From: Zygnema cylindricum
Lineage: Eukaryota > Streptophyta > Zygnematophyceae > Zygnematales > Zygnemataceae
NCBI GenBank assembly: GCA_037447655.1
Contig: JBBHKE010003005.1
Location: forward strand, 294,701-352,742
Direction: 5' to 3'
DNA length: 58,042 nucleotides
Shown: piece after piece, positions 1 through 58,042 of the stretch
Layout of the letters: every line of letters starts with the position of its first letter
How positions within the stretch are numbered: position 1 is the stretch's first letter
Made by a program: the position numbers and the translations under genes
The notes under the pieces: generated by a model
Seen by the model: only the letters and a program-made list of their open reading frames with translations
Database searches by the model: none
Told to the model about the DNA's origin: nothing

Positions 1-42
1 TATTCCGCTGTGCTTTGCTGACGCGGTGTTATCGTATCATCC

Positions 43-1006
43 TTTTTCACTTTTGCTCTTGTTGTTCAGTTCCCATCAGTAAGGATTCTCCTAAGTCTAG
101 CCGCACTAGAAAACATGAAAATACACTAGATGGATATTAAGACCGCCTTCCTTAATGGTCAGTTAGAGGAAGAAATTTTCATGCGGCAACTAGAGGGGTT
201 CGTGGAGGAAAGAGAAGAGAGCAAAGTCTATAGGCTCAAAAAGTCCTTATATGGATTGAAAGCAGGCTCCCCGACAATGGAATCAGAAACTAGATGAGTT
301 TCTCACCAGTCTGGGATATATCAGGATCAGTTCTGAGCATTCTATCTATATGTTTGAAGATGAGAATGGTGTGATATTTATTGCAATTTATGTGGATGAT
401 ATGCTAGTGATAAGTAAGTCTTTAGAAAAGATCAATAAGTTAAAAAAGATCTTAGAAGCAGATTTGACATGAAAGATTTAGGGGATGCAAGATATATTTT
501 GGGATTCCAAATGGAGAGAGATAGGGGGAAAAGGATCATTAGACTTACTAAAAAAGAAGCAATAGGTAATATGCTTGAAAAATTTTAAATGGAAGATGCA
601 AACAGTTTTACCACTCCCATGGACTTGAAGAAAGTAAGTGATGGAAGTGTAGAAGGAGGAGTGATAATCTTAAATGATCAAGTTTGTCTTGAAGAGAGAG
701 AGAGAGTTTATGAAGTCTATTCCTTACACGCATGTTATAGGAAGTCTAATATACTTTATAAACTGTACCAGGCTGGACATAGCGGCAGCGGTTGGAGTCC
801 ACAATAGGAGTGTATATGATCCTACGCAGAGAGATTGGGAGGCGCCCAAGAGAGTCATGAGATATTTGGTGGGAACAATGGAGTTATAGTTGCATTTGGG
901 AGGGGAGCACGTTGACATCACTACTTGGAGTGATGCTTGTAATAGGGATGCATCTATGAGAAGATACACTTCTGGGTATGTTTTGAATGTGGGGGAACGT
1001 GCTATC
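43..1006 (+). pseudogene. Degenerate Ty1/copia pol fragment (RT to RNase H)
   Basis: Broken reading frames give copia reverse transcriptase followed by the start of RNase [11 protein letters not shown] (first catalytic block) near 130, YVDD near 390, the TTPMDLKK linker near 615, and a TWSDA-like RNase H block near 925. Several frameshifts and stops interrupt it (for example LKAGSP instead of LKQAPR near 258). It stops abruptly at about 1006, where gypsy LTR sequence begins. The same segment recurs at 27010-27806 on the other side of the gypsy element. Bases 1-42 show nothing I can place. Confidence 0.85.
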
Positions 1007-2190
1007 AAGCTCGTGTGCTTCACACGCACCGCTTTTATCTTATCAAGGATTTCTATACCTTCTTCCTCTATGCATCCCTTCAAGTACGGGTAAAGGATCG
1101 CACCCAGCAAGACCAGATTCTTCTATTTTCTTAACTGAGCGGAACACACTTTATTTCGCGCCTAACGGAGGCTTGACAACGAAGTTATTCTGTTCCAAAT
1201 ATCATCATCCTGTTACATGCGACCTTTTTCCACTTGTCCGTTTGGGGCCTACATTGTGGAGTACCACGTAACTTTTAGGATAGTGTATTAGATTTTGCTG
1301 TTGGCTATTTGTAGAACGTTACTTCAGGTCCACCAGCCGGGTAGAGCATTTATTAATGAGAGTCAAAGTTAGGCGTTTCATGTTCATTTAGAACTTTGGT
1401 GCTCTGAATTGTGTTATAGAAACACACGTGGCTTCTAATCTAGCCAAAGATAGTCGCCTATTTTTTTGCCCTGAGTGTAGTACAACCTGTTTTGTCTTAT
1501 GTCCGAACAATAACCATTCCCAACTGTTAATTGGCTTTTGGTATTGTTTTGACTTTGGCACTATCGGTAGGACAAAACTTTGCTTGTATAAGGCACTTGG
1601 GGCCGAAGGAGACAGGTTGCTGTTTCAGTACTGTCTCTTGAGAAAAACCGTAGAAATTCTAGCAAAATTTCTTGTGGAGAACTTTTGTTTTGTATGTGAT
1701 TATGACCCTATTGCCATCTTGGTTTTCATCCGTCCTTTGTGGAAATCGTAGTCCGGTTTGGTGGTTGGCACTGTCTTTCCTGTTTGGGTGATTTGTGGAG
1801 TGGTGGTTGTTGGAAACCAAGAAGGGTCTTGCCGGTTCCGGGTCGCGGAATACCAGGAGTTAAGGAGGCCTTACCTGTTCCGAGGTTTTCGCGGGGGAGA
1901 TTTCGTCTCCTTTTGTTGTCCGCGTTACGTTTTGGGGGTAGGTTGAGCTTGCTTGCTATTCTTCCATATTTTATCTTTATTCTCTATTTTTCAAAGGGCA
2001 AGGTGATATTGTTAAATCTAAGACAGCATTTATATATTTCTATCATTTCATTATTCTAAGTGGGAGTATCTTTGTTTTCTCTTTGGTAGTCTTTTTTGGG
2101 GCTTCGGTTGGGTCCTTTCCGGGGTCGATTACCAGAATCTTTTGTACCAGAATAGTGGATTTTGAGAGGATTCTTGTTAGAATTTCAACA
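1007..2190 (+). repeat. Truncated 5' LTR of the gypsy element
   Basis: Aligns along its whole length with 25829-27009, with scattered substitutions and small indels, ending in the same TTTCAACA. The first 270 bp or so of the intact LTR (25558-25828) are absent and replaced by the copia fragment, so the left boundary is a deletion or recombination junction, not a true LTR end. The ORF-sized translations within it are not conserved between the two copies and are not genes. Confidence 0.88.
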
Positions 2191-2298
2191 AACCATCACA
2201 GTACTGAAACAACAACCTGTCTCTTTAGGTTAAAGAGGATAGGTGCTCAGGGCGGAGTACTTTTAGAAGGGGATTTAGATCTTCTTCTCCAATCAGCT

Positions 2299-3162
2299 AT
2301 GGGGGGAGGAGAAGTTCAGGATAAGGATCTTCCGGGTGTCAGATCAGCAAAGCAAGAGAGGCAGGAAGCGGTGGCCCATGAGGAAGAGTCACAGGTGCCC
2401 GAGGAAGAACCCCCCTTTGGCTCACCTTTACACATAGAGCGGTTTTTTAAGGGAGAGATGCCCTCCGAAGATGCAGTCGACACTCCTCCAACGCAGCGAG
2501 AGAGGCGACCCACTCTGCCACCTCCACCTGTCTTTTCCCCCGAGAATTTTCCAGCTTTGTCTGAGTTAGCCGGAGCTTGGGCTGCGGAGAAGACGGAAAG
2601 GCCGCCCTTATCCCCTAAAGCCTGTAGAAAGGGGTTGGCCCACAAGGGAGCGGTCTCTGGTCACCTTCCTGAGATCGGTCGCTTTACCAGGTCTAAGGCA
2701 CCGATAGCAGAGATGTACATGGATCCAGAGATCCTGGCTAATCCTAACCCGCCAATTGCAAAGAAATCTTAGCCCTTCAAAATTTCCATGAGTTGAAGGT
2801 TATGAAGAAGTTGGTACAGCGGGTCGCCAGGACAAACCGAGCCAGGGTGGTACGCCCAGTGGGAGGTGTGGTGGAGATAGTGAATAGTTAGTCGGAGAGC
2901 GGCTCCCCAATCTCAATACAGGAGCAACCGGCGGGACATGCAACTTCATACCAGCAGCATCCCCAATCTCATGCAAACGCGACCAGCAAGCAAGGGTTAC
3001 CCAAGCCAAAGAAAGGGTACGGGTTCGACTATCGAGACCGCAAGGGCAGGTTCGCTCCCCGACCTAAAGTGGAGCCGTTCTTTCCTTCCGACTCCACCTC
3101 TCTGAGCGCCCATTCTCCTTTTGCCCCAGTGGTTCAACCATCAAAGGGGTTGTGGCGTTCTA
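2299..3162 (+). pseudogene. Gypsy gag, N-terminal segment (interrupted by nested copia)
   Basis: The best start is the ATG at 2299 (MGGGEV...), because a related but diverged element at 56897 begins with the same MGGGEV and keeps the downstream pattern of acidic and SQ residues. The product is acidic, proline-rich and low-complexity, then Arg/Lys-rich, typical of the unstructured N-terminus of a large Gag. A TAG at 2770 ends the first frame and the coding continues in another frame to 3162, where the TTCTA target site of the nested copia lies. An in-frame upstream extension from 2083 would lie in the LTR and is unlikely to be used. Confidence 0.6.
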
Positions 3163-3834
3163 TGTTGAAATAAGTAGTTTTATTGTATTTTCTAGGTCTA
3201 AATTAATTAGCGGAAAACATATAAAGAAAATGTAGGCAGTTTGCCTCCATCTCTTCTCTCTTGCCCCCATACTTGTTGTAGTCACTGAAGGAGAGAGAGA
3301 GCGATGGAGCCATGGCTGCCTCAGCTCCATAGGAAGGACTAAAGAGTGACTTAAGTCGCTCTCAATAAAAGGTTGAGTCCGGCTGTACTCGAACCCCCGA
3401 CCAGCAAAGCGCGGCGTAGCCGTTAGCTCTAACGAGTCTGTCGTAGAAGTCTGTTAGGAGATATAGGGTTTCATTAATATTTAAACTATCGTGTTATACA
3501 GAAATCATTTAACTGAGACTCTTTACGGCACGCATAGATATAGTTTTACAAAATACGAAGTACTGTACTAAATTGAAACAGATATTGCGCATTTTGTTTT
3601 GACAGCGAAACAAATATTTCGCAAGTATTTATTACGGCTGAGATTCCATTTCGCGTCAAAACTAACGGCGCACATCATCGCCGAAATTGCGGAATGGTCA
3701 CTTTGGCATTTAGTGACGTGGCATGACCTGGCGCCAGGTGGAGAGATGACATTCGATGGCAAGAATTCTGAGGAACATACAGACGAGTGGAAAATAGACA
3801 CACGTCCGCCTAATGGCCTTGTCGTACAGAGGAG

Positions 3835-3871
3835 GTACAGAAAGTACATCGGCAGTAGTACTTTCTGGTAC
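3835..3871 (+). promoter_or_regulatory. U3 inverted repeat of copia-1
   Basis: GTACAGAAAGTAC at 3835-3847 faces GTACTTTCTGGTAC at 3858-3871 across a 10-nt spacer, about 120 bp upstream of the TATA-like box. The equivalent position in other LTRs of the window has different arm sequences that still pair (12685-12721, 30384-30420), which suggests selection for the pairing or for a dyad protein site. Confidence 0.55.
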
Positions 3872-3988
3872 TGTACAGTGTTCTGATTGGTTCGTACAGG
3901 CAGTAGATAGGGGTTGTGAGAGAGAACTAGGAAAAACTAGGACTTAGGAAAAATCGGGTAGATAGTCCTCTCTCTCTTTGAGAGTTTC

Positions 3989-4126
3989 TATAAATTGGCA
4001 TCTTTGCCACCCTATAACTTATCGCCTGGTTGGGCGTTTTCAGAGATTTCTTTTTCTATAGACTCAAAAGAGTCCAGGCTTCACAGGGGTGAAGTCAAAT
4101 TGTCTTCTTGTCTGCTTGTGTAGCAG
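3989..4126 (+). promoter_or_regulatory. TATA box and stem-loop leader of copia-1
   Basis: TATAAA at 3989-3994 is followed by five short stem-loops: GGCA/TGCC (3997-4008), CGCC/GGCG (4023-4036), GACTC/GAGTC with loop AAAA (4061-4074), CTTCAC/GTGAAG with loop AGGG (4079-4094) and CTGCT/AGCAG (4112-4126). The last four would lie in the transcript if initiation is about 30 nt after the TATA. The same series with different but pairing stems occurs in copia-2 (12828-12966) and in the LTR at 31324-31637. Confidence 0.6.
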
Positions 4127-4189
4127 TGGTTGCCATTGAAAGTGGGTTAGTTAGTAACTATCTAAAGGCTTTCTGTATTCTGTAGTCCA

Positions 4190-5270
4190 ATGGACGACAC
4201 AGAATTGCAGGTTATGGGCCTACCCTCTAGGGTGCCCACCTTCAATGGATCTGGGTTTATCTATTGGGAAGCCATGATGATGGGAGCTTTGTGTGAAAAA
4301 CGATACTGGGGTATCGTTAGTGGACAAGTGAAACGTCCACCTTCGCGAACTCCACCACGATTTGGAGGAGTAAGGTTTCCTACAGCAACGGCTGCCTCAG
4401 CGGAGGAGGCAGATGATGGGGACAACTTTGCGTCCGAAAAGGGGAAAATGAAAGAGACACTTCTCACTCCTATTGCCATAGTATCGGGAGCGGCGACCGT
4501 GAAGACCATGGAGAACGATACTCAAATGTGGGAGGATGTAAACATGGCTGCCAAGAACTTCATTCTGAGGCACCTCACTCAAGCTTTGGCCACCCTTCAT
4601 ATTCACATTTACAAGGCCGATGAGTTGTGGGTGAGTTTGGTGAAGATTTATAGAGCTAGAACTATTCATAAACTCCAGTTGGTTGAGCAAAAACTAGTGA
4701 ATTACACTTACAAAGAAAGAAAGATGTTAAATTATTGTAATGATCATTCTTCTTTCTAAATGGAGATGGAAAGTGCCGGGTGGACAGACACAATGAAAAT
4801 GAAGTTACCAAATGAGTTTGAGAACATAGGGAACCGAGTACAAGAAATGCCTGATAGTTCATGGAAATGGAACACAGTGGTTAGGATGATACTTGTGCAG
4901 GAAAAGACAATGGAGATTAGGAGAGGAGGAAAGAGCATTCAAGCTCTAGTAGCAGGAGGGGACCGATACGGGAAGGACCCGAATAAACCTTATAGAGGGG
5001 AAAGAGTTAATTTTGGGGGCCAAGGCCCCCAAAGGGTCTTTGTCATTTTTGCAAAAAGTCAGGACACTTCATCGCAGATTGTGTCAAGCTGTCGGAGCTG
5101 AGGCTCCAAGAGAACCGTGGAGGGGGTTCTTCCGGAGGGAAGAAAAAGACACTTGTGGTTACAAAAGTGACAGGAGAAACCGAGGATGAGTCTTTTGAGG
5201 AGGATGGGGAGCTTGTTCTTGACGAGAGTTTGGAGGAGAAGGTGATCCCTCCGAGATAGAAGTGTGCCCT
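4190..5270 (+). pseudogene. copia-1 gag (broken)
   Basis: Starts at the ATG at 4190 inside the LTR (MDDTELQVMGLPSRVP), followed by the YWEAMM-like core and FILRHLTQ (UBN2-type copia Gag). A stop at 4757 and frame changes near 5040 break it. The CCHC zinc knuckle is recognisable in a shifted frame near 5041 (CHFCKKSGHFIADC, pattern CX2CX4HX4C). Gag packages the element RNA in cytoplasmic particles. The coding would continue without a break into protease, as usual for copia. Confidence 0.8.
4210..4224 (+). other. Primer-binding site of copia-1 (initiator tRNA-Met anticodon arm)
   Basis: GGTTATGGGCCTACC follows the LTR directly. With one mismatch it is the complement of the anticodon arm of plant initiator tRNA-Met (GGTGGGCCCATAACC), not of its 3' end. 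Drosophila copia is known to prime from an internal cut of the same tRNA. The site is translated as the conserved Gag residues around VMG. Confidence 0.8.
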
Positions 5271-8200
5271 TGGAGCAATTCGGGAAGCTCCACAGGAAGG
5301 ATGGATTATCGACTCAGGTGCATCCATCCATATGTGTCGTGATAAAGAACTCTTCACTAAGCTAAGTAACATCCCTACTCTAGAGATAGAGTATAGGGAT
5401 GGGAGAGTGCTTACTACACATCTAGTGGGATCAGTAGATTTGAAAGTCTTACTGGAGGGTAAGACTTCTATTCTTACATTCTCAGATGTACTCTACATTC
5501 CTCAGCTGAGTAAAAATCTTGTCTTTACGTCTATGCTAGATGACAAGGTTTTTGATACCATCACTATAAAGGGTGTCTTTACAGCTAAATATTGGGATGA
5601 AGTTTACTTCACGGCAGATAAGGGTAGCCAAGGAATGTTTAGGCTTAACCTGAGTAATGAAAAGAAGAATGCTTACTATGTTGGTGTTCCTAAGTTGATG
5701 ATTTGGCATAAGCGGTTGGGGCATGTGCATTTTGAAAGTTTGAGGGAAATGAAAAAGCTTGGGGTAGTAAAAGGCATTCAGTTTGGTGATAATGAAATGA
5801 TGGATGATTCTAGTGGTTGTGCTCAAAGTAAGGCTCACAGACTTCCCTTTCCCAAAGCTGCCACATATTGAGGTGAGAAAGTGTTAGATCTGGTCCACAC
5901 AGATATTTAGGGACCTGCAAAAGTACCTTCGGTTGGAGGAAAGAGATTTATGATGACAATAACCGATGACTGGTCTAGGTACTCTAGAGTCTACTTTCTG
6001 AAAACAAAGTCTGAAGCATCAACTTACTTCAAAGAATATTAAGCCTGGAGTGAGAAGCTGCATGAATTTCCCATTAAGAGGATAAGGAGTGATAATGGGG
6101 GGGAATATACCTCTAACCAGTTTGAGGAATATCTAAGAGATGAAGGAGTGCAGCACCAGAAAATTGTACCATATAACCCGGAACAAAATGGTGTAGCTGA
6201 GAGGTTGAATCGAACTCTAGGAGATAGTGCATGTAGTATGTAGGCAGACAAGAAAATAGGAAAGAGATTTTGGGCAGAAGCAATGAACTGTGCCAACTAC
6301 ATTAAGAATAAAGTCCTTACCTCAGCTGTAAAGGGAGTGACACCTTATGAGAGATGGGTTGGAAAGAAACCATATATATCACACCTTAAAGTATTCGGTA
6401 GCCAAGTTTACAGTCTTGACACAGATAAGAAGAATTGGAAACTAGATGCTAAGGGGAAACCTGGATACTTTGTGGGATATGATGAGGATGTTAAGGGATA
6501 TAGAGTATATGACTTAGCAAATAAAGATATAATTTTGGTCAAACACTTAGTTGTCATGGATGAAGGGAAGTCATTTGACCCTTTCAAATATAGAAAGAAG
6601 ATAAGAATCAGATTTGAGTCTGACAGTGAGGAGAACTCGGTCGTTCCCGAAAGGGACATGAGTGAAACCGTGATTGCAGATTCAAGGGAGATCCAAGATA
6701 CAGGAGACTCAGCGGAAACCTCACATACTCGTATGGATTTCGAGGACATAGAAGAAGTGGGACCAGAACCGACTTCCATGGACAAGGGAGCCGATGAGAC
6801 AGTGAGAAGAAACCTAAGACTTCCATCCATTCCAGCTTGGGAGTTTGAGGGAAGAAGGAGGAGCAGCAAAAGGATACAAGAAAACCAGGTCGCTATTAAG
6901 GTAACTAAGCTATCTCACCCACATGAGCCACAGTCTTACTAGGAGGCAGTGAATAGTCCAGAGAAAGAAAGATGGATTAGAGCCATAAATGATGAGATGG
7001 CTTCTATCATGGAAGCAAATACTTGGGAATTAGCGGATTGTCCTCCAGAGAGAAAACCTATTGGGTGTAAATGGGTATTTAAACTAAAACTGAACCCAGA
7101 TAATACCATTGAGAGATATAAGGCTCGATTGGTAGCAAATGGGTTCACTCAAAAGGAAGGGATTGACTATGAAGAGACCTTTTCTCGAGTTGTTCAGTTC
7201 CGCTCAGTAAGGATTCTCCTCAGTCTGGCAGCAGCGAAAGACATGGAAATCCACCAGATGGACATTAAGACAGCTTTTCTTAATGGTGAGTTAGAGGAAG
7301 AAATTTTCATGAGGCAACCCGAAGGGTTTGTGGAAGAAGGAGAAGAGAGCAAAGTTTGTAGGCTCATAAAATCCTTATATGGACTGAAGTAGGCTCCCCA
7401 ACAGTGGAATAAGAAACTAGATGAGTTTCTCACCAATCTGGGATATATCCGTATCAGCTTTGACCATTCTATCTATATGTTTGAAGATGAGAATGGTATC
7501 ATTTTTATTGCAATTTATGTGGATGATCTGCTTGTGTTGAGTAAGTCTTTGGAGAAGATCAATGAGCTAAAGAAATATCTTAGGGCAATTGATATGAAGG
7601 ATTTAGGGGAGGCAAAATATATTTTGGGGATCCAAATGGAGAGAGATAGAAGGAAGAAGATTATTTGACTTACTCAAAAAGAAGCAATAGGAAATATGCT
7701 TCAGAAATTCCAGATGGAAAATGCTAACAATTGTACCACTCCCATGGACTTGAAAAAGTAAGTGATGGGAGTGTACTAAAAAAAGTAATGATGATCTTAG
7801 ACGATCAGATGAGTCTAGAGGAGAGTGAGTTTATGAAGTCTATCCCTTATAGAAAATTCATAGGAAGTTTGATCTATTTTATGAATTGTACCAGGCCTGA
7901 CATAGCGGCAGCAGTTGGAGTCTTCAGTAGGAGTCTTAATGATCCTAGAAAGAGAGACTGAAGGCAGCCAAGAGAGTCATGAGATATCTGGTGGGAACCA
8001 GAGAATTATGGTTGCATTTAGGAGGGGAGCAAACTGATATCACCACTTGGAGTGATGCCAGTTATGGGGATGCACCTATGAGACGATGCACTTTTGGGTA
8101 TGTGTTGTATGTTGGAGCAGTAAGCAACAAAAGGTGGTTGCTCAGTCCACTATGGAGGCTCAGTACATGGCCTCTTGTTCTGCTGTGAAAGAGTTGATGT

Positions 8201-8496
8201 GGGTCAAGTCCTTGCTGCAAGAATTAGGGTATATAAAGGAGGGAGTGCATGAAGTGTTTTGTGATAATCAAGCGGCCATAGCAATTGCAGCCAATCGAAA
8301 ACATCATTTTAAGGCTAAACATATGGACAAAAGATTAAGTTTTGTAAGAGAAAAAGTGGAGAATAAAATAGTGAATCTTGTATATAGATCATATGAGGAA
8401 ATGGTGTCTGACATGATGACCAAACGTGTCCCCTCTCCAAAGCTAAAATGTTGTAGGGAAAAATGTGGATTAAAAGAAAAGTTAAAATTAGACTAG
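5271..8496 (+). pseudogene. copia-1 pol: protease, integrase, RT, RNase H (broken)
   Basis: Protease motif DSGAS near 5310. Integrase zinc-binding HKRLGH...CSGCA near 5708-5822, then DDE core with SDNGGEY near 6090 and a [13 protein letters not shown] glutamate block near 6180. RT with [10 protein letters not shown] near 7258 and YVDDLL near 7518. RNase H with TWSDASYGD near 8048 and DNQAAIAI near 8264. At least eight stops (for example near 5869, 5908, 6040, 6241, 6940, 7390 and 7666) plus frameshifts near 7755 and 8115. It ends with the conserved C-terminal block MVSDMMTKRVPSPKLK and a stop at about 8494. Confidence 0.9.
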
Positions 8497-8509
8497 AAAA
8501 TAAGGGGAG
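8497..8509 (+). other. Polypurine tract of copia-1
   Basis: AAAATAAGGGGAG directly abuts the 3' LTR TG, the expected position for plus-strand DNA priming. copia-2 (17436-17448) and the element at 34161-34173 have almost the same tract. Confidence 0.8.
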
Positions 8510-9555
8510 TGTTGAAATAAGTAGTTTTATTGTATTTTCTAGGTCTAAATTAATTAGCGGAAAACATATAAAGAAAATGTAGGCAGCGAATCTCCATCTC
8601 TTCTCTCTTGCCCCCATACTTGTTGTAATCACTAAAAGAGAGAGAGAGCGATGGAGCCATGGCTGCCTCATCTCCATAGGAAGGACTAAAGAGTGACTTA
8701 AGTCACTCTCAACAAAAGGTTGAGTCCAGCAGGACTTGAACCCCCGACCAGCAGAGCGCGGTGTAGCCGTTAGCTCTAACCAGTCTGTCGTAGAAGTCTG
8801 TTAGGAGATATAGGGTTTCATTAATATTTAAACTATCGTGTTATACAGAAATCATTTAATTGAGACTCTTTACGACACGCATAGATACAGTTTTACAAAA
8901 TACAAAGTACTGTACTAAATTGAAACGGATATTGCGCATTTTGTTTCGACAGCGAAACAAATATTTCGCAAGTATTTATCACGGCTGAGATTCTATTTCG
9001 CGTCAAATCTAACGGCGCACATCATCGTCGAAATCTCGGAATGGTCACTTTGGCATTTAGTACGTGGCATGACCTGGCGCCACGTGGAGAGATGATATTC
9101 GGTCGCGGGAATTCTGAGGAACGTACGGACGAGTGGAAAATGGACACGCGTTCGCCTAATGGCCTTGTCGTACAAAGGCCGTACAGAAACTACATCGGCA
9201 GTAGTACTTTCTGGTACTGTACAGTGTTCTGATTGGTTTGTACATGCAGTAGATAGGGGTTGTGAGAGAGAACTAGGAAAAACTAGGACTTAGGAAAAAT
9301 CGGGTAGATAGTCCTCTCTCTCTTTGAGAGTTTCTATAAATTGGCATCTTTGCCACCCTATAACTTATCGCCTGGTTGGGCGTTTTGAGAGATTTCCTTT
9401 TCTATGCACTCAAGGGAGTCGAGGTTGCACAGGGGGGCAATCACATTGTCTGCTTGTCTGCTTGTGTAGCAGTGGTTGCCATTGAAAGTGGGATAGTTAA
9501 TAACTATCTGGAGGCTTCTTGCAATCTGTAGTCCAATTGAGGACACAAAATTCCA
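8510..9555 (+). repeat. copia-1 3' LTR
   Basis: Partner of 3163-4209, ending TTCCA at 9555 with the TTCTA duplication following. Scattered substitutions against the 5' LTR (for example GTACAGAAACTAC at 9181 where the 5' copy keeps the full arm) show an old insertion. The palindromic GGCGCCACGTGG near 9077-9088 includes a G-box core CACGTG. Confidence 0.93.
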
Positions 9556-9560
9556 TTCTA

Positions 9561-12133
9561 GACCAACCGATCCCGAGGTACCTGGTTTGGGGATGGTTGA
9601 TCTCTCACGGGTGGTGAGTTGCACGCAAAAACTGGTGGATATCCTACGTGTTTGTTTTTGGAAACCTTTAGTCCTCTCTATATCACATTGTTATGCTGCC
9701 ATGCTGCGCTGGTCACACCGCAGACATAGCAGCATGTATAAAAAAGATATTGTGTTGCCATGCTGCGCTGGTCACATCGCAGCCATAGCTTCTTGCGTAA
9801 TAAGTACTAAGAGTATTGAACGTACGGAATTGGACTTCAAGTGACGCGAAGAAACATAGACAAAAGTGTTGAATGTGTTGGAGAAATGGACGGCAGATCG
9901 CGAAGCGATCCGATGATTAACATTCGAAATGATTTAAATTGTACGCCGGCCGTACGAAACATAATGCGGCGGTCAACATGTGATGAATTGGACGCCACCG
10001 GAGCTACGGACGGTAGCGCCGTCAGGTTGGTGAGGGACGCGAAATCGCGTCCATCACATGATATTTATTTTGGACGGTCTTGATTCATTTGACGGAATTT
10101 GTACGACGTGTAAATATTTAACAATGTTTTGTCCTGTGTATTAAATTATTAGTGTAGATCTCAGGTACACTCACATTAATAGAGGTAGTTGATTGATTAC
10201 GTACGGCTGGTATGCCTCCGTACAGGTAGTAGGAAGTTGTAGTGTATATTTGTAGGACTTAGTCATTACAAGACTTAGGAACTTTTTGGACAGAAACTGT
10301 TTCTGTTCATTTTTGGGAATTTCATCTGAGAATTACTCTCAATTTTATTGGCAAAATTATCTCGAATTTTGCATGTGTGTTCCTCCTTGTGTGGGCAATA
10401 TTGTGGCCAATTTGCAGACCTATTGTAAGTCTGATTTCCTTGGGGCTTCATTGTGAAGTTTGTTAGATTTATCAAAGTTCTGGCAATTTGTTTTTCTCCA
10501 ACTTTGACTGAGTGTTGTGATTAATCGGTTTGGTATTATTATATGAAATTTGGTGGGAATACTTAGTGGACTAGGAACTATCTAGTTTAGTAGTTTCAGC
10601 TTGGTTTGGTTTTTCTGTAGAATTCTGAGTGGAACCAAAGGAGGCTGTTTTGGGGTAGTCTGTGGTGCTTCCGAGGGTACATTCATGGTTGAAAAGGGCT
10701 ATGAACAACACTACGATCCCAGAGTCAGGCTACGCCGCGGGCTGGACCTGTCACCATAGATTGGGAGGCCCTAGAAGAAGAATGGAAGAGGGCCCTAAAA
10801 CAGGAATTGTTCTTCATCAGGGAAACTAGACGGATATCAGGGGGAATCATAAGTGGACAAGTATCTCCTCGTAGAGAGACAGGCCCCTCTACTGAGAGAC
10901 AACCTACCAGGCAGACTGCCCCTACTGAGACGCAAGCTCCGGGACTTCCTTGGAACGTAGACTAAAGTCCCCTCTTCAGCGGGAAGGGGGGGGAACAACG
11001 GGACCTAACAAACAGGAGATGGGTGCAAATATACCGGATAACGTTGCAGCCGCCACCACTGAGCGCCCTACTTTTGTCTCAGTGGTTGGGTCTTCAACTA
11101 CGAAGGCCGTGGTGTTATTACAACCCGACCGGAAACTATACATCTCCCTCGGACTTTCCACTCCTCCTCCATCACCACCTCGGGCATCTTCTCCTTGGCC
11201 ATCTGTTTCTCCTGCTGCTGCAGTTCGTGGGTCACCAGGCCCACCTGTCTTACCATACAAATACGACGTTCCTGCCTACTCCCCTCCTCACTGGCGTTCT
11301 CCCGCTTCCAACGAAGGAACTCCTCCTCCAGAGACCTCGAGAAGGCGTACCCGGAAACAGACACCTTTCCATTGTTGCCCTCAGTCATCTCCATCCACGT
11401 CTCCACCAATCCCTCAAGGACCACCGGTGATTAAACCACTCCTCGACATCCCATCGGTTAAAACAGCCCTCAAGGAGGAAAGGGCCTCTCCTGGTTATTC
11501 AAGAGCAGAATTTTGAACATCTTTTCCCAAGCTTAAAGTCTCATCTTTTCCCAAAGGCCAACCTAAGGGAGATACAGGTCCTCTCGCTAAATCACCAATA
11601 ACTGGAACTTCCTCAGTAGGGGGGGGGGTAGCTCTCGTCAGGCAGCTCCTTCAATCGGAGAAGGAGGCGGCTCCGAGCCACCCGACGCGGATCCAGGGGT
11701 CATTTCACTGGTTCAGTTTGTTAGCCCCACCAGACCATCCTCTTCCAAGTTCACCAACCTTTCTGAGGAGTAGAAAGAAATAGGGGACGCAACGATCTTT
11801 ACAGGAGATAGTTCGGGAATCGCTTTCTCGGATTTTGAATTGTTTTGGAAGTCGTTCACTCAATCCGAAAACAACAAATATATGGGCAGAGCCATTCCAG
11901 ATGACTTCGAAACCACGCTTTTCCCCATGATGGTAAATTATCTGGCTGGTGGTGCTTTAGCGGATTACAAGGAGCGACAACCTCTCTTGATGGCTCCCAG
12001 CATTAAAGTTTCAGACCCTGTCATTGATGAGGCAGTCTTACAGGTAGAATCAGACTTGGCTCCCGCTGCAGCCGCTCTTGTCACCGCTCTCTTCTCAGAG
12101 GACATGAAATTATAGGCACAAAGACGAGCCTAT
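9561..12133 (+). pseudogene. Gypsy gag, middle segment (split by the solo LTR)
   Basis: Gypsy sequence resumes at 9561-9648 and 10716-12133. A proline/serine-rich stretch is open at 10950-11516. The 11516-11780 stretch is frameshifted and contains a G homopolymer near 11618. A capsid-like domain reads from about 11780 (EIGDATIFTGD, then MFWKSFTQSENNKYMGRAIPDDFETTLFPM, given here only as positions 11840-11930). A stop at 12113 follows and the CCTAT target site at 12129-12133 is where copia-2 entered. Function assignment rests on position and on the continuation after 18419. Confidence 0.6.
9649..10710 (+). repeat. Solo LTR (type D copia) in gypsy gag
   Basis: Begins TGTTTG at 9649 and ends GAACAACA at 10710. 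CTACG at 9644-9648 is repeated at 10711-10715, so this is a solo LTR left by LTR-LTR recombination. It resembles, in opposite orientation, the LTRs of the tandem array (39434-40425), including the repeated ATGCTGCGCTGG hairpins near 9697 and 9758, the GATCGCGAAGCGATC stem-loop at 9896-9910 and the end of U5. Short ORFs within it (9587-10083) are not genes. Confidence 0.9.
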
Positions 12134-12684
12134 TGTTGAAAAGAGAGGTATTTTGTAGTCTTTCTTGTGGACTTACTGCAGCCCTCATACTTGTCGTAGT
12201 CACTGAGGGCTTGTTGACAACCATGGCAGCCTGCTGCAGCTAAAGGAGACAGGCAGATCATCCAGTACTGTTTTTCTGCAAAATATAACTGCCCCTTGTG
12301 GGACTTGATCCAGTGACCTCTGCATGATCACCGTACGGACTAGCCGCACACGATATTTATTTAAAGCTATACCGCGCCGGACATTTCATTTATCTAATTT
12401 CGGGACGATTTATGCATGGAAACATACCGGTCCGCACGAAATCGGGACCGCACGAAATATACAAATTAACATTTAATTTTCAACGGACGAAATCAAATGT
12501 TTAGATCTGATCGAACGGCTCACAGTGGAGCCGGAATGCCGGAATAGCCGTTTGACGGTTTGCAGACCAGATGTCGGTGGATGACACGTGGCAACATATG
12601 GTTGGGTAGCGGATATCACGGGAGGAGCAACTACGGCTCCAGAACTGATACGCGTCAGCGTAACGGCCATGTCGTACTATGGCC

Positions 12685-12721
12685 GTACAAGAAGTACAGC
12701 GGTACCTGTACCTTCTTGTAC
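12685..12721 (+). promoter_or_regulatory. U3 inverted repeat of copia-2
   Basis: GTACAAGAAGTAC (12685-12697) pairs with GTACCTTCTTGTAC (12708-12721). Relative to copia-1 both arms have changed together (AGAAAG with CTTTCT in copia-1, AAGAAG with CTTCTT here), which keeps the stem. Confidence 0.55.
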
Positions 12722-12827
12722 TTTACAGTCTTATGATTGGTCGAAGTACCTTAGTAGTAGGCTTAGAGAGGTAGCTTAGGACTTAGAATATTTTTGGTTT
12801 TCCAGCCTCTCTCCCAGAGTGCACTTG

Positions 12828-12966
12828 TATTTATAGACCAACTTTGGTCAGCCATAACTTAATGCTCAGGTGAGCAAATTCAGTGATTCTTTTTGCTGCG
12901 GACTCAGGGGAGTCCAGGCTACACATGGGTGTAGTTGGTCAGAGATTTTGCGTCCCAGGGTGGGAC
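12828..12966 (+). promoter_or_regulatory. TATA box and stem-loop leader of copia-2
   Basis: TATTTATA at 12828-12835, then GACCA/TGGTC with loop ACTT (12836-12849), TGCTC/GAGCA with loop AGGT (12863-12876), GACTC/GAGTC with loop AGGG (12901-12914), CTACAC/GTGTAG with loop ATGG (12919-12934) and GTCCC/GGGAC with loop AGGGT (12952-12966). All five stems are perfect and four differ from copia-1 by paired changes. Confidence 0.65.
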
Positions 12967-13039
12967 TTATTCATTGTCAAAGTCAAAAGTGCATATACTA
13001 TCCTAGAGGCTTCACATAAGCTGGACATTCTGTGTACCA

Positions 13040-13973
13040 ATGGAGGTCACAGAATTACAGGTTATGGGCCCACCCTCTAGGGTGCCCATTTTCAATGGAA
13101 CAGGGTTTATTTATTGGGAAATTATGATGAGGGGTGCATTGTTTGAAAAAATGCTTTGGGGCATTGTGAGTGGTCGTGTGCGACGGCCATCTGCAAAATT
13201 GGGAGTTTAACTGGGGTTTGGAGGATCTTGGTTCACAATAGGATCTGCGAGGGCAGAGGAGGTAGAGGATGTGGGAGAAAGCATCGTGTCGGACTTAGGG
13301 AAGGAGAAGGGGAAGGAGAAACTCACACCGATGCCTACTGGATCGGTTCCGTTAGTAGATATTCAGAAAACCGAGGCTAATGATAGTGAAATCTGGGATT
13401 TCAACAATACGCTGGCGACTCATTTTATTCTCGGGCGTCTCACCCAGGCAGTGGCTACACCTCATCTTCAGGTTGACAAGGCAAACGAGTTGTGGGAGGC
13501 TCTTGTCAACATTTATAAGAATGGTACGATTCAGCCACAGGCTGGCTGATCAGAAGGTACAAGCATATGTATACAAAGGGGGAAAGATGTTAGATTTTTG
13601 TAATGACTTGGCTGGGTTATTTATGGAGTTGGAGAGTGCGAGGAAAAGGGAAACCGAGAAAGAGAAGGTAAATACTTTGTTGATGAAACTCCCTGATTAT
13701 TATGAAAACATTGTTAACAGGGTTCAAGACTTGCCAGATCATCGATGGATCTGGAACTCCGTTGTGGGAATGATTTTGGTTCGGGAAAGCAAAATTGAGA
13801 TTCGGAGAGGGGGAAAGAGTGTTCAAGCATTGGCAGCTGGTACTAACTAGGGGGATAAGGATTCCAAGAAACCTAATGGGAATTTTGGTGGAGGAGGAAG
13901 AGGAAACCATGACGGATCTAGACCAAGGGCTCCGAAGGGGCTTTGCCATTTTTGTAAGAAGCTGGGAAACTAC
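13040..13973 (+). pseudogene. copia-2 gag (one stop, frameshifts)
   Basis: Start ATG at 13040, 20 nt before the LTR end (MEVTELQVMGPPSRVPIFNG). A stop near 13207 and a frame change near 13540 break it. Later blocks include LTQAVATPHLQVDKANELWE and KVNTLLMKLPDYYENIVNRV. The zinc knuckle near 13943 is degenerate: CHFCKKLGNYMAES keeps the first two cysteines but has lost the histidine and last cysteine of CX2CX4HX4C. It joins the pol frame at 13974. Confidence 0.85.
13060..13074 (+). other. Primer-binding site of copia-2
   Basis: GGTTATGGGCCCACC is a perfect 15-nt complement to the anticodon arm of plant initiator tRNA-Met (GGTGGGCCCATAACC). It starts one base after the LTR end and encodes Gag residues VMGPP in frame. 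Confidence 0.85.
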
Positions 13974-16900
13974 ATGGCGGAGAGCACTAAGTTGACGGGG
14001 TTAAGATTGAAGGAGGAATCGATTGGAAAACCGGCCGGAAGGAAAAAGAAGGCATTTGTTGCGACACAAGTCGTGGGAGAGGATTCCGATGATGACGATG
14101 GAGAACTTCTCCTCGACGAGGAGTTGGAGGTGAAAGGTGAGCCAGAGATTCCAAGGAGGCAAAAGTGTGCTTTCGGTGGAGTGAAAGAAGCTCCTGAAGA
14201 AGGATGGATCATTGATTCAGGAGCCTCTATGCATATGTGTAGAGAAAAACCATTGTTTACCAAAATGAGAAAGATCCCTACTGTAGAGATAGAGTATGGG
14301 GATGGGAGGATAGTGACCACTAATTCAGTGGGATCAGTAGATTTGAGGGTCCTAGTTGATGGAAAGACATCTATAGTCACTTTCTCTGATGTTCTTTTTA
14401 TTCCAGAGCTGAACAAAAATCTTATCTCTACGTCGGTCTTAGATGATAAGGGCTTTGAGACTAGTACTAAGAAAGGAGTCTTCGTTGCTAGCTATGAGAA
14501 TGAAGTGTACTTCACAGCTGAAAAGGGTAGCCAAGGAATGTTTAGGTTGAATTTGAGTAATGGAAAGACGGGAGTTTACTATGCGGGTGTAAGTGATTTG
14601 ATGATGTGGCATAAAAGATTGGGACATGTGCATCTAGATAGATTGAAGGAAATGAAGAAAACGGGTGTAGTTGAGGGCATACATTTTGGAGATAATGAGA
14701 CTTTGGATGATTGTAGTGGGTGTGCTCAAGGAAAGGCCCACAGATTGCCTTTTCCAAAAGCCGCAACATATAAGGGTGAAAAGGTTTTAGATTTGGTTCA
14801 CACTGACATATGGGGACCGGCTAAAGTGCCATCAGTTGGAGGAAAAATATTTATGCTTACTATCACTAATGATTGGTCTAGATACTCTAGAGTATATTTC
14901 TTGAAAAACAAATCTGAGGCTTCGGCTTACTTTAAAGAATATAAATCATGGAGTGAAACGCTTCATGAGACACCTATAAAGAGAGTGAGAAGTGATAATG
15001 GGGGGGAATTCACTTCTAATGAATTTGAGGATTACTTGAAAGAGGAAGGGGTTCAACACCAAAAGACCGTCCCAAAGAATCCAGAACAAAATGGTGTAGC
15101 CGAGAGACTAAATCGGACATTAAGTGATAGTGTCCGTAGCATGTTGACAGATAAAAAGATAAGGAAAAGCTTTTGAGCAAAAGCCATGAATTGTGCTAAC
15201 TATCTCAAAAATAGAGTCCTTACCTCAGCTGTAAAAGGTCAAACACCCTATGAAAGATGGACCGGGAGAAAATCTAACATATCACACTTAAAGGTGTTAG
15301 GAAGTCAAGTGTTTAGCTTAAACACAGAAAAATCTGATTGGAAGTTAGATGCTAAAGGAAAGTCAGGATACTTACTTTGGTATGATGAGAACGTAAAAGG
15401 GTATAGAGTTTATGATCTCGGAAGAGAAGATATAATTCTAGTGAAACACTTGGTAGTTATGGATGAAGGAAAATCCATATATCCCTTTAAGTACACTAAA
15501 CCGGTCAGAATTAGAATTAAATCCGAAAGTGAGTTAGATTCAGATTCTACTAACCGAACTCCGGTTCAGCCTGACTTTGCAGAGAGAGAAGAAAAACTGA
15601 CCAAGAGTGATCCTCTCTTAGAGTCACAACATCCTGTTCAAACCAAGGAAGAAAACGAAGAAAGACTGGAAATGGACGATGAACGTCCAAAGATGGACTC
15701 CACGGATAGGGGAGAAGGCGAAGTTGTTCGGAGAAACCCAAGATTACCCTCTATTCCAGCATCGGAGTTTGAAGGAGGAAGGAGAAGCAACAAGAGACTT
15801 CAAGAGAGACAAGTGAACAACAAGGTAACTAAGCTATCACATTTAAATGAACCTCAGACTTACTCAGATGCGGTTAATAGTCCGGAAAGTAGTAGATGGG
15901 TGACAGCTATTAATGATGAGATGGCTACCATTATGGAAGCAAACACTTGGGAGTTGGTGGATTGTCCTCCGGATAGAAAGCCAATAGGATGCAAGTGGGT
16001 ATTTAAGTTGAAGCTCAATCCAGATAACACTATCGAGCGATACAAGGCCAGATTAGTGGCAAAGGGGTTCACACAGAAGGAGGGAATCGATTATGAGGAG
16101 ACCTTTGCTCCGGCTGTTAGATTCCCCTCCGTCCGGATTTTACTGAGTCTCGCGGCAGCGGTGGACATGGAAGTGTACCAGATGGACATCAAAACTGCTT
16201 TCTTACACGGAGAATTGGAAGAAGAGATTTTCTTGAGACAACCGGAAGGATTTGTGGAGAAAGGAGAAGAAAGCAAGGTGTGTAGATTGATAAAGTCCCT
16301 TATTGGACTAAAACAAGCTCCTCGCCAGTGGAACAAAAAACTGGACGAGTTTTTGACGAATTTGGGATATATCCGCATCAGTTCGAATCATTCGATATAC
16401 TTATTTGAGGATGAAGAAGGTATAATTTTCATTGACATATATGTTGATGATCTGCTTGTGTTAAGTAAATCAATGGTGAAAATTAATAGATTGAAAAAGG
16501 ATCTAAAGAGTAGATTTGAAATGAAAGATTTGGGGGAGGCAAAGTACATATTCGGAATTCAAATGGAGAGGGATAGAGAAATGAAGATTATTAGACTAAC
16601 TCAAAAGGAAGCAATTGGGAATATGCTTGAAAAATTTCAAATGGAAAAAGCAAATAGCTCTACAACTCCAATGGACTTGAACAAGGGAAATGAGGGGAGC
16701 TCAGAAGAGGGAGTCTTCATTTTGGATGATGAGCTAGGACTTGAGGAGAGCAAGTTCATGCAAACTATTCCGTACATACAGGTTGTCGGTAGTTTGATCT
16801 ACTTTATGAACTGTACTCGTCCTGATATAGCTACAGCTGTAGGAGTATTAAGTAGGAGTCTGAATGATCCTAGAAAAAAAGATTGGGAAGCGGCCAAAAG

Positions 16901-17435
16901 GGTCATGCGATATTTGGTAGGAACTAGAGATTTGTGGTTCCATCTGGGAGGGGATAATACTGACATCACAACTTGGAGTGATGCCAGTTATGGGGATGCT
17001 CCGATGAGGAGGTGTACTTCTGGGTATGTGTTGTATGTTGGGAATGGAGCTTGCAGTTGGAGCAGTAAGCAACAAAAGGTCATTGATCAGTCCACCATGG
17101 AGGCTGAGTATATGGCCTTTTGTTCAGCTTTGAAAGAGTTAATGTGGGTGAAGTCTTTGCTTCAAGAATTGGGATACATGAAGAATGGAGTACAAAAGAT
17201 ATTTTGTGACAATCAAGCTGCGATTGCAATTGCGGCGAACCCTAAACATCATTTTAAAGCAAAACACATGGATATTCGTTTGAGCTTTGTTAGGGAGAAA
17301 GAAGAGTATAAAATTATTAGTTTGGAATATAGACCAGATGGTGAGATGGTAGCAGATATGATGACTAAACCGATCCCTTCTCCTAAATTGATATTTTGTA
17401 GGGAGAAGTGTGGACTGACGCAAAAGATAGACTAG
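13974..17435 (+). pseudogene. copia-2 pol: protease, integrase, RT, RNase H, one nonsense codon
   Basis: One frame throughout. Protease DSGAS at 14214. Integrase HHCC (HKRLGHVH ... CSGCAQGKAH, 14607-14740), DDE core with HTDIWGP, SDNGGEF near 14993 and [13 protein letters not shown] near 15080. A TGA at about 15175 replaces the Trp codon found in copia-1 (RFWAEAMN). RT resumes in the same frame: [10 protein letters not shown] near 16182, YVDDLL near 16440. RNase H: TWSDASYGD near 16972, STMEAEYM, DNQAAIAIA near 17210, ending MVADMMTKPIPSPKL. Apart from that stop all catalytic blocks appear intact, so the element may be recently active. Confidence 0.93.
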
Positions 17436-17448
17436 AAAATAAAGGGAG
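17436..17448 (+). other. Polypurine tract of copia-2
   Basis: AAAATAAAGGGAG, right after the pol stop and directly before the 3' LTR. Confidence 0.8.
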
Positions 17449-18418
17449 TGTTGAAAAGAGAGGTATTGTGTAGTCCTTCTTGTGGACTAACTGCAGCCCT
17501 CATACTTGTCGTAGTCACTGAGGACCTGCAGACAGCCATGACTGCTTGCTACAGCTAAAGGAGACAGGCAGATCATCCGGTACAGATTTTTTGCAAAATA
17601 TAACTGCCCCTTGTGGGACTTGATCCAGTGACCTCTGCGTGATCACCGTACGGACTAGCCGCGTGCCTTATCCGGTAAGTCTTGAAGAAATCGCTAAATG
17701 AATATGGCGCGATATTTATTTAAAGCTATACCGCGCCGGACATTTCATTTAACTAATTACGGGAGGATTTATGCATGGAAACATACCGGTCCGCACGAAA
17801 TCAGGACCGCACGAAATATACGAATTAACATTTAATTTTCGACGGACGAAATCAAATGTTTAGATCTGATCGAACGGCTCACAGTGGAGCCGGAATGCCG
17901 GAATAGCCGTTTGACGGTTTGCGGACCAGATGTCGGTGGATGACACGTGGCAACATATGGTTGGGTAACGGATATCACGGGAGGATCAACTACGACTCCG
18001 GAACTGACACGCGTCAGCGGAACGGCCATGCCGTACTATGGCCGTACAAGAAGTACACTGGTACCTATACCTTCTTGTACTTTACAGTCTTATGATTGGT
18101 CAAAGTAACTTAGTAGTAGGCTTAGAGAGGTAGCTTACGACTTAGAATATTTTTGGTTTTCTAGCCTCTCTCCCAAAGTGCACTTGTATTTATAAACCAA
18201 CTTTGGTCAGCCATAACTTAATGCTTAGGTAAGCAAATTCAGTGATTCTTTTTGCTTCGGACTCAGAGGAGTCCAAGCTACATAAGGGTGTAGTTGGTCA
18301 GAGTTTTTGCGTTCCAGGGTGGGACTTATTCATTGTCAAAGTCAAAAGTGCATATACTATCCTAGAGGCTTCACATAAGCTGGACATTTTGTGTACCAAT
18401 AGAGGTCACAAAATTACA
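17449..18418 (+). repeat. copia-2 3' LTR
   Basis: Partner of 12134-13059, longer by about 44 bp near 17662-17706. It ends AAAATTACA at 18418, followed by the CCTAT duplication and then gypsy gag sequence. Confidence 0.94.
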
Positions 18419-18423
18419 CCTAT

Positions 18424-19480
18424 GTTGCTCAGTTTCAGGCCATTCAGGCTGCCAGAGCAGCCACTCGGATGGTTTCAGACCCAACCCCCTGTACAACCCT
18501 TTTGAATGCCTGGAGACTCCTTTACACTGAAAGGAATGAATCTGTTATCAAGGAATTTACGGAATTCCGTTGCCAAAAGAGTGAAACTCCCCAAACTCTT
18601 TTTAACAGATTGTCCATCCTTTGTCAAAAGACCAAACTCTCAACCATAGACCTCCCGACAATGGCAACCAAATACTTCATCGCAGTCCGAAATTCGTTTG
18701 GACCCACGGGGCAGGCAGCCCTCGATAATTGGATTGCGCGACAGGCTATCTAGGACGTCAATCCAACCGCCAAGGAAATCTCTCTGACCGCAATGAAGCT
18801 TTATGATCACTTCGTCCACAGAGAGGCTCAAGAAAAAGCGATAACAGGAAAAACACAGGGGAACTTTGCATGATTCACCGGAGAAATGCCTTCTGAAAAT
18901 GAGGAGCCGGCTGAACTCTTAGCATTGCGGAAGCTGAAAGGGAAACAGGTGGCGGATAGCGGATCCGAACCCGCCATGGGAGCCGATGAGCGAGTCTTCC
19001 TATATAACAGTTTGAACTATCAACAAACAGGTCATGGATGGAAGTGCTGCCCCTGAAAGCTCAAACCGGAATTAGCCATTAAACAGAAGGAATGGGAGTC
19101 GGAGAGAGCTGAAAGGACAAAGAGGCAGCAAGAAAGGAAACAACGAGGAGGGTCAGACGATAAAACTCCGGTTAACAAAGAAAATTATCAGCCGACTCCA
19201 CGATCTGAGACTGCAAAGATGTCGCAAGCCCAGTTGCGACAGATAAAACTTCCAAAATTCGATGACGCGCAAATCTCCAACGAATTGAGGGGCAAATATA
19301 TTACGGAGGGCTCCAAGTGTGAGGCTTGCGGTTTCATGGGTCATAAGGAAGGGTAGTGTTTCCGAAAGAATGGAGTCCCAAAAGAGATGATGCAATATGC
19401 ACAGTTCACCAGAGAAGGTGAAACTGCCGTGAATCCTCTCCCGCTGCAACTTCTCTACCCATGGGCGCCACACCCTGAAG
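18424..19480 (+). pseudogene. Gypsy gag, capsid C-terminal part and CCHC nucleocapsid
   Basis: Continues the capsid interrupted by copia-2. The retrotransposon-gag type core reads ...LLNAWRLLYTERNES... and CQKSETPQTLFNRLSILCQK at about 18490-18640, typical of Ty3/gypsy Gag. Stops near 18751 and 18871 interrupt it. A CX2CX4HX4C zinc knuckle (CEACGFMGHKEG, a stop, then C) lies near 19320-19362. The knuckle would bind element RNA. Long charged segments between the two domains are probably coiled coil. Confidence 0.8.
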
Positions 19481-20499
19481 ATCCGTGAACGACAGCCAAC
19501 AAGTCAAGCCCGACTAACCCCGGAGGTTATCATCCAACAGCATATCTAGCAGATGGCAGCCATGGCTGCAGAATTGGTAGCACTACGATAACGATCGCCC
19601 TCCAAAACTCTAGCTTTGACGGCCGCCCATAAACTCCACCGGAGAAAACAAGAATTATTACAGAAGCTGGCGGATCTTTAACAAGAAACCGCAACGGGCG
19701 AAGACGATGATGAGGTGATGGGGTGGGACATGGAACCCCCTAAGGCACATCACGCACAGACCATCCTTTTTGGAGCTTGGAATGTCGATGTGGGGGACAA
19801 TAGAAGGCAGCTCTGTAACTCAACCTTGGCGCAGAGAAGAGACAGACAAAAGCTCCCTATAGGAGACCACAACAGGAACGCTACTGGATCTCTGTCCTTC
19901 ACCCCCAGGGCCGTCATCCTGAACGACAAAATAGGTCTCGGGATAAAATCTACAAACCCACCTCCACCAGTCGCAAAGAAACTGCCTCCGTATTCAAAAA
20001 TTATAGGACAACTAAAACAAGGAAGATGGAGGAACAAGCAAAGGAGGAAGAAACGCGTGATAACCAAGACTGGTTTGAAAAATATTTGGCGGAACGCCCG
20101 GAGGATAACACGCCAGAAACGCTGCCAGCGCCAGAATCCGACCAAAAAAGTGAGGAAGCAGAGGGGTGGGGGAAGGAAAATCATCAACCGGAGGAATCAA
20201 CAGATTCCCCCATTTCGTCGCCAAAAATTCAACCTCTTTCCTCCAAACCTGCAGTGATGTTAGTTAGGCATCTAATGCCCTACGCTCTCACTCACGTGAA
20301 AACACCGGCCTCTTCCCATAACTTGCCGGAGGAAGTTCTCATCCAAGCCCTCGGAGAGGAAATCCATTCAAGAGGGGAAAAACACCGGGCCGATAAAGCC
20401 AGATCCGTGTTTTGGTCAGCCGACCTAAAGACACCTCTGAACGATAGGGACTACAAAACGTTACCTAGGGCGCTAATCCTCAACCGGACGGGAATTTTC
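19481..20499 (+). pseudogene. Gypsy gag-pol linker, acidic and proline-rich
   Basis: Open frames at 19715-20030 and, after a frame change, 20026-20526. The product is Lys/Arg- then Glu/Pro-rich, without a recognisable domain, leading directly into the protease. Multiple stops at 19480-19700. I cannot assign a function beyond a linker. Confidence 0.5.
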
Positions 20500-20998
20500 A
20501 AACTCAACGGATACGGCGGGTATTAGGACGCAGTTGTCGATACAGGAGCACTCCCAAATCTAATCACCACATCGGCTCTGCAGCAAATGCCTGAAGAACT
20601 CCGACCATAAATCTTCCCCAGTGACGTCCGCCTAAGTACTATTAGCACTAGGAGCCAACCCGTACACGGAATAATTAAAGCTATGTTAATCAAGTTCGCC
20701 GATGACGCAGGTCAAAAGGTCCGAATTCAGCTTCCCTTCGTGGTGGTGGAAGGTAAGCAGTTTGAACTTTTATTGGGAATAGCCACCTGGACAAGGGTGA
20801 ATATGGGATTAAGTGTGTGGAAATAGGAGTTTACTCTTCGGGATCCTGAGGATCCAAAAGGGGTCAAGGTGGTGGTTCCCCTGGATCTATGGAATAGGGG
20901 GACAAATAATACTCCCGTCGTCGGATGTTATTCCGTCTATGCCACCCACACACCCAGAGAACTGCTCGCTAGCCCTACCGATATCGCGGACATAATAT
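20500..20998 (+). pseudogene. Gypsy aspartic protease
   Basis: The active-site block reads DAVVDTGALPNLIT starting near 20530 (DTG with Ala, as in pepsin-like retroviral proteases), preceded by a stop at 20524. The C-terminal FELLLGIATWTRVNMG near 20761-20808 corresponds to the LLG flap-end block of gypsy proteases. Stops near 20608 and 20824. Its role would be polyprotein cleavage. Confidence 0.78.
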
Positions 20999-21075
20999 AG
21001 CAATTCCCTATTTCCAAGCGGTGGGAAGAGGGATACCAGAACAGATTATTACAGATAACAAAACTTCGGCAGGAA

Positions 21076-22155
21076 GTGGACAAATCCTTAATAGTTGTTT
21101 TTGTAAAGGAAAAAGAACCTCAGTTGGAATCTTCGGGAGTTCCGTCTGACAATCAAAAATTCAATCGACAAGTGGTTTCATTATCTATCCCAGATTCTGG
21201 ACTCCGCATATTATCCCTATTTTTTGGAATTAGCTCGGATCTCGAAGCTGTCGTGAAAGCTGGGTATAAAGTGGAGTCCTATGTGGCCATGGAAATTTCA
21301 CTAGATGCTCGGGCCGTCAATGAATACCGACTAGAACAACTCCACCAATTGTATCCCCAGCAACTTCTTGTATCCGCCATCTGCAGATCTCACCGAAGTG
21401 TCCCGCAAAATATAGACAACATCCTGAAGCCTCATCTCGCTATGCTGGAGCGAGTACATTTGGTGATTGCAGGATCGCCATGTCAAGGATACTCTCTAGT
21501 AGGGAAAGGCGAGGGACATCGAACAGCAGAAGTCGAACCTTCTTCTAGATGATCAAATTAATTTTCTAGAAGACAAACCAGTGGGGTGCGTTTTGGAGAA
21601 TGTCAACCCGGAGATGATAAGAGAAAACAAGTCGCCAATAGCTGGAATAAAGTCAAGCAGATTCTAGGAGCTCCACTTGTTTTCAATGTAGCACAACTGG
21701 GATCCAGGGCTCACAGAGTTTGAGCGTACTGGACCAATTTAATACCTTTGTTAGTCCTGAACTAGCTCTTACAGAACAACAAAACTGATCCCTAGATTAC
21801 CCTCCAACAAATTTTAGGGCCAAGGCGGATGGCCACTCCAGTAATAAAGGCTGATCATCCTCCGTTTTTCCAGTGCAACCAACCAGGAGCACCACGGCGA
21901 GCACTGCCAACATTGGCTTCCTTCCCAAATAGCCATGCATATCGAAAAAGAGCGGCCGGAATGATATTTGGCAGCGACACTGGGGTGTGGACAGTGCCAA
22001 CGGTGGAAGAACGAGAATAAGCCATAGGATTCCAGCCTGCCAGCACAGCGGCACCAGGTATTTTAGACCTCCAGCGGTGCAGTGTACTCGGACAGAGCAT
22101 GGATCTAAATGCAATAACATGGGTGATAAAACATTCTCTGGCCTTCTCTAGCCTA
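21076..22155 (+). pseudogene. Cytosine-5 DNA methyltransferase domain, DNMT3-like, embedded in gypsy pol
   Basis: Transfers methyl from S-adenosylmethionine to cytosine C5. Motifs appear in the canonical order: motif I LRILSLFFGISSDLEAVV (21202 on), the motif II acidic residue in YVAMEIS (near 21290), motif IV SPCQGYS with catalytic Cys codon at 21481, motif VI LENV at 21594 in another frame, a motif VIII-like SRAHRV...YWTNL near 21703, and a C-terminal block ALPTLASFPNSHAYR, then EERE...AIGFQ, then LGQSMDLNAITW near 22100. That order excludes the permuted plant DRM type. The SRAHR block and the motif I wording point to DNMT3-like. Frameshifts near 21525 and 21610-21680 and stops inactivate this copy. 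It lies between protease and RT, in the same orientation, with no separate promoter seen, so it was part of the polyprotein. Confidence 0.88.
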
Positions 22156-22472
22156 TAGTCCCGGAAATCAAGGGCTAGCTACCTTCAAGCTCTAAAGTTG
22201 TTAGCGGTGCAGGCCCACTTGCAGCTTGAGAGGGGGAGGGAGGCAAGAAAACAGTTTTTATCATCAAAATTTTCCAGTCCCAGCATTTTACCGCAATTAA
22301 GGGATTCCTCACTAGGGGGGAGCGCAGGCTCGAAAGGGAACAGCTTAGCGGAAGTTGTTAGCAACAACATTCTGACGGGAGGAGAAGAGGTAGACCCGTA
22401 GGAAGGGTTGGAATTCGATATCTCCCGCTGGGGTAGACCCCGGAGGCATGGGCAGCGGTTGAACCCGGAAAG

Positions 22473-24044
22473 ATGGATTGGACCTTAAGGGAGCAGTTGG
22501 ACCCTCAGCAAAAGGCCCGGCTCTCCGACCTGTTGGTGAAGAACAAACAGGTGTTCTCCTGGTCAGAAACCAACGTAGGCATCTACAAAGGAACCCCTTT
22601 TCGAATCGATTTAATAGACGAGACGTCTACTGTTTGGCAGAAGCAGTACCCTCTCAGTTTCAACGAAAAAGAGTTCATCACAGCAAAGGTACAAACTCTG
22701 GTAGAAGCAGGATTGGTGCATGAAAGTACCGGACTCTATGGATTTGCGTCTCTAACCGTTCTCCCACCCAAGAAGGACTCTTTTGGGAAAACGGTAGACT
22801 TTCGGATGTGTGGAGACTACCGGATGCTTAACACGGCAACTGTACCCGACCGATACCGAATGCCTACCTCGGAAGAGATTTTTGACTCGCTGGCCCGAGC
22901 CACCATTTACACCACCCTATACATGAAAAATGGGTTCCACCAGATCGCGATGGAGCAAAATCACCGGGAAAGGATAACATTTTGGGCAGGGTCCAGCATG
23001 TATGAATGGCTCTACATGCCATTCGGGCTGAAGAATGCGCCAGCCAAATTCCAACGTGCCATGGACCAGGCGCTCCGGCGGATTGACTGTGCACGGTGCT
23101 ATATGGACGATGTTATTATCTTGTCGAAGACCTTCGAGAAACACTTGGAGCACATACAGATTGTACTCCGAGCTCTCCAACCAGCGGGCTTGAAATGTCA
23201 CCCGGGTAAGGGAATTTTTGGGGTGCAGAAAATTATTTTCCTGGGACACGAAGTTACACCCGAGACACTGGATCCCCATATAGTCAAAGTGGTAGCCCTT
23301 GATGCCCTTCCCCCTCCTCAGGACGTCTCTGCACTCCGCACATTTTTAGGCCTGGCTAACTATTATCGGAGATTCATCCCTATGTTTAGCAGCCACGCTC
23401 AGCCTCTGAACCACTTGCTGCGGAAGGACCAAGAGTGGTAGTGGACGGAGGAGCAACAGATTGCCTTCCAATTCCTTAACGATTCCCTGAAGCAACATCC
23501 AGTGCTCCGAATGCCTGATCAACAAAGACCTTTCCTCCTATACATTAATTGAAGCCGCTTTGGATTGGGAGTTGTTTTAGCCCAACTAGATGATGCTGGG
23601 GCCGAATATGTGGTAGCTTATGCCAGTAGGAGTAATAACCGAGAGGAGGGGAATTACAGCAGCAATCACAAGGAATTACTGGCGGCAGTATGGGCCACCC
23701 AACACTTCAGACCATACCTATACGGATTCCGTTTCACTCTGATTACGGATCACCAACCTCTCAAGTGGATTATAGAGAACAGCAAGCTCACTGGAAAGCT
23801 CGCCAGGTGGGTGTTAATACTGCAGGAATATGACTTCGACATAATCCACCAGGCCGGAGAGATTCATGGGAATGCCGACGGACTTAGCAGAAATCCTGAC
23901 CCTTCCACTAGAGATTCCACCGGGGCCCGCCATGATGAGGATCCTGAAATCAGTTTGGGACTCATTCGAGCTTCCTCTGCCTTTATTTGGCTTCCTCAAT
24001 CTGGGGGGGAAATGTCAACTTTCTCTGTAGACGTGGAGGGGTAG
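22473..24044 (+). pseudogene. Gypsy reverse transcriptase and RNase H
   Basis: RT open from 22473 to 23441: PYPLSFNEKE-like N-terminus, LVEAGLVHESTG, FRMCGDYRMLN, MPFGLKNAPAKFQRAMD, YMDDVIILS (near 23101), IFLGHEVTPE, FLGLANYYRRFI. The first catalytic aspartate is replaced: LYMKNGFHQI where LDMKNGFHQI is expected (near 22917). A TAG at 23439 then leads to RNase H: the first acidic residue block is lost (IN, stop, SRFG near 23545), but NYSSNHKELLA, YLYGFRFTLITDHQPLKW and HGNADGLSR are clear. RT length and motifs are ordinary for Ty3/gypsy. Confidence 0.92.
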
Positions 24045-24099
24045 GCGCCAATTGGGGCCGGGCGAAAAGACATTTGGAATGACCCTGATGCACTTCAAT

Positions 24100-25124
24100 C
24101 TATCCAACAAGGTTCCCCTCTTCCCTATTTTTCTGGAGTGAAGTTATCACGCGTTCTCACTCGAATGACGGCATATGAATGGGAAAGGGGTATTTTAATC
24201 CACAAGTGGGCAGACAAGACGAGGAAAGTGGTTCCTCCCCGGCTGACCGAAGACTCTGGTTTTTCGTCTTCACCAGCAATGTGGCCATTTTGGGCAAAAA
24301 CGGACTACCTCCTTGGTCACCGGATCGTACTGCTGGCACGGGTTGCAGACCCAAGTTAACCGGATTGTGCAGACGTGTTCTTCTTGTGACCGAGTCAAAG
24401 CGGCCTCCGACAAAAAAGGAGTTGCCCAGCTTCATTCACTTCCAATCCGAGGAATGTTTTATCGGTGGTCTTTGGATCTGCTGGGCCCTCTCCCCACTAG
24501 CAGACGAGGAAACCGCTTTGTCCTGGTGATGATAGAGCATTTTTCTAAGTGGATCAAATTGGTGGTCTTACCCCGGAAGGAGTCTAAGGCGATTGCGGAC
24601 GTATTGTTCTAGAGAGTGATGTCCCAATTTGGGGCCCCTGCAGAAGTGTTGACCGACCAGGCCTCCAAATTTGCGGGAGAGTTCTCCAACTTGTTGGAAT
24701 TATGTCTAATCGACCACCGGCTCACCAGCCGAGACCACCCCTAGGCCGACGGTTTGGTCGAAAGGTGCGTACAGACAGTGAAGCGGTCACTACGCAAATA
24801 TGCTATGGAAGAGGATTTGGGAAAATGGGATAGAAAGGTGCCTTGGATTGCCATGGGTTACCGGTTCAGCTAGCAAGCATCCCTCCACACCTAGAGTCCA
24901 TATTTCATTCTGTTCTGACGACACCCAATCCTACCCGGCGCAGCCTCCGCCCAAGCTGTGGTCCTTCCGGAAATGGACAATAAGGGGACGGTCGAGAAAC
25001 TGATTGCAGATAGGGCCAAGTTGTTTCACCGAGAAATGCCTCTGGCCATGGGAAATTTACAAGCAGCCCAGCACCGAGATCAACTCTGGTATTCGCAACG
25101 CCGTAGCGAGAATTTCGGCGATTT
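24100..25124 (+). pseudogene. Gypsy integrase, zinc and DDE core (broken)
   Basis: HHCC domain split by a frame change: GHR near 24317 and QTCSSCDRVK near 24371. Core: SLDLLGPLPTSRRGNRFVLVMIEHFSKW (Asp near 24475), LTDQASKFAGEF (Asp near 24652) and ADGLVERCVQTVKRSL (Glu near 24760). Stops near 24610 and 24742 and frameshifts near 24870 and 25120. Arrangement is normal for gypsy elements. Confidence 0.88.
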
Positions 25125-25514
25125 CTTCCCGGGGATTTCGTGTACCGCATGCAACAAAAAAAGGACACTCTGGACATTTCAGCGGGAAGGGTGATTTTGA
25201 AAGTAGTGGAAGTCTCTAATAAAGGTGTCTTAACACTTGAAGGGAAGGATGGGCGGAGGATCGAGGAAAATCAGATCAATGGGGCTCCTTGTCACATCCA
25301 GGGATTGAAAGACGAACCTACTTTTCACCTTACCTATTTTGCTGATCCCCCTTTGTGTTCCTCCGACTGCCTCTCGTCTTCATCCCAGAATATTGTACTG
25401 GTCTGTGATCGATGCAACCAGTGTTGGCATTGGTCTTGTCTCCCCTCCTCTTGGGACCCTCGTCATAAACCCTCGGCACTCTGGTTCTGCGGGAACTGCG
25501 AATTAGGGGGGTAA
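25125..25514 (+). pseudogene. Integrase C-terminal domain fused to a PHD finger
   Basis: From FPGDFVYRMQQKKD (25125) the frame is open to 25514. The GDFVYR start, then GRVILKVVEVSN and RRIEENQINGAP fit the SH3-like integrase C-terminal domain. At 25356-25502 follows a Cys4-His-Cys3 pattern: Cys73, Cys77, Cys89, Cys92, His97, Cys100, Cys117, Cys120 (numbered from 25140), with the aromatic WFC just before the seventh ligand, as in PHD fingers. PHD fingers usually read histone H3 tails. Gypsy integrases more often carry a chromodomain here, and none is visible. All ligands are intact although upstream domains are broken. Confidence 0.8.
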
Positions 25515-25544
25515 TTATTTGAAAGTCTTTGTCACAGTTGACTA

Positions 25545-25557
25545 AGAGGGGGGGAAA
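25545..25557 (+). other. Polypurine tract of the gypsy element
   Basis: AGAGGGGGGGAAA directly before the LTR start TGAAGG at 25558, 30 bp after the PHD-encoding frame ends. Confidence 0.75.
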
Positions 25558-27009
25558 TGAAGGACCCAGCTCCACCTCTAAGGATTCCCTCTTTTCCCCC
25601 GGCCAGGGTGAGGAAGGAGAGGGGGAGGGGATATCTTTTCGCCCTCCCTAAAGCACTTATCCCCACGTTTGCATGCATGCTCACGGGAACAAGGCGGGCA
25701 GCATTAGGCATCGGCATTGTTGTGGGGAGCATTGATATTCTGGGGAAGGTTGATTGCAAAACTCCAATGCCATTTACCCAGGCAGTGGGCCCTCCTCTGG
25801 TGATTTCCGGCACGCTCGACAGATGTCTAGCTCGTGTGCTTCACAGGCACCCTTTTTATCTTATCAAGGATTTCTGGACCTTCTTCCTCTATGCGGCTCT
25901 TCAAGTACGGGTAAAGGAGCGCACCCAGCCAAAACAGATTCTTCTATTTTCTTAACTGAGCGGAACGCACTTTATTTCTCGCCTAACGGAGGCCTGACAA
26001 CGAAGTTAATCTGTTCCAAATATCATCATCCTGTTACATGCGACCTTTTTCCACTTGTCCCTTTGGGGCCTACATTGTGGAGTACCACGTAACTTTTGGG
26101 ATAGTCTATTAGATTTTGCTGTTGGCTATTTGTAGAACGTTACTTCAGGTCCACCAGCCGGGTAGAGCATTTACTAATGAGAGTCAAAGCTAGGCGTTTC
26201 ATGTCAATTTAGAACTTTGGTGCTCAAAATTGTGTTATACAAACACACGTGGCTTCTAATCTAGCAGGAGATAGTCGCCTAACTTTTTGCCTTGAGTGTC
26301 GTACAACCTGTTTTGTCTTATGTCCGAACAATAACCATTCCCGACCGTTGATTGGCTCTTGGTATTGTTTTGACTTTGGCACTGTCGGTAGGACAAAACT
26401 TTGCTTGTATAAGCACTAGGGGCTGAAGGAGACAGGTTGTTGTTTCAGTACTGTCTCCTGAGAAAAACCCTAGAAATTCTAGCAAACTTTTTTGTGGAGA
26501 ACTTTTGTTTTGTATGTGATTATGACCCTATTGCCATCTTGGTTTTCATCCGTCCTTTGTGGAAATCGTAGTCCGGTTTGGTGGTTGGCACTGTCTCTCC
26601 TGTTTGGGCGATTTGTGGACAGGTGGTTGTTGGAAACCAAGAAGGGTCTTGCTGGTTCCGGGTCGCGGAAACCGAGGAGTTAAGGAGGCCTTACCTGTTC
26701 CGGGGTTTTCGTGGGGAGATTTCGTCTCCTTTTGTTGTCCGCGTTACGTTTTGGGGGTAGGTTGAACCCGCTTGCTATTCCTCCATATTTTATCTTTATT
26801 CTCTATTTTTCTAAAGGCAATCTAATATTGTTAAAATCTGAAACACCATTTATATATTTCTATCCTTTCATTATTCTGAGTGGGAGTATCTTGGTTCTCT
26901 CTTTGGTAGTCCTTTTGGGGCTTCGGTTGGGTCCCTTCCGGGGTCGATTACCAGAATCTTTTCTACCAGAATAGTGGATTTTGAGAGGATTCTAGTTAGA
27001 CTTTCAACA
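25558..27009 (+). repeat. Gypsy 3' LTR (complete)
   Basis: Starts TGAAGGACCC after the polypurine tract and ends TTTCAACA at 27009. About 1452 bp. From 25829 on it aligns with 1007-2190. It fixes the full LTR length and shows that the 5' copy has lost about 270 bp. The ORF-like stretches (25557-25955, 26492-26974) are not conserved as proteins between LTRs. Confidence 0.9.
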
Positions 27010-27806
27010 GACTGAAGCAGGTTCCCCGACAACGGAATAAGAAACTAGATGAGTTTCTCACTGGTCTGGGATATATCCAGATTAGCTCTGAGCATTCTAT
27101 CTCTATGTTTGAAGATGAGAATGGTGTGATATTTATTGCAATTTATGTGGATGATCTGCTGGTGATAAGTAAGTCTTTAGAAAAGATCAATTAGTTAAAG
27201 AAAGATCTTAGAAGCAGATTTGACATGAAAGATTTAGAGGATGCAAGATTTATTTTGGGAATCCAAATGGGGAGAGATAGGGGGAAAAGGATCATTAGAC
27301 TTACTCAGAAAGAAGCAATAGGTAATATGCTTCAAAAATTCCAAATGGAAAATGCAAACAGTTTTACCACTCCCATGGACTTGAAGAAAGTAAGTGATGG
27401 AAGTGTAGAAGGAGGAGTGATAATCTTAAATGATCAAATTTGTCCAAAAGAAAGAGAGAGTTTAAGAAGTCTATTCCTTACACGCATGTTATAGGAAGTC
27501 TACTATACTTTATGAACTATACCAAGCCTGACATAGCGGCAACGGTTGGAGTCCTCAATAGGCGTCTAAAGGATCCTAAGAAGAGAGATTGGGAGGCGCC
27601 CAAGAGAGTCATGAGATATTTGGTGGGAACAATAGAGTTATAGTTGCATTTGGGAGGGAAGCTCACTAACATCACTACTTGGAGTGATGCCTGTAATGGG
27701 GATGCATCTATGAGAAGATGCAATTCTGGGTATATTTTGAATGTGAGGGAACGTGCTTGCTGTTGGAGCAGTAAGTAACATAAGGTGGTTGCTCAGTCTA
27801 CTAGGG
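27010..27806 (+). pseudogene. Copia RT/RNase H fragment, left part of a split element
   Basis: Begins inside the RT at GLKQAP-equivalent sequence, YVDDLL near 27145, TTPMDLKKVSDGS near 27370, TWSDAC near 27680, ending at QSTxE. It is very similar to 253-1006. It continues at 31063 after a minus-strand insertion. Stops near 27192 and 27493 and frameshifts. Confidence 0.88.
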
Positions 27807-28821
27807 TGAAATTCTATGGGCTCCATTGCCACACAGAATTTGCAGATCAAAAGAAGCTAATCTAGATAGTGCCGACTCCAAGTTTAAATAAACCCAAATG
27901 ATTGACCCCTTGCCAATCAGAACCCCATAACAGCTTCACCTATGTGAAATAAGACTTTCTGTGTGCTCAGTTCCACCACAGAATGCAAAGTTAGAATATG
28001 AGATTTGGACACATTCACCCATTTTGACTTTCCCTTAGAAATGTAGCCACCCTGGCAGGCAAACACTATCACCGACTACACCCTTGTGTAGTCAGGAATC
28101 CCCAGAGCCCGCAGCAAAAAGAATCACTGAATTTGGTCAACTGAGTTGATTGTTATGGCTGGCCAAAGTTTGCCATTTATACTAGGTGCTCTCTGGGAGA
28201 GTCAACTACCTACCAGAAATATTCGAAGTTCTAGTCCCTCTCTAAACCCCTTCTACTGATGTACGGCGCCAATCATAAGACTGTACCGTACATAAAAGTA
28301 CAGCCGCCAAAGTACTTTCTGTACGGCAACTGTACGGCAGGACCATACGAGTGACAAATGTCACATCCAAACTTGTTATCTTGCGCTCTGGAGATTCCGC
28401 AATCCTCCAGCGCATTTCCACGTGTCAACCGGAGTGGCGGCATTAGAAAACGCCAAGGCGGCCATTCTGGAATCTCGCCTACCACCACGGTCATCGATTA
28501 AATCCGGTATTCATTCTTACCCGTCGAAAATATGTGCGCGGTATTTGTTTCGCCGTCGAAACAAATGCGCGGTATTAGTTTCGCGTAAACCGTAATACTC
28601 TAAATTGTTTCTATGTACTAAGGATTTATTCGCGCCGTTAAATGAATTCGTCTACGCGTACCTATTTATATAATTATCAAACCCTATATGTCCTAGCACT
28701 AATCCTAGATTAAACGGACAAAGCAAACGGCTACATTGACAGACGGCAGGTCTAGGATCAATTCCTGGGTCCGTCAATACTTTTGGTAAACCCATCTATT
28801 TTCTGCTACCTGTCTGCTACA
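27807..28821 (-). repeat. Truncated 3' LTR of the minus-strand gag-only element
   Basis: Matches 29905 onwards closely, from TGAAATTC to the GTCTGCTACA shared with about 30916, then departs. The U3 start is therefore missing. Contains the GTACATAAAAGTAC / GTACTTTCTGTAC pair (28288-28324) and a CACGTG box (near 28414). No gene is visible in this kilobase. Confidence 0.85.
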
Positions 28822-29924
28822 TATTTCTCTCTTCTCCATTCTACCGATGTGAAGAAGCTCCAAGATTTCTTCATCCTCTTTCTCCTCTTCCCCTTCTTCC
28901 TCCTCATTCACATACCAACTTCTAAGTTCTTCCAAACAAGGACACTCCTCCATAAAGTGACCCGGTTTCCTACAAGCGAAGCAAACACCTTTTTTCAAAG
29001 CTCCCCTTTCTTTTCCTCTCCCTCTCTTTCCACCGAAGTTCCGATAAGGTTTGCCTTTGTCTTTCTTCCCCTCATCACGCTTCCGCTCGTCACCGCCGTT
29101 CCTCACATCACGCTTTCGCCAGTCACCACCAGCTGTAAATGCAATCACCCTTTCACTTCCCCTACGAAGCTCTAGAGTGCTTTCCCTCACAAGAATTATC
29201 CCCATGGTAATGCTCCAAGTCCATGAGGAGACATCCATTCCCTGCATACGGTAAATGATGTCTTCGTACTCATCTGGGAGCTTCATGATTAGTGTATTAA
29301 TCTTCCTCTCCTCAGATTCTACATATCCCGCACTAGCTAGCTCAACATATAACGCAGCAATATTATTGCAAAACTCTATCATGCTACCGCTTTATAAACA
29401 TAGGCCTCTATTTCCTATTTTTCTAATTGCTGCTTATTATAGTCTCACTCTTATAAATCTGAATTAGTGTTTCCCAAATTTCCGAAGACTTAGTTAGACT
29501 TAAAAGAGTGATAGCTATAGACTTAGACACATATCTAAGTATGAGATGTTTTGCTATAATGTTTTTATATTCCCAAATTTTCCTATCATTTTCTTCAGTT
29601 TTTGGTTCAGTTATAACCCCCACAAGTGGAACCGTGGCTGAGATTATCCTTCTCCCAAATTTCCCCTTCCACGGCAATGATTTTCCCTTCACCTTCCGTT
29701 GCATTTCAACTCCGGTTGGTTTTCTGGGCAGCCCCAGATGATTCTCCAAAGTGAGCTCCTCCAAAGCCCAGTGGCGGACACCTCACTTGTCCCAAAACAA
29801 TTCCCCATAAGTGCTTCTCGAAAAGAAATCCCTCCATTGTAAACTCCCAGTAAGTGAAGTCTGTTCCATCAAACATAGGCACCTTAGATGGTGGGCCCAT
29901 AACCTGAAATTCTATGGGCTCCAT
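28774..29924 (-). pseudogene. Gag of the minus-strand element (frameshifted)
   Basis: Starts at the ATG at 29924 within the LTR (MEPIEFQVMGPPSKVP). Three overlapping frames: 29924-29706, 29764-29423 and 29382-28774. The last contains the UBN2-type core (KINTLIMKLPDEYEDIIYRM), a basic Arg/Lys/Gly-rich stretch and an intact CX2CX4HX4C knuckle (CFACRKPGHFMEEC, near 28975), then a Glu-rich acidic tail. The frame ends within the LTR sequence as a result of the deletion. Confidence 0.87.
29890..29904 (-). other. Primer-binding site of the minus-strand element
   Basis: Reads GGTTATGGGCCCACC on the minus strand, a perfect match to the anticodon arm of initiator tRNA-Met, directly after the LTR. Confidence 0.85.
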
Positions 29925-31062
29925 TGCCACACAGAATTCGCAGATCAAAAGAAGTTAATCTAGATAATGCCGACTCCAAGTTTACATAAACCCAAATCAT
30001 TGACCCCTTGACAATAAAAACCCTATTACAGCTTCACCCCTCTGAAATAAGACATTCTATATGCTCAGTTCCACCACAGATTGCAAAGTTAGAATATGAG
30101 ATTTGGACACATTCACCCACTTTGACTTTCCCTTAGAAATGCAGCCACCCTGGCAGGAAAACACTCTGACCGACTACACCCTTGTGTAGCGTGGACTCCC
30201 CTGAGTCCGCAGCAAAAAGAATCACTGAATTTGGTATACTGAGTTGATTGTTATGGCAGGCCAAAGTTTGCCATTTATACAAGGTGCTCTCTGGGAGAGT
30301 CAGCTACCTACCAGAAATATTCTAAGTTCTAGTCCCTCTCTAAACCCCTTCTACTGATGTACGGCGCCACACAAGACAGTACTGTACATAAAAGTACAGG
30401 CGCCGGAGTACTTTATGTACGGCAACTGTACGGCAGGACCTTACGAGTGACAAATTTCAAATCCAAACTTGTTATCTTGCGCTCCGCAGATTCCGCAATC
30501 CTCCAGCGCATTTCCACGTGTCATCCGGAGTGGCGGCATCAGAAAACGCCAAGGCGGCCATTCTTGAATCTCGGCTACCACCACGGCCGTCGATTAAATC
30601 CGGTAATCATTCTTACCCGTCGAAAATATGTGCGCGGTATTTGTTTCGCCGTCGAAACAAATGCGCGGTATTAGTTTCGCGTAAACCCTAATACTCTAAA
30701 CTGTTTCTATGTACTAAAGATCTATTCGCGTCGTTAAATGAATTCGTCTACGCGTACATATTTATATAATTATCAAACCCTATATGTCCTAGCACTAGTC
30801 CTAGACTATACGGACAAAGCTAACGGCTACATTGACAGACGGCAGGTTCCAGGATCAATTCTTGTCCGTCAATACTTTTGGTAAACCCATCTATTTTCTG
30901 CCACCTGTCTGCTACAAAGCTTTAGGTAGCCATGGCTCTATCACCCTACCCAGCCTTCAGTGACTACAACAAGTGTGGGGGCTTGGAGAAGGGAGTCAGA
31001 GGCAGACTGCCTCTACTCTTTTTCTATCTAGTAAAGACCTAGAAAATACCCAAATATCAACA
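29905..31062 (-). repeat. 5' LTR of the minus-strand gag-only element
   Basis: On the plus strand it runs from TGAAATTC to AATATCAACA. In element orientation it begins TGTTGATATTTG, then has the TTTTCTAGGTCT box shared with copia-1. Contains CACGTG (near 30514), the paired U3 arms at 30384-30420, and leader stem-loops such as CTACAC/GTGTAG (near 30173) and GACTC/GAGTC. No coding sequence. Confidence 0.88.
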
Positions 31063-31313
31063 GAGGCTGAGTACATGGCCTCTTGTTCTGCTGTGAAAGA
31101 GTTGATGTGTGTCAAATCCTTGATACAAGAAGTTGGGTATATGAAGAAGGGACTGCATAAAGTTTTCTGTGATAATCAGGCTGCCATTGCAATTGCATCC
31201 AATCCAAAGCATCATTTCAAAGTTAAGCAAATGGACATAAGATTGAGTTTTTTGAGGGAAAAGGTAGAAAATAAAATTTTGAATCTTGTGTATAGGTTTG
31301 ATGAAGAAATGAT
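31063..31313 (+). pseudogene. Copia RNase H C-terminal fragment, continuation of 27010-27806
   Basis: Reads EAEYMASCSAVKELM, DNQAAIAIASNPKHHFKVKQMDIRLSF and stops at the N gap in the DEEM block, about 25 codons from the expected pol end. An intact reading frame over this stretch. Confidence 0.9.
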
Positions 31314-31323
31314 NNNNNNNNNN
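31314..31323. other. Assembly gap (10 N)
   Basis: Ten Ns. The left side is the end of copia pol and the right side the last third of a copia LTR, so the true missing sequence is probably several hundred bases (pol end, polypurine tract and most of a 3' LTR), not ten. Confidence 0.95.
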
Positions 31324-31637
31324 GTACATCAGTAGATAGAGTCTGTGAGAGAGATAGGACTTAGAAAAATTTAGAAGATAGGACCCTCTCTCCCAGAGAG
31401 CTTCTGTATAAAAGGTCAACTTTGACCCTCCATAACTTACTGCTCAGGGGAGCAAATTCAGAGATTCTTTTTGCTATCGACTCAGGGGAGTCTTGCCTTC
31501 ACAGGGGTGCAGGTGGTCAGGGTTTTTGTCTGCCAGGGTGGCAGTTATTTTTGTTGGAACACAAAGGGGTCAGGATTATCCTAGAGGCTTCTTGGAAGCT
31601 GTCTACTCTGAGGACTTATGGAGGTCTCAGAGTTTCA
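31324..31637 (+). repeat. 3' part of a plus-strand copia LTR
   Basis: Contains TATAAAA near 31407 and the leader stem-loops GGTCA/TGACC (31414-31427), TGCTC/GAGCA (31441-31454), GACTC/GAGTC (31479-31492) and CTGCC/GGCAG (31530-31544). Ends GTTTCA at 31637. Most simply it is the 3' LTR of the copia whose pol is at 27010-31313. Confidence 0.8.
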
Positions 31638-32221
31638 TTATCAAACTCTATCATGCTACCGCTTTTATTAACACAAGCCTCTATTTCCTGTTTTACTAAT
31701 TGCTGTCGCTGTATAGTTTCACTCCTATAAATCTGAATCTGTGTTACCCCGATTTTTGAAGACTTGGTTTGGTTTAAAAGAGTGATAGCTATAGACTTAG
31801 ACATGTATCTATGTATGAGATGTTTTGCTATAGTGTTTTTATACTCCTAGATTTTGCTGTTATTTTCTTCAGTTTTAGTTATAACCCCTACAAGTGGAAC
31901 CGTAGTTGAGAGTCTAGCACACCTCACCATTGATGTTCCTTTTCCCTTCTCCCATTTTTCCCATTCCATTGCAATGATTTTCCAGTCACCTTCTGTTGCA
32001 TTTGAACTCCGGTTGGCTTTTTGGGAATCCCCAAAAGAGTCTCCATAGTGAGTTCCACTGAAGCCTGGTGGCGGACACCTCACTTGTCTCGAAATAATTC
32101 CCCATTAGTGCTTTTCGAAAAGCAATCCCTCCATCCTAAACTCCCAATATGTGAAGCTTATTCTATCAAACATAGGTACCCTAGAAGGTGGGCCCATAAC
32201 CTTAAATTCTATATGTTCTAT
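31638..32221 (-). pseudogene. Minus-strand copia gag remnant
   Basis: Gag start (VMGPPSRVPMFDR-like around 32180) followed by the core (ITKTEENNSKI..., MSKSIAITLLNQTKSSKIG) down to GSMIEFDN near 31650, related to the gag at 28774-29924. Interrupted by stops. Truncated where the plus-strand LTR ends at 31637. Confidence 0.8.
32187..32201 (-). other. Primer-binding site of the minus-strand remnant
   Basis: GGTTATGGGCCCACC on the minus strand, next to the LTR at 32202. Confidence 0.82.
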
Positions 32222-33364
32222 CTCCCTCACAGAATTTGCAGATCGAAAGAAGTTTACCTAGATATTGTCGACTCCAAATTGATACAAACCCAAATGACTG
32301 ACACCCTAACAGTCAAAACCCTAATACAGCTTCACCTTTGTGAAATATGAGTTTCTATGTGCTCACTTCCACCACAGAATGCAAAATTAGAATATGAGTT
32401 TTGGATAACATTTCCCACTTTGACTTTCCCTTAGAAATGCAGCCACCTTTGCATGCAAAAACTCTGACCGACTACACCCCTATGTAGCCAAAAGTTCCCT
32501 AAGTCTGCAGCAAAAAGAATCACTGAAAATGGTCAACTGAGTGAGTTGATAATAAATGGCAAAGTTTGCCGATTTGTATAGATGCTCTCTGGGAGAGAGG
32601 CGGCTACCTACCAAAATATTCTAAGTCCTAAAACCCCTCTCTAAGCCCTCTAGTATTGAGGTACAAACCAATCATATGACTGTATCGTACAAGAAAGTAT
32701 AGGTGCCAGAGTACTTAATGTACGGTCCCTGTACGACATCTCCATAATATGACATTTGTCACATCCGGACTTGTCATCTCACGTTCCAGAGATCTCGCAA
32801 TCCTCTAAGATATTGCCACGTGTCATCCAAAGTGGTGGCGCCAAAAACGCCAAGGTGGCCATTCCGAAATTCCGGCTCGCACCATGGCCGTCGATGAAGA
32901 CCGACATTTAATACTGACTTTCGAAATATAATGTTGTTTTGTTAATTCCGTGCCGTCTTGAACTCGTGCGGTCTAATTAATTTCCGTGTATAGTGCGTCC
33001 CGTAATCTGTTGTATGTAACATATTACCCCGCTAATGTTTATATAATTATCGTACCCTATATTGTCTAGCACTAGTCCTAGCTTATAAGATAAAGCTACT
33101 GGCTATCGGATTCATGACGGACGGCAGGTACGAAGATCAAATCCTCAGTCCGTCAAGCCCTTTTTGGTAAACCTACAAAAAATTATAGCTTGTTTCTCTC
33201 TCTGGGCAGCATGGGCATCCATGGCTCTAGTTTCCTCTCAAACCTTTAGTGACTGCGACAAGTGTGGGGGTTGTGAGAGTGGAGCGAGAGGCAAGCTGCC
33301 TTTGCTGACTTCCTCGTATTATTTTTTCCTTTATTCAGACCTAAATTATACATACATTTCAACA
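32202..33364 (-). repeat. LTR of the minus-strand remnant
   Basis: From TTAAATTC (end mutated from TGAAATTC) to CATTTCAACA on the plus strand. Alignable with 29905-31062, with a CCACGTGTCA box near 32817 and decayed U3 arms near 32687-32713. It is followed directly by plus-strand copia sequence. No gene in it. Confidence 0.85.
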
Positions 33365-34160
33365 AGTTGTACAACTCCCATGGAGCTAAAGAAGGGAAGT
33401 CAAGGGAGTGTGAAAGAATGAGTTATAATCTTGGATGATGAATTAGGTCTTGAAGAGTAAAAGTTCATGCAAACTGTTCCTTACAGGCAAGTAGTGGGAA
33501 GTTTAATCTACTTTATCAGCTTTACAAGGCCAGATTTAGCTGCAGCTGTAGGAGTAATGAGTACAAGTTTAAATGCTCCCACCAAAAGGGATTAAGAGGC
33601 AGCTATAAGAGTTCATATATATCGCGTAGGGACTAAGGATCTATGGTTTCATTAGGGTGGGGACAACACTGACATCACGATTTGAGTGACATCACCATTT
33701 AGAGTGATGTTAATTATGGGGATGCTCCTATGAGGAGGTGTACTTCTAGATATGTATTATATGTGGGTGATTGGCCTTGCTGCTGGAGCAACAAACATGA
33801 AAAGGTTATTGCTCTGTCCACCGTGGAGGCTGGGGACATGGCCTCTTTCTCTGCTTTAAAAAAATTGATGTGGGTGAAGTCTTTGCTTGGTGAACTTGGT
33901 CATCTTAAGAGTGGTGTGCAAAAAATATTTTGTGATAATCAAGCAGCAATTGCCATTGTTGCTAAACCCAAACACCATCTCAAAGCCAAACACATGGATA
34001 CTAGATAGGTTTATTTAAAGAGAAAGTAGAGGATACAATCATAAGCTTAGAGTACAGACTAGACAGTGAAATGGTAACAGATATGATGTCCAAGCTTGTA
34101 TCATCTCCTAAATTAAACATTTGTAGAGAGAAGTGTGGTCTTAAACTCAAAGGTGACTAG
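33365..34160 (+). pseudogene. Copia-4 RT C-terminus and RNase H
   Basis: Starts at CTTPMELKKGSQGS, then VPYRQVVGSLIYF, a duplicated and broken TWSDA region near 33670-33715, RRCTSRYVLYVG, DNQAAIAIVAKPKHHLKAKHMDTR near 33940, and MVTDMMSKLVSSPKLN near 34070, ending with a stop at 34158. Stops near 33420, 33458, 33593, 33655 and 34006. The 5' part of the element is missing. Confidence 0.88.
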
Positions 34161-34173
34161 AAAATAAAGGGAG
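34161..34173 (+). other. Polypurine tract of copia-4
   Basis: AAAATAAAGGGAG, same as copia-2, directly before its 3' LTR. Confidence 0.78.
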
Positions 34174-35125
34174 TATAAAAATTATAGGTTTTCTAATTAT
34201 GCATTTTCTAGGTCTAAAATAGGATAAATAAAAAGGGAAAACAACAGAGGCAACATGCCTTTTACTCCACTCTCCAATTCCCCACACTTGTTGAAGTCAC
34301 TGAAAACTGGACAGGAAATTAGAGCCATGGCTGCCTATGCTGTCATAGGTGAGAGGCAACACGCAAATTTGTCTTTACAAAGAGGTGGCTGCCAGAACCA
34401 ATATTAGATCTTGGTACCTACCGTCCATCAGAGTAGTTGGTAGCCGATAGCGTTATCCTATAGTCTACAAACTGTGCTGAGGTATATGGGGTGTGATAGC
34501 TATCTAAACATGTACTCATAGGATATTTAATTTAACTAGATGAACGGACTTTGGAACATGGATTTAGTTGTACCTTATGTACCGGACAAAACAAATGCTA
34601 CACACATTAGTTTTTACGGCTTGTACTAAAAGCCGGCTTCAGATCGGAGGGCCATGGTGGAAGCTGACATCGCAAATGGTCGCCTTAGCAGTTTGCGGTC
34701 ACAGTCACATAGGACGACATGTGGCAGCACCTCATTGACTTGCGAGATCTGCCAAAAGCATCACAACAAGTCCCGAATTGACAAGCGTCGACTTTATGGC
34801 TATGTTGTTTAATGGCCGTACAGAAAGTACTCCGACACTTGTACTTTTTTGTACTACACAGTTTTGTGATTGGTGCCGTACTTTAGTAGACGGGGGTGTA
34901 GAGAGGGGTTTAGGACTTCGACATTTTTGTGGTAGCCGCATCTCTCCCTAAGGCCATCTATATTTATAGGCTATCTTTGGCCATTCATAACCTACTGCTC
35001 AAGGGAGCAAATTAAGTCATTATTTTTGCTATCGGCTCAAAAGTGTCATGTCTTCACAAAGGTGAAGTTGGTTATTGTCTGCTAAGGTGGGAGTTATTCT
35101 TGGTTAAACTCAAAAGGGTCACAGT
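34174..35125 (+). repeat. Copia-4 3' LTR, left portion (continues at 51446-51506)
   Basis: Starts TATAAAAATT (expected TG mutated) and has the TTTTCTAGGTCT box, the U3 pair GTACAGAAAGTAC / GTACTTTTTTGTAC (34818-34854), a TATTTATA box near 34960 and leader stem-loops such as TGCTC/GAGCA (34996-35009) and CTTCAC/GTGAAG (35052-35067). It is cut at 35125 by copia-3 and resumes at 51446, ending TTTGCA at 51506. Confidence 0.85.
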
Positions 35126-35962
35126 TTTTGTTTTTTTCGAAAGATTTAGTCCTCTCTATTTCTCGATTGTGAGAGAGAGCTGTTCGAACTTAGTTTTTTT
35201 TTGGGTGAGTCTGGTTCAGTTTGCTAGAATTAGTGTGACTGTGAAATTGGGAGTTCACGGTTCAGTCACACTAGGGACACGCGTCGTTTGCTGTGAGAAA
35301 TGCTTGAGTATGTCTTCCGTGGACATACATATATTCGGTAAGGACTACATAATTCTTGAGAGCATATCCACGGTGCCGAATTTGGTGATCGGATGGCTGA
35401 CAGCTGCAGCCGACAAATGTTGACAAGGCGTGACTAGATCACGATAACCTTTCTCTATTATCGTGAATTTGATTGTCGATGTAAATATTTGGTATAACAT
35501 AATTTTGTTTGTAGTGAATTAGTTGATTAGTGTAGAATGCGCGATTTATGACATACAGTGTGTACACAAGTATACTCACATTATTTTTGTTAGACGTACT
35601 GTTGGAATGCCTCCGTAAAGTTTAGTATAGTTTTAGTGTTTAAAAGTAGAACTTAGTAAGAGATTGAAAATAGGAACAAATAATATGAAAAATGTACACT
35701 CAGTTTTATGGAATTTCATCTCTGAATATCTTATAGATGTGTGAGCAGAATTGAGTGAAATTTTGTTTGTATGTTTTTTTGTATGTTATCTAATATGTGG
35801 TAGATTTGTAAGACTATTGTGTCCCTATATTGCAAGTTTTTTTTTGTCATAGTTGCTGTTCAGCCATTGGTCTTTGTGGAAGCTTCCTCTCGTGATTTGT
35901 TATACAATGAATACTGCTGCCTCTTCTTCATCTTCAGTACCAGCAGTTGTCTCAGAAAAACA
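35126..35962 (+). repeat. Copia-3 5' LTR
   Basis: First bases TTTTG where the partner has TGTTA, so the canonical TG is mutated. Ends GAAAAACA at 35962. The ORF at 35043-35423 overlaps the start of this LTR and is not a gene. The probable gag start ATG (35907) lies 56 nt before the LTR end. Confidence 0.88.
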
Positions 35963-36425
35963 GGTCACGGGCCCGCCTTCGCGAATTCCGGTCTTTGATG
36001 GACGTGAATATCTGTATTGGGCAGATTTGGTTAAGTCTTACTTCAAGCAAGTGAAACTTATTGATGTGTTTAATGGATCCCTAACAGAATCTGATGCCAG
36101 CTTTGATCAGAAAAAATGACCAAGCTTTGCATGAAAAAATGGAACCCAGTTTAATCCTCAGTTTGAGAAATGTGTTTATTGTTAGAGTGATAGTCACTTT
36201 TTCAGAGCTTGTCCTTTGTATATAAAAGCTCTTGAAACAGGTATCTTTTGGAAAGGATGGAGACACCGCGGACCTCCCATTTCCTAGAAACCTCCAAATA
36301 AAACTATTGCATTCTCAGTGGAGGATACAGAATTGAAGAAGAAGAAGACCGAGGAAAAGACACCTAATGTGACCAGTTTTCCGAAAACTAATGACAAATA
36401 GTTCTTTGCTCTTGCCAAACTTGAT
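35907..36425 (+). pseudogene. Copia-3 gag (internally deleted)
   Basis: MNTAASSSSSVPAVVSEKQ then GPPSRIPVFDGREYLYW and VKSYFKQVKLIDVFNGSL, stop at 36117. The middle of Gag (about 150 residues compared with the 320-residue Gag of the array) is missing. A knuckle CVYC, stop, SDSHFFRAC follows near 36176-36216, then a Lys/Glu-rich stretch leading to protease. Confidence 0.8.
35963..35977 (+). other. Primer-binding site of copia-3 (diverged)
   Basis: GGTCACGGGCCCGCC differs from the perfect site at three transitions. In RNA pairing with the initiator tRNA-Met anticodon arm this leaves two mismatches and one G-U. It encodes VTGPP, keeping the GPP. Confidence 0.65.
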
Positions 36426-37720
36426 ATGTTGGAAGGAGAAAAGGACCTCGCATGGATAATGGATTCCGGCAGCTCTTCACACATGTGTTGGAATAAGTCT
36501 TGGTTCAAGGAGATGTCTTCTATTCCTTTACGTCAGATCTTTTACGCTTGTGGTTATGTCGTTGAATCAAATGCCAAAGAAAATATATATTTGGATTGTG
36601 TTATTGATGGGAAGGTTGTTAAAAAAACTTTGTATGATGTCTTGTATGTTCTAAAGCTTAAGAAAAATTTGTTTTCTACGTCTGTAGCTGAAAGCAAAGG
36701 CTTTGTGTTTCTCCAAAAAAACGGCAAGAAAATAGTGAGCAAGAATGGAAGAGTAGCCCAAGTCGGAACTAGAGGCCCAAACTTTTTGTACCGCATGGAC
36801 GGGGCTAATAAAATTGATTTTTCTTACTCTAGTGTCCTATGTGATAATGTTTTGTGGCATAAAAGGCTTGGTCATGTCCATCATGAGAGACTTACTAGGA
36901 TGATAAAGCATGATATGATAGAGGGAGTCAAGCATGGTTAAAAAGAATCTCATGTTTGTGATGGTTGTGCTCTCGAAAAGCTTCACAAGCTTCCCTTACA
37001 ACAAGTTTCTGATCAGCGAGCCACAGATCTCCTTGGCATTATTCACTCTGATGTCTTAGGCCCTTCCAAATTTCACTCTCTTGGTGGCAGACACTATTTT
37101 GTCACCTTTAAAGACGACTTCTCCCGTTACAGTTGCTTATACTTCATGAAGGAGAAGAGAGAAGTCTTCACTCACTTTAAGCGCTACAAAATCTGGGGGG
37201 AGAAACTTCACGGCAAATCTATTCTTGCTTTGTGAACGGATAATGGTGGAGAGTATGTATCCCATGCCTTTGCTGATTTTGTAAAAGAAAATGGCATCTG
37301 TAGTGAATTAACTGCTCCGTACACACCGGAACAAAATGGTGTGGCCGAGATACTTAAATGAACTTTGACTGAATAAGCTCGCTTTATGATGGCCGATAAA
37401 GGTGTGGATCCAAAGTTTTAGGGGGAAGCTTTTCTTTGTGCCTCCTAAATCAGAAATAGAGTGGAAACTCGAGCTGTTAAGGGTAAGACACCTTATGAAG
37501 TGTTGACAGACAGAAAACCAAATGTCGATCATTTTAGAGTCTTTGGTAGCAAATGATTTATCTTAGATAATCTTCCTACTTGGAAGTTTAGTCCAAAATC
37601 TATACTTGGTGTCTTTTTAGGAAATGATGATGAATATGCAGGTTATAGAGTGGATAATCATCAAAGAGGATGCCTTCAAACAGCAAGGAATATTTAGATA
37701 AACGAAAAGAGTCAATCTGT
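36426..37720 (+). pseudogene. Copia-3 protease and integrase
   Basis: Protease WIMDSGSSSHMC near 36453. Integrase zinc region LWHKRLGHVHHERL (36853) with CDGCALEKLHK, core HSDVLGP near 37045, TDNGGEYVS near 37236 and [12 protein letters not shown] near 37320. Stops near 36939, 37233, 37359, 37374, 37419, 37446 and 37554. All three DDE acidic residues are still recognisable. Confidence 0.87.
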
Positions 37721-39428
37721 GGATGTTTTTAGTATGGATGCAAATGAAAAGAATGAGAAAAAACAAGAGTATATCATTCTTGAGCAGGTACATTTTACTC
37801 CATCTCCTTCTACTTCCTCTACCTCTCTACCAAATGCCTATGGACCGTCAGATCCTCTTTCTGATGCTGCTCCTTCTCTTGATTCTCCTCCCAATCCACG
37901 CCCTTTGCGGCAGACTAGGGGACCAACAGTTCTCGCGTCAGAATTTCCAAGAAGAAGAAGGCAAAGTAGCCGCTTTGGAGGCAACCGAGTGGAGAGTGTT
38001 TTTTTTGCAAGCACATGGGAGCCGCTTAATATTCAAAAAGCTAATTTCGTTTGTGAAAAGGATCATTGGATCTCGGCTGCAAATGACGAGATAAAATCAA
38101 TTAAGGAAGCCCAAACTTGGGAACTTGTGGAGCTCCCACCGAACCGGAGAGCTATTAGTTGTATGTGGGATTTCAAATTAAAATTGAATCCTGATAATAC
38201 AAAAGAGAGATACAAAGCTTGACTGGTCGCTAAAGGTTATATCCAAAAGGAGGGAATTGATTACGAAGAGACCTTCTCTCTTGTGGTTCGCTTTCATACT
38301 GTTAGAGTTTTGTTGTCTCTTTTTGCAATTACATGGAATTATATCAGATGGTTTTTAAGACGGTTTTCTTGCATGGTGATTTAGAGGAAGTAATTTACAT
38401 GAAACAGCTAGAGATGTATGCAAAAAAAGGGAAAGAAAATCTGGTCTGTAAACTATTGAAGTCCTTGTATAGTCTGAAACAGGCTCCGAGACAATGGAAC
38501 CTGAAATTAGATGAGTTTTAAACCAATCTTAGCTTTACCGGAATCAATTCAGATCACTCAGTCTATATAATGCAAGGTGAAAATGGAGTGATTTATGTGG
38601 CACTATATGTAGATGATTTGTTTTTGATTAGCAAATCTAACAATGAGGTTAATAAAATAAGAGCAACTCTGAATTCTCGGTTTGAAATGAAAAACTTGGG
38701 AGAGGCTAAGTATATTCTAGGAATTCAGGTAGAAAGAGAAAGGAAACATAAATTTTTTATTTAACTCACAGAGAATCAGTCGAGATCATGCTAGAAATGT
38801 TTGGCATGTTAGAAGCCAAGGGAAATGACACCCATATGGAATTCATGCAGAAGGTTGAGGTTACGGAAACGATGGTGGTGTTTTGGTTGATGATTTCTTA
38901 TATTCAGGGGAGGCAGATTCTATGTCCTCCATTCCTTACAGGCAAATTATCGGAAGCCTCATTTATTTCATGAACTGTACTCGCCTAGACATCGCAACGG
39001 CGGTTAGAGCTTTGAGCCAAAGCCTGCAAAATCCGAAGAAGTCGGACTATGAGGCAACAAAGAGAGTTATTCGTTATCTTGCACGAAATCGAAATCTTAG
39101 ACTCTCTCTCGAAGAAGATGAAGTCAAAATTCATACATGGAGCGATGCGAGCTACGGAGATATGCCAGTCAACGCTCCATCACCGGATGCATTATGAAGA
39201 TCGGCAGTGGAACTTGCTGTTAGAGCAGCACACTTTAGACGGTGACAACTCAGTCTACCATGTAGGCTGAGTATATGGTCGCCAGCTCGGCAGTTAAGGA
39301 GTTGATTTGGGTAGAGTCACTCCTCCAAGAGCTTCTTTTTATGTAATCTATACCTCAAATAGTGTGATGTGATAATCAGGCAGCCATAGCAATTACATCT
39401 AATCTAAGCCATCACTTTAAAAGTAAGC
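37719..39428 (+). pseudogene. Copia-3 linker, RT and RNase H (left of the array)
   Basis: A Ser/Pro-rich linker (37790-37920), then WISAANDEIKSIKEAQTWELV, RT with YVDDLF near 38611, IGSLIYFMNCTRLDIATAV near 38950, RNase H TWSDASYGD near 39140. A frame change near 39180-39260 and a stop near 39343 follow. The frame ends in HHFKSKQ at 39428, where the AGATT target site and the array begin. The RNase H tail is at 49339. Confidence 0.88.
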
Positions 39429-39433
39429 AGATT

Positions 39434-40425
39434 TGTTGTCCATAGCCTATTTCAGCCATGGATTACTCACGGAAACACCCACAGACTACCTCAAAAACAG
39501 CTTTGTTTCAGACAGCACAGATTACTCCACACTAAACAAAGTGGTCTCAAAATACAACAATATGCAGTATACCATATACACTATAATCTCCCAAAGTTAC
39601 AGCCAAATCCAACAAGGCATCTAGAAGATATAGGCTATAGAGTTTCCCAAAAGTAGCTGACAGCTTCACAAACTAGCCACTTAGACTGTTCACAGAATCT
39701 TACAAAGATACTTAAATACCATGAAACTTCACACACATATAGATTCTATATCATAGAATAACTCCACAAAGTTTCACATGAAAGCACCAATCAGAGTGAT
39801 CACACCAACAGGTAAATATGCAGAAAACAGTCTGCCATTACTTTGATTAACTTGACTGCGATACATAAAATAATCTAAGTCCTGCAAGTTATACTCAGAG
39901 TACGGAGGCATACCAGCCGTACTATATCTACTCTAATAACCTAACTAGTCAAAAGGACAAACCTCTGTTGTACAGAATATTTACACCGTACTCTTCGTAT
40001 GTCAGAAACCAAGCTACCACTAAGCAACTACTAAGCTACCACTACCGTACAATCATTATTACTCGAGATCTATCCTAGTCATATTATTCGCAGCTGCGCT
40101 AGCTGCGCTGGCTGCGCAGGCTGCGCTGGTTGCGCTTGTCCGTACGGATCATACAAATAGCCGCAGCTACGTTGACTTAACTGCGTCGCAGCTCCGCCGT
40201 ACCGGCGGCGCCTATTCCGTTTATTTTACATCGAATCGCTTCGCGATCCACCGTCCATTTGTCACAGCTTGTTCACACCACTTAATGAGTCTTCTACGTC
40301 ACTTTAATTATATCAATCTGTTCGCTCCCCCAATCCGTGAATCTATTCAAACCTCCATATTAAATCCAATTAGTAGTTACGGGCAAACTGTCTAGTACGC
40401 ACGAAACTGACTTTTCAAAACAACA
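39434..40425 (-). repeat. Array LTR 1 (type D)
   Basis: TGTTGTCC...CAAAACAACA on the plus strand. Contains GCTGCGCTGG-type short repeats at about 40085-40137, the ATCGC-TTC-GCGAT stem-loop (40235-40247) and palindrome-rich GTAC/GCCGG sequence. Differs from LTR 2 at only a handful of positions (for example near 39450, 39503, 39541 and 39810). No gene. Confidence 0.92.
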
Positions 40426-40440
40426 CTCCCCCGAAAATTT
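40426..40440 (-). other. Polypurine tract of array unit 1
   Basis: AAATTTTCGGGGGAG on the minus strand, directly before the LTR start. Repeated at 44082-44096 and 47738-47752. Confidence 0.75.
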
Positions 40441-40463
40441 AGTTTCGTGCACCCAGAAAAATA

Positions 40464-40648
40464 TGCAGCGTGTAATGCTATGTTGCTATGCTGCGCTAGT
40501 TTGACATCGCAGCGCAGCATGAATACAAAGTGCAGCGTGTACTGCTATGCTGCTACGCTGCGCTAGTTTGACATCGCAACGCAGTATGAACACAAAGTGC
40601 AGCGTGTACTGCTATGCTGCTACGCTACGCTAGTTTTGACATCGTAGT
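40464..40648. repeat. 67-bp minisatellite, unit 1
   Basis: TGCAGCGTGTA... starts at 40464, 40531 and 40598, giving two full and one partial copy of a 67-bp repeat. Each full copy contains ATGCTGCGCT facing AGCGCAGCAT or a close variant, able to form a hairpin. It lies next to the polypurine tract. Confidence 0.85.
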
Positions 40649-41031
40649 CCTAACTGCTGCTATTTTTCACCTTTAACTTCCTCCTCATAGCCTCATCTAT
40701 TGAGACTAAAGCTTTCAAATTCTACACTCCCCTAAAGCTTTAGACTCATTAGTCCATGATGTACGCAAATGTTTCCACTCTAATGTAAAAAGAAAAATAA
40801 TATATTTAAATATTCAAAATTCTGTATCAGCCTCCACTGTTCATCATACAATAAATTTAGCAAAAACACCACATCACCAGTGCTTTCTCGACATCGCCAT
40901 TTTTCCGGCTGCCCTCTGCCAATTCCCAGTCGCTTGCTGTCTTTTTGCAAAAGGTGTCCTGTAATAGCTCCCCTTACGCCATAAATGCATAACCCCTGAA
41001 TGTTAAGTCGCCTGTACCTGGAATAAAATAA

Positions 41032-41241
41032 TCAGCGTGTAAGTGTCATACAGCACCACTTATTTTGTTGCGTCGTTATGCCGCGTCGCTGTTCGCGACG
41101 CAAACTTCTTCTGATGATTCTCCACCGCTTTCGCTGCGCCCTGCCATGTCCCCCGAAATTTTCGTTCCTGAACAAGTCATTGCTTCCACCACCTCCTTCG
41201 TCTTCAAAAATACATAAATAAATCTTTTTGTTTCTTTTCAA
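41032..41241 (-). CDS. Small basic ORF in array unit 1 (unknown)
   Basis: 69 residues, Arg/Lys-rich centre (RAQRKRWRIIRRSLRREQRR). No recognised domain. Identical at 44688-44897 and 48344-48553 because the units are copies, so the repetition is no evidence of coding. It could be a chance ORF. The surrounding 40650-41390 stretch is otherwise A/T-rich without a gene. Confidence 0.25.
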   Translation of the reverse strand: MKRNKKIYLCIFEDEGGGGSNDLFRNENFGGHGRAQRKRWRIIRRSLRREQRRGITTQQNKWCCMTLTR

Positions 41242-41394
41242 CTAACGCAACAAGGGAGAATACAAATCTAAAGTCCAACCAAAAACAAATAGAATGTCAA
41301 ACAAAGATGTCTTTATAAGACATGTCTGTAAAAAGGTTTTTCCAAAACTAAGACTTCTCTAAATTCACATTCTTCAAAAATATCCTCCAGAAAA

Positions 41395-42084
41395 TCATTT
41401 CTCCCGCTCTCTTTTCTTGATCACTTTCTGAGCATGTTTTCTTCTACCCTTGATCCTTTGAATATTACATCTTCTTTTTGTTTTCTTCATGATCTTTTGT
41501 CTTGTTTGAAAGTTTACATTTCTATCACACTTTTCTACTTGTTTAAAGTCACAAATACTAGTTTTCTGTTTCACCTTTATGTTTTTCTCCATAGATTTGC
41601 TACTTCCATCAACTTCATTCATTTGAGAGATTTTAATTTTGATTCTTCTTCTTTTCAGCTGCACTCCTTTAATTTTTGCATATCTATTACAATTTTCAAT
41701 CCCACAAACTTCTTTTCTCACTCCAATTTTTTGAACAGTTTTTCTTTGTTTTTCTCCTAGTTCACCAATTTTCACGGCCACCTTACTTCTAGTTTCTGCT
41801 TCTAAGTGTCCATCTCCTCCTTCAAAACCTCTTGCTTTAGTTAACAAACTTTCTTGTAAGCAATTTTCACTCACTGATTTTTCACTTGATAAGGTCACAG
41901 AAATCGTGTCCTTCTCTCTTTCGTCCTTCACCATACTATCTTCGGTGACATAACTCCTTCCACCAGTTTCTACATTATACATCTCATTCCTAATTTCAGT
42001 TTTCTTCATATCTTCGCCCGGTCCTTCTAGAAAAATTGGGTTTAGTTTATTAGTCTTTATGTTTAAGTATTTTTCGGCTTCCAC
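41395..42084 (-). CDS. ORF2 of array unit 1, 229-residue basic protein (unknown)
   Basis: Open frame 67 nt downstream of the gag stop, in another frame. Acidic/Ser-rich first half (including VTEDSMVKDEREKD), strongly basic second half ending in KHAQKVIKKREREK, a likely nuclear/nucleic-acid-binding tail, plus scattered cysteines (CGIENCNRY). I recognise no family and no pol motif. Possibilities: an extra element protein, a remnant of sequence between gag and pol, or captured host sequence. Also at 45051-45740 and truncated at 48707-48910. Confidence 0.5.
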   Translation of the reverse strand: MEAEKYLNIKTNKLNPIFLEGPGEDMKKTEIRNEMYNVETGGRSYVTEDSMVKDEREKDTISVTLSSEKSVSENCLQESLLTKARGFEGGDGHLEAETRSKVAVKIGELGEKQRKTVQKIGVRKEVCGIENCNRYAKIKGVQLKRRRIKIKISQMNEVDGSSKSMEKNIKVKQKTSICDFKQVEKCDRNVNFQTRQKIMKKTKRRCNIQRIKGRRKHAQKVIKKREREK

Positions 42085-42151
42085 TTACTAGTGACCTTCA
42101 CTTCCTCTAATTTCTCTTACTTCAAATAACTCTTCCTCCTGTAACTCTTTG

Positions 42152-43114
42152 TTACTCACCAATCTGTCGTCGGGAAGGGACAGACATTAAATCCTTTTCT
42201 GTCACCTCCTCCTTTACTCTATTCCAAACACCACAGAAGGTCGATAAATACATAAATTCGTCAACACATGGTGTATGCCTTTTATCATTTGTCGAGTCTT
42301 GTCTCTCACTCACGAAAGCACTTGATTCCTTTCTCGTTGGGGTTCGAACTTTGGTGTTGTCCCATCCATCTCTGAAATTCCCTGTAACACATGCACTTTT
42401 ATACGATGGACATACCCTGAAGGTATGTCCTAAATCATTACAGTAAAAACAATTCTTTGGCCGATCTCCGAACTCACTATTACCTTTAAATTTCTGAAAC
42501 TGAGACTTAGATTCCTTCATATTCCTTTCACTTGATAAAACCTTTCTATTAGCCTCTTCATCTAGAATAACTCGTCTAGCTACAGTTATACTCCAATCAT
42601 TTTTATCAATTAAAGTCAATCGATCTAGTGCACTCTTATATTCTTTAGGTAGACTTCTCATTAACAAGATAGCTTGTTGAGCATCTGTAAAGTTTCCCCC
42701 TGCCAAATCATTTTCTGCAAATAATACTTGCAAGTCAATACAGTGTTTCTCCATACTACCTCCTACATACTTGTGTTCAACTATTTTGGTAACACTACTG
42801 AGCCAATGATATAAAGACGTCTTTGCATACATACATTCTAAGCTCTTCCATAATTCAGTTGCCCTTTTAAAACTTAGGTATGACATTACCAAATCCCCAG
42901 TCAAGGAGTTCTTGATAACCCTTAGACACTCATGATTTTTCCTTTTCCAGTCATTTGATGTTTCGGCCAAGGTACCGTCCACCACATCCATTAGCTCCAT
43001 CATCTCGAAGTAGCTCTCAAGCGCACACTTCGAGTAGTGATATTTTGATCCATCAAATATAGGTAGCCATGGGTGTGGGCCCATAACCTGTTGTCCATAG
43101 CTTATTTCAGCCAT
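42152..43114 (-). CDS. Gag of array unit 1 (open, 320 residues)
   Basis: Starts at ATG 43114 inside LTR 2, 26 nt from its end (MAEISYGQQVMGPHPWLPIFDG). UBN2-type copia Gag core follows: KYHYSKCALESYF, then LTGDLVMSYL, ATELWKSLECMYA, AILLMRSLPKEYKSAL. An intact CX2CX4HX4C knuckle (CFYCNDLGHTFRVC) is at residues about 222-235. No stop interrupts it. Unit 1 has Ser where unit 2 has Trp at the usually conserved YW position (codon near 43030), probably a recent mutation. Gag could assemble particles with enzymes supplied by another element. Confidence 0.85.
   Translation of the reverse strand: MAEISYGQQVMGPHPWLPIFDGSKYHYSKCALESYFEMMELMDVVDGTLAETSNDWKRKNHECLRVIKNSLTGDLVMSYLSFKRATELWKSLECMYAKTSLYHWLSSVTKIVEHKYVGGSMEKHCIDLQVLFAENDLAGGNFTDAQQAILLMRSLPKEYKSALDRLTLIDKNDWSITVARRVILDEEANRKVLSSERNMKESKSQFQKFKGNSEFGDRPKNCFYCNDLGHTFRVCPSYKSACVTGNFRDGWDNTKVRTPTRKESSAFVSERQDSTNDKRHTPCVDEFMYLSTFCGVWNRVKEEVTEKDLMSVPSRRQIGE
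43074..43088 (-). other. Primer-binding site of array unit 1
   Basis: GGTTATGGGCCCACA on the minus strand, matching the initiator tRNA-Met anticodon arm at 14 of 15 bases. Within gag. The same site is at 46730-46744. Confidence 0.82.
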
Positions 43115-44081
43115 GGATTACTCACGGAAACACCCACAGACTACCTCAAAAACAGCTGTGTTTCAGACAGCACAGATTACTCCACACTAAACAAAATGGT
43201 CTCAAAATGCAACAATATGCAGTATACCATATACACTATAAACTCCCAAAGTTACAGCCAAATCCAACAAGGCATCTAGAAGATATAGGCTATAGATTTT
43301 CCCAAAAGTAGCTGACAGCTTCACAAACTAGCCACTTAGACTGTTCACAGAATCTTACAAAGATACTTAAATACCATGAAACTTCACACACATATAGATT
43401 CTATATCATAGAATAACTCCACAAAGTTTCACATGAAAGCACCAATCAGAGTGATCACACCAACAGGTCAAAGATGCAGAAAACAGTCTGCCATTACTTT
43501 GATTAACTTGACTGCGATACATAAAATAATCTAAGTCCTGCAAGTTATACTCAGAGTACGGAGGCATACCAGCCGTACTATATCTACTCTAATAACCTAA
43601 CTAGTCAAAAGGACAAACCTCTGTTGTACAGAATATTTACACCGTACTCTTCGTATGTCAGAAACCAAGCTACCACTAAGCAACTACTAAGCTACCACTA
43701 CCGTACAATCATTATTACTCGAGATCTATCCTAGTCATATTATTCGCAGCTGCGCTAGCTGCGCTGGCTGCGCAGGCTGCGCTGGTTGCGCTTGTCCGTA
43801 CGGATCATACAAATAGCCGCAGCTACGTTGACTTAACTGCGTCGCAGCTCCGCCGTACCGGCGGCGCCTATTCCGTTTATTTTACATCGAATCGCTTCGC
43901 GATCCACCGTCCATTTGTCACAGCTTGTTCACACCACTTAATGAGTCTTCTACGTCACTTTAATTATATCAATCTGTTCGCTCCCCCAATCCGTGAATCT
44001 ATTCAAACCTCCATATTAAATCCAATTAGTAGTTACGGGCAAACTGTCTAGTACGCACGAAACTGACTTTTCAAAACAACA
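43089..44081 (-). repeat. Array LTR 2
   Basis: Shared between unit 1 (as 5' LTR) and unit 2 (as 3' LTR). Nearly identical to LTRs 1 and 3. No gene. Confidence 0.92.
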
Positions 44082-44119
44082 CTCCCCCGAAAATTTAGTT
44101 TCGTGCACCCAGAAAAATA

Positions 44120-44303
44120 TGCAGCGTGTAATGCTATGTTGCTATGCTGCGCTAGTTTGACATCGCAGCGCAGCATGAATACAAAGTGCAGCGTGTACTG
44201 CTATGCTGCTACGCTGCGCTAGTTTGACATCGCAGCGCAGTATGAACACAAAGTGCAGCGTGTACTGCTATGCTGCTACGCTACGCTAGTTTTGACATCG
44301 TAG
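44120..44303. repeat. 67-bp minisatellite, unit 2
   Basis: Same array as at 40464-40648. The second copy here keeps CGCAGCGCAG where unit 1 has CGCAACGCAG, one of the few differences between units. Confidence 0.82.
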
Positions 44304-45050
44304 TCCTAACTGCTGCTATTTTTCACCTTTAACTTCCTCCTCATAGCCTCATCTATTGAGACTAAAGCTTTCAAATTCTACACTCCCCTAAAGCTTTAGA
44401 CTCATTAGTCCATGATGTACGCAAATGTTTCCACTCTAATGTAAAAAGAAAAATAATATATTTAAATATTCAAAATTCTGTATCAGCCTCCACTGTTCAT
44501 CATACAATAAATTTAGCAAAAACACCACATCACCAGTGCTTTCTCGACATCGCCATTTTTCCGGCTGCCCTCTGCCAATTCCCAGTCGCTTGCTGTCTTT
44601 TTGCAAAAGGTGTCCTGTAATAGCTCCCCTTACGCCATAAATGCATAACCCCTGAATGTTAAGTCGCCTGTACCTGGAATAAAATAATCAGCGTGTAAGT
44701 GTCATACAGCACCACTTATTTTGTTGCGTCGTTATGCCGCGTCGCTGTTCGCGACGCAAACTTCTTCTGATGATTCTCCACCGCTTTCGCTGCGCCCTGC
44801 CATGTCCCCCGAAATTTTCGTTCCTGAACAAGTCATTGCTTCCACCACCTCCTTCGTCTTCAAAAATACATAAATAAATCTTTTTGTTTCTTTTCAACTA
44901 ACGCAACAAGGGAGAATACAAATCTAAAGTCCAACCAAAAACAAATAGAATGTCAAACAAAGATGTCTTTATAAGACATGTCTGTAAAAAGGTTTTTCCA
45001 AAACTAAGACTTCTCTAAATTCACATTCTTCAAAAATATCCTCCAGAAAA

Positions 45051-45740
45051 TCATTTCTCCCGCTCTCTTTTCTTGATCACTTTCTGAGCATGTTTTCTTC
45101 TACCCTTGATCCTTTGAATATTACATCTTCTTTTTGTTTTCTTCATGATCTTTTGTCTTGTTTGAAAGTTTACATTTCTATCACACTTTTCTACTTGTTT
45201 AAAGTCACAAATACTAGTTTTCTGTTTCACCTTTATGTTTTTCTCCATAGATTTGCTACTTCCATCAACTTCATTCATTTGAGAGATTTTAATTTTGATT
45301 CTTCTTCTTTTCAGCTGCACTCCTTTAATTTTTGCATATCTATTACAATTTTCAATCCCACAAACTTCTTTTCTCACTCCAATTTTTTGAACAGTTTTTC
45401 TTTGTTTTTCTCCTAGTTCACCAATTTTCACGGCCACCTTACTTCTAGTTTCTGCTTCTAAGTGTCCATCTCCTCCTTCAAAACCTCTTGCTTTAGTTAA
45501 CAAACTTTCTTGTAAGCAATTTTCACTCACTGATTTTTCACTTGATAAGGTCACAGAAATCGTGTCCTTCTCTCTTTCGTCCTTCACCATACTATCTTCG
45601 GTGACATAACTCCTTCCACCAGTTTCTACATTATACATCTCATTCCTAATTTCAGTTTTCTTCATATCTTCGCCCGGTCCTTCTAGAAAAATTGGGTTTA
45701 GTTTATTAGTCTTTATGTTTAAGTATTTTTCGGCTTCCAC
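45051..45740 (-). CDS. ORF2 of array unit 2 (unknown basic protein)
   Basis: Same 229-residue sequence as 41395-42084, open. The small ORF at 44688-44897 is likewise repeated. Because the copies are recent this gives no independent support for coding. Confidence 0.48.
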   Translation of the reverse strand: MEAEKYLNIKTNKLNPIFLEGPGEDMKKTEIRNEMYNVETGGRSYVTEDSMVKDEREKDTISVTLSSEKSVSENCLQESLLTKARGFEGGDGHLEAETRSKVAVKIGELGEKQRKTVQKIGVRKEVCGIENCNRYAKIKGVQLKRRRIKIKISQMNEVDGSSKSMEKNIKVKQKTSICDFKQVEKCDRNVNFQTRQKIMKKTKRRCNIQRIKGRRKHAQKVIKKREREK

Positions 45741-45807
45741 TTACTAGTGACCTTCACTTCCTCTAATTTCTCTTACTTCAAATAACTCTTCCTCCTGTAA
45801 CTCTTTG

Positions 45808-46770
45808 TTACTCACCAATCTGTCGTCGGGAAGGGACAGACATTAAATCCTTTTCTGTCACCTCCTCCTTTACTCTATTCCAAACACCACAGAAGGTCGA
45901 TAAATACATAAATTCGTCAACACATGGTGTATGCCTTTTATCATTTGTCGAGTCTTGTCTCTCACTCACGAAAGCACTTGATTCCTTTCTCGTTGGGGTT
46001 CGAACTTTGGTGTTGTCCCATCCATCTCTGAAATTCCCTGTAACACATGCACTTTTATACGATGGACATACCCTGAAGGTATGTCCTAAATCATTACAGT
46101 AAAAACAATTCTTTGGCCGATCTCCGAACTCACTATTACCTTTAAATTTCTGAAACTGAGACTTAGATTCCTTCATATTCCTTTCACTTGATAAAACCTT
46201 TCTATTAGCCTCTTCATCTAGAATAACTCGTCTAGCTACAGTTATACTCCAATCATTTTTATCAATTAAAGTCAATCGATCTAGTGCACTCTTATATTCT
46301 TTAGGTAGACTTCTCATTAACAAGATAGCTTGTTGAGCATCTGTAAAGTTTCCCCCTGCCAAATCATTTTCTGCAAATAATACTTGCAAGTCAATACAGT
46401 GTTTCTCCATACTACCTCCTACATACTTGTGTTCAACTATTTTGGTAACACTACTGAGCCAATGATATAAAGACGTCTTTGCATACATACATTCTAAGCT
46501 CTTCCATAATTCAGTTGCCCTTTTAAAACTTAGGTATGACATTACCAAATCCCCAGTCAAGGAGTTCTTGATAACCCTTAGACACTCATGATTTTTCCTT
46601 TTCCAGTCATTTGATGTTTCGGCCAAGGTACCGTCCACCACATCCATTAGCTCCATCATCTCGAAGTAGCTCTCAAGCGCACACTTCCAGTAGTGATATT
46701 TTGATCCATCAAATATAGGTAGCCATGGGTGTGGGCCCATAACCTGTTGTCCATAGCTTATTTCAGCCAT
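45808..46770 (-). CDS. Gag of array unit 2 (open, 320 residues)
   Basis: Identical to the unit 1 Gag except for Trp at KYHYWKCALE, the form seen in the other copia Gags of the window (YWE, YWA), so this is the more intact copy. CCHC knuckle intact. Starts at ATG 46770 in LTR 3. Its stop lies 67 nt before ORF2. Confidence 0.87.
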   Translation of the reverse strand: MAEISYGQQVMGPHPWLPIFDGSKYHYWKCALESYFEMMELMDVVDGTLAETSNDWKRKNHECLRVIKNSLTGDLVMSYLSFKRATELWKSLECMYAKTSLYHWLSSVTKIVEHKYVGGSMEKHCIDLQVLFAENDLAGGNFTDAQQAILLMRSLPKEYKSALDRLTLIDKNDWSITVARRVILDEEANRKVLSSERNMKESKSQFQKFKGNSEFGDRPKNCFYCNDLGHTFRVCPSYKSACVTGNFRDGWDNTKVRTPTRKESSAFVSERQDSTNDKRHTPCVDEFMYLSTFCGVWNRVKEEVTEKDLMSVPSRRQIGE

Positions 46771-47737
46771 GGATTACTCACGGAAACACCCACAGACTAC
46801 CTCAAAAACAGCTGTGTTTCAGACAGCACAGATTACTCCACACTAAACAAAATGGTCTCAAAATGCAACAATATGCAGTATACCATATACACTATAAACT
46901 CCCAAAGTTACAGCCAAATCCAACAAGGCATCTAGAAGATATAGGCTATAGAGTTTCCCAAAAGTAGCTGACAGCTTCACAAACTAGCCACTTAGACTGT
47001 TCACAGAATCTTACAAAGATACTTGAATACCATAAAACTTCACACACATATAGATTCTATATCATAGAATAACTCCACAAATTTTCACATGAAAGCACCA
47101 ATCAGAGTGATCACACTATCAGGTCAAAGATGCAGAAAACAGTCTGCCATTACTTTGATTAACTTGACTGCGATACATAAAATAATCTAAGTCCTGCAAG
47201 TTATACTCAGAGTACGGAGGCATACCAGCCGTACTATATCTACTCTAATAACCTAACTAGTCAAAAGGACAAACCTCTGTTGTACAGAATATTTACACCG
47301 TACTCTTCGTATGTCAGAAACCAAGCTACCACTAAGCAACTACTAAGCTACCACTACCGTACAATCATTATTACTCGAGATCTATCCTAGTCATATTATT
47401 CGCAGCTGCGCTAGCTGCGCTGGCTGCGCAGGCTGCGCTGGTTGCGCTTGTCCGTACGGATCATACAAATAGCCGCAGCTACGTTGACTTAACTGCGTCG
47501 CAGCTCCGCCGTACCGGCGGCGCCTATTCCGTTTATTTTACATCGAATCGCTTCGCGATCCACCGTCCATTTGTCACAGCTTGTTCACACCACTTAATGA
47601 GTCTTCTACGTCACTTTAATTATATCAATCTGTTCGCTCCCCCAATCCGTGAATCTATTCAAACCTCCATATTAAATCCAATTAGTAGTTACGGGCAAAC
47701 TGTCTAGTACGCACGAAACTGACTTTTCAAAACAACA
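46745..47737 (-). repeat. Array LTR 3
   Basis: Third full LTR. Slightly different from LTR 2 (near 47025, 47083 and 47117). Followed by the third, truncated internal region. Confidence 0.92.
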
Positions 47738-48910
47738 CTCCCCCGAAAATTTAGTTTCGTGCACCCAGAAAAATATGCAGCGTGTAATGCTATGTTGCTA
47801 TGCTGCGCTAGTTTGACATCGCAGCGCAGCATGAATACAAAGTGCAGCGTGTACTGCTATGCTGCTACGCTGCGCTAGTTTGACATCGCAGCGCAGTATG
47901 AACACAAAGTGCAGCGTGTACTGCTATGCTGCTACGCTACGCTAGTTTTGACATCGTAGTCCTAACTGCTGCTATTTTTCACCTTTAACTTCCTCCTCAT
48001 AGCCTCATCTATTGAGACTAAAGCTTTCAAATTCTACACTCCCCTAAAGCTTTAGACTCATTAGTCCATGATGTACGCAAATGTTTCCACTCTAATGTAA
48101 AAAGAAAAATAATATATTTAAATATTCAAAATTCTGTATCAGCCTCCACTGTTCATCATACAATAAATTTAGCAAAAACACCACATCACCAGTGCTTTCT
48201 CGACATCGCCATTTTTCCGGCTGCCCTCTGCCAATTCCCAGTCGCTTGCTGTCTTTTTGCAAAAGGTGTCCTGTAATAGCTCCCCTTACGCCATAAATGC
48301 ATAACCCCTGAATGTTAAGTCGCCTGTACCTGGAATAAAATAATCAGCGTGTAAGTGTCATACAGCACCACTTATTTTGTTGCGTCGTTATGCCGCGTCG
48401 CTGTTCGCGACGCAAACTTCTTCTGATGATTCTCCACCGCTTTCGCTGCGCCCTGCCATGTCCCCCGAAATTTTCGTTCCTGAACAAGTCATTGCTTCCA
48501 CCACCTCCTTCGTCTTCAAAAATACATAAATAAATCTTTTTGTTTCTTTTCAACTAACGCAACAAGGGAGAATACAAATCTAAAGTCCAACCAAAAACAA
48601 ATAGAATGTCAAACAAAGATGTCTTTATAAGACATGTCTGTAAAAAGGTTTTTCCAAAACTAAGACTTCTCTAAATTCACATTCTTCAAAAATATCCTCC
48701 AGAAAATCATTTCTCCCGCTCTCTTTTCTTGATCACTTTCTGAGCATGTTTTCTTCTACCCTTGATCCTTTGAATATTACATCTTCTTTTTGTTTTCTTC
48801 ATGATCTTTTGTCTTGTTTGAAAGTTTACATTTCTATCACACTTTTCTACTTGTTTAAAGTCACAAATACTAGTTTTCTGTTTCACCTTTATGTTTTTCT
48901 CCATAGATTT
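47738..48910 (-). pseudogene. Truncated third internal region of the array
   Basis: Polypurine tract, 67-bp minisatellite (from about 47776), the small ORF (48344-48553) and the C-terminal part of ORF2 (48707-48910). It breaks off at CCATAGATTT (48901-48910). Gag, primer site and the adjoining part of the LTR are missing, replaced by LTR 4 sequence. Confidence 0.88.
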
Positions 48911-49333
48911 TCGTACCACTAAGCAACTACTAAGCTACCACTACCGTACAATCATTATTACTCGAGATCTATCCTAGTCATATTATTCGCAGCTGCGCTA
49001 GCTGCGCTGGCTGTGCAGGCTGCGCTGGCTGCGCTGGTTGCGCTTGTCCGTACGGATCATACAAATAGCCGCAGCTACGTTGACTTAACTGCGTCGCAGC
49101 TCCGCCGTACCGGCGGCGCCTATTCCGTTTATTTTACATCGAATCGCTTCGCGATCCGCCGTCCATTTGTCACAGCTTGTTCACACCACTTAATGAGTCT
49201 TCTACGTCACTTTAATTATATCAATCCGTTCGCTCCCCCAATCCGTGAATCTATTCAAACCCCCATATTAAATTCAATTAGTAGTTACGGGCAAACTGTC
49301 TAGTACGCACGAAACTGACTTTTCAAAACAATA
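48911..49333 (-). repeat. Array LTR 4 (partial, older)
   Basis: Retains only the last 420 bp or so on the plus strand. More diverged from LTRs 1-3 than they are from one another, with an extra GCTGCGCTG-type repeat near 49018-49035. Ends CAATA (expected CAACA) at 49333 before the AGATT duplication. In element orientation it is the outer end of the original 5' LTR. Confidence 0.85.
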
Positions 49334-49338
49334 AGATT

Positions 49339-49493
49339 GACACCAAGTTGCATTTTGTGAGAGAAATGGTGATGGGAAAAGTCATGAAGTTGAGTTATTT
49401 ACGAGATGAGCAAATGGTTGCTGACATGATGACAAAACCTTTGCCCGCACCCAAAATAAAATTCTATAGAGATGCATGTGGGTTAAGTGACTA
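49339..49493 (+). pseudogene. Copia-3 RNase H C-terminus (right of the array)
   Basis: Reads DTKLHFVREMV, then YLRDEQMVADMMTKPLPAPKIKFYRDACGLSD and a stop near 49493. It continues HHFKSKQ at 39428 once the array and one AGATT are removed, which confirms the nested order. Confidence 0.92.
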
Positions 49494-49501
49494 GTGAGTC
49501 T

Positions 49502-49516
49502 AAAGCTTTAGGGGAG
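49502..49516 (+). other. Polypurine tract of copia-3
   Basis: AAAGCTTTAGGGGAG, directly before the TG of the 3' LTR, now separated from most of that LTR by a solo LTR insertion. Confidence 0.75.
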
Positions 49517-49518
49517 TG

Positions 49519-50602
49519 TGTTGTTTTAAAGACTTAATTTCGTACACACCTATTTTAGTATAGCCTAAATGATAGGGTATGAGGCGTACGTAATGGGGGA
49601 GAAAACAAATCATAAGTTTACGTAATGAATACGGATGCATTATTCGAATGGATTCACGGATTGGGGGAGTGAACGTACGGAGCGTCTTATTTGACAAGTG
49701 GACGTTAAATAAGTCAGCGGCATTTATGGCGAAGGACGAAATTTTGGTACGATAAGATTTGGAGGGTACGAGTTAATTTCGGCAAGTGGTTCGTAGTACA
49801 TTTGGAGGGCAAACGACGTCCGCCGATATTTTTGTAGGATCACACTATTTCTGATGATGTATTACTAAGTGGACTGTACGTTTGTGATGTCCGTTTGCTA
49901 CATAGACTCGTCGTCAAGTGACTAAGCAAGTTGATGTTTAGTATGCGGATTTTGCGGAGGTGTCGGTGTAAATATTCTATTCAACAAAGGTTTGTCTTTT
50001 TGCTAATTAGTTTATTAGTGTAGATTCATTTATTCTTACATACCTCGAATTATTCGGGTATATTCACAGTAATTTAGGTAGGAGGTAGATAACGTACGGC
50101 TAGTATGCCTCCGTATAGTCAGTAGTGAACTCTTTGAGTATAACTTGTAGGACTTAGATTATTATGAGTATCACAGTTGAGCTCATCAAAGTAATGGCAG
50201 ACTGTTTTTCTGCAACTTTAGCCTGATGGTGTGATCACCGTGATTGATGTCTTTGTATGATACTTTGTGGAGATCTTTGATGACCTAGAAACAATTTTTT
50301 TATGTAGTTTCACTCTGTTCTGTTGTTTCTGTAGAATTTTGTGAGGAGTCTACCTGGTTTGTTTGGTAAGCTGTCAGATGTTTTTGGGAAACTCTACAGC
50401 TCATATCTTTTGGATGCCTTGGTGGATTTGGCTGTAACTTTAAGAGGTTATAGTGTTTCGGATATATTATTCATACTAATGCAGTTTCAACAGCTTTTGG
50501 TTATTGTGGAGTAATCTGTGTTGTATGAAACATAACTATTTTGAGGTAGTTTGTGGGTGTCTTCCGTGAGTAATCCATGGCTGAAATAGGCCAAGGACAA
50601 CA
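49519..50602 (+). repeat. Solo LTR (type D) at the copia-3 polypurine tract/LTR junction
   Basis: TGTTGTTTTAAAG start, GGACAACA end, resembling the array LTRs in the opposite orientation. GAGTG at 49514-49518 is repeated at 50603-50607, giving a target duplication that consists of the last bases of the polypurine tract plus the first TG of the 3' LTR. No internal sequence and no gene. Confidence 0.88.
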
Positions 50603-50605
50603 GAG

Positions 50606-51440
50606 TGTTATTTTTTTGGAAAGCTTTAGTCCTCTCTATTTCTTGGTTGTGAGAGAGAGTTGTTCAGGACTTAGTTTTTTTTTGGGTAAGTCCGGTTCAG
50701 TTTGCTAAAATTAGTGTGACAGTGAAATTGGGAGTTCAAGGTTCAGTCACACTAGGGACACGCGTCGTCTGCTGTGAGAAATGCTTGAGTATGTCCTCCG
50801 TGGACATACACATATTCGGTAAGGACCACATGATTCTTGAGAGCATATCCATGGTGCCGAATTTGGTGATCAGACAGCTGACGGCTGCCGCCGACAAATG
50901 TTGACAAGGCGTGACTAGATCACGATAACCTTTCTCTATTATCGTGAATTTGATTGTCGGTGTAAATATTTGTTAGAACATAATTTTGTTTGTAGTGAAA
51001 TAGTTGATAAGTGTAGAATGCGTGGTTTATGACATACCTTGTGTACAGAAGTATACTCACAGTATTTTTGTTAGACGTACGGTTAGAATGCCTTCGTAAA
51101 GTTTAGTATAGCTTCAGTGTATAAAAATAGAACTTAGTAAGAGATTGAAAATATGAATAAATGATATGAAAAATGTACACACAGTTTTATGGAATTCCAT
51201 CTCTGAATATCTCACAAATTTGTGAGCAGAATTGAGTGAAATGTTATGTGTATGTTCTTTTGTATGTTATCTAAACTGTGGTAGATTTGAAGGACTATTG
51301 TGTCCATGTATTGCAAGTTATTTTCTGTCAAAGTTGTTTTGCCATCAGTCTTTGTGGAAGTTTCCTCTCTTGATTTGTTCTACAATGACTACTGCTACCT
51401 CTTTTTCGTCTTCGTTACCAGGAGTTGTCTTATAACAACA
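50606..51440 (+). repeat. Copia-3 3' LTR
   Basis: Begins TGTTATTTTTTTGG and ends ATAACAACA. Aligns along its length with 35126-35962. The short ORFs at 50716-50904 and 51232-51521 are LTR sequence. Confidence 0.88.
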
Positions 51441-51445
51441 ACGGT

Positions 51446-51506
51446 TATCCTAGGGGCATTGTGTGAGCTTCCTACTTTGAGGACCAATGGAGGTATCAGA
51501 TTTGCA
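51446..51506 (+). repeat. Copia-4 3' LTR, right portion
   Basis: TATCCTAGGGGC...ACCAATGGAGGTATCAGATTTGCA, continuing 34174-35125 after the copia-3 insertion. The ATG-GAGG near 51487 is the counterpart of the LTR-borne gag start of other elements. Confidence 0.8.
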
Positions 51507-51565
51507 TCGCACCCTACTTAGGTTTTCGTACGCGTTTACGTACCACGATTTTCATTCTCATCCAC

Positions 51566-51743
51566 CATTATTACCCTGCGCCACTGATATCCTGCACCAG
51601 AATTACCGTGTAATGCTATTTTGATGCACCATTGGTATCGTGCACCAAAAATACCGTGCCTTACTATTACGGTGCACCACTTTTACCGTGCACCAATAAT
51701 ATGGTGCACCACTAATACCATGCACCGTTATTTCCGTGCACTG
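51566..51743. repeat. Degenerate 16-bp minisatellite with GTGCAC core
   Basis: About eleven consecutive 16-bp units of approximate form TATTACCGTGCACCAC, the palindromic GTGCAC being the best conserved part. It lies between the end of the copia-4 LTR (51506) and a minus-strand LTR end (51770), the only stretch here not assignable to a retroelement. No ORF. Confidence 0.75.
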
Positions 51744-51769
51744 TTTAACTAAGCCCTTTATTTACTTAC

Positions 51770-52089
51770 TGCAACTTTGAGACCTCCATTTGATGTCAGA
51801 GTAGCATGCTCACTCGAAGCCTTTAGGAAAACCCTCACACCTTTGAGTTCCACAAATAACTTCCACCATGACATATAAAAACTCCAACCAACTTCACATT
51901 TATGAAGACAAGACTCCCCTAAGTCAATAGCAAAAAGAATCTCTGAATTTGCTCCCTTGAGCAGTGTCAAGCCTTTGTGCATCATCGGCACACTTACCTT
52001 TACCCAAGACTTCCGTACAGCTTTTTCACCCTGTACGGTCACCAGTGTACGGAGATTGAGGTGTAACAAACCGGACCAGATTCCTTAAT
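51770..52089 (-). repeat. Minus-strand copia LTR end and unplaced sequence
   Basis: TGCAACTTTGAGACC at 51770 is the reverse of an LTR end such as 51506. Leader features follow in reverse, including TGCTC/GAGCA near 51950. LTR similarity fades at about 51966. From there to 52089 I see only GTAC-containing non-coding sequence. Confidence 0.65.
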
Positions 52090-53689
52090 ATCTGAAACGG
52101 AGCGAGTTCCATATACACCAAAACATAATGGTGTTTCTAAGAGATTAAAAAGGACAGTGACAGAGAGTGCTTGTTCCATGCTTGTAGATAAAGAGCTAGA
52201 TTTGAAATTTTGGGCTGAAACACTTAACTGTGCGGTTTATATTAAAAATAGAATTGCTTCTAGATCAGTTAGAACTACTCCTTATGAGCTCTGGACAGAA
52301 GAAACACCTGATGTTAGTCACTTTAAGATCATTGGCAACAAGTGTTTCATTCTAGATACTTCACATGATAGATGGAAGACCTGGGATTTTCATGGGTATG
52401 ATGATAATGCGAAAGGGTATAGAGTTCTTTTATTTGAGAAACAGAAAGTTATTATCTATAGGAATATCCAGATTAAAGATGAACAGGATTCGGTTGACCT
52501 TTTTAGAGTGCCAAATCAACCGGCAAAAGAAAAGCAGGAATATGTCATTTTTCACCATACCCAGCGAGTTTTCTTTCCACCTGCAAGTTGGACACCTCTT
52601 CCTTCAATTCCTTTGGTGCTTTCACACGATGATACACCACAAGTTACACCTCACGCGGAAGGAACTGCGGCTTCACAGGATGCTACACCACAAGTTACAC
52701 CTCAGGCGGAAGGAAATGCTACAAACTCTATACCAGCTGAAGCTACGGTTCAAACTAAACAGAAAAATCAGAGGTTGCCGACGATTTCAACCTCAAATTT
52801 TTTGGGGGGAAAGAGATCAAGCAGTTGTCTGCAAACAAGCTCTCACTTTACTTTTTGTGCAGCTACAGAGGAGCCTCTAACGATCTAGGATGCCTTCTCA
52901 TCACCTGAGAGAAATCAGTGGATCGAGGCAGCAAACGATGAAATGAAGTCTAATTTGGAGGCACAGATATGGGAGCTGGTTGATCTTCCTCCGGGCAGAA
53001 AAGCCATCGGCAGCAAATGGGTATTCAAGGTGAAGTTGAACCCGGACAACACCATTGAAAGGTATAAGGCCAGACTAGTGGCCAAAAGGGAAAATCAAAA
53101 AGAAGGTATTGACTTTGAAGAAACCTTCTCTCCAGTTGTCAGGTTTCCCACTGTCAGAGTTTTGCTAAGTCTAGCAGCAATAGAGAATATGGAAATACAT
53201 CAAACGGATGTTAAAACCGCCTTTTTGCATAGAGAGTTAGAAGAAACCATTTATATGAAACATCTTGAAATGTATTTTGAAAAGGAAAAGAAAAAATTAG
53301 TGTGTAAATTTATGAAATCTTTGTATGGGCTGAAACAAGCCCCTCGTCAATGAAATTTGAAGTTAGATGAGTTTTTTACTGGGCTAGGTTTTAAGAAAAT
53401 TAGCTCATATCATTTTGTATATGTCTTACAAGGGGAGGATGGGATATTATACATTGTTGTATATGTGGATGACTTATTATTAATAAGTAAGTGAATGGAT
53501 GAAATGAACCGCATTTAAGCGGCTTTAAGGTCTAGGTTCGAGATGAAGGACCTTGGTGAGGCCAAGTTCATCTTAGGAATACAAGAAAAAAGAGACATAA
53601 ACAAGAGGTTGTTTATGTTGATAAAGAAAGAAGCAATAGGTAACATGCTGGAAAGATTTGAAATGAAAGATGTAAAGGGATCTAAAACT
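52090..53689 (+). pseudogene. Copia-5 integrase end, linker and RT
   Basis: PYTPKHNGVSKRLKRT (integrase glutamate block, with the usual Glu replaced), FWAETLNCAVYIKNRI, GYDDNAKGYRV. The linker contains a duplicated DxTPQVTPxAEG motif near 52630 and 52680. RT: MEIHQTDVKTAFLH near 53190, YGLKQAPRQ near 53325, YVDDLL near 53464. Stops near 52887, 53352, 53493 and 53517. Ends in DVKGSKT at the AAACT target site. Confidence 0.9.
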
Positions 53690-55053
53690 TGTTGTTTTTT
53701 GGAAGATTCACTTTTGTACATGCGTGCGCGTATTTGTGTGTGCACGTAATTATAAAAATTAATGTGGAGGCTTGAACAGATTTGCAGATTGGGGGAGTAA
53801 GTGTATGAGGGAAATTTATGTGATGTAAGGAACAAATTGAGTGGTGTGGAATGCTCTAGGAAATAGACGGCGGATCGCGAAGTGATCCGATATGAAATGT
53901 TTGAAATATTTAAATTGTACGCCGGCCGTACGGAACCTAATGTGACGGGCGACAATTATGGAAAGTACGCGATGGTACAAAAGAATCTTTTTGGATAAGT
54001 ATACTTCAATTTTGACGTGCGGCATTTATGACGAAGTACGCGGTTTTCGGTACGGACAAGATTTTGATGGTACCGTATTATTTCAACGAGTGGATTGTGC
54101 TGTACTTCGAAGGAGGACGGCGTCCGCCGCTTTTTGATGGATCACACTATTTTGAAGATGTATGATCAAGTGGGCCGTACGTATGTGATATTAGCTTGCT
54201 GCATGGACTTATCGACAAGTGACTAAGCAAGTTGTCACTTATGACGCGGATTTGTGGATGCGTCAGTGTAAATATTTGAAACATCAATGTTTTGTCTTAT
54301 TAGAATTAATGATTTTGTGTTGATTAAAATAGGTATATTTTACGTGATCAATGAGGGTATCGAAAGTTTAATTTGTGTGTCTTCATGTGTCGTATTTGCA
54401 GACAAGTGTACACTTACGATTGCTTGACTTTCAGGTGTGCGCTTACGATTAATTTATTTCTTAGTAATGGGCTATTATCGTCAAATATAACTTAATGACA
54501 GTTATGTAATTTATGTTGGTTATTTTTGAGACTTAGTGATTCGTTGACAGCTCACAAGTGTATATATATGAATGAGCTTTGTTAGGAGTTAATCATCAAT
54601 GCTGGTTAGTAAAGTAGGGACCAAAGATGTAGTAATTTAGGGTTGTCGATTAGGTCATGCATTTAAATGATACATTTATTATCTGATTATACTTTTGTTT
54701 ATGTGTGATGCATTCATTTATTAGTATTTATATGTGTTAATTTTATGTTTGTTTGTCATGCATTGCACATGTATTTGTTTTGTTTATTATGCATTATTTA
54801 TGCATTTGTCCTAGGGTTTCTTGTGATTTTCAGGTAACCCTAGTTGTTATTCATGCATCTGTGTATGCATGCTTACTCCGTCTGTGTACGGATGATTGCT
54901 CTGCCTTGTGCGGATGAATGATTGTATCTGTGTATGCATGTATGTTAAATAGAGGATGCATTTCAAATGGTTGTTCATTGGCCTAACTTTGCTTAGCTTT
55001 TTGCATGATAGTTTGGGTGGCTTTTGCGGTCTATTTTAGACCAAAGAACAACA
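53690..55053 (+). repeat. Solo LTR (type D relative) in copia-5
   Basis: TGTTGTTTTTTGG start and AGAACAACA end. Flanks AAACT (53685-53689) and AAAGT (55054-55058) form a target duplication with one change. Contains the GGATCGC-GAA-GTGATCC stem-loop (53872-53888) and GTACGCCGGCCGTAC, both shared with the solo LTR at 9649. A/T-rich repeats of ATGCATTTATT type lie near 54650-54960. No gene. Confidence 0.87.
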
Positions 55054-55058
55054 AAAGT

Positions 55059-55817
55059 CCCATGGAATTCAGGCAGAAATCGAAAGGAATGGATTTAGAG
55101 TCAGGCATAATGGTGTGTGAGAGTTTAGAGTCAGGGGAGGAGGAGTATATGACTTCAAAGCCATATAGACAAGTAGTTGGAAGTCTTACAAATTTGATGA
55201 ACAGTACGAGACTTGATATCGCAGGAGCAGTGGGGGTCTTGAGTAGAAGTCTGCAGAATCCTTAAAAGACAGACTGGGAAGGAGCAAAAAGAGTGTTGAG
55301 ATATCTTGCAATAACTCGAAATCTTAAGCTTGTACTCGGAGGTGGAAAAGTGAAAATACAGACGTGTAGCGACACTAGCTATGGAGACATGTCAGGCCAG
55401 AAATCAACAACCGGTTTTGTTCTAAAGATTGGAGATGGAACTTGCTGTTGGAGTAGCAAATTACAAAAGGTTACAGCTCAATACACAATGGAGTCAGAAT
55501 ACATGACAGCAGCTTCTGCCCTCAACGAGCTCTTATGGGTTGATTCTATTTTACAAGAACTTGGGTGTATGCAAACGGGTCCTCAGTCTATTTGTTGTGA
55601 CAACCAAGGAGCCATTGCCATTGCCTCTAACCCCAGTCATCATTTTAAAAGCAAACATATGAATGTAAGACTTCACTTTGTTAGAGAAAAAGTGCTTGCA
55701 AAAGTGATTAAATTGTGTTATTTACCAGATGAGGAGATGGTGGCTGACATGCTAACTAAAGCCCTTCCTGCTCCTAAGTTGCAGTTTTACAAAAGGGCTA
55801 TTCGACTAAGTGAATAA
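55059..55817 (+). pseudogene. Copia-5 RT end and RNase H
   Basis: SPMEFRQKSKGMD continues DVKGSKT after removal of the solo LTR. SKPYRQVVGSLTNLMNSTRLDIAGAV, a stop at 55263, then an open frame: TCSDTSYGDMSG, STTGFVLKIGDGTCCWSS, CDNQGAIAIASNPSHHFKSKHMNVR, ending MVADMLTKALPAPKLQ and a stop at 55815. Confidence 0.92.
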
Positions 55818-55826
55818 CTAAGTCTA

Positions 55827-55840
55827 AATATTAAGGGGAG
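55827..55840 (+). other. Polypurine tract of copia-5
   Basis: AATATTAAGGGGAG directly before the LTR TGTTGTAATATG. Confidence 0.75.
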
Positions 55841-56827
55841 TGTTGTAATATGAAAATCTTTATTTCACTAGATAGAGCCGTGAGAGTAGACTAAGTACTT
55901 AGAATATTTTTGTCTTGGATAGTTTTAATACTTACCTTTAATAGTGTGACATAGAAGATAGACAGTATAAGTGTACTGTACTTGCAGGGACACGCGTTGA
56001 CGATTGGAGATGTCGCAGATATTCCGTAGTGGCGACCGACACCTACATACCCGTGTCGCAAATCGTACGGGCAGGTTCAGCGAATCGGACGAACGAATAC
56101 TAATCTGAACATCCGAGAAAAATTTGTGCGCAATCAAATGTAGGACGTCGATACAATCTTATTTGACGTACGCGATCAAACTGCGGACCACGGTGAGTAA
56201 GTGCGCCGTACACGCTCACGATGTTCGTACGACGAAATCAACATTTATCTAGATTTTGTGAATAATGCTGACTAAGTATCGCCAACATAAATTGTACGGA
56301 CGTAATTTGTAAATATCTGGAGAAACACATTGTTGGCATTTAGTGAATTAGAATTTAGTTTTTCATTGTTTATTTAGCGGCAGGTAGTAATTAGGGTTTT
56401 GGAGGTACTCGTAGTACAATGACGTACAAGTTGTGTAGATTGTCGTAAGTCAGGATAGTACTATAGTACAACCACCCGAATTAGTGTGACCAATAGATAC
56501 ACACTGTGAGTATATAATTTGGGACTTAGGAAAATTTGTATCATCCAGTTTTGGAATTATGACATTTTAAGGGCAGTTTTTGGGAAACTTCCAAAAGTCA
56601 TATCTTATGGCTAACTAAGTCATTTGGGCTACAGTTTTGGGAATTGTTAGGTTACTATGTTAGGTATCATTGTGAGAAATTTGAAGCATATCGGTTTTTT
56701 TGAGTCATATTTTGTGTAAGCTGAAAGCTGGCTGTTGAGTAGGTGCTTGACAACTTTTGTTGTTCTCCATGTCTACTTCCACTACTACTGCTGGTCCTCC
56801 TTCTACAACTCTGGTTGTAGAACAACA
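55841..56827 (+). repeat. Copia-5 3' LTR
   Basis: Starts TGTTGTAATA after the polypurine tract and ends GTAGAACAACA. Near its end it contains an ATG followed by STSTTTAGPPSTTLVVEQ, the likely LTR-borne gag start of this family, analogous to 35907. The partner LTR is not in the window. Confidence 0.82.
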
Positions 56828-57091
56828 TGTACCGTATCTTTTGAGAGGAGTAGAGTTCCAGTCTTGGTCAGTTTCCCTTCCAGTATCCATAACTTGATGG
56901 GAGGGGGAGAGGTACGAGAGAAGGGAACTCCGGATATTGGATCCGAAGAACAGGGTAGGTAGGAGACGTTTATACAGGAAGAAGGGTCTCAGATGTCCGA
57001 AGTAATTATGTATCCCCCATTATACTACGGAATTCGGGAAGCCTCTAGGTAGTTTTTGACTAACCCTCTTTCAACGAAGACATTTGTTACC
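56828..57091 (+). pseudogene. Leader and gag start of a second gypsy-type element
   Basis: ATG at 56897 opens MGGGEVREKGTPDIGSEEQ with a stop at 56960, then ETFIQEEGSQMSE. It matches the pattern of the gypsy gag start at 2299 (MGGGEVQDKDLPGV, EEESQVPE) at roughly half the positions. So it is a diverged relative of the methyltransferase-bearing element. Only about 260 bp remain, cut on both sides by copia sequence. Confidence 0.55.
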
Positions 57092-57995
57092 CGAGCAGAC
57101 AAGCCGACAATCTGACTAAACCCTTATGTAGTCTGGACTCCTCGAGCCCACAGCAAAAAGAATCACTAAAAACGCTCAACCAGGCGATTAATTATCAAGT
57201 GGCAAAGATGCTAATATTTATACAAACTCATTGGGGAAAGGCGGCTACCTCCTCATTCCTCTAACTCCTAGACCCCTATTTAAACCCCTATCAACTGATG
57301 TACAAACCAATCAGATGATTATAAAGTACAGAAAGGTACAATGGCCGATGTCCTTTCTATACGGCTTGTGTACAACAGGGCCATGGAGTGGACGTCTGCC
57401 TCCTCTAGACTTGTCCTCATGCTCTCCGGGATTCTCGCTTTCCAATTTTATTGTACCACGTGGCGCCAGGTTATGTCACGCTTGAAAACCGCCAAAGCGG
57501 CCATTCCGCAATCTCGGCGATGATTGGTGCCGTTGGATCCAAACTGGCTTCTAATATTAGCAGTTATAAATAGATGTCCGGTACATTTGTTTCGTGCGGG
57601 TTTTGTTCACACTATATTACAAACTAGTTTTTATGTTCTTCATCCGTAATTTCGTTAATCAAATTTTTGTTACTAAACATTGTTTAAATAGAAATAAAAC
57701 CCTATATACTTTAGCGAACTTCTACGACAGACCAGTTAGAGATGATGGCTACGCTTTGTCTTGCCGGTTGGAGGTTCTAGTCCTGTTGGCCTCAACCTTT
57801 TTGTTGAAAGTGACTTGTGTCACTCTACAGTCCTGCCTGTGTAGCTAAGGCAGCCATGGCTCTACCACTCTCTCTCTCCTTTAGTTACTACAACAAGTAA
57901 GGGGGCTAGAGATAGAAGGTGAAGGCAGGCTGCCTGCGTTTTTACTTAATCTATTCAGACCTAGAAAATACCCCCTAAATCTAGTGATTTCAACA
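57092..57995 (-). repeat. Minus-strand copia LTR (truncated at its 3' end)
   Basis: Plus-strand end GATTTCAACA at 57995. In element orientation it starts TGTTGAAATCAC and has the TTTTCTAGGTCT box. Also present: ACCACGTGGCGCCAGG with CACGTG near 57466, decayed U3 arms near 57326-57361, and leader stem-loops near 57120-57160. The U5 end is missing at about 57091. ORFs at 57231-57848 are LTR sequence. Confidence 0.82.
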
Positions 57996-58042
57996 CTCCC
58001 CTTTTTCTCTAGTCTATTTTTTTTTTTTTTTTTATCCACACT
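57996..58042 (-). other. Polypurine tract and pol end of an element leaving the window
   Basis: On the minus strand GACTAGAGAAAAAGGGGAG leads into the LTR, matching the GACTAG stop plus purine tract of copia-1 and copia-2. A T run of 17 or so (58016-58034) precedes it on the plus strand. The rest of the element lies beyond the window. Confidence 0.7.

Follow-up and report, generated by a model that had tools for sequence, protein, structure and literature searches.

A DNMT3-like methyltransferase as a lasting domain of Ty3/gypsy retrotransposons in Zygnema cylindricum, with relatives in green algae and a liverwort

We analyzed a stretch of 58,042 nucleotides of the Zygnema cylindricum genome (contig JBBHKE010003005.1, positions 294,701 to 352,742, hereafter the window), whose plus strand carries a Ty3/gypsy retrotransposon, in an old copy that is now dead. 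The DNMT3-like cytosine methyltransferase (DNMT) found in this copy is almost certainly borne by the element and inherited with it, as a lasting part of its family, and the relatives of this family in green algae and in a liverwort carry the DNMT in more forms than we found described. The principle of such a capture is already known, as stated in an earlier note made from the sequence of the window. Indeed, gypsy elements of Klebsormidium nitens contain a Dnmt3 in their Pol open reading frame (de Mendoza et al. 2018, PMC5890265). In the part of this paper that we consulted, KnitGypsy-Dnmt3 is described with a Ka/Ks below 0.2 and with a DIRS-like arrangement of the repeats around gypsy domains (legend of Figure 4); retrotransposon DNMTs are reported there to methylate CG de novo, and a self-methylation of the cDNA is proposed. 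In the sections consulted of two further papers, DNMT-bearing retrotransposons of streptophytes and dinoflagellates are named (a 2025 paper, PMC12344493), and gypsy and DIRS elements carrying adenine or cytosine methylases are, taken together, attributed to hosts including green algae and charophytes and said to be lacking in land plants such as tracheophytes (a 2019 review, PMC6338049).

The gypsy copy of the window lies on the plus strand between two long direct repeats. The left one, A1 (1005..2193), is 93.1% identical over 1190 columns to 25826-27012, i.e., to the right one, A2 (25824..27012), and some of its length aligns with the A repeat in L025, a copy of this family whose frame is intact. 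Co-linear BLAST matches between the window and L025 extend from 1265 to 26659, with copia elements filling the gaps, since later copia insertions have split the gypsy copy. The 5' internal region (leader and gag, 2194..19986) is co-linear with L025 in the same comparison and survives in pieces between these insertions (about 2194-2931, 2985-3160, 9556-9648, 10711-12133, and 18434-19986). The copia-like sequence itself occupies 3160-9556, 9648-10711, and 12133-18434; the direct repeats of the insertion at about 12.35-18.32 kb are 96% identical, and an in-frame stop lies in it at 15174. Downstream lies the aspartic protease (PR, 20527..20823, with DTG at 20539), which is broken by stops and was recognized by translation and by the same block in intact-frame relatives, the piece 20611-20820 giving no Pfam match. 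After the DNMT come the reverse transcriptase (RT, 22437..23441; PF00078 (RVT_1), E 1.3e-24), the RNase H (23553..24044; PF17917, E 4e-31), and an integrase broken by stops (24247..25106), made of an H2C2 zinc part (PF17921, E 1e-11) and an rve core (PF00665, E 0.037 on the first open piece, below cut-off). A PHD finger (25368..25499; PF00628, E 5.5e-5, 23.6 bits for a cut-off of 24) forms the C-terminus of pol, the stop of which is located at 25512. All these domains, also on the plus strand, are found in the expected order by Pfam, and by translation for PR. We consider the copy dead because of its stops and frame changes: there are seven stops in the frame 21001-22180, covering the DNMT region, and five in the integrase frame, and the reading frame of the DNMT shifts around its ENV block. 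A copia-like stretch of 745 bp borders the element on both sides (260-1003 and 27015-27757, 92.3% identical), adjoining the start of A1 and the end of A2, at the place of the missing B2 repeat; its two copies have diverged about as much as A1 and A2, and one reading that we offer for the pair is an odd, long target duplication or a repair scar. Elsewhere in the window, at 39434-47948, a unit of 3,656 bp is repeated three times head-to-tail (98-100% identical), with a partial fourth copy near 49000.

The domain that the earlier note had placed between PR and RT, in the orientation of the element, is indeed a DNMT3-like C5 cytosine methyltransferase, as seen from its translation, from its matches to L025 and to L021 (a copy of a distant family), and from PDB matches to DNMT3A. 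Its extent had been given as 21076-22155, which does contain the domain and is slightly too wide, the translation and the alignment to L021 and L025 giving about 21175..22143 on the plus strand. In this translation, we recognized motif I (RILSLFFGISSDLEAV), the catalytic AGSPCQGYS, the ENV-type block (one frame over), SRAHR, and a C-terminal block, which we take to be motifs I-IV-VI-VIII-IX/X. They follow each other in the canonical, unpermuted order that had been announced, and the rearranged (permuted) motif order of DRM methyltransferases was not found in the element DNMT. L025 is 58% identical in amino acids to 21001-22440 of the window (E 2.75e-155), compared with 85% in RT-RNase H and 85-87% from RT to integrase, and L021 is 34% identical to the DNMT part (E 9.6e-46). 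The PF00145 profile match is weak on the unbroken first DNMT piece of the window (E 0.0085, 16 bits for a cut-off of 22) and clear in L025 (8.2e-13) and in L021 (2e-11). The best PDB sequence matches are DNMT3A, with an E-value of 1.1e-14 when a single copy is the query and of 1.7e-21 when a 14-row profile is used; in this profile search, DNMT3A stands far above the tRNA enzyme DNMT2 (1.7e-6). Profile scores are nearly tied between DNMT3A (79.1 bits) and a Bradyrhizobium enzyme (77.7 bits), the bacterial rows having been chosen by the element motif. A structure was also predicted, using a 13-row alignment, for P0045, a relative of what we call type II below (mean pLDDT 64.6, mostly above 80 in the DNMT part). 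Among the best 50 fold-search rows, this model reaches target TM-scores of up to 0.85 with DNMT3A/B structures, and the methyltransferases returned are DNMT3; TM-scores with retroviral and Ty3 integrases are low (0.3-0.4).

A search of the genome (352.8 Mb) for other copies, of the kind suggested by the earlier note, gave 123 scored PF00145 (DNA_methylase) matches of 782 candidates, some of them in open frames of up to 2395 aa. At no fewer than 29 of the 120 RT places related to the window, a scored DNMT lies directly upstream on the same strand, at a gap of 632-1216 bases, and this number is a lower bound because only 123 of the 782 DNMT candidates were scored. At these 120 places, no scored DNMT was found downstream or on the opposite strand within 3.5 kb. 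We examined 20 stretches of 10 kb from the scored matches, a non-random sample chosen mostly for long frames: 12 are near L021 (family A), six are near L025 (family B), and two (L032 and L038) are distant relatives of B. By the identity of its pol to L025, the window element belongs with family B. L021 is a single open frame of 2395 aa, encoding Gag-PR-DNMT-RT-RH-INT-PHD. From RT to integrase, it is about 43-49% identical to the window, and the shared architecture is thus old. Its A repeats (931 bp) are 100% identical, which indicates a recent move; those of L027 and L030 are 99.6% and 99.5% identical. The best solved relative of the L021 RT-RH is Ty3 (E 2.3e-80). L021 and L025 both contain PF00665 (rve) and PF17921, and a Pfam search for a tyrosine recombinase gave no phage-integrase match in either. 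The PR-RT-RNase H-integrase order of Ty3/gypsy is found in the window pieces, in L021, and in L025, and the PHD finger closes the same pol in all three by Pfam order, as had been proposed for the window. The idea that DNMT and PHD share one polyprotein stands as far as pol is concerned but needs correction upstream, since PR and DNMT are in separate ORFs in family B, on either side of a conserved UAG.

We also compared dN/dS among copies, another of the tests put forward for this DNA. The results indicate purifying selection on the DNMT, with medians below 1 in both families: 0.121 in family A (4 pairs in the usable dS range, 8 copies) and 0.236 in family B (14 pairs, 7 copies), the remaining pairs, out of range or dS-saturated, being left out. 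The DNMT codons are less constrained than those of RT, for which the medians are 0.072 (A, 5 pairs) and 0.117 (B, 10 pairs). For the PHD finger, the values are 0.093 in family A (2 pairs) and 0.508 in family B (6 pairs), the latter pointing to a weak constraint. CpG depletion, taken as a possible footprint of methylation, showed nothing distinctive, with observed/expected ratios of 0.69 in the window pol, 0.64 in the L025 pol, 0.55 in the window copia, and 0.88 in L021. In the stretch joining L025 to its flanks (L043-L045), a 3.7-kb segment (12734-16449) lies between two 331-bp copies of the 3' end of pol plus B, which are 97.9% identical.

The repeats at the ends of these elements are split and are not plain LTRs. 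The six complete family A copies read A1 - internal - B1 - GC - A2 - B2, a DIRS-like arrangement. Such split repeats (A1 ... B1-GC-A2-B2) are present in L021, L023, L025, L027, L028, L030, and L039, and were not seen in L031 and L037, which have A ... B alone as far as they were read. The palindrome GACAGCTGTC is found at the B1-A2 joint in L021, L022, L023, L025, L027, L028, L030, L032, L035, and L039. In the window, B1 (25555..25821, plus strand) ends in GACA and is followed by GA and by A2, so that the junction reads GACAGATGTC, and there is no B2 after A2. Directly 5' of B1 lies the purine tract AAGAGGGGGGG (25544..25554, plus strand), a polypurine-tract candidate, and both L021 and L025 have a G-rich tract in this position. 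Four of the six complete family A copies (L021, L027, L028, and L030) are flanked by a perfect 4-bp target duplication, the flanks of L023 and L039 match at three of four bases, and no matching flanking duplication was found for L025, L031, and L037. This organization fits a DDE integrase cutting at the palindrome and dropping the GC, perhaps in circular DNA.

Protein searches extended the family to other green lineages. They gathered at least 175 proteins, the third search having scored 7980 candidates, from which the best 120 of 1786 matches were taken; some gene models of these relatives may be chimeric or cut. With L021 and L025 included, 92 rows among the proteins listed contain a DNMT stretch of 240 residues or more, i.e., 26 of type I, with the DNMT before RT, 65 of type II, with the DNMT between RNase H and integrase (six of them without RT in the piece), and one undecided. 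The named hosts of type I are K. nitens (P0057), Closterium (P0070, P0113, P0119, and P0149, with P0061 and P0132 as shorter pieces), and Marchantia polymorpha (P0116 and P0133); those of type II are Haematococcus lacustris (P0011), Chromochloris zofingiensis (P0056, named from its source label), and Chlamydomonas reinhardtii (P0157). The DNMT is absent from the pieces examined of P0103 and P0131 in K. nitens and of P0115 and P0129 in Closterium. Among the proteins listed whose C-terminal part beyond the integrase exceeds 120 aa, a PHD finger is found in 56 of 57 of type II versus 5 of 13 of type I, the other 8 of 13 lacking it despite their long C-end. By PF00628, the finger is clear in L021 (1.5e-9) and weak in L025 (17.5 bits, below cut-off).

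The simplest reading of our trees is a single capture of the DNMT, followed by a single move within pol. In the RT-RNase H tree (115 of 147 RT rows kept, plus Ty3), a single clade of 99 rows gathers all DNMT carriers and is separated from the 17 remaining gypsy rows, Ty3 among them (SH-aLRT 100, on a short branch and by a quick method). Within this clade, type II is monophyletic (99; 51 rows, among them P0031, a type II protein, and two PHD-only rows) and type I is paraphyletic. A smaller and more careful RT-RNase H tree, which had just two outgroup rows, likewise separates type II from the rest by a single branch (99/97). For the DNMT itself, the outgroups were matches filed under viral contigs (82 confirmed, 80 kept) and under genome contigs (57), used as filed. 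The larger DNMT tree was built with the best 30 bacterial and viral rows, after 12 proteins (fragments or near copies) and two near-copy bacterial loci had been dropped; it sets the elements and DNMT3A apart from the 30 bacterial or viral-contig rows (100/100) and nests type II in type I. In the same tree, holding types I and II together without L128 is not rejected (p-AU 0.26). One of the outgroup matches, L128 (42% identity), belongs to the clade of the elements in the larger DNMT tree; its contig is assigned to a cyanobacterial MAG, probably through eukaryotic contamination. Two separate captures of cellular DNMT3 genes, one giving PR-DNMT-RT and the other RH-DNMT-INT, are the most serious alternative, which we consider unlikely without dismissing it. 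They are suggested by the smaller DNMT tree (built from 22 of the 26 proteins of type I and 17 of the 65 of type II, without bacterial rows), where one branch splits types I and II (100/100). DNMT3A, the sole cellular DNMT3 available, is mammalian, enters the trees as pieces on a long branch, and is unstable, being placed outside the elements in the larger tree and inside type I in the smaller one. However, the RT tree unites both types together with the PHD-only ORFs, the nesting of type II in type I argues in the same direction, and most of the 14 aligned rows, from both types, share blocks that are missing from DNMT3A, e.g., W[PE]CQ[GD]xSxAG and TAAPG. Of the 147 RT rows, before thinning, 39 are ORFs with RT and PHD and no DNMT. 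We rejected their interpretation as DNMT losses as unsafe, because L128 has its DNMT in a first ORF and its RT in a second one, across a UAG, and P0081 looks like a second (RT) ORF of this kind.

As to the role of the domain, motif IV with its cysteine was recognized by pattern in 84 of the 92 DNMT rows and the pattern is missing in eight (among the proteins listed). The C. reinhardtii protein P0157 (CHLRE_09g398141v5) and its sister P0160 have the DNMT domain in long frames without motif IV, and catalysis is therefore not always kept. These exceptions lend some weight to the idea that the domain is kept not for DNA methylation but for a non-catalytic or RNA-directed role, such as particle structure, nucleic-acid binding, or methylation of tRNA or other RNA; in the part of PMC5890265 that we consulted, the authors likewise consider methylation of RNA in the case of their LINE. 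Such a role seems improbable to us, given the large majority of rows with the motif IV cysteine and the distance between DNMT3A and DNMT2 in the PDB profile search.

The boundary between PR and DNMT is the place of another conserved feature. In the window, a UAG stands at 20998..21000 on the plus strand, in the context ATA TAG CAATTCCC, and is presumed leaky. The stop at 20524, just before PR, was also considered as the conserved one and set aside as a decay stop of the window copy. At this boundary in family B, 23 rows, six of which repeat a place already counted, represent 17 distinct alignable places, several near copies of one another among them; 16 of the places have TAG and one has TAA. 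The next codon is CAA at 15 of the 17 places, and 14 read TAG CAATTC. These places include subfamilies whose surrounding protein has no more than 35-37% identity to L025; an ungapped comparison of L025 with L003 gives 61% identity over 36 bases at the stop, versus 25% and 33% beside it. CARYYA is the motif 3' of the leaky stop of tobacco mosaic virus (PMC4132726, consulted in part). UAG CAA UUC resembles it, with a mismatch at the last base. In L128, UAG CAA UCA (3282-3284 for the stop) matches CARYYA fully; this stop closes a long DNMT-containing frame, and the frame that follows it in phase continues to RT. P0002 and P0003, close relatives of L128, carry PR upstream of the DNMT and stop where the DNMT frame of L128 does. 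As the UAG precedes the DNMT in family B and follows it in L128, the DNMT can adjoin a presumed leaky stop on either side. L021, of family A, has no UAG between PR and DNMT, and readthrough is thus not general. We think, from these alignments, that the family B UAG is probably a leaky stop. An old mutation, or a reassigned code in which TAG means Gln, would account for the Gln codon that usually follows the family B UAG and for the other in-frame TAGs often held by decayed copies, and has in our opinion little probability. Reassignment is ruled out by two native frames, 2395 and 1520 aa long, which contain no internal TAG, so that TAG is not an ordinary Gln codon; moreover, TAG CAATTC recurs at the 14 places across such divergent subfamilies, and the related L128 has its UAG CAA UCA at another boundary. 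Finally, the weakest alternative, that a host exon or some unrelated insertion fell by chance between PR and RT in the window copy alone, found no supporting point and is scarcely credible, being ruled out by the same order in L021 and L025, by the collinear matches in other copies as far as they reach, by the same order in proteins of other green lineages, and by the 29 RT places with an adjacent DNMT.

With the family B UAG read as a leaky stop, the life of the element could be as follows. Gag-PR ends at the UAG, with a 3' context resembling the leaky type of plant viruses, and the DNMT is the first domain after it, ahead of RT, RNase H, integrase, and PHD. A minority of ribosomes would read through the UAG; on this assumption, the DNMT would be made and packaged at the Pol level, with RT and integrase. 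It could then methylate CpG in the element's own cDNA or in a fresh insertion, and the PHD finger could touch histone tails and help to place the integrase. We find this reading, taken as a whole (lasting DNMT, UAG readthrough, Pol-level packaging, methylation of the own cDNA or insertion, and chromatin contact by PHD), fairly likely. Among its parts, a PHD finger acting as a chromatin tether has about an even chance, and that the DNMT methylates the element's own cDNA, as the earlier note and the 2018 authors had suggested, is a tentative proposal with a chance falling just short of even.

Comparison with known systems helps to situate these elements. KnitGypsy-Dnmt3 is the nearest, with an unpermuted Dnmt3-type DNMT in a gypsy Pol, purifying selection, and DIRS-like split repeats. 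The insertion point between PR and RT, which the earlier note had thought possibly new, is apparently known as well: K. nitens P0057 (KFL_009030040), albeit a partial model, already reads PR-DNMT-RT-RH-INT, with the same PR-DNMT-RT order as the window, and the part consulted of PMC5890265 puts Dnmt3 in the gypsy Pol ORF. The Zygnema pol may differ in ending with a PHD finger and differs, in family B, by the UAG between PR and DNMT; in the consulted text of PMC5890265, the terms PHD and protease are absent, and stop codon appears once, about mutated copies. SymbioDIRS-Dnmt3 of Symbiodinium, as far as the same text describes it, is similar in having a DNMT3 inside a retrotransposon Pol and two coexisting domain orders, but it is a DIRS element with a tyrosine recombinase, whereas the Zygnema elements have a DDE (rve) integrase and, in family A, 4-bp duplications. 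The chlorophyte type II elements (P0011 in Haematococcus, P0056 in Chromochloris, and P0157 in Chlamydomonas) have homologous RT, DNMT, integrase, and PHD, and P0011 and P0157 share one RT clade with type I; they differ from the window by the DNMT between RNase H and integrase and, for the Chlamydomonas protein, by the loss of motif IV. Chromoviruses are Ty3/gypsy elements with a chromatin-binding module, the chromodomain, after the integrase. L021, L025, and P0001 have a PHD finger there instead, and Pfam gave no chromodomain match in L021, L025, P0001, or P0052. One gypsy polyprotein of H. lacustris, P0114, has both a chromodomain and a PHD finger among its precomputed domains. Cellular DNMT3 proteins with an ADD domain combine a methyltransferase with a PHD-like histone reader, whereas in the elements writer and reader are located at opposite ends of a retroviral-type Pol. 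Among open-licence PubMed Central papers, we recognized by title or abstract no report of PHD-bearing or chlorophyte DNMT gypsy elements. Nor did we find in print a conserved UAG of the leaky type beside a DNMT (UAG CAA UUC or UAG CAA UCA), the two DNMT positions (before RT and between RNase H and integrase), or 4-bp duplications around DIRS-like split repeats.

Why a transposon should carry the silencing mark of its host has been an open question since 2018. A broader scenario, which we hold to be rather doubtful, would be a single DNMT3 capture early in the green lineage, carried since in chlorophytes, streptophyte algae, and liverworts, with one move in pol from between PR and RT to between RNase H and integrase, and with the stop on either side giving a DNMT at the Gag or at the Pol level; PHD and DNMT would there rebuild the logic of ADD plus methyltransferase, the same histone contact placing the integrase and licensing methylation of the new copy. 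Should this lineage indeed be common to chlorophytes and a liverwort, the DNMT cargo would not be a local oddity of Klebsormidium. The type I proteins of Marchantia qualify the absence from land plants stated in the consulted part of the 2019 review (PMC6338049). Copies whose native frames are long and whose repeats are identical, the coexistence of two families in the same genome, and the two positions taken by the domain as well as by the stop together constitute a natural experiment, which bears on the Gag versus Pol dose of the enzyme and on the mark on the cDNA.
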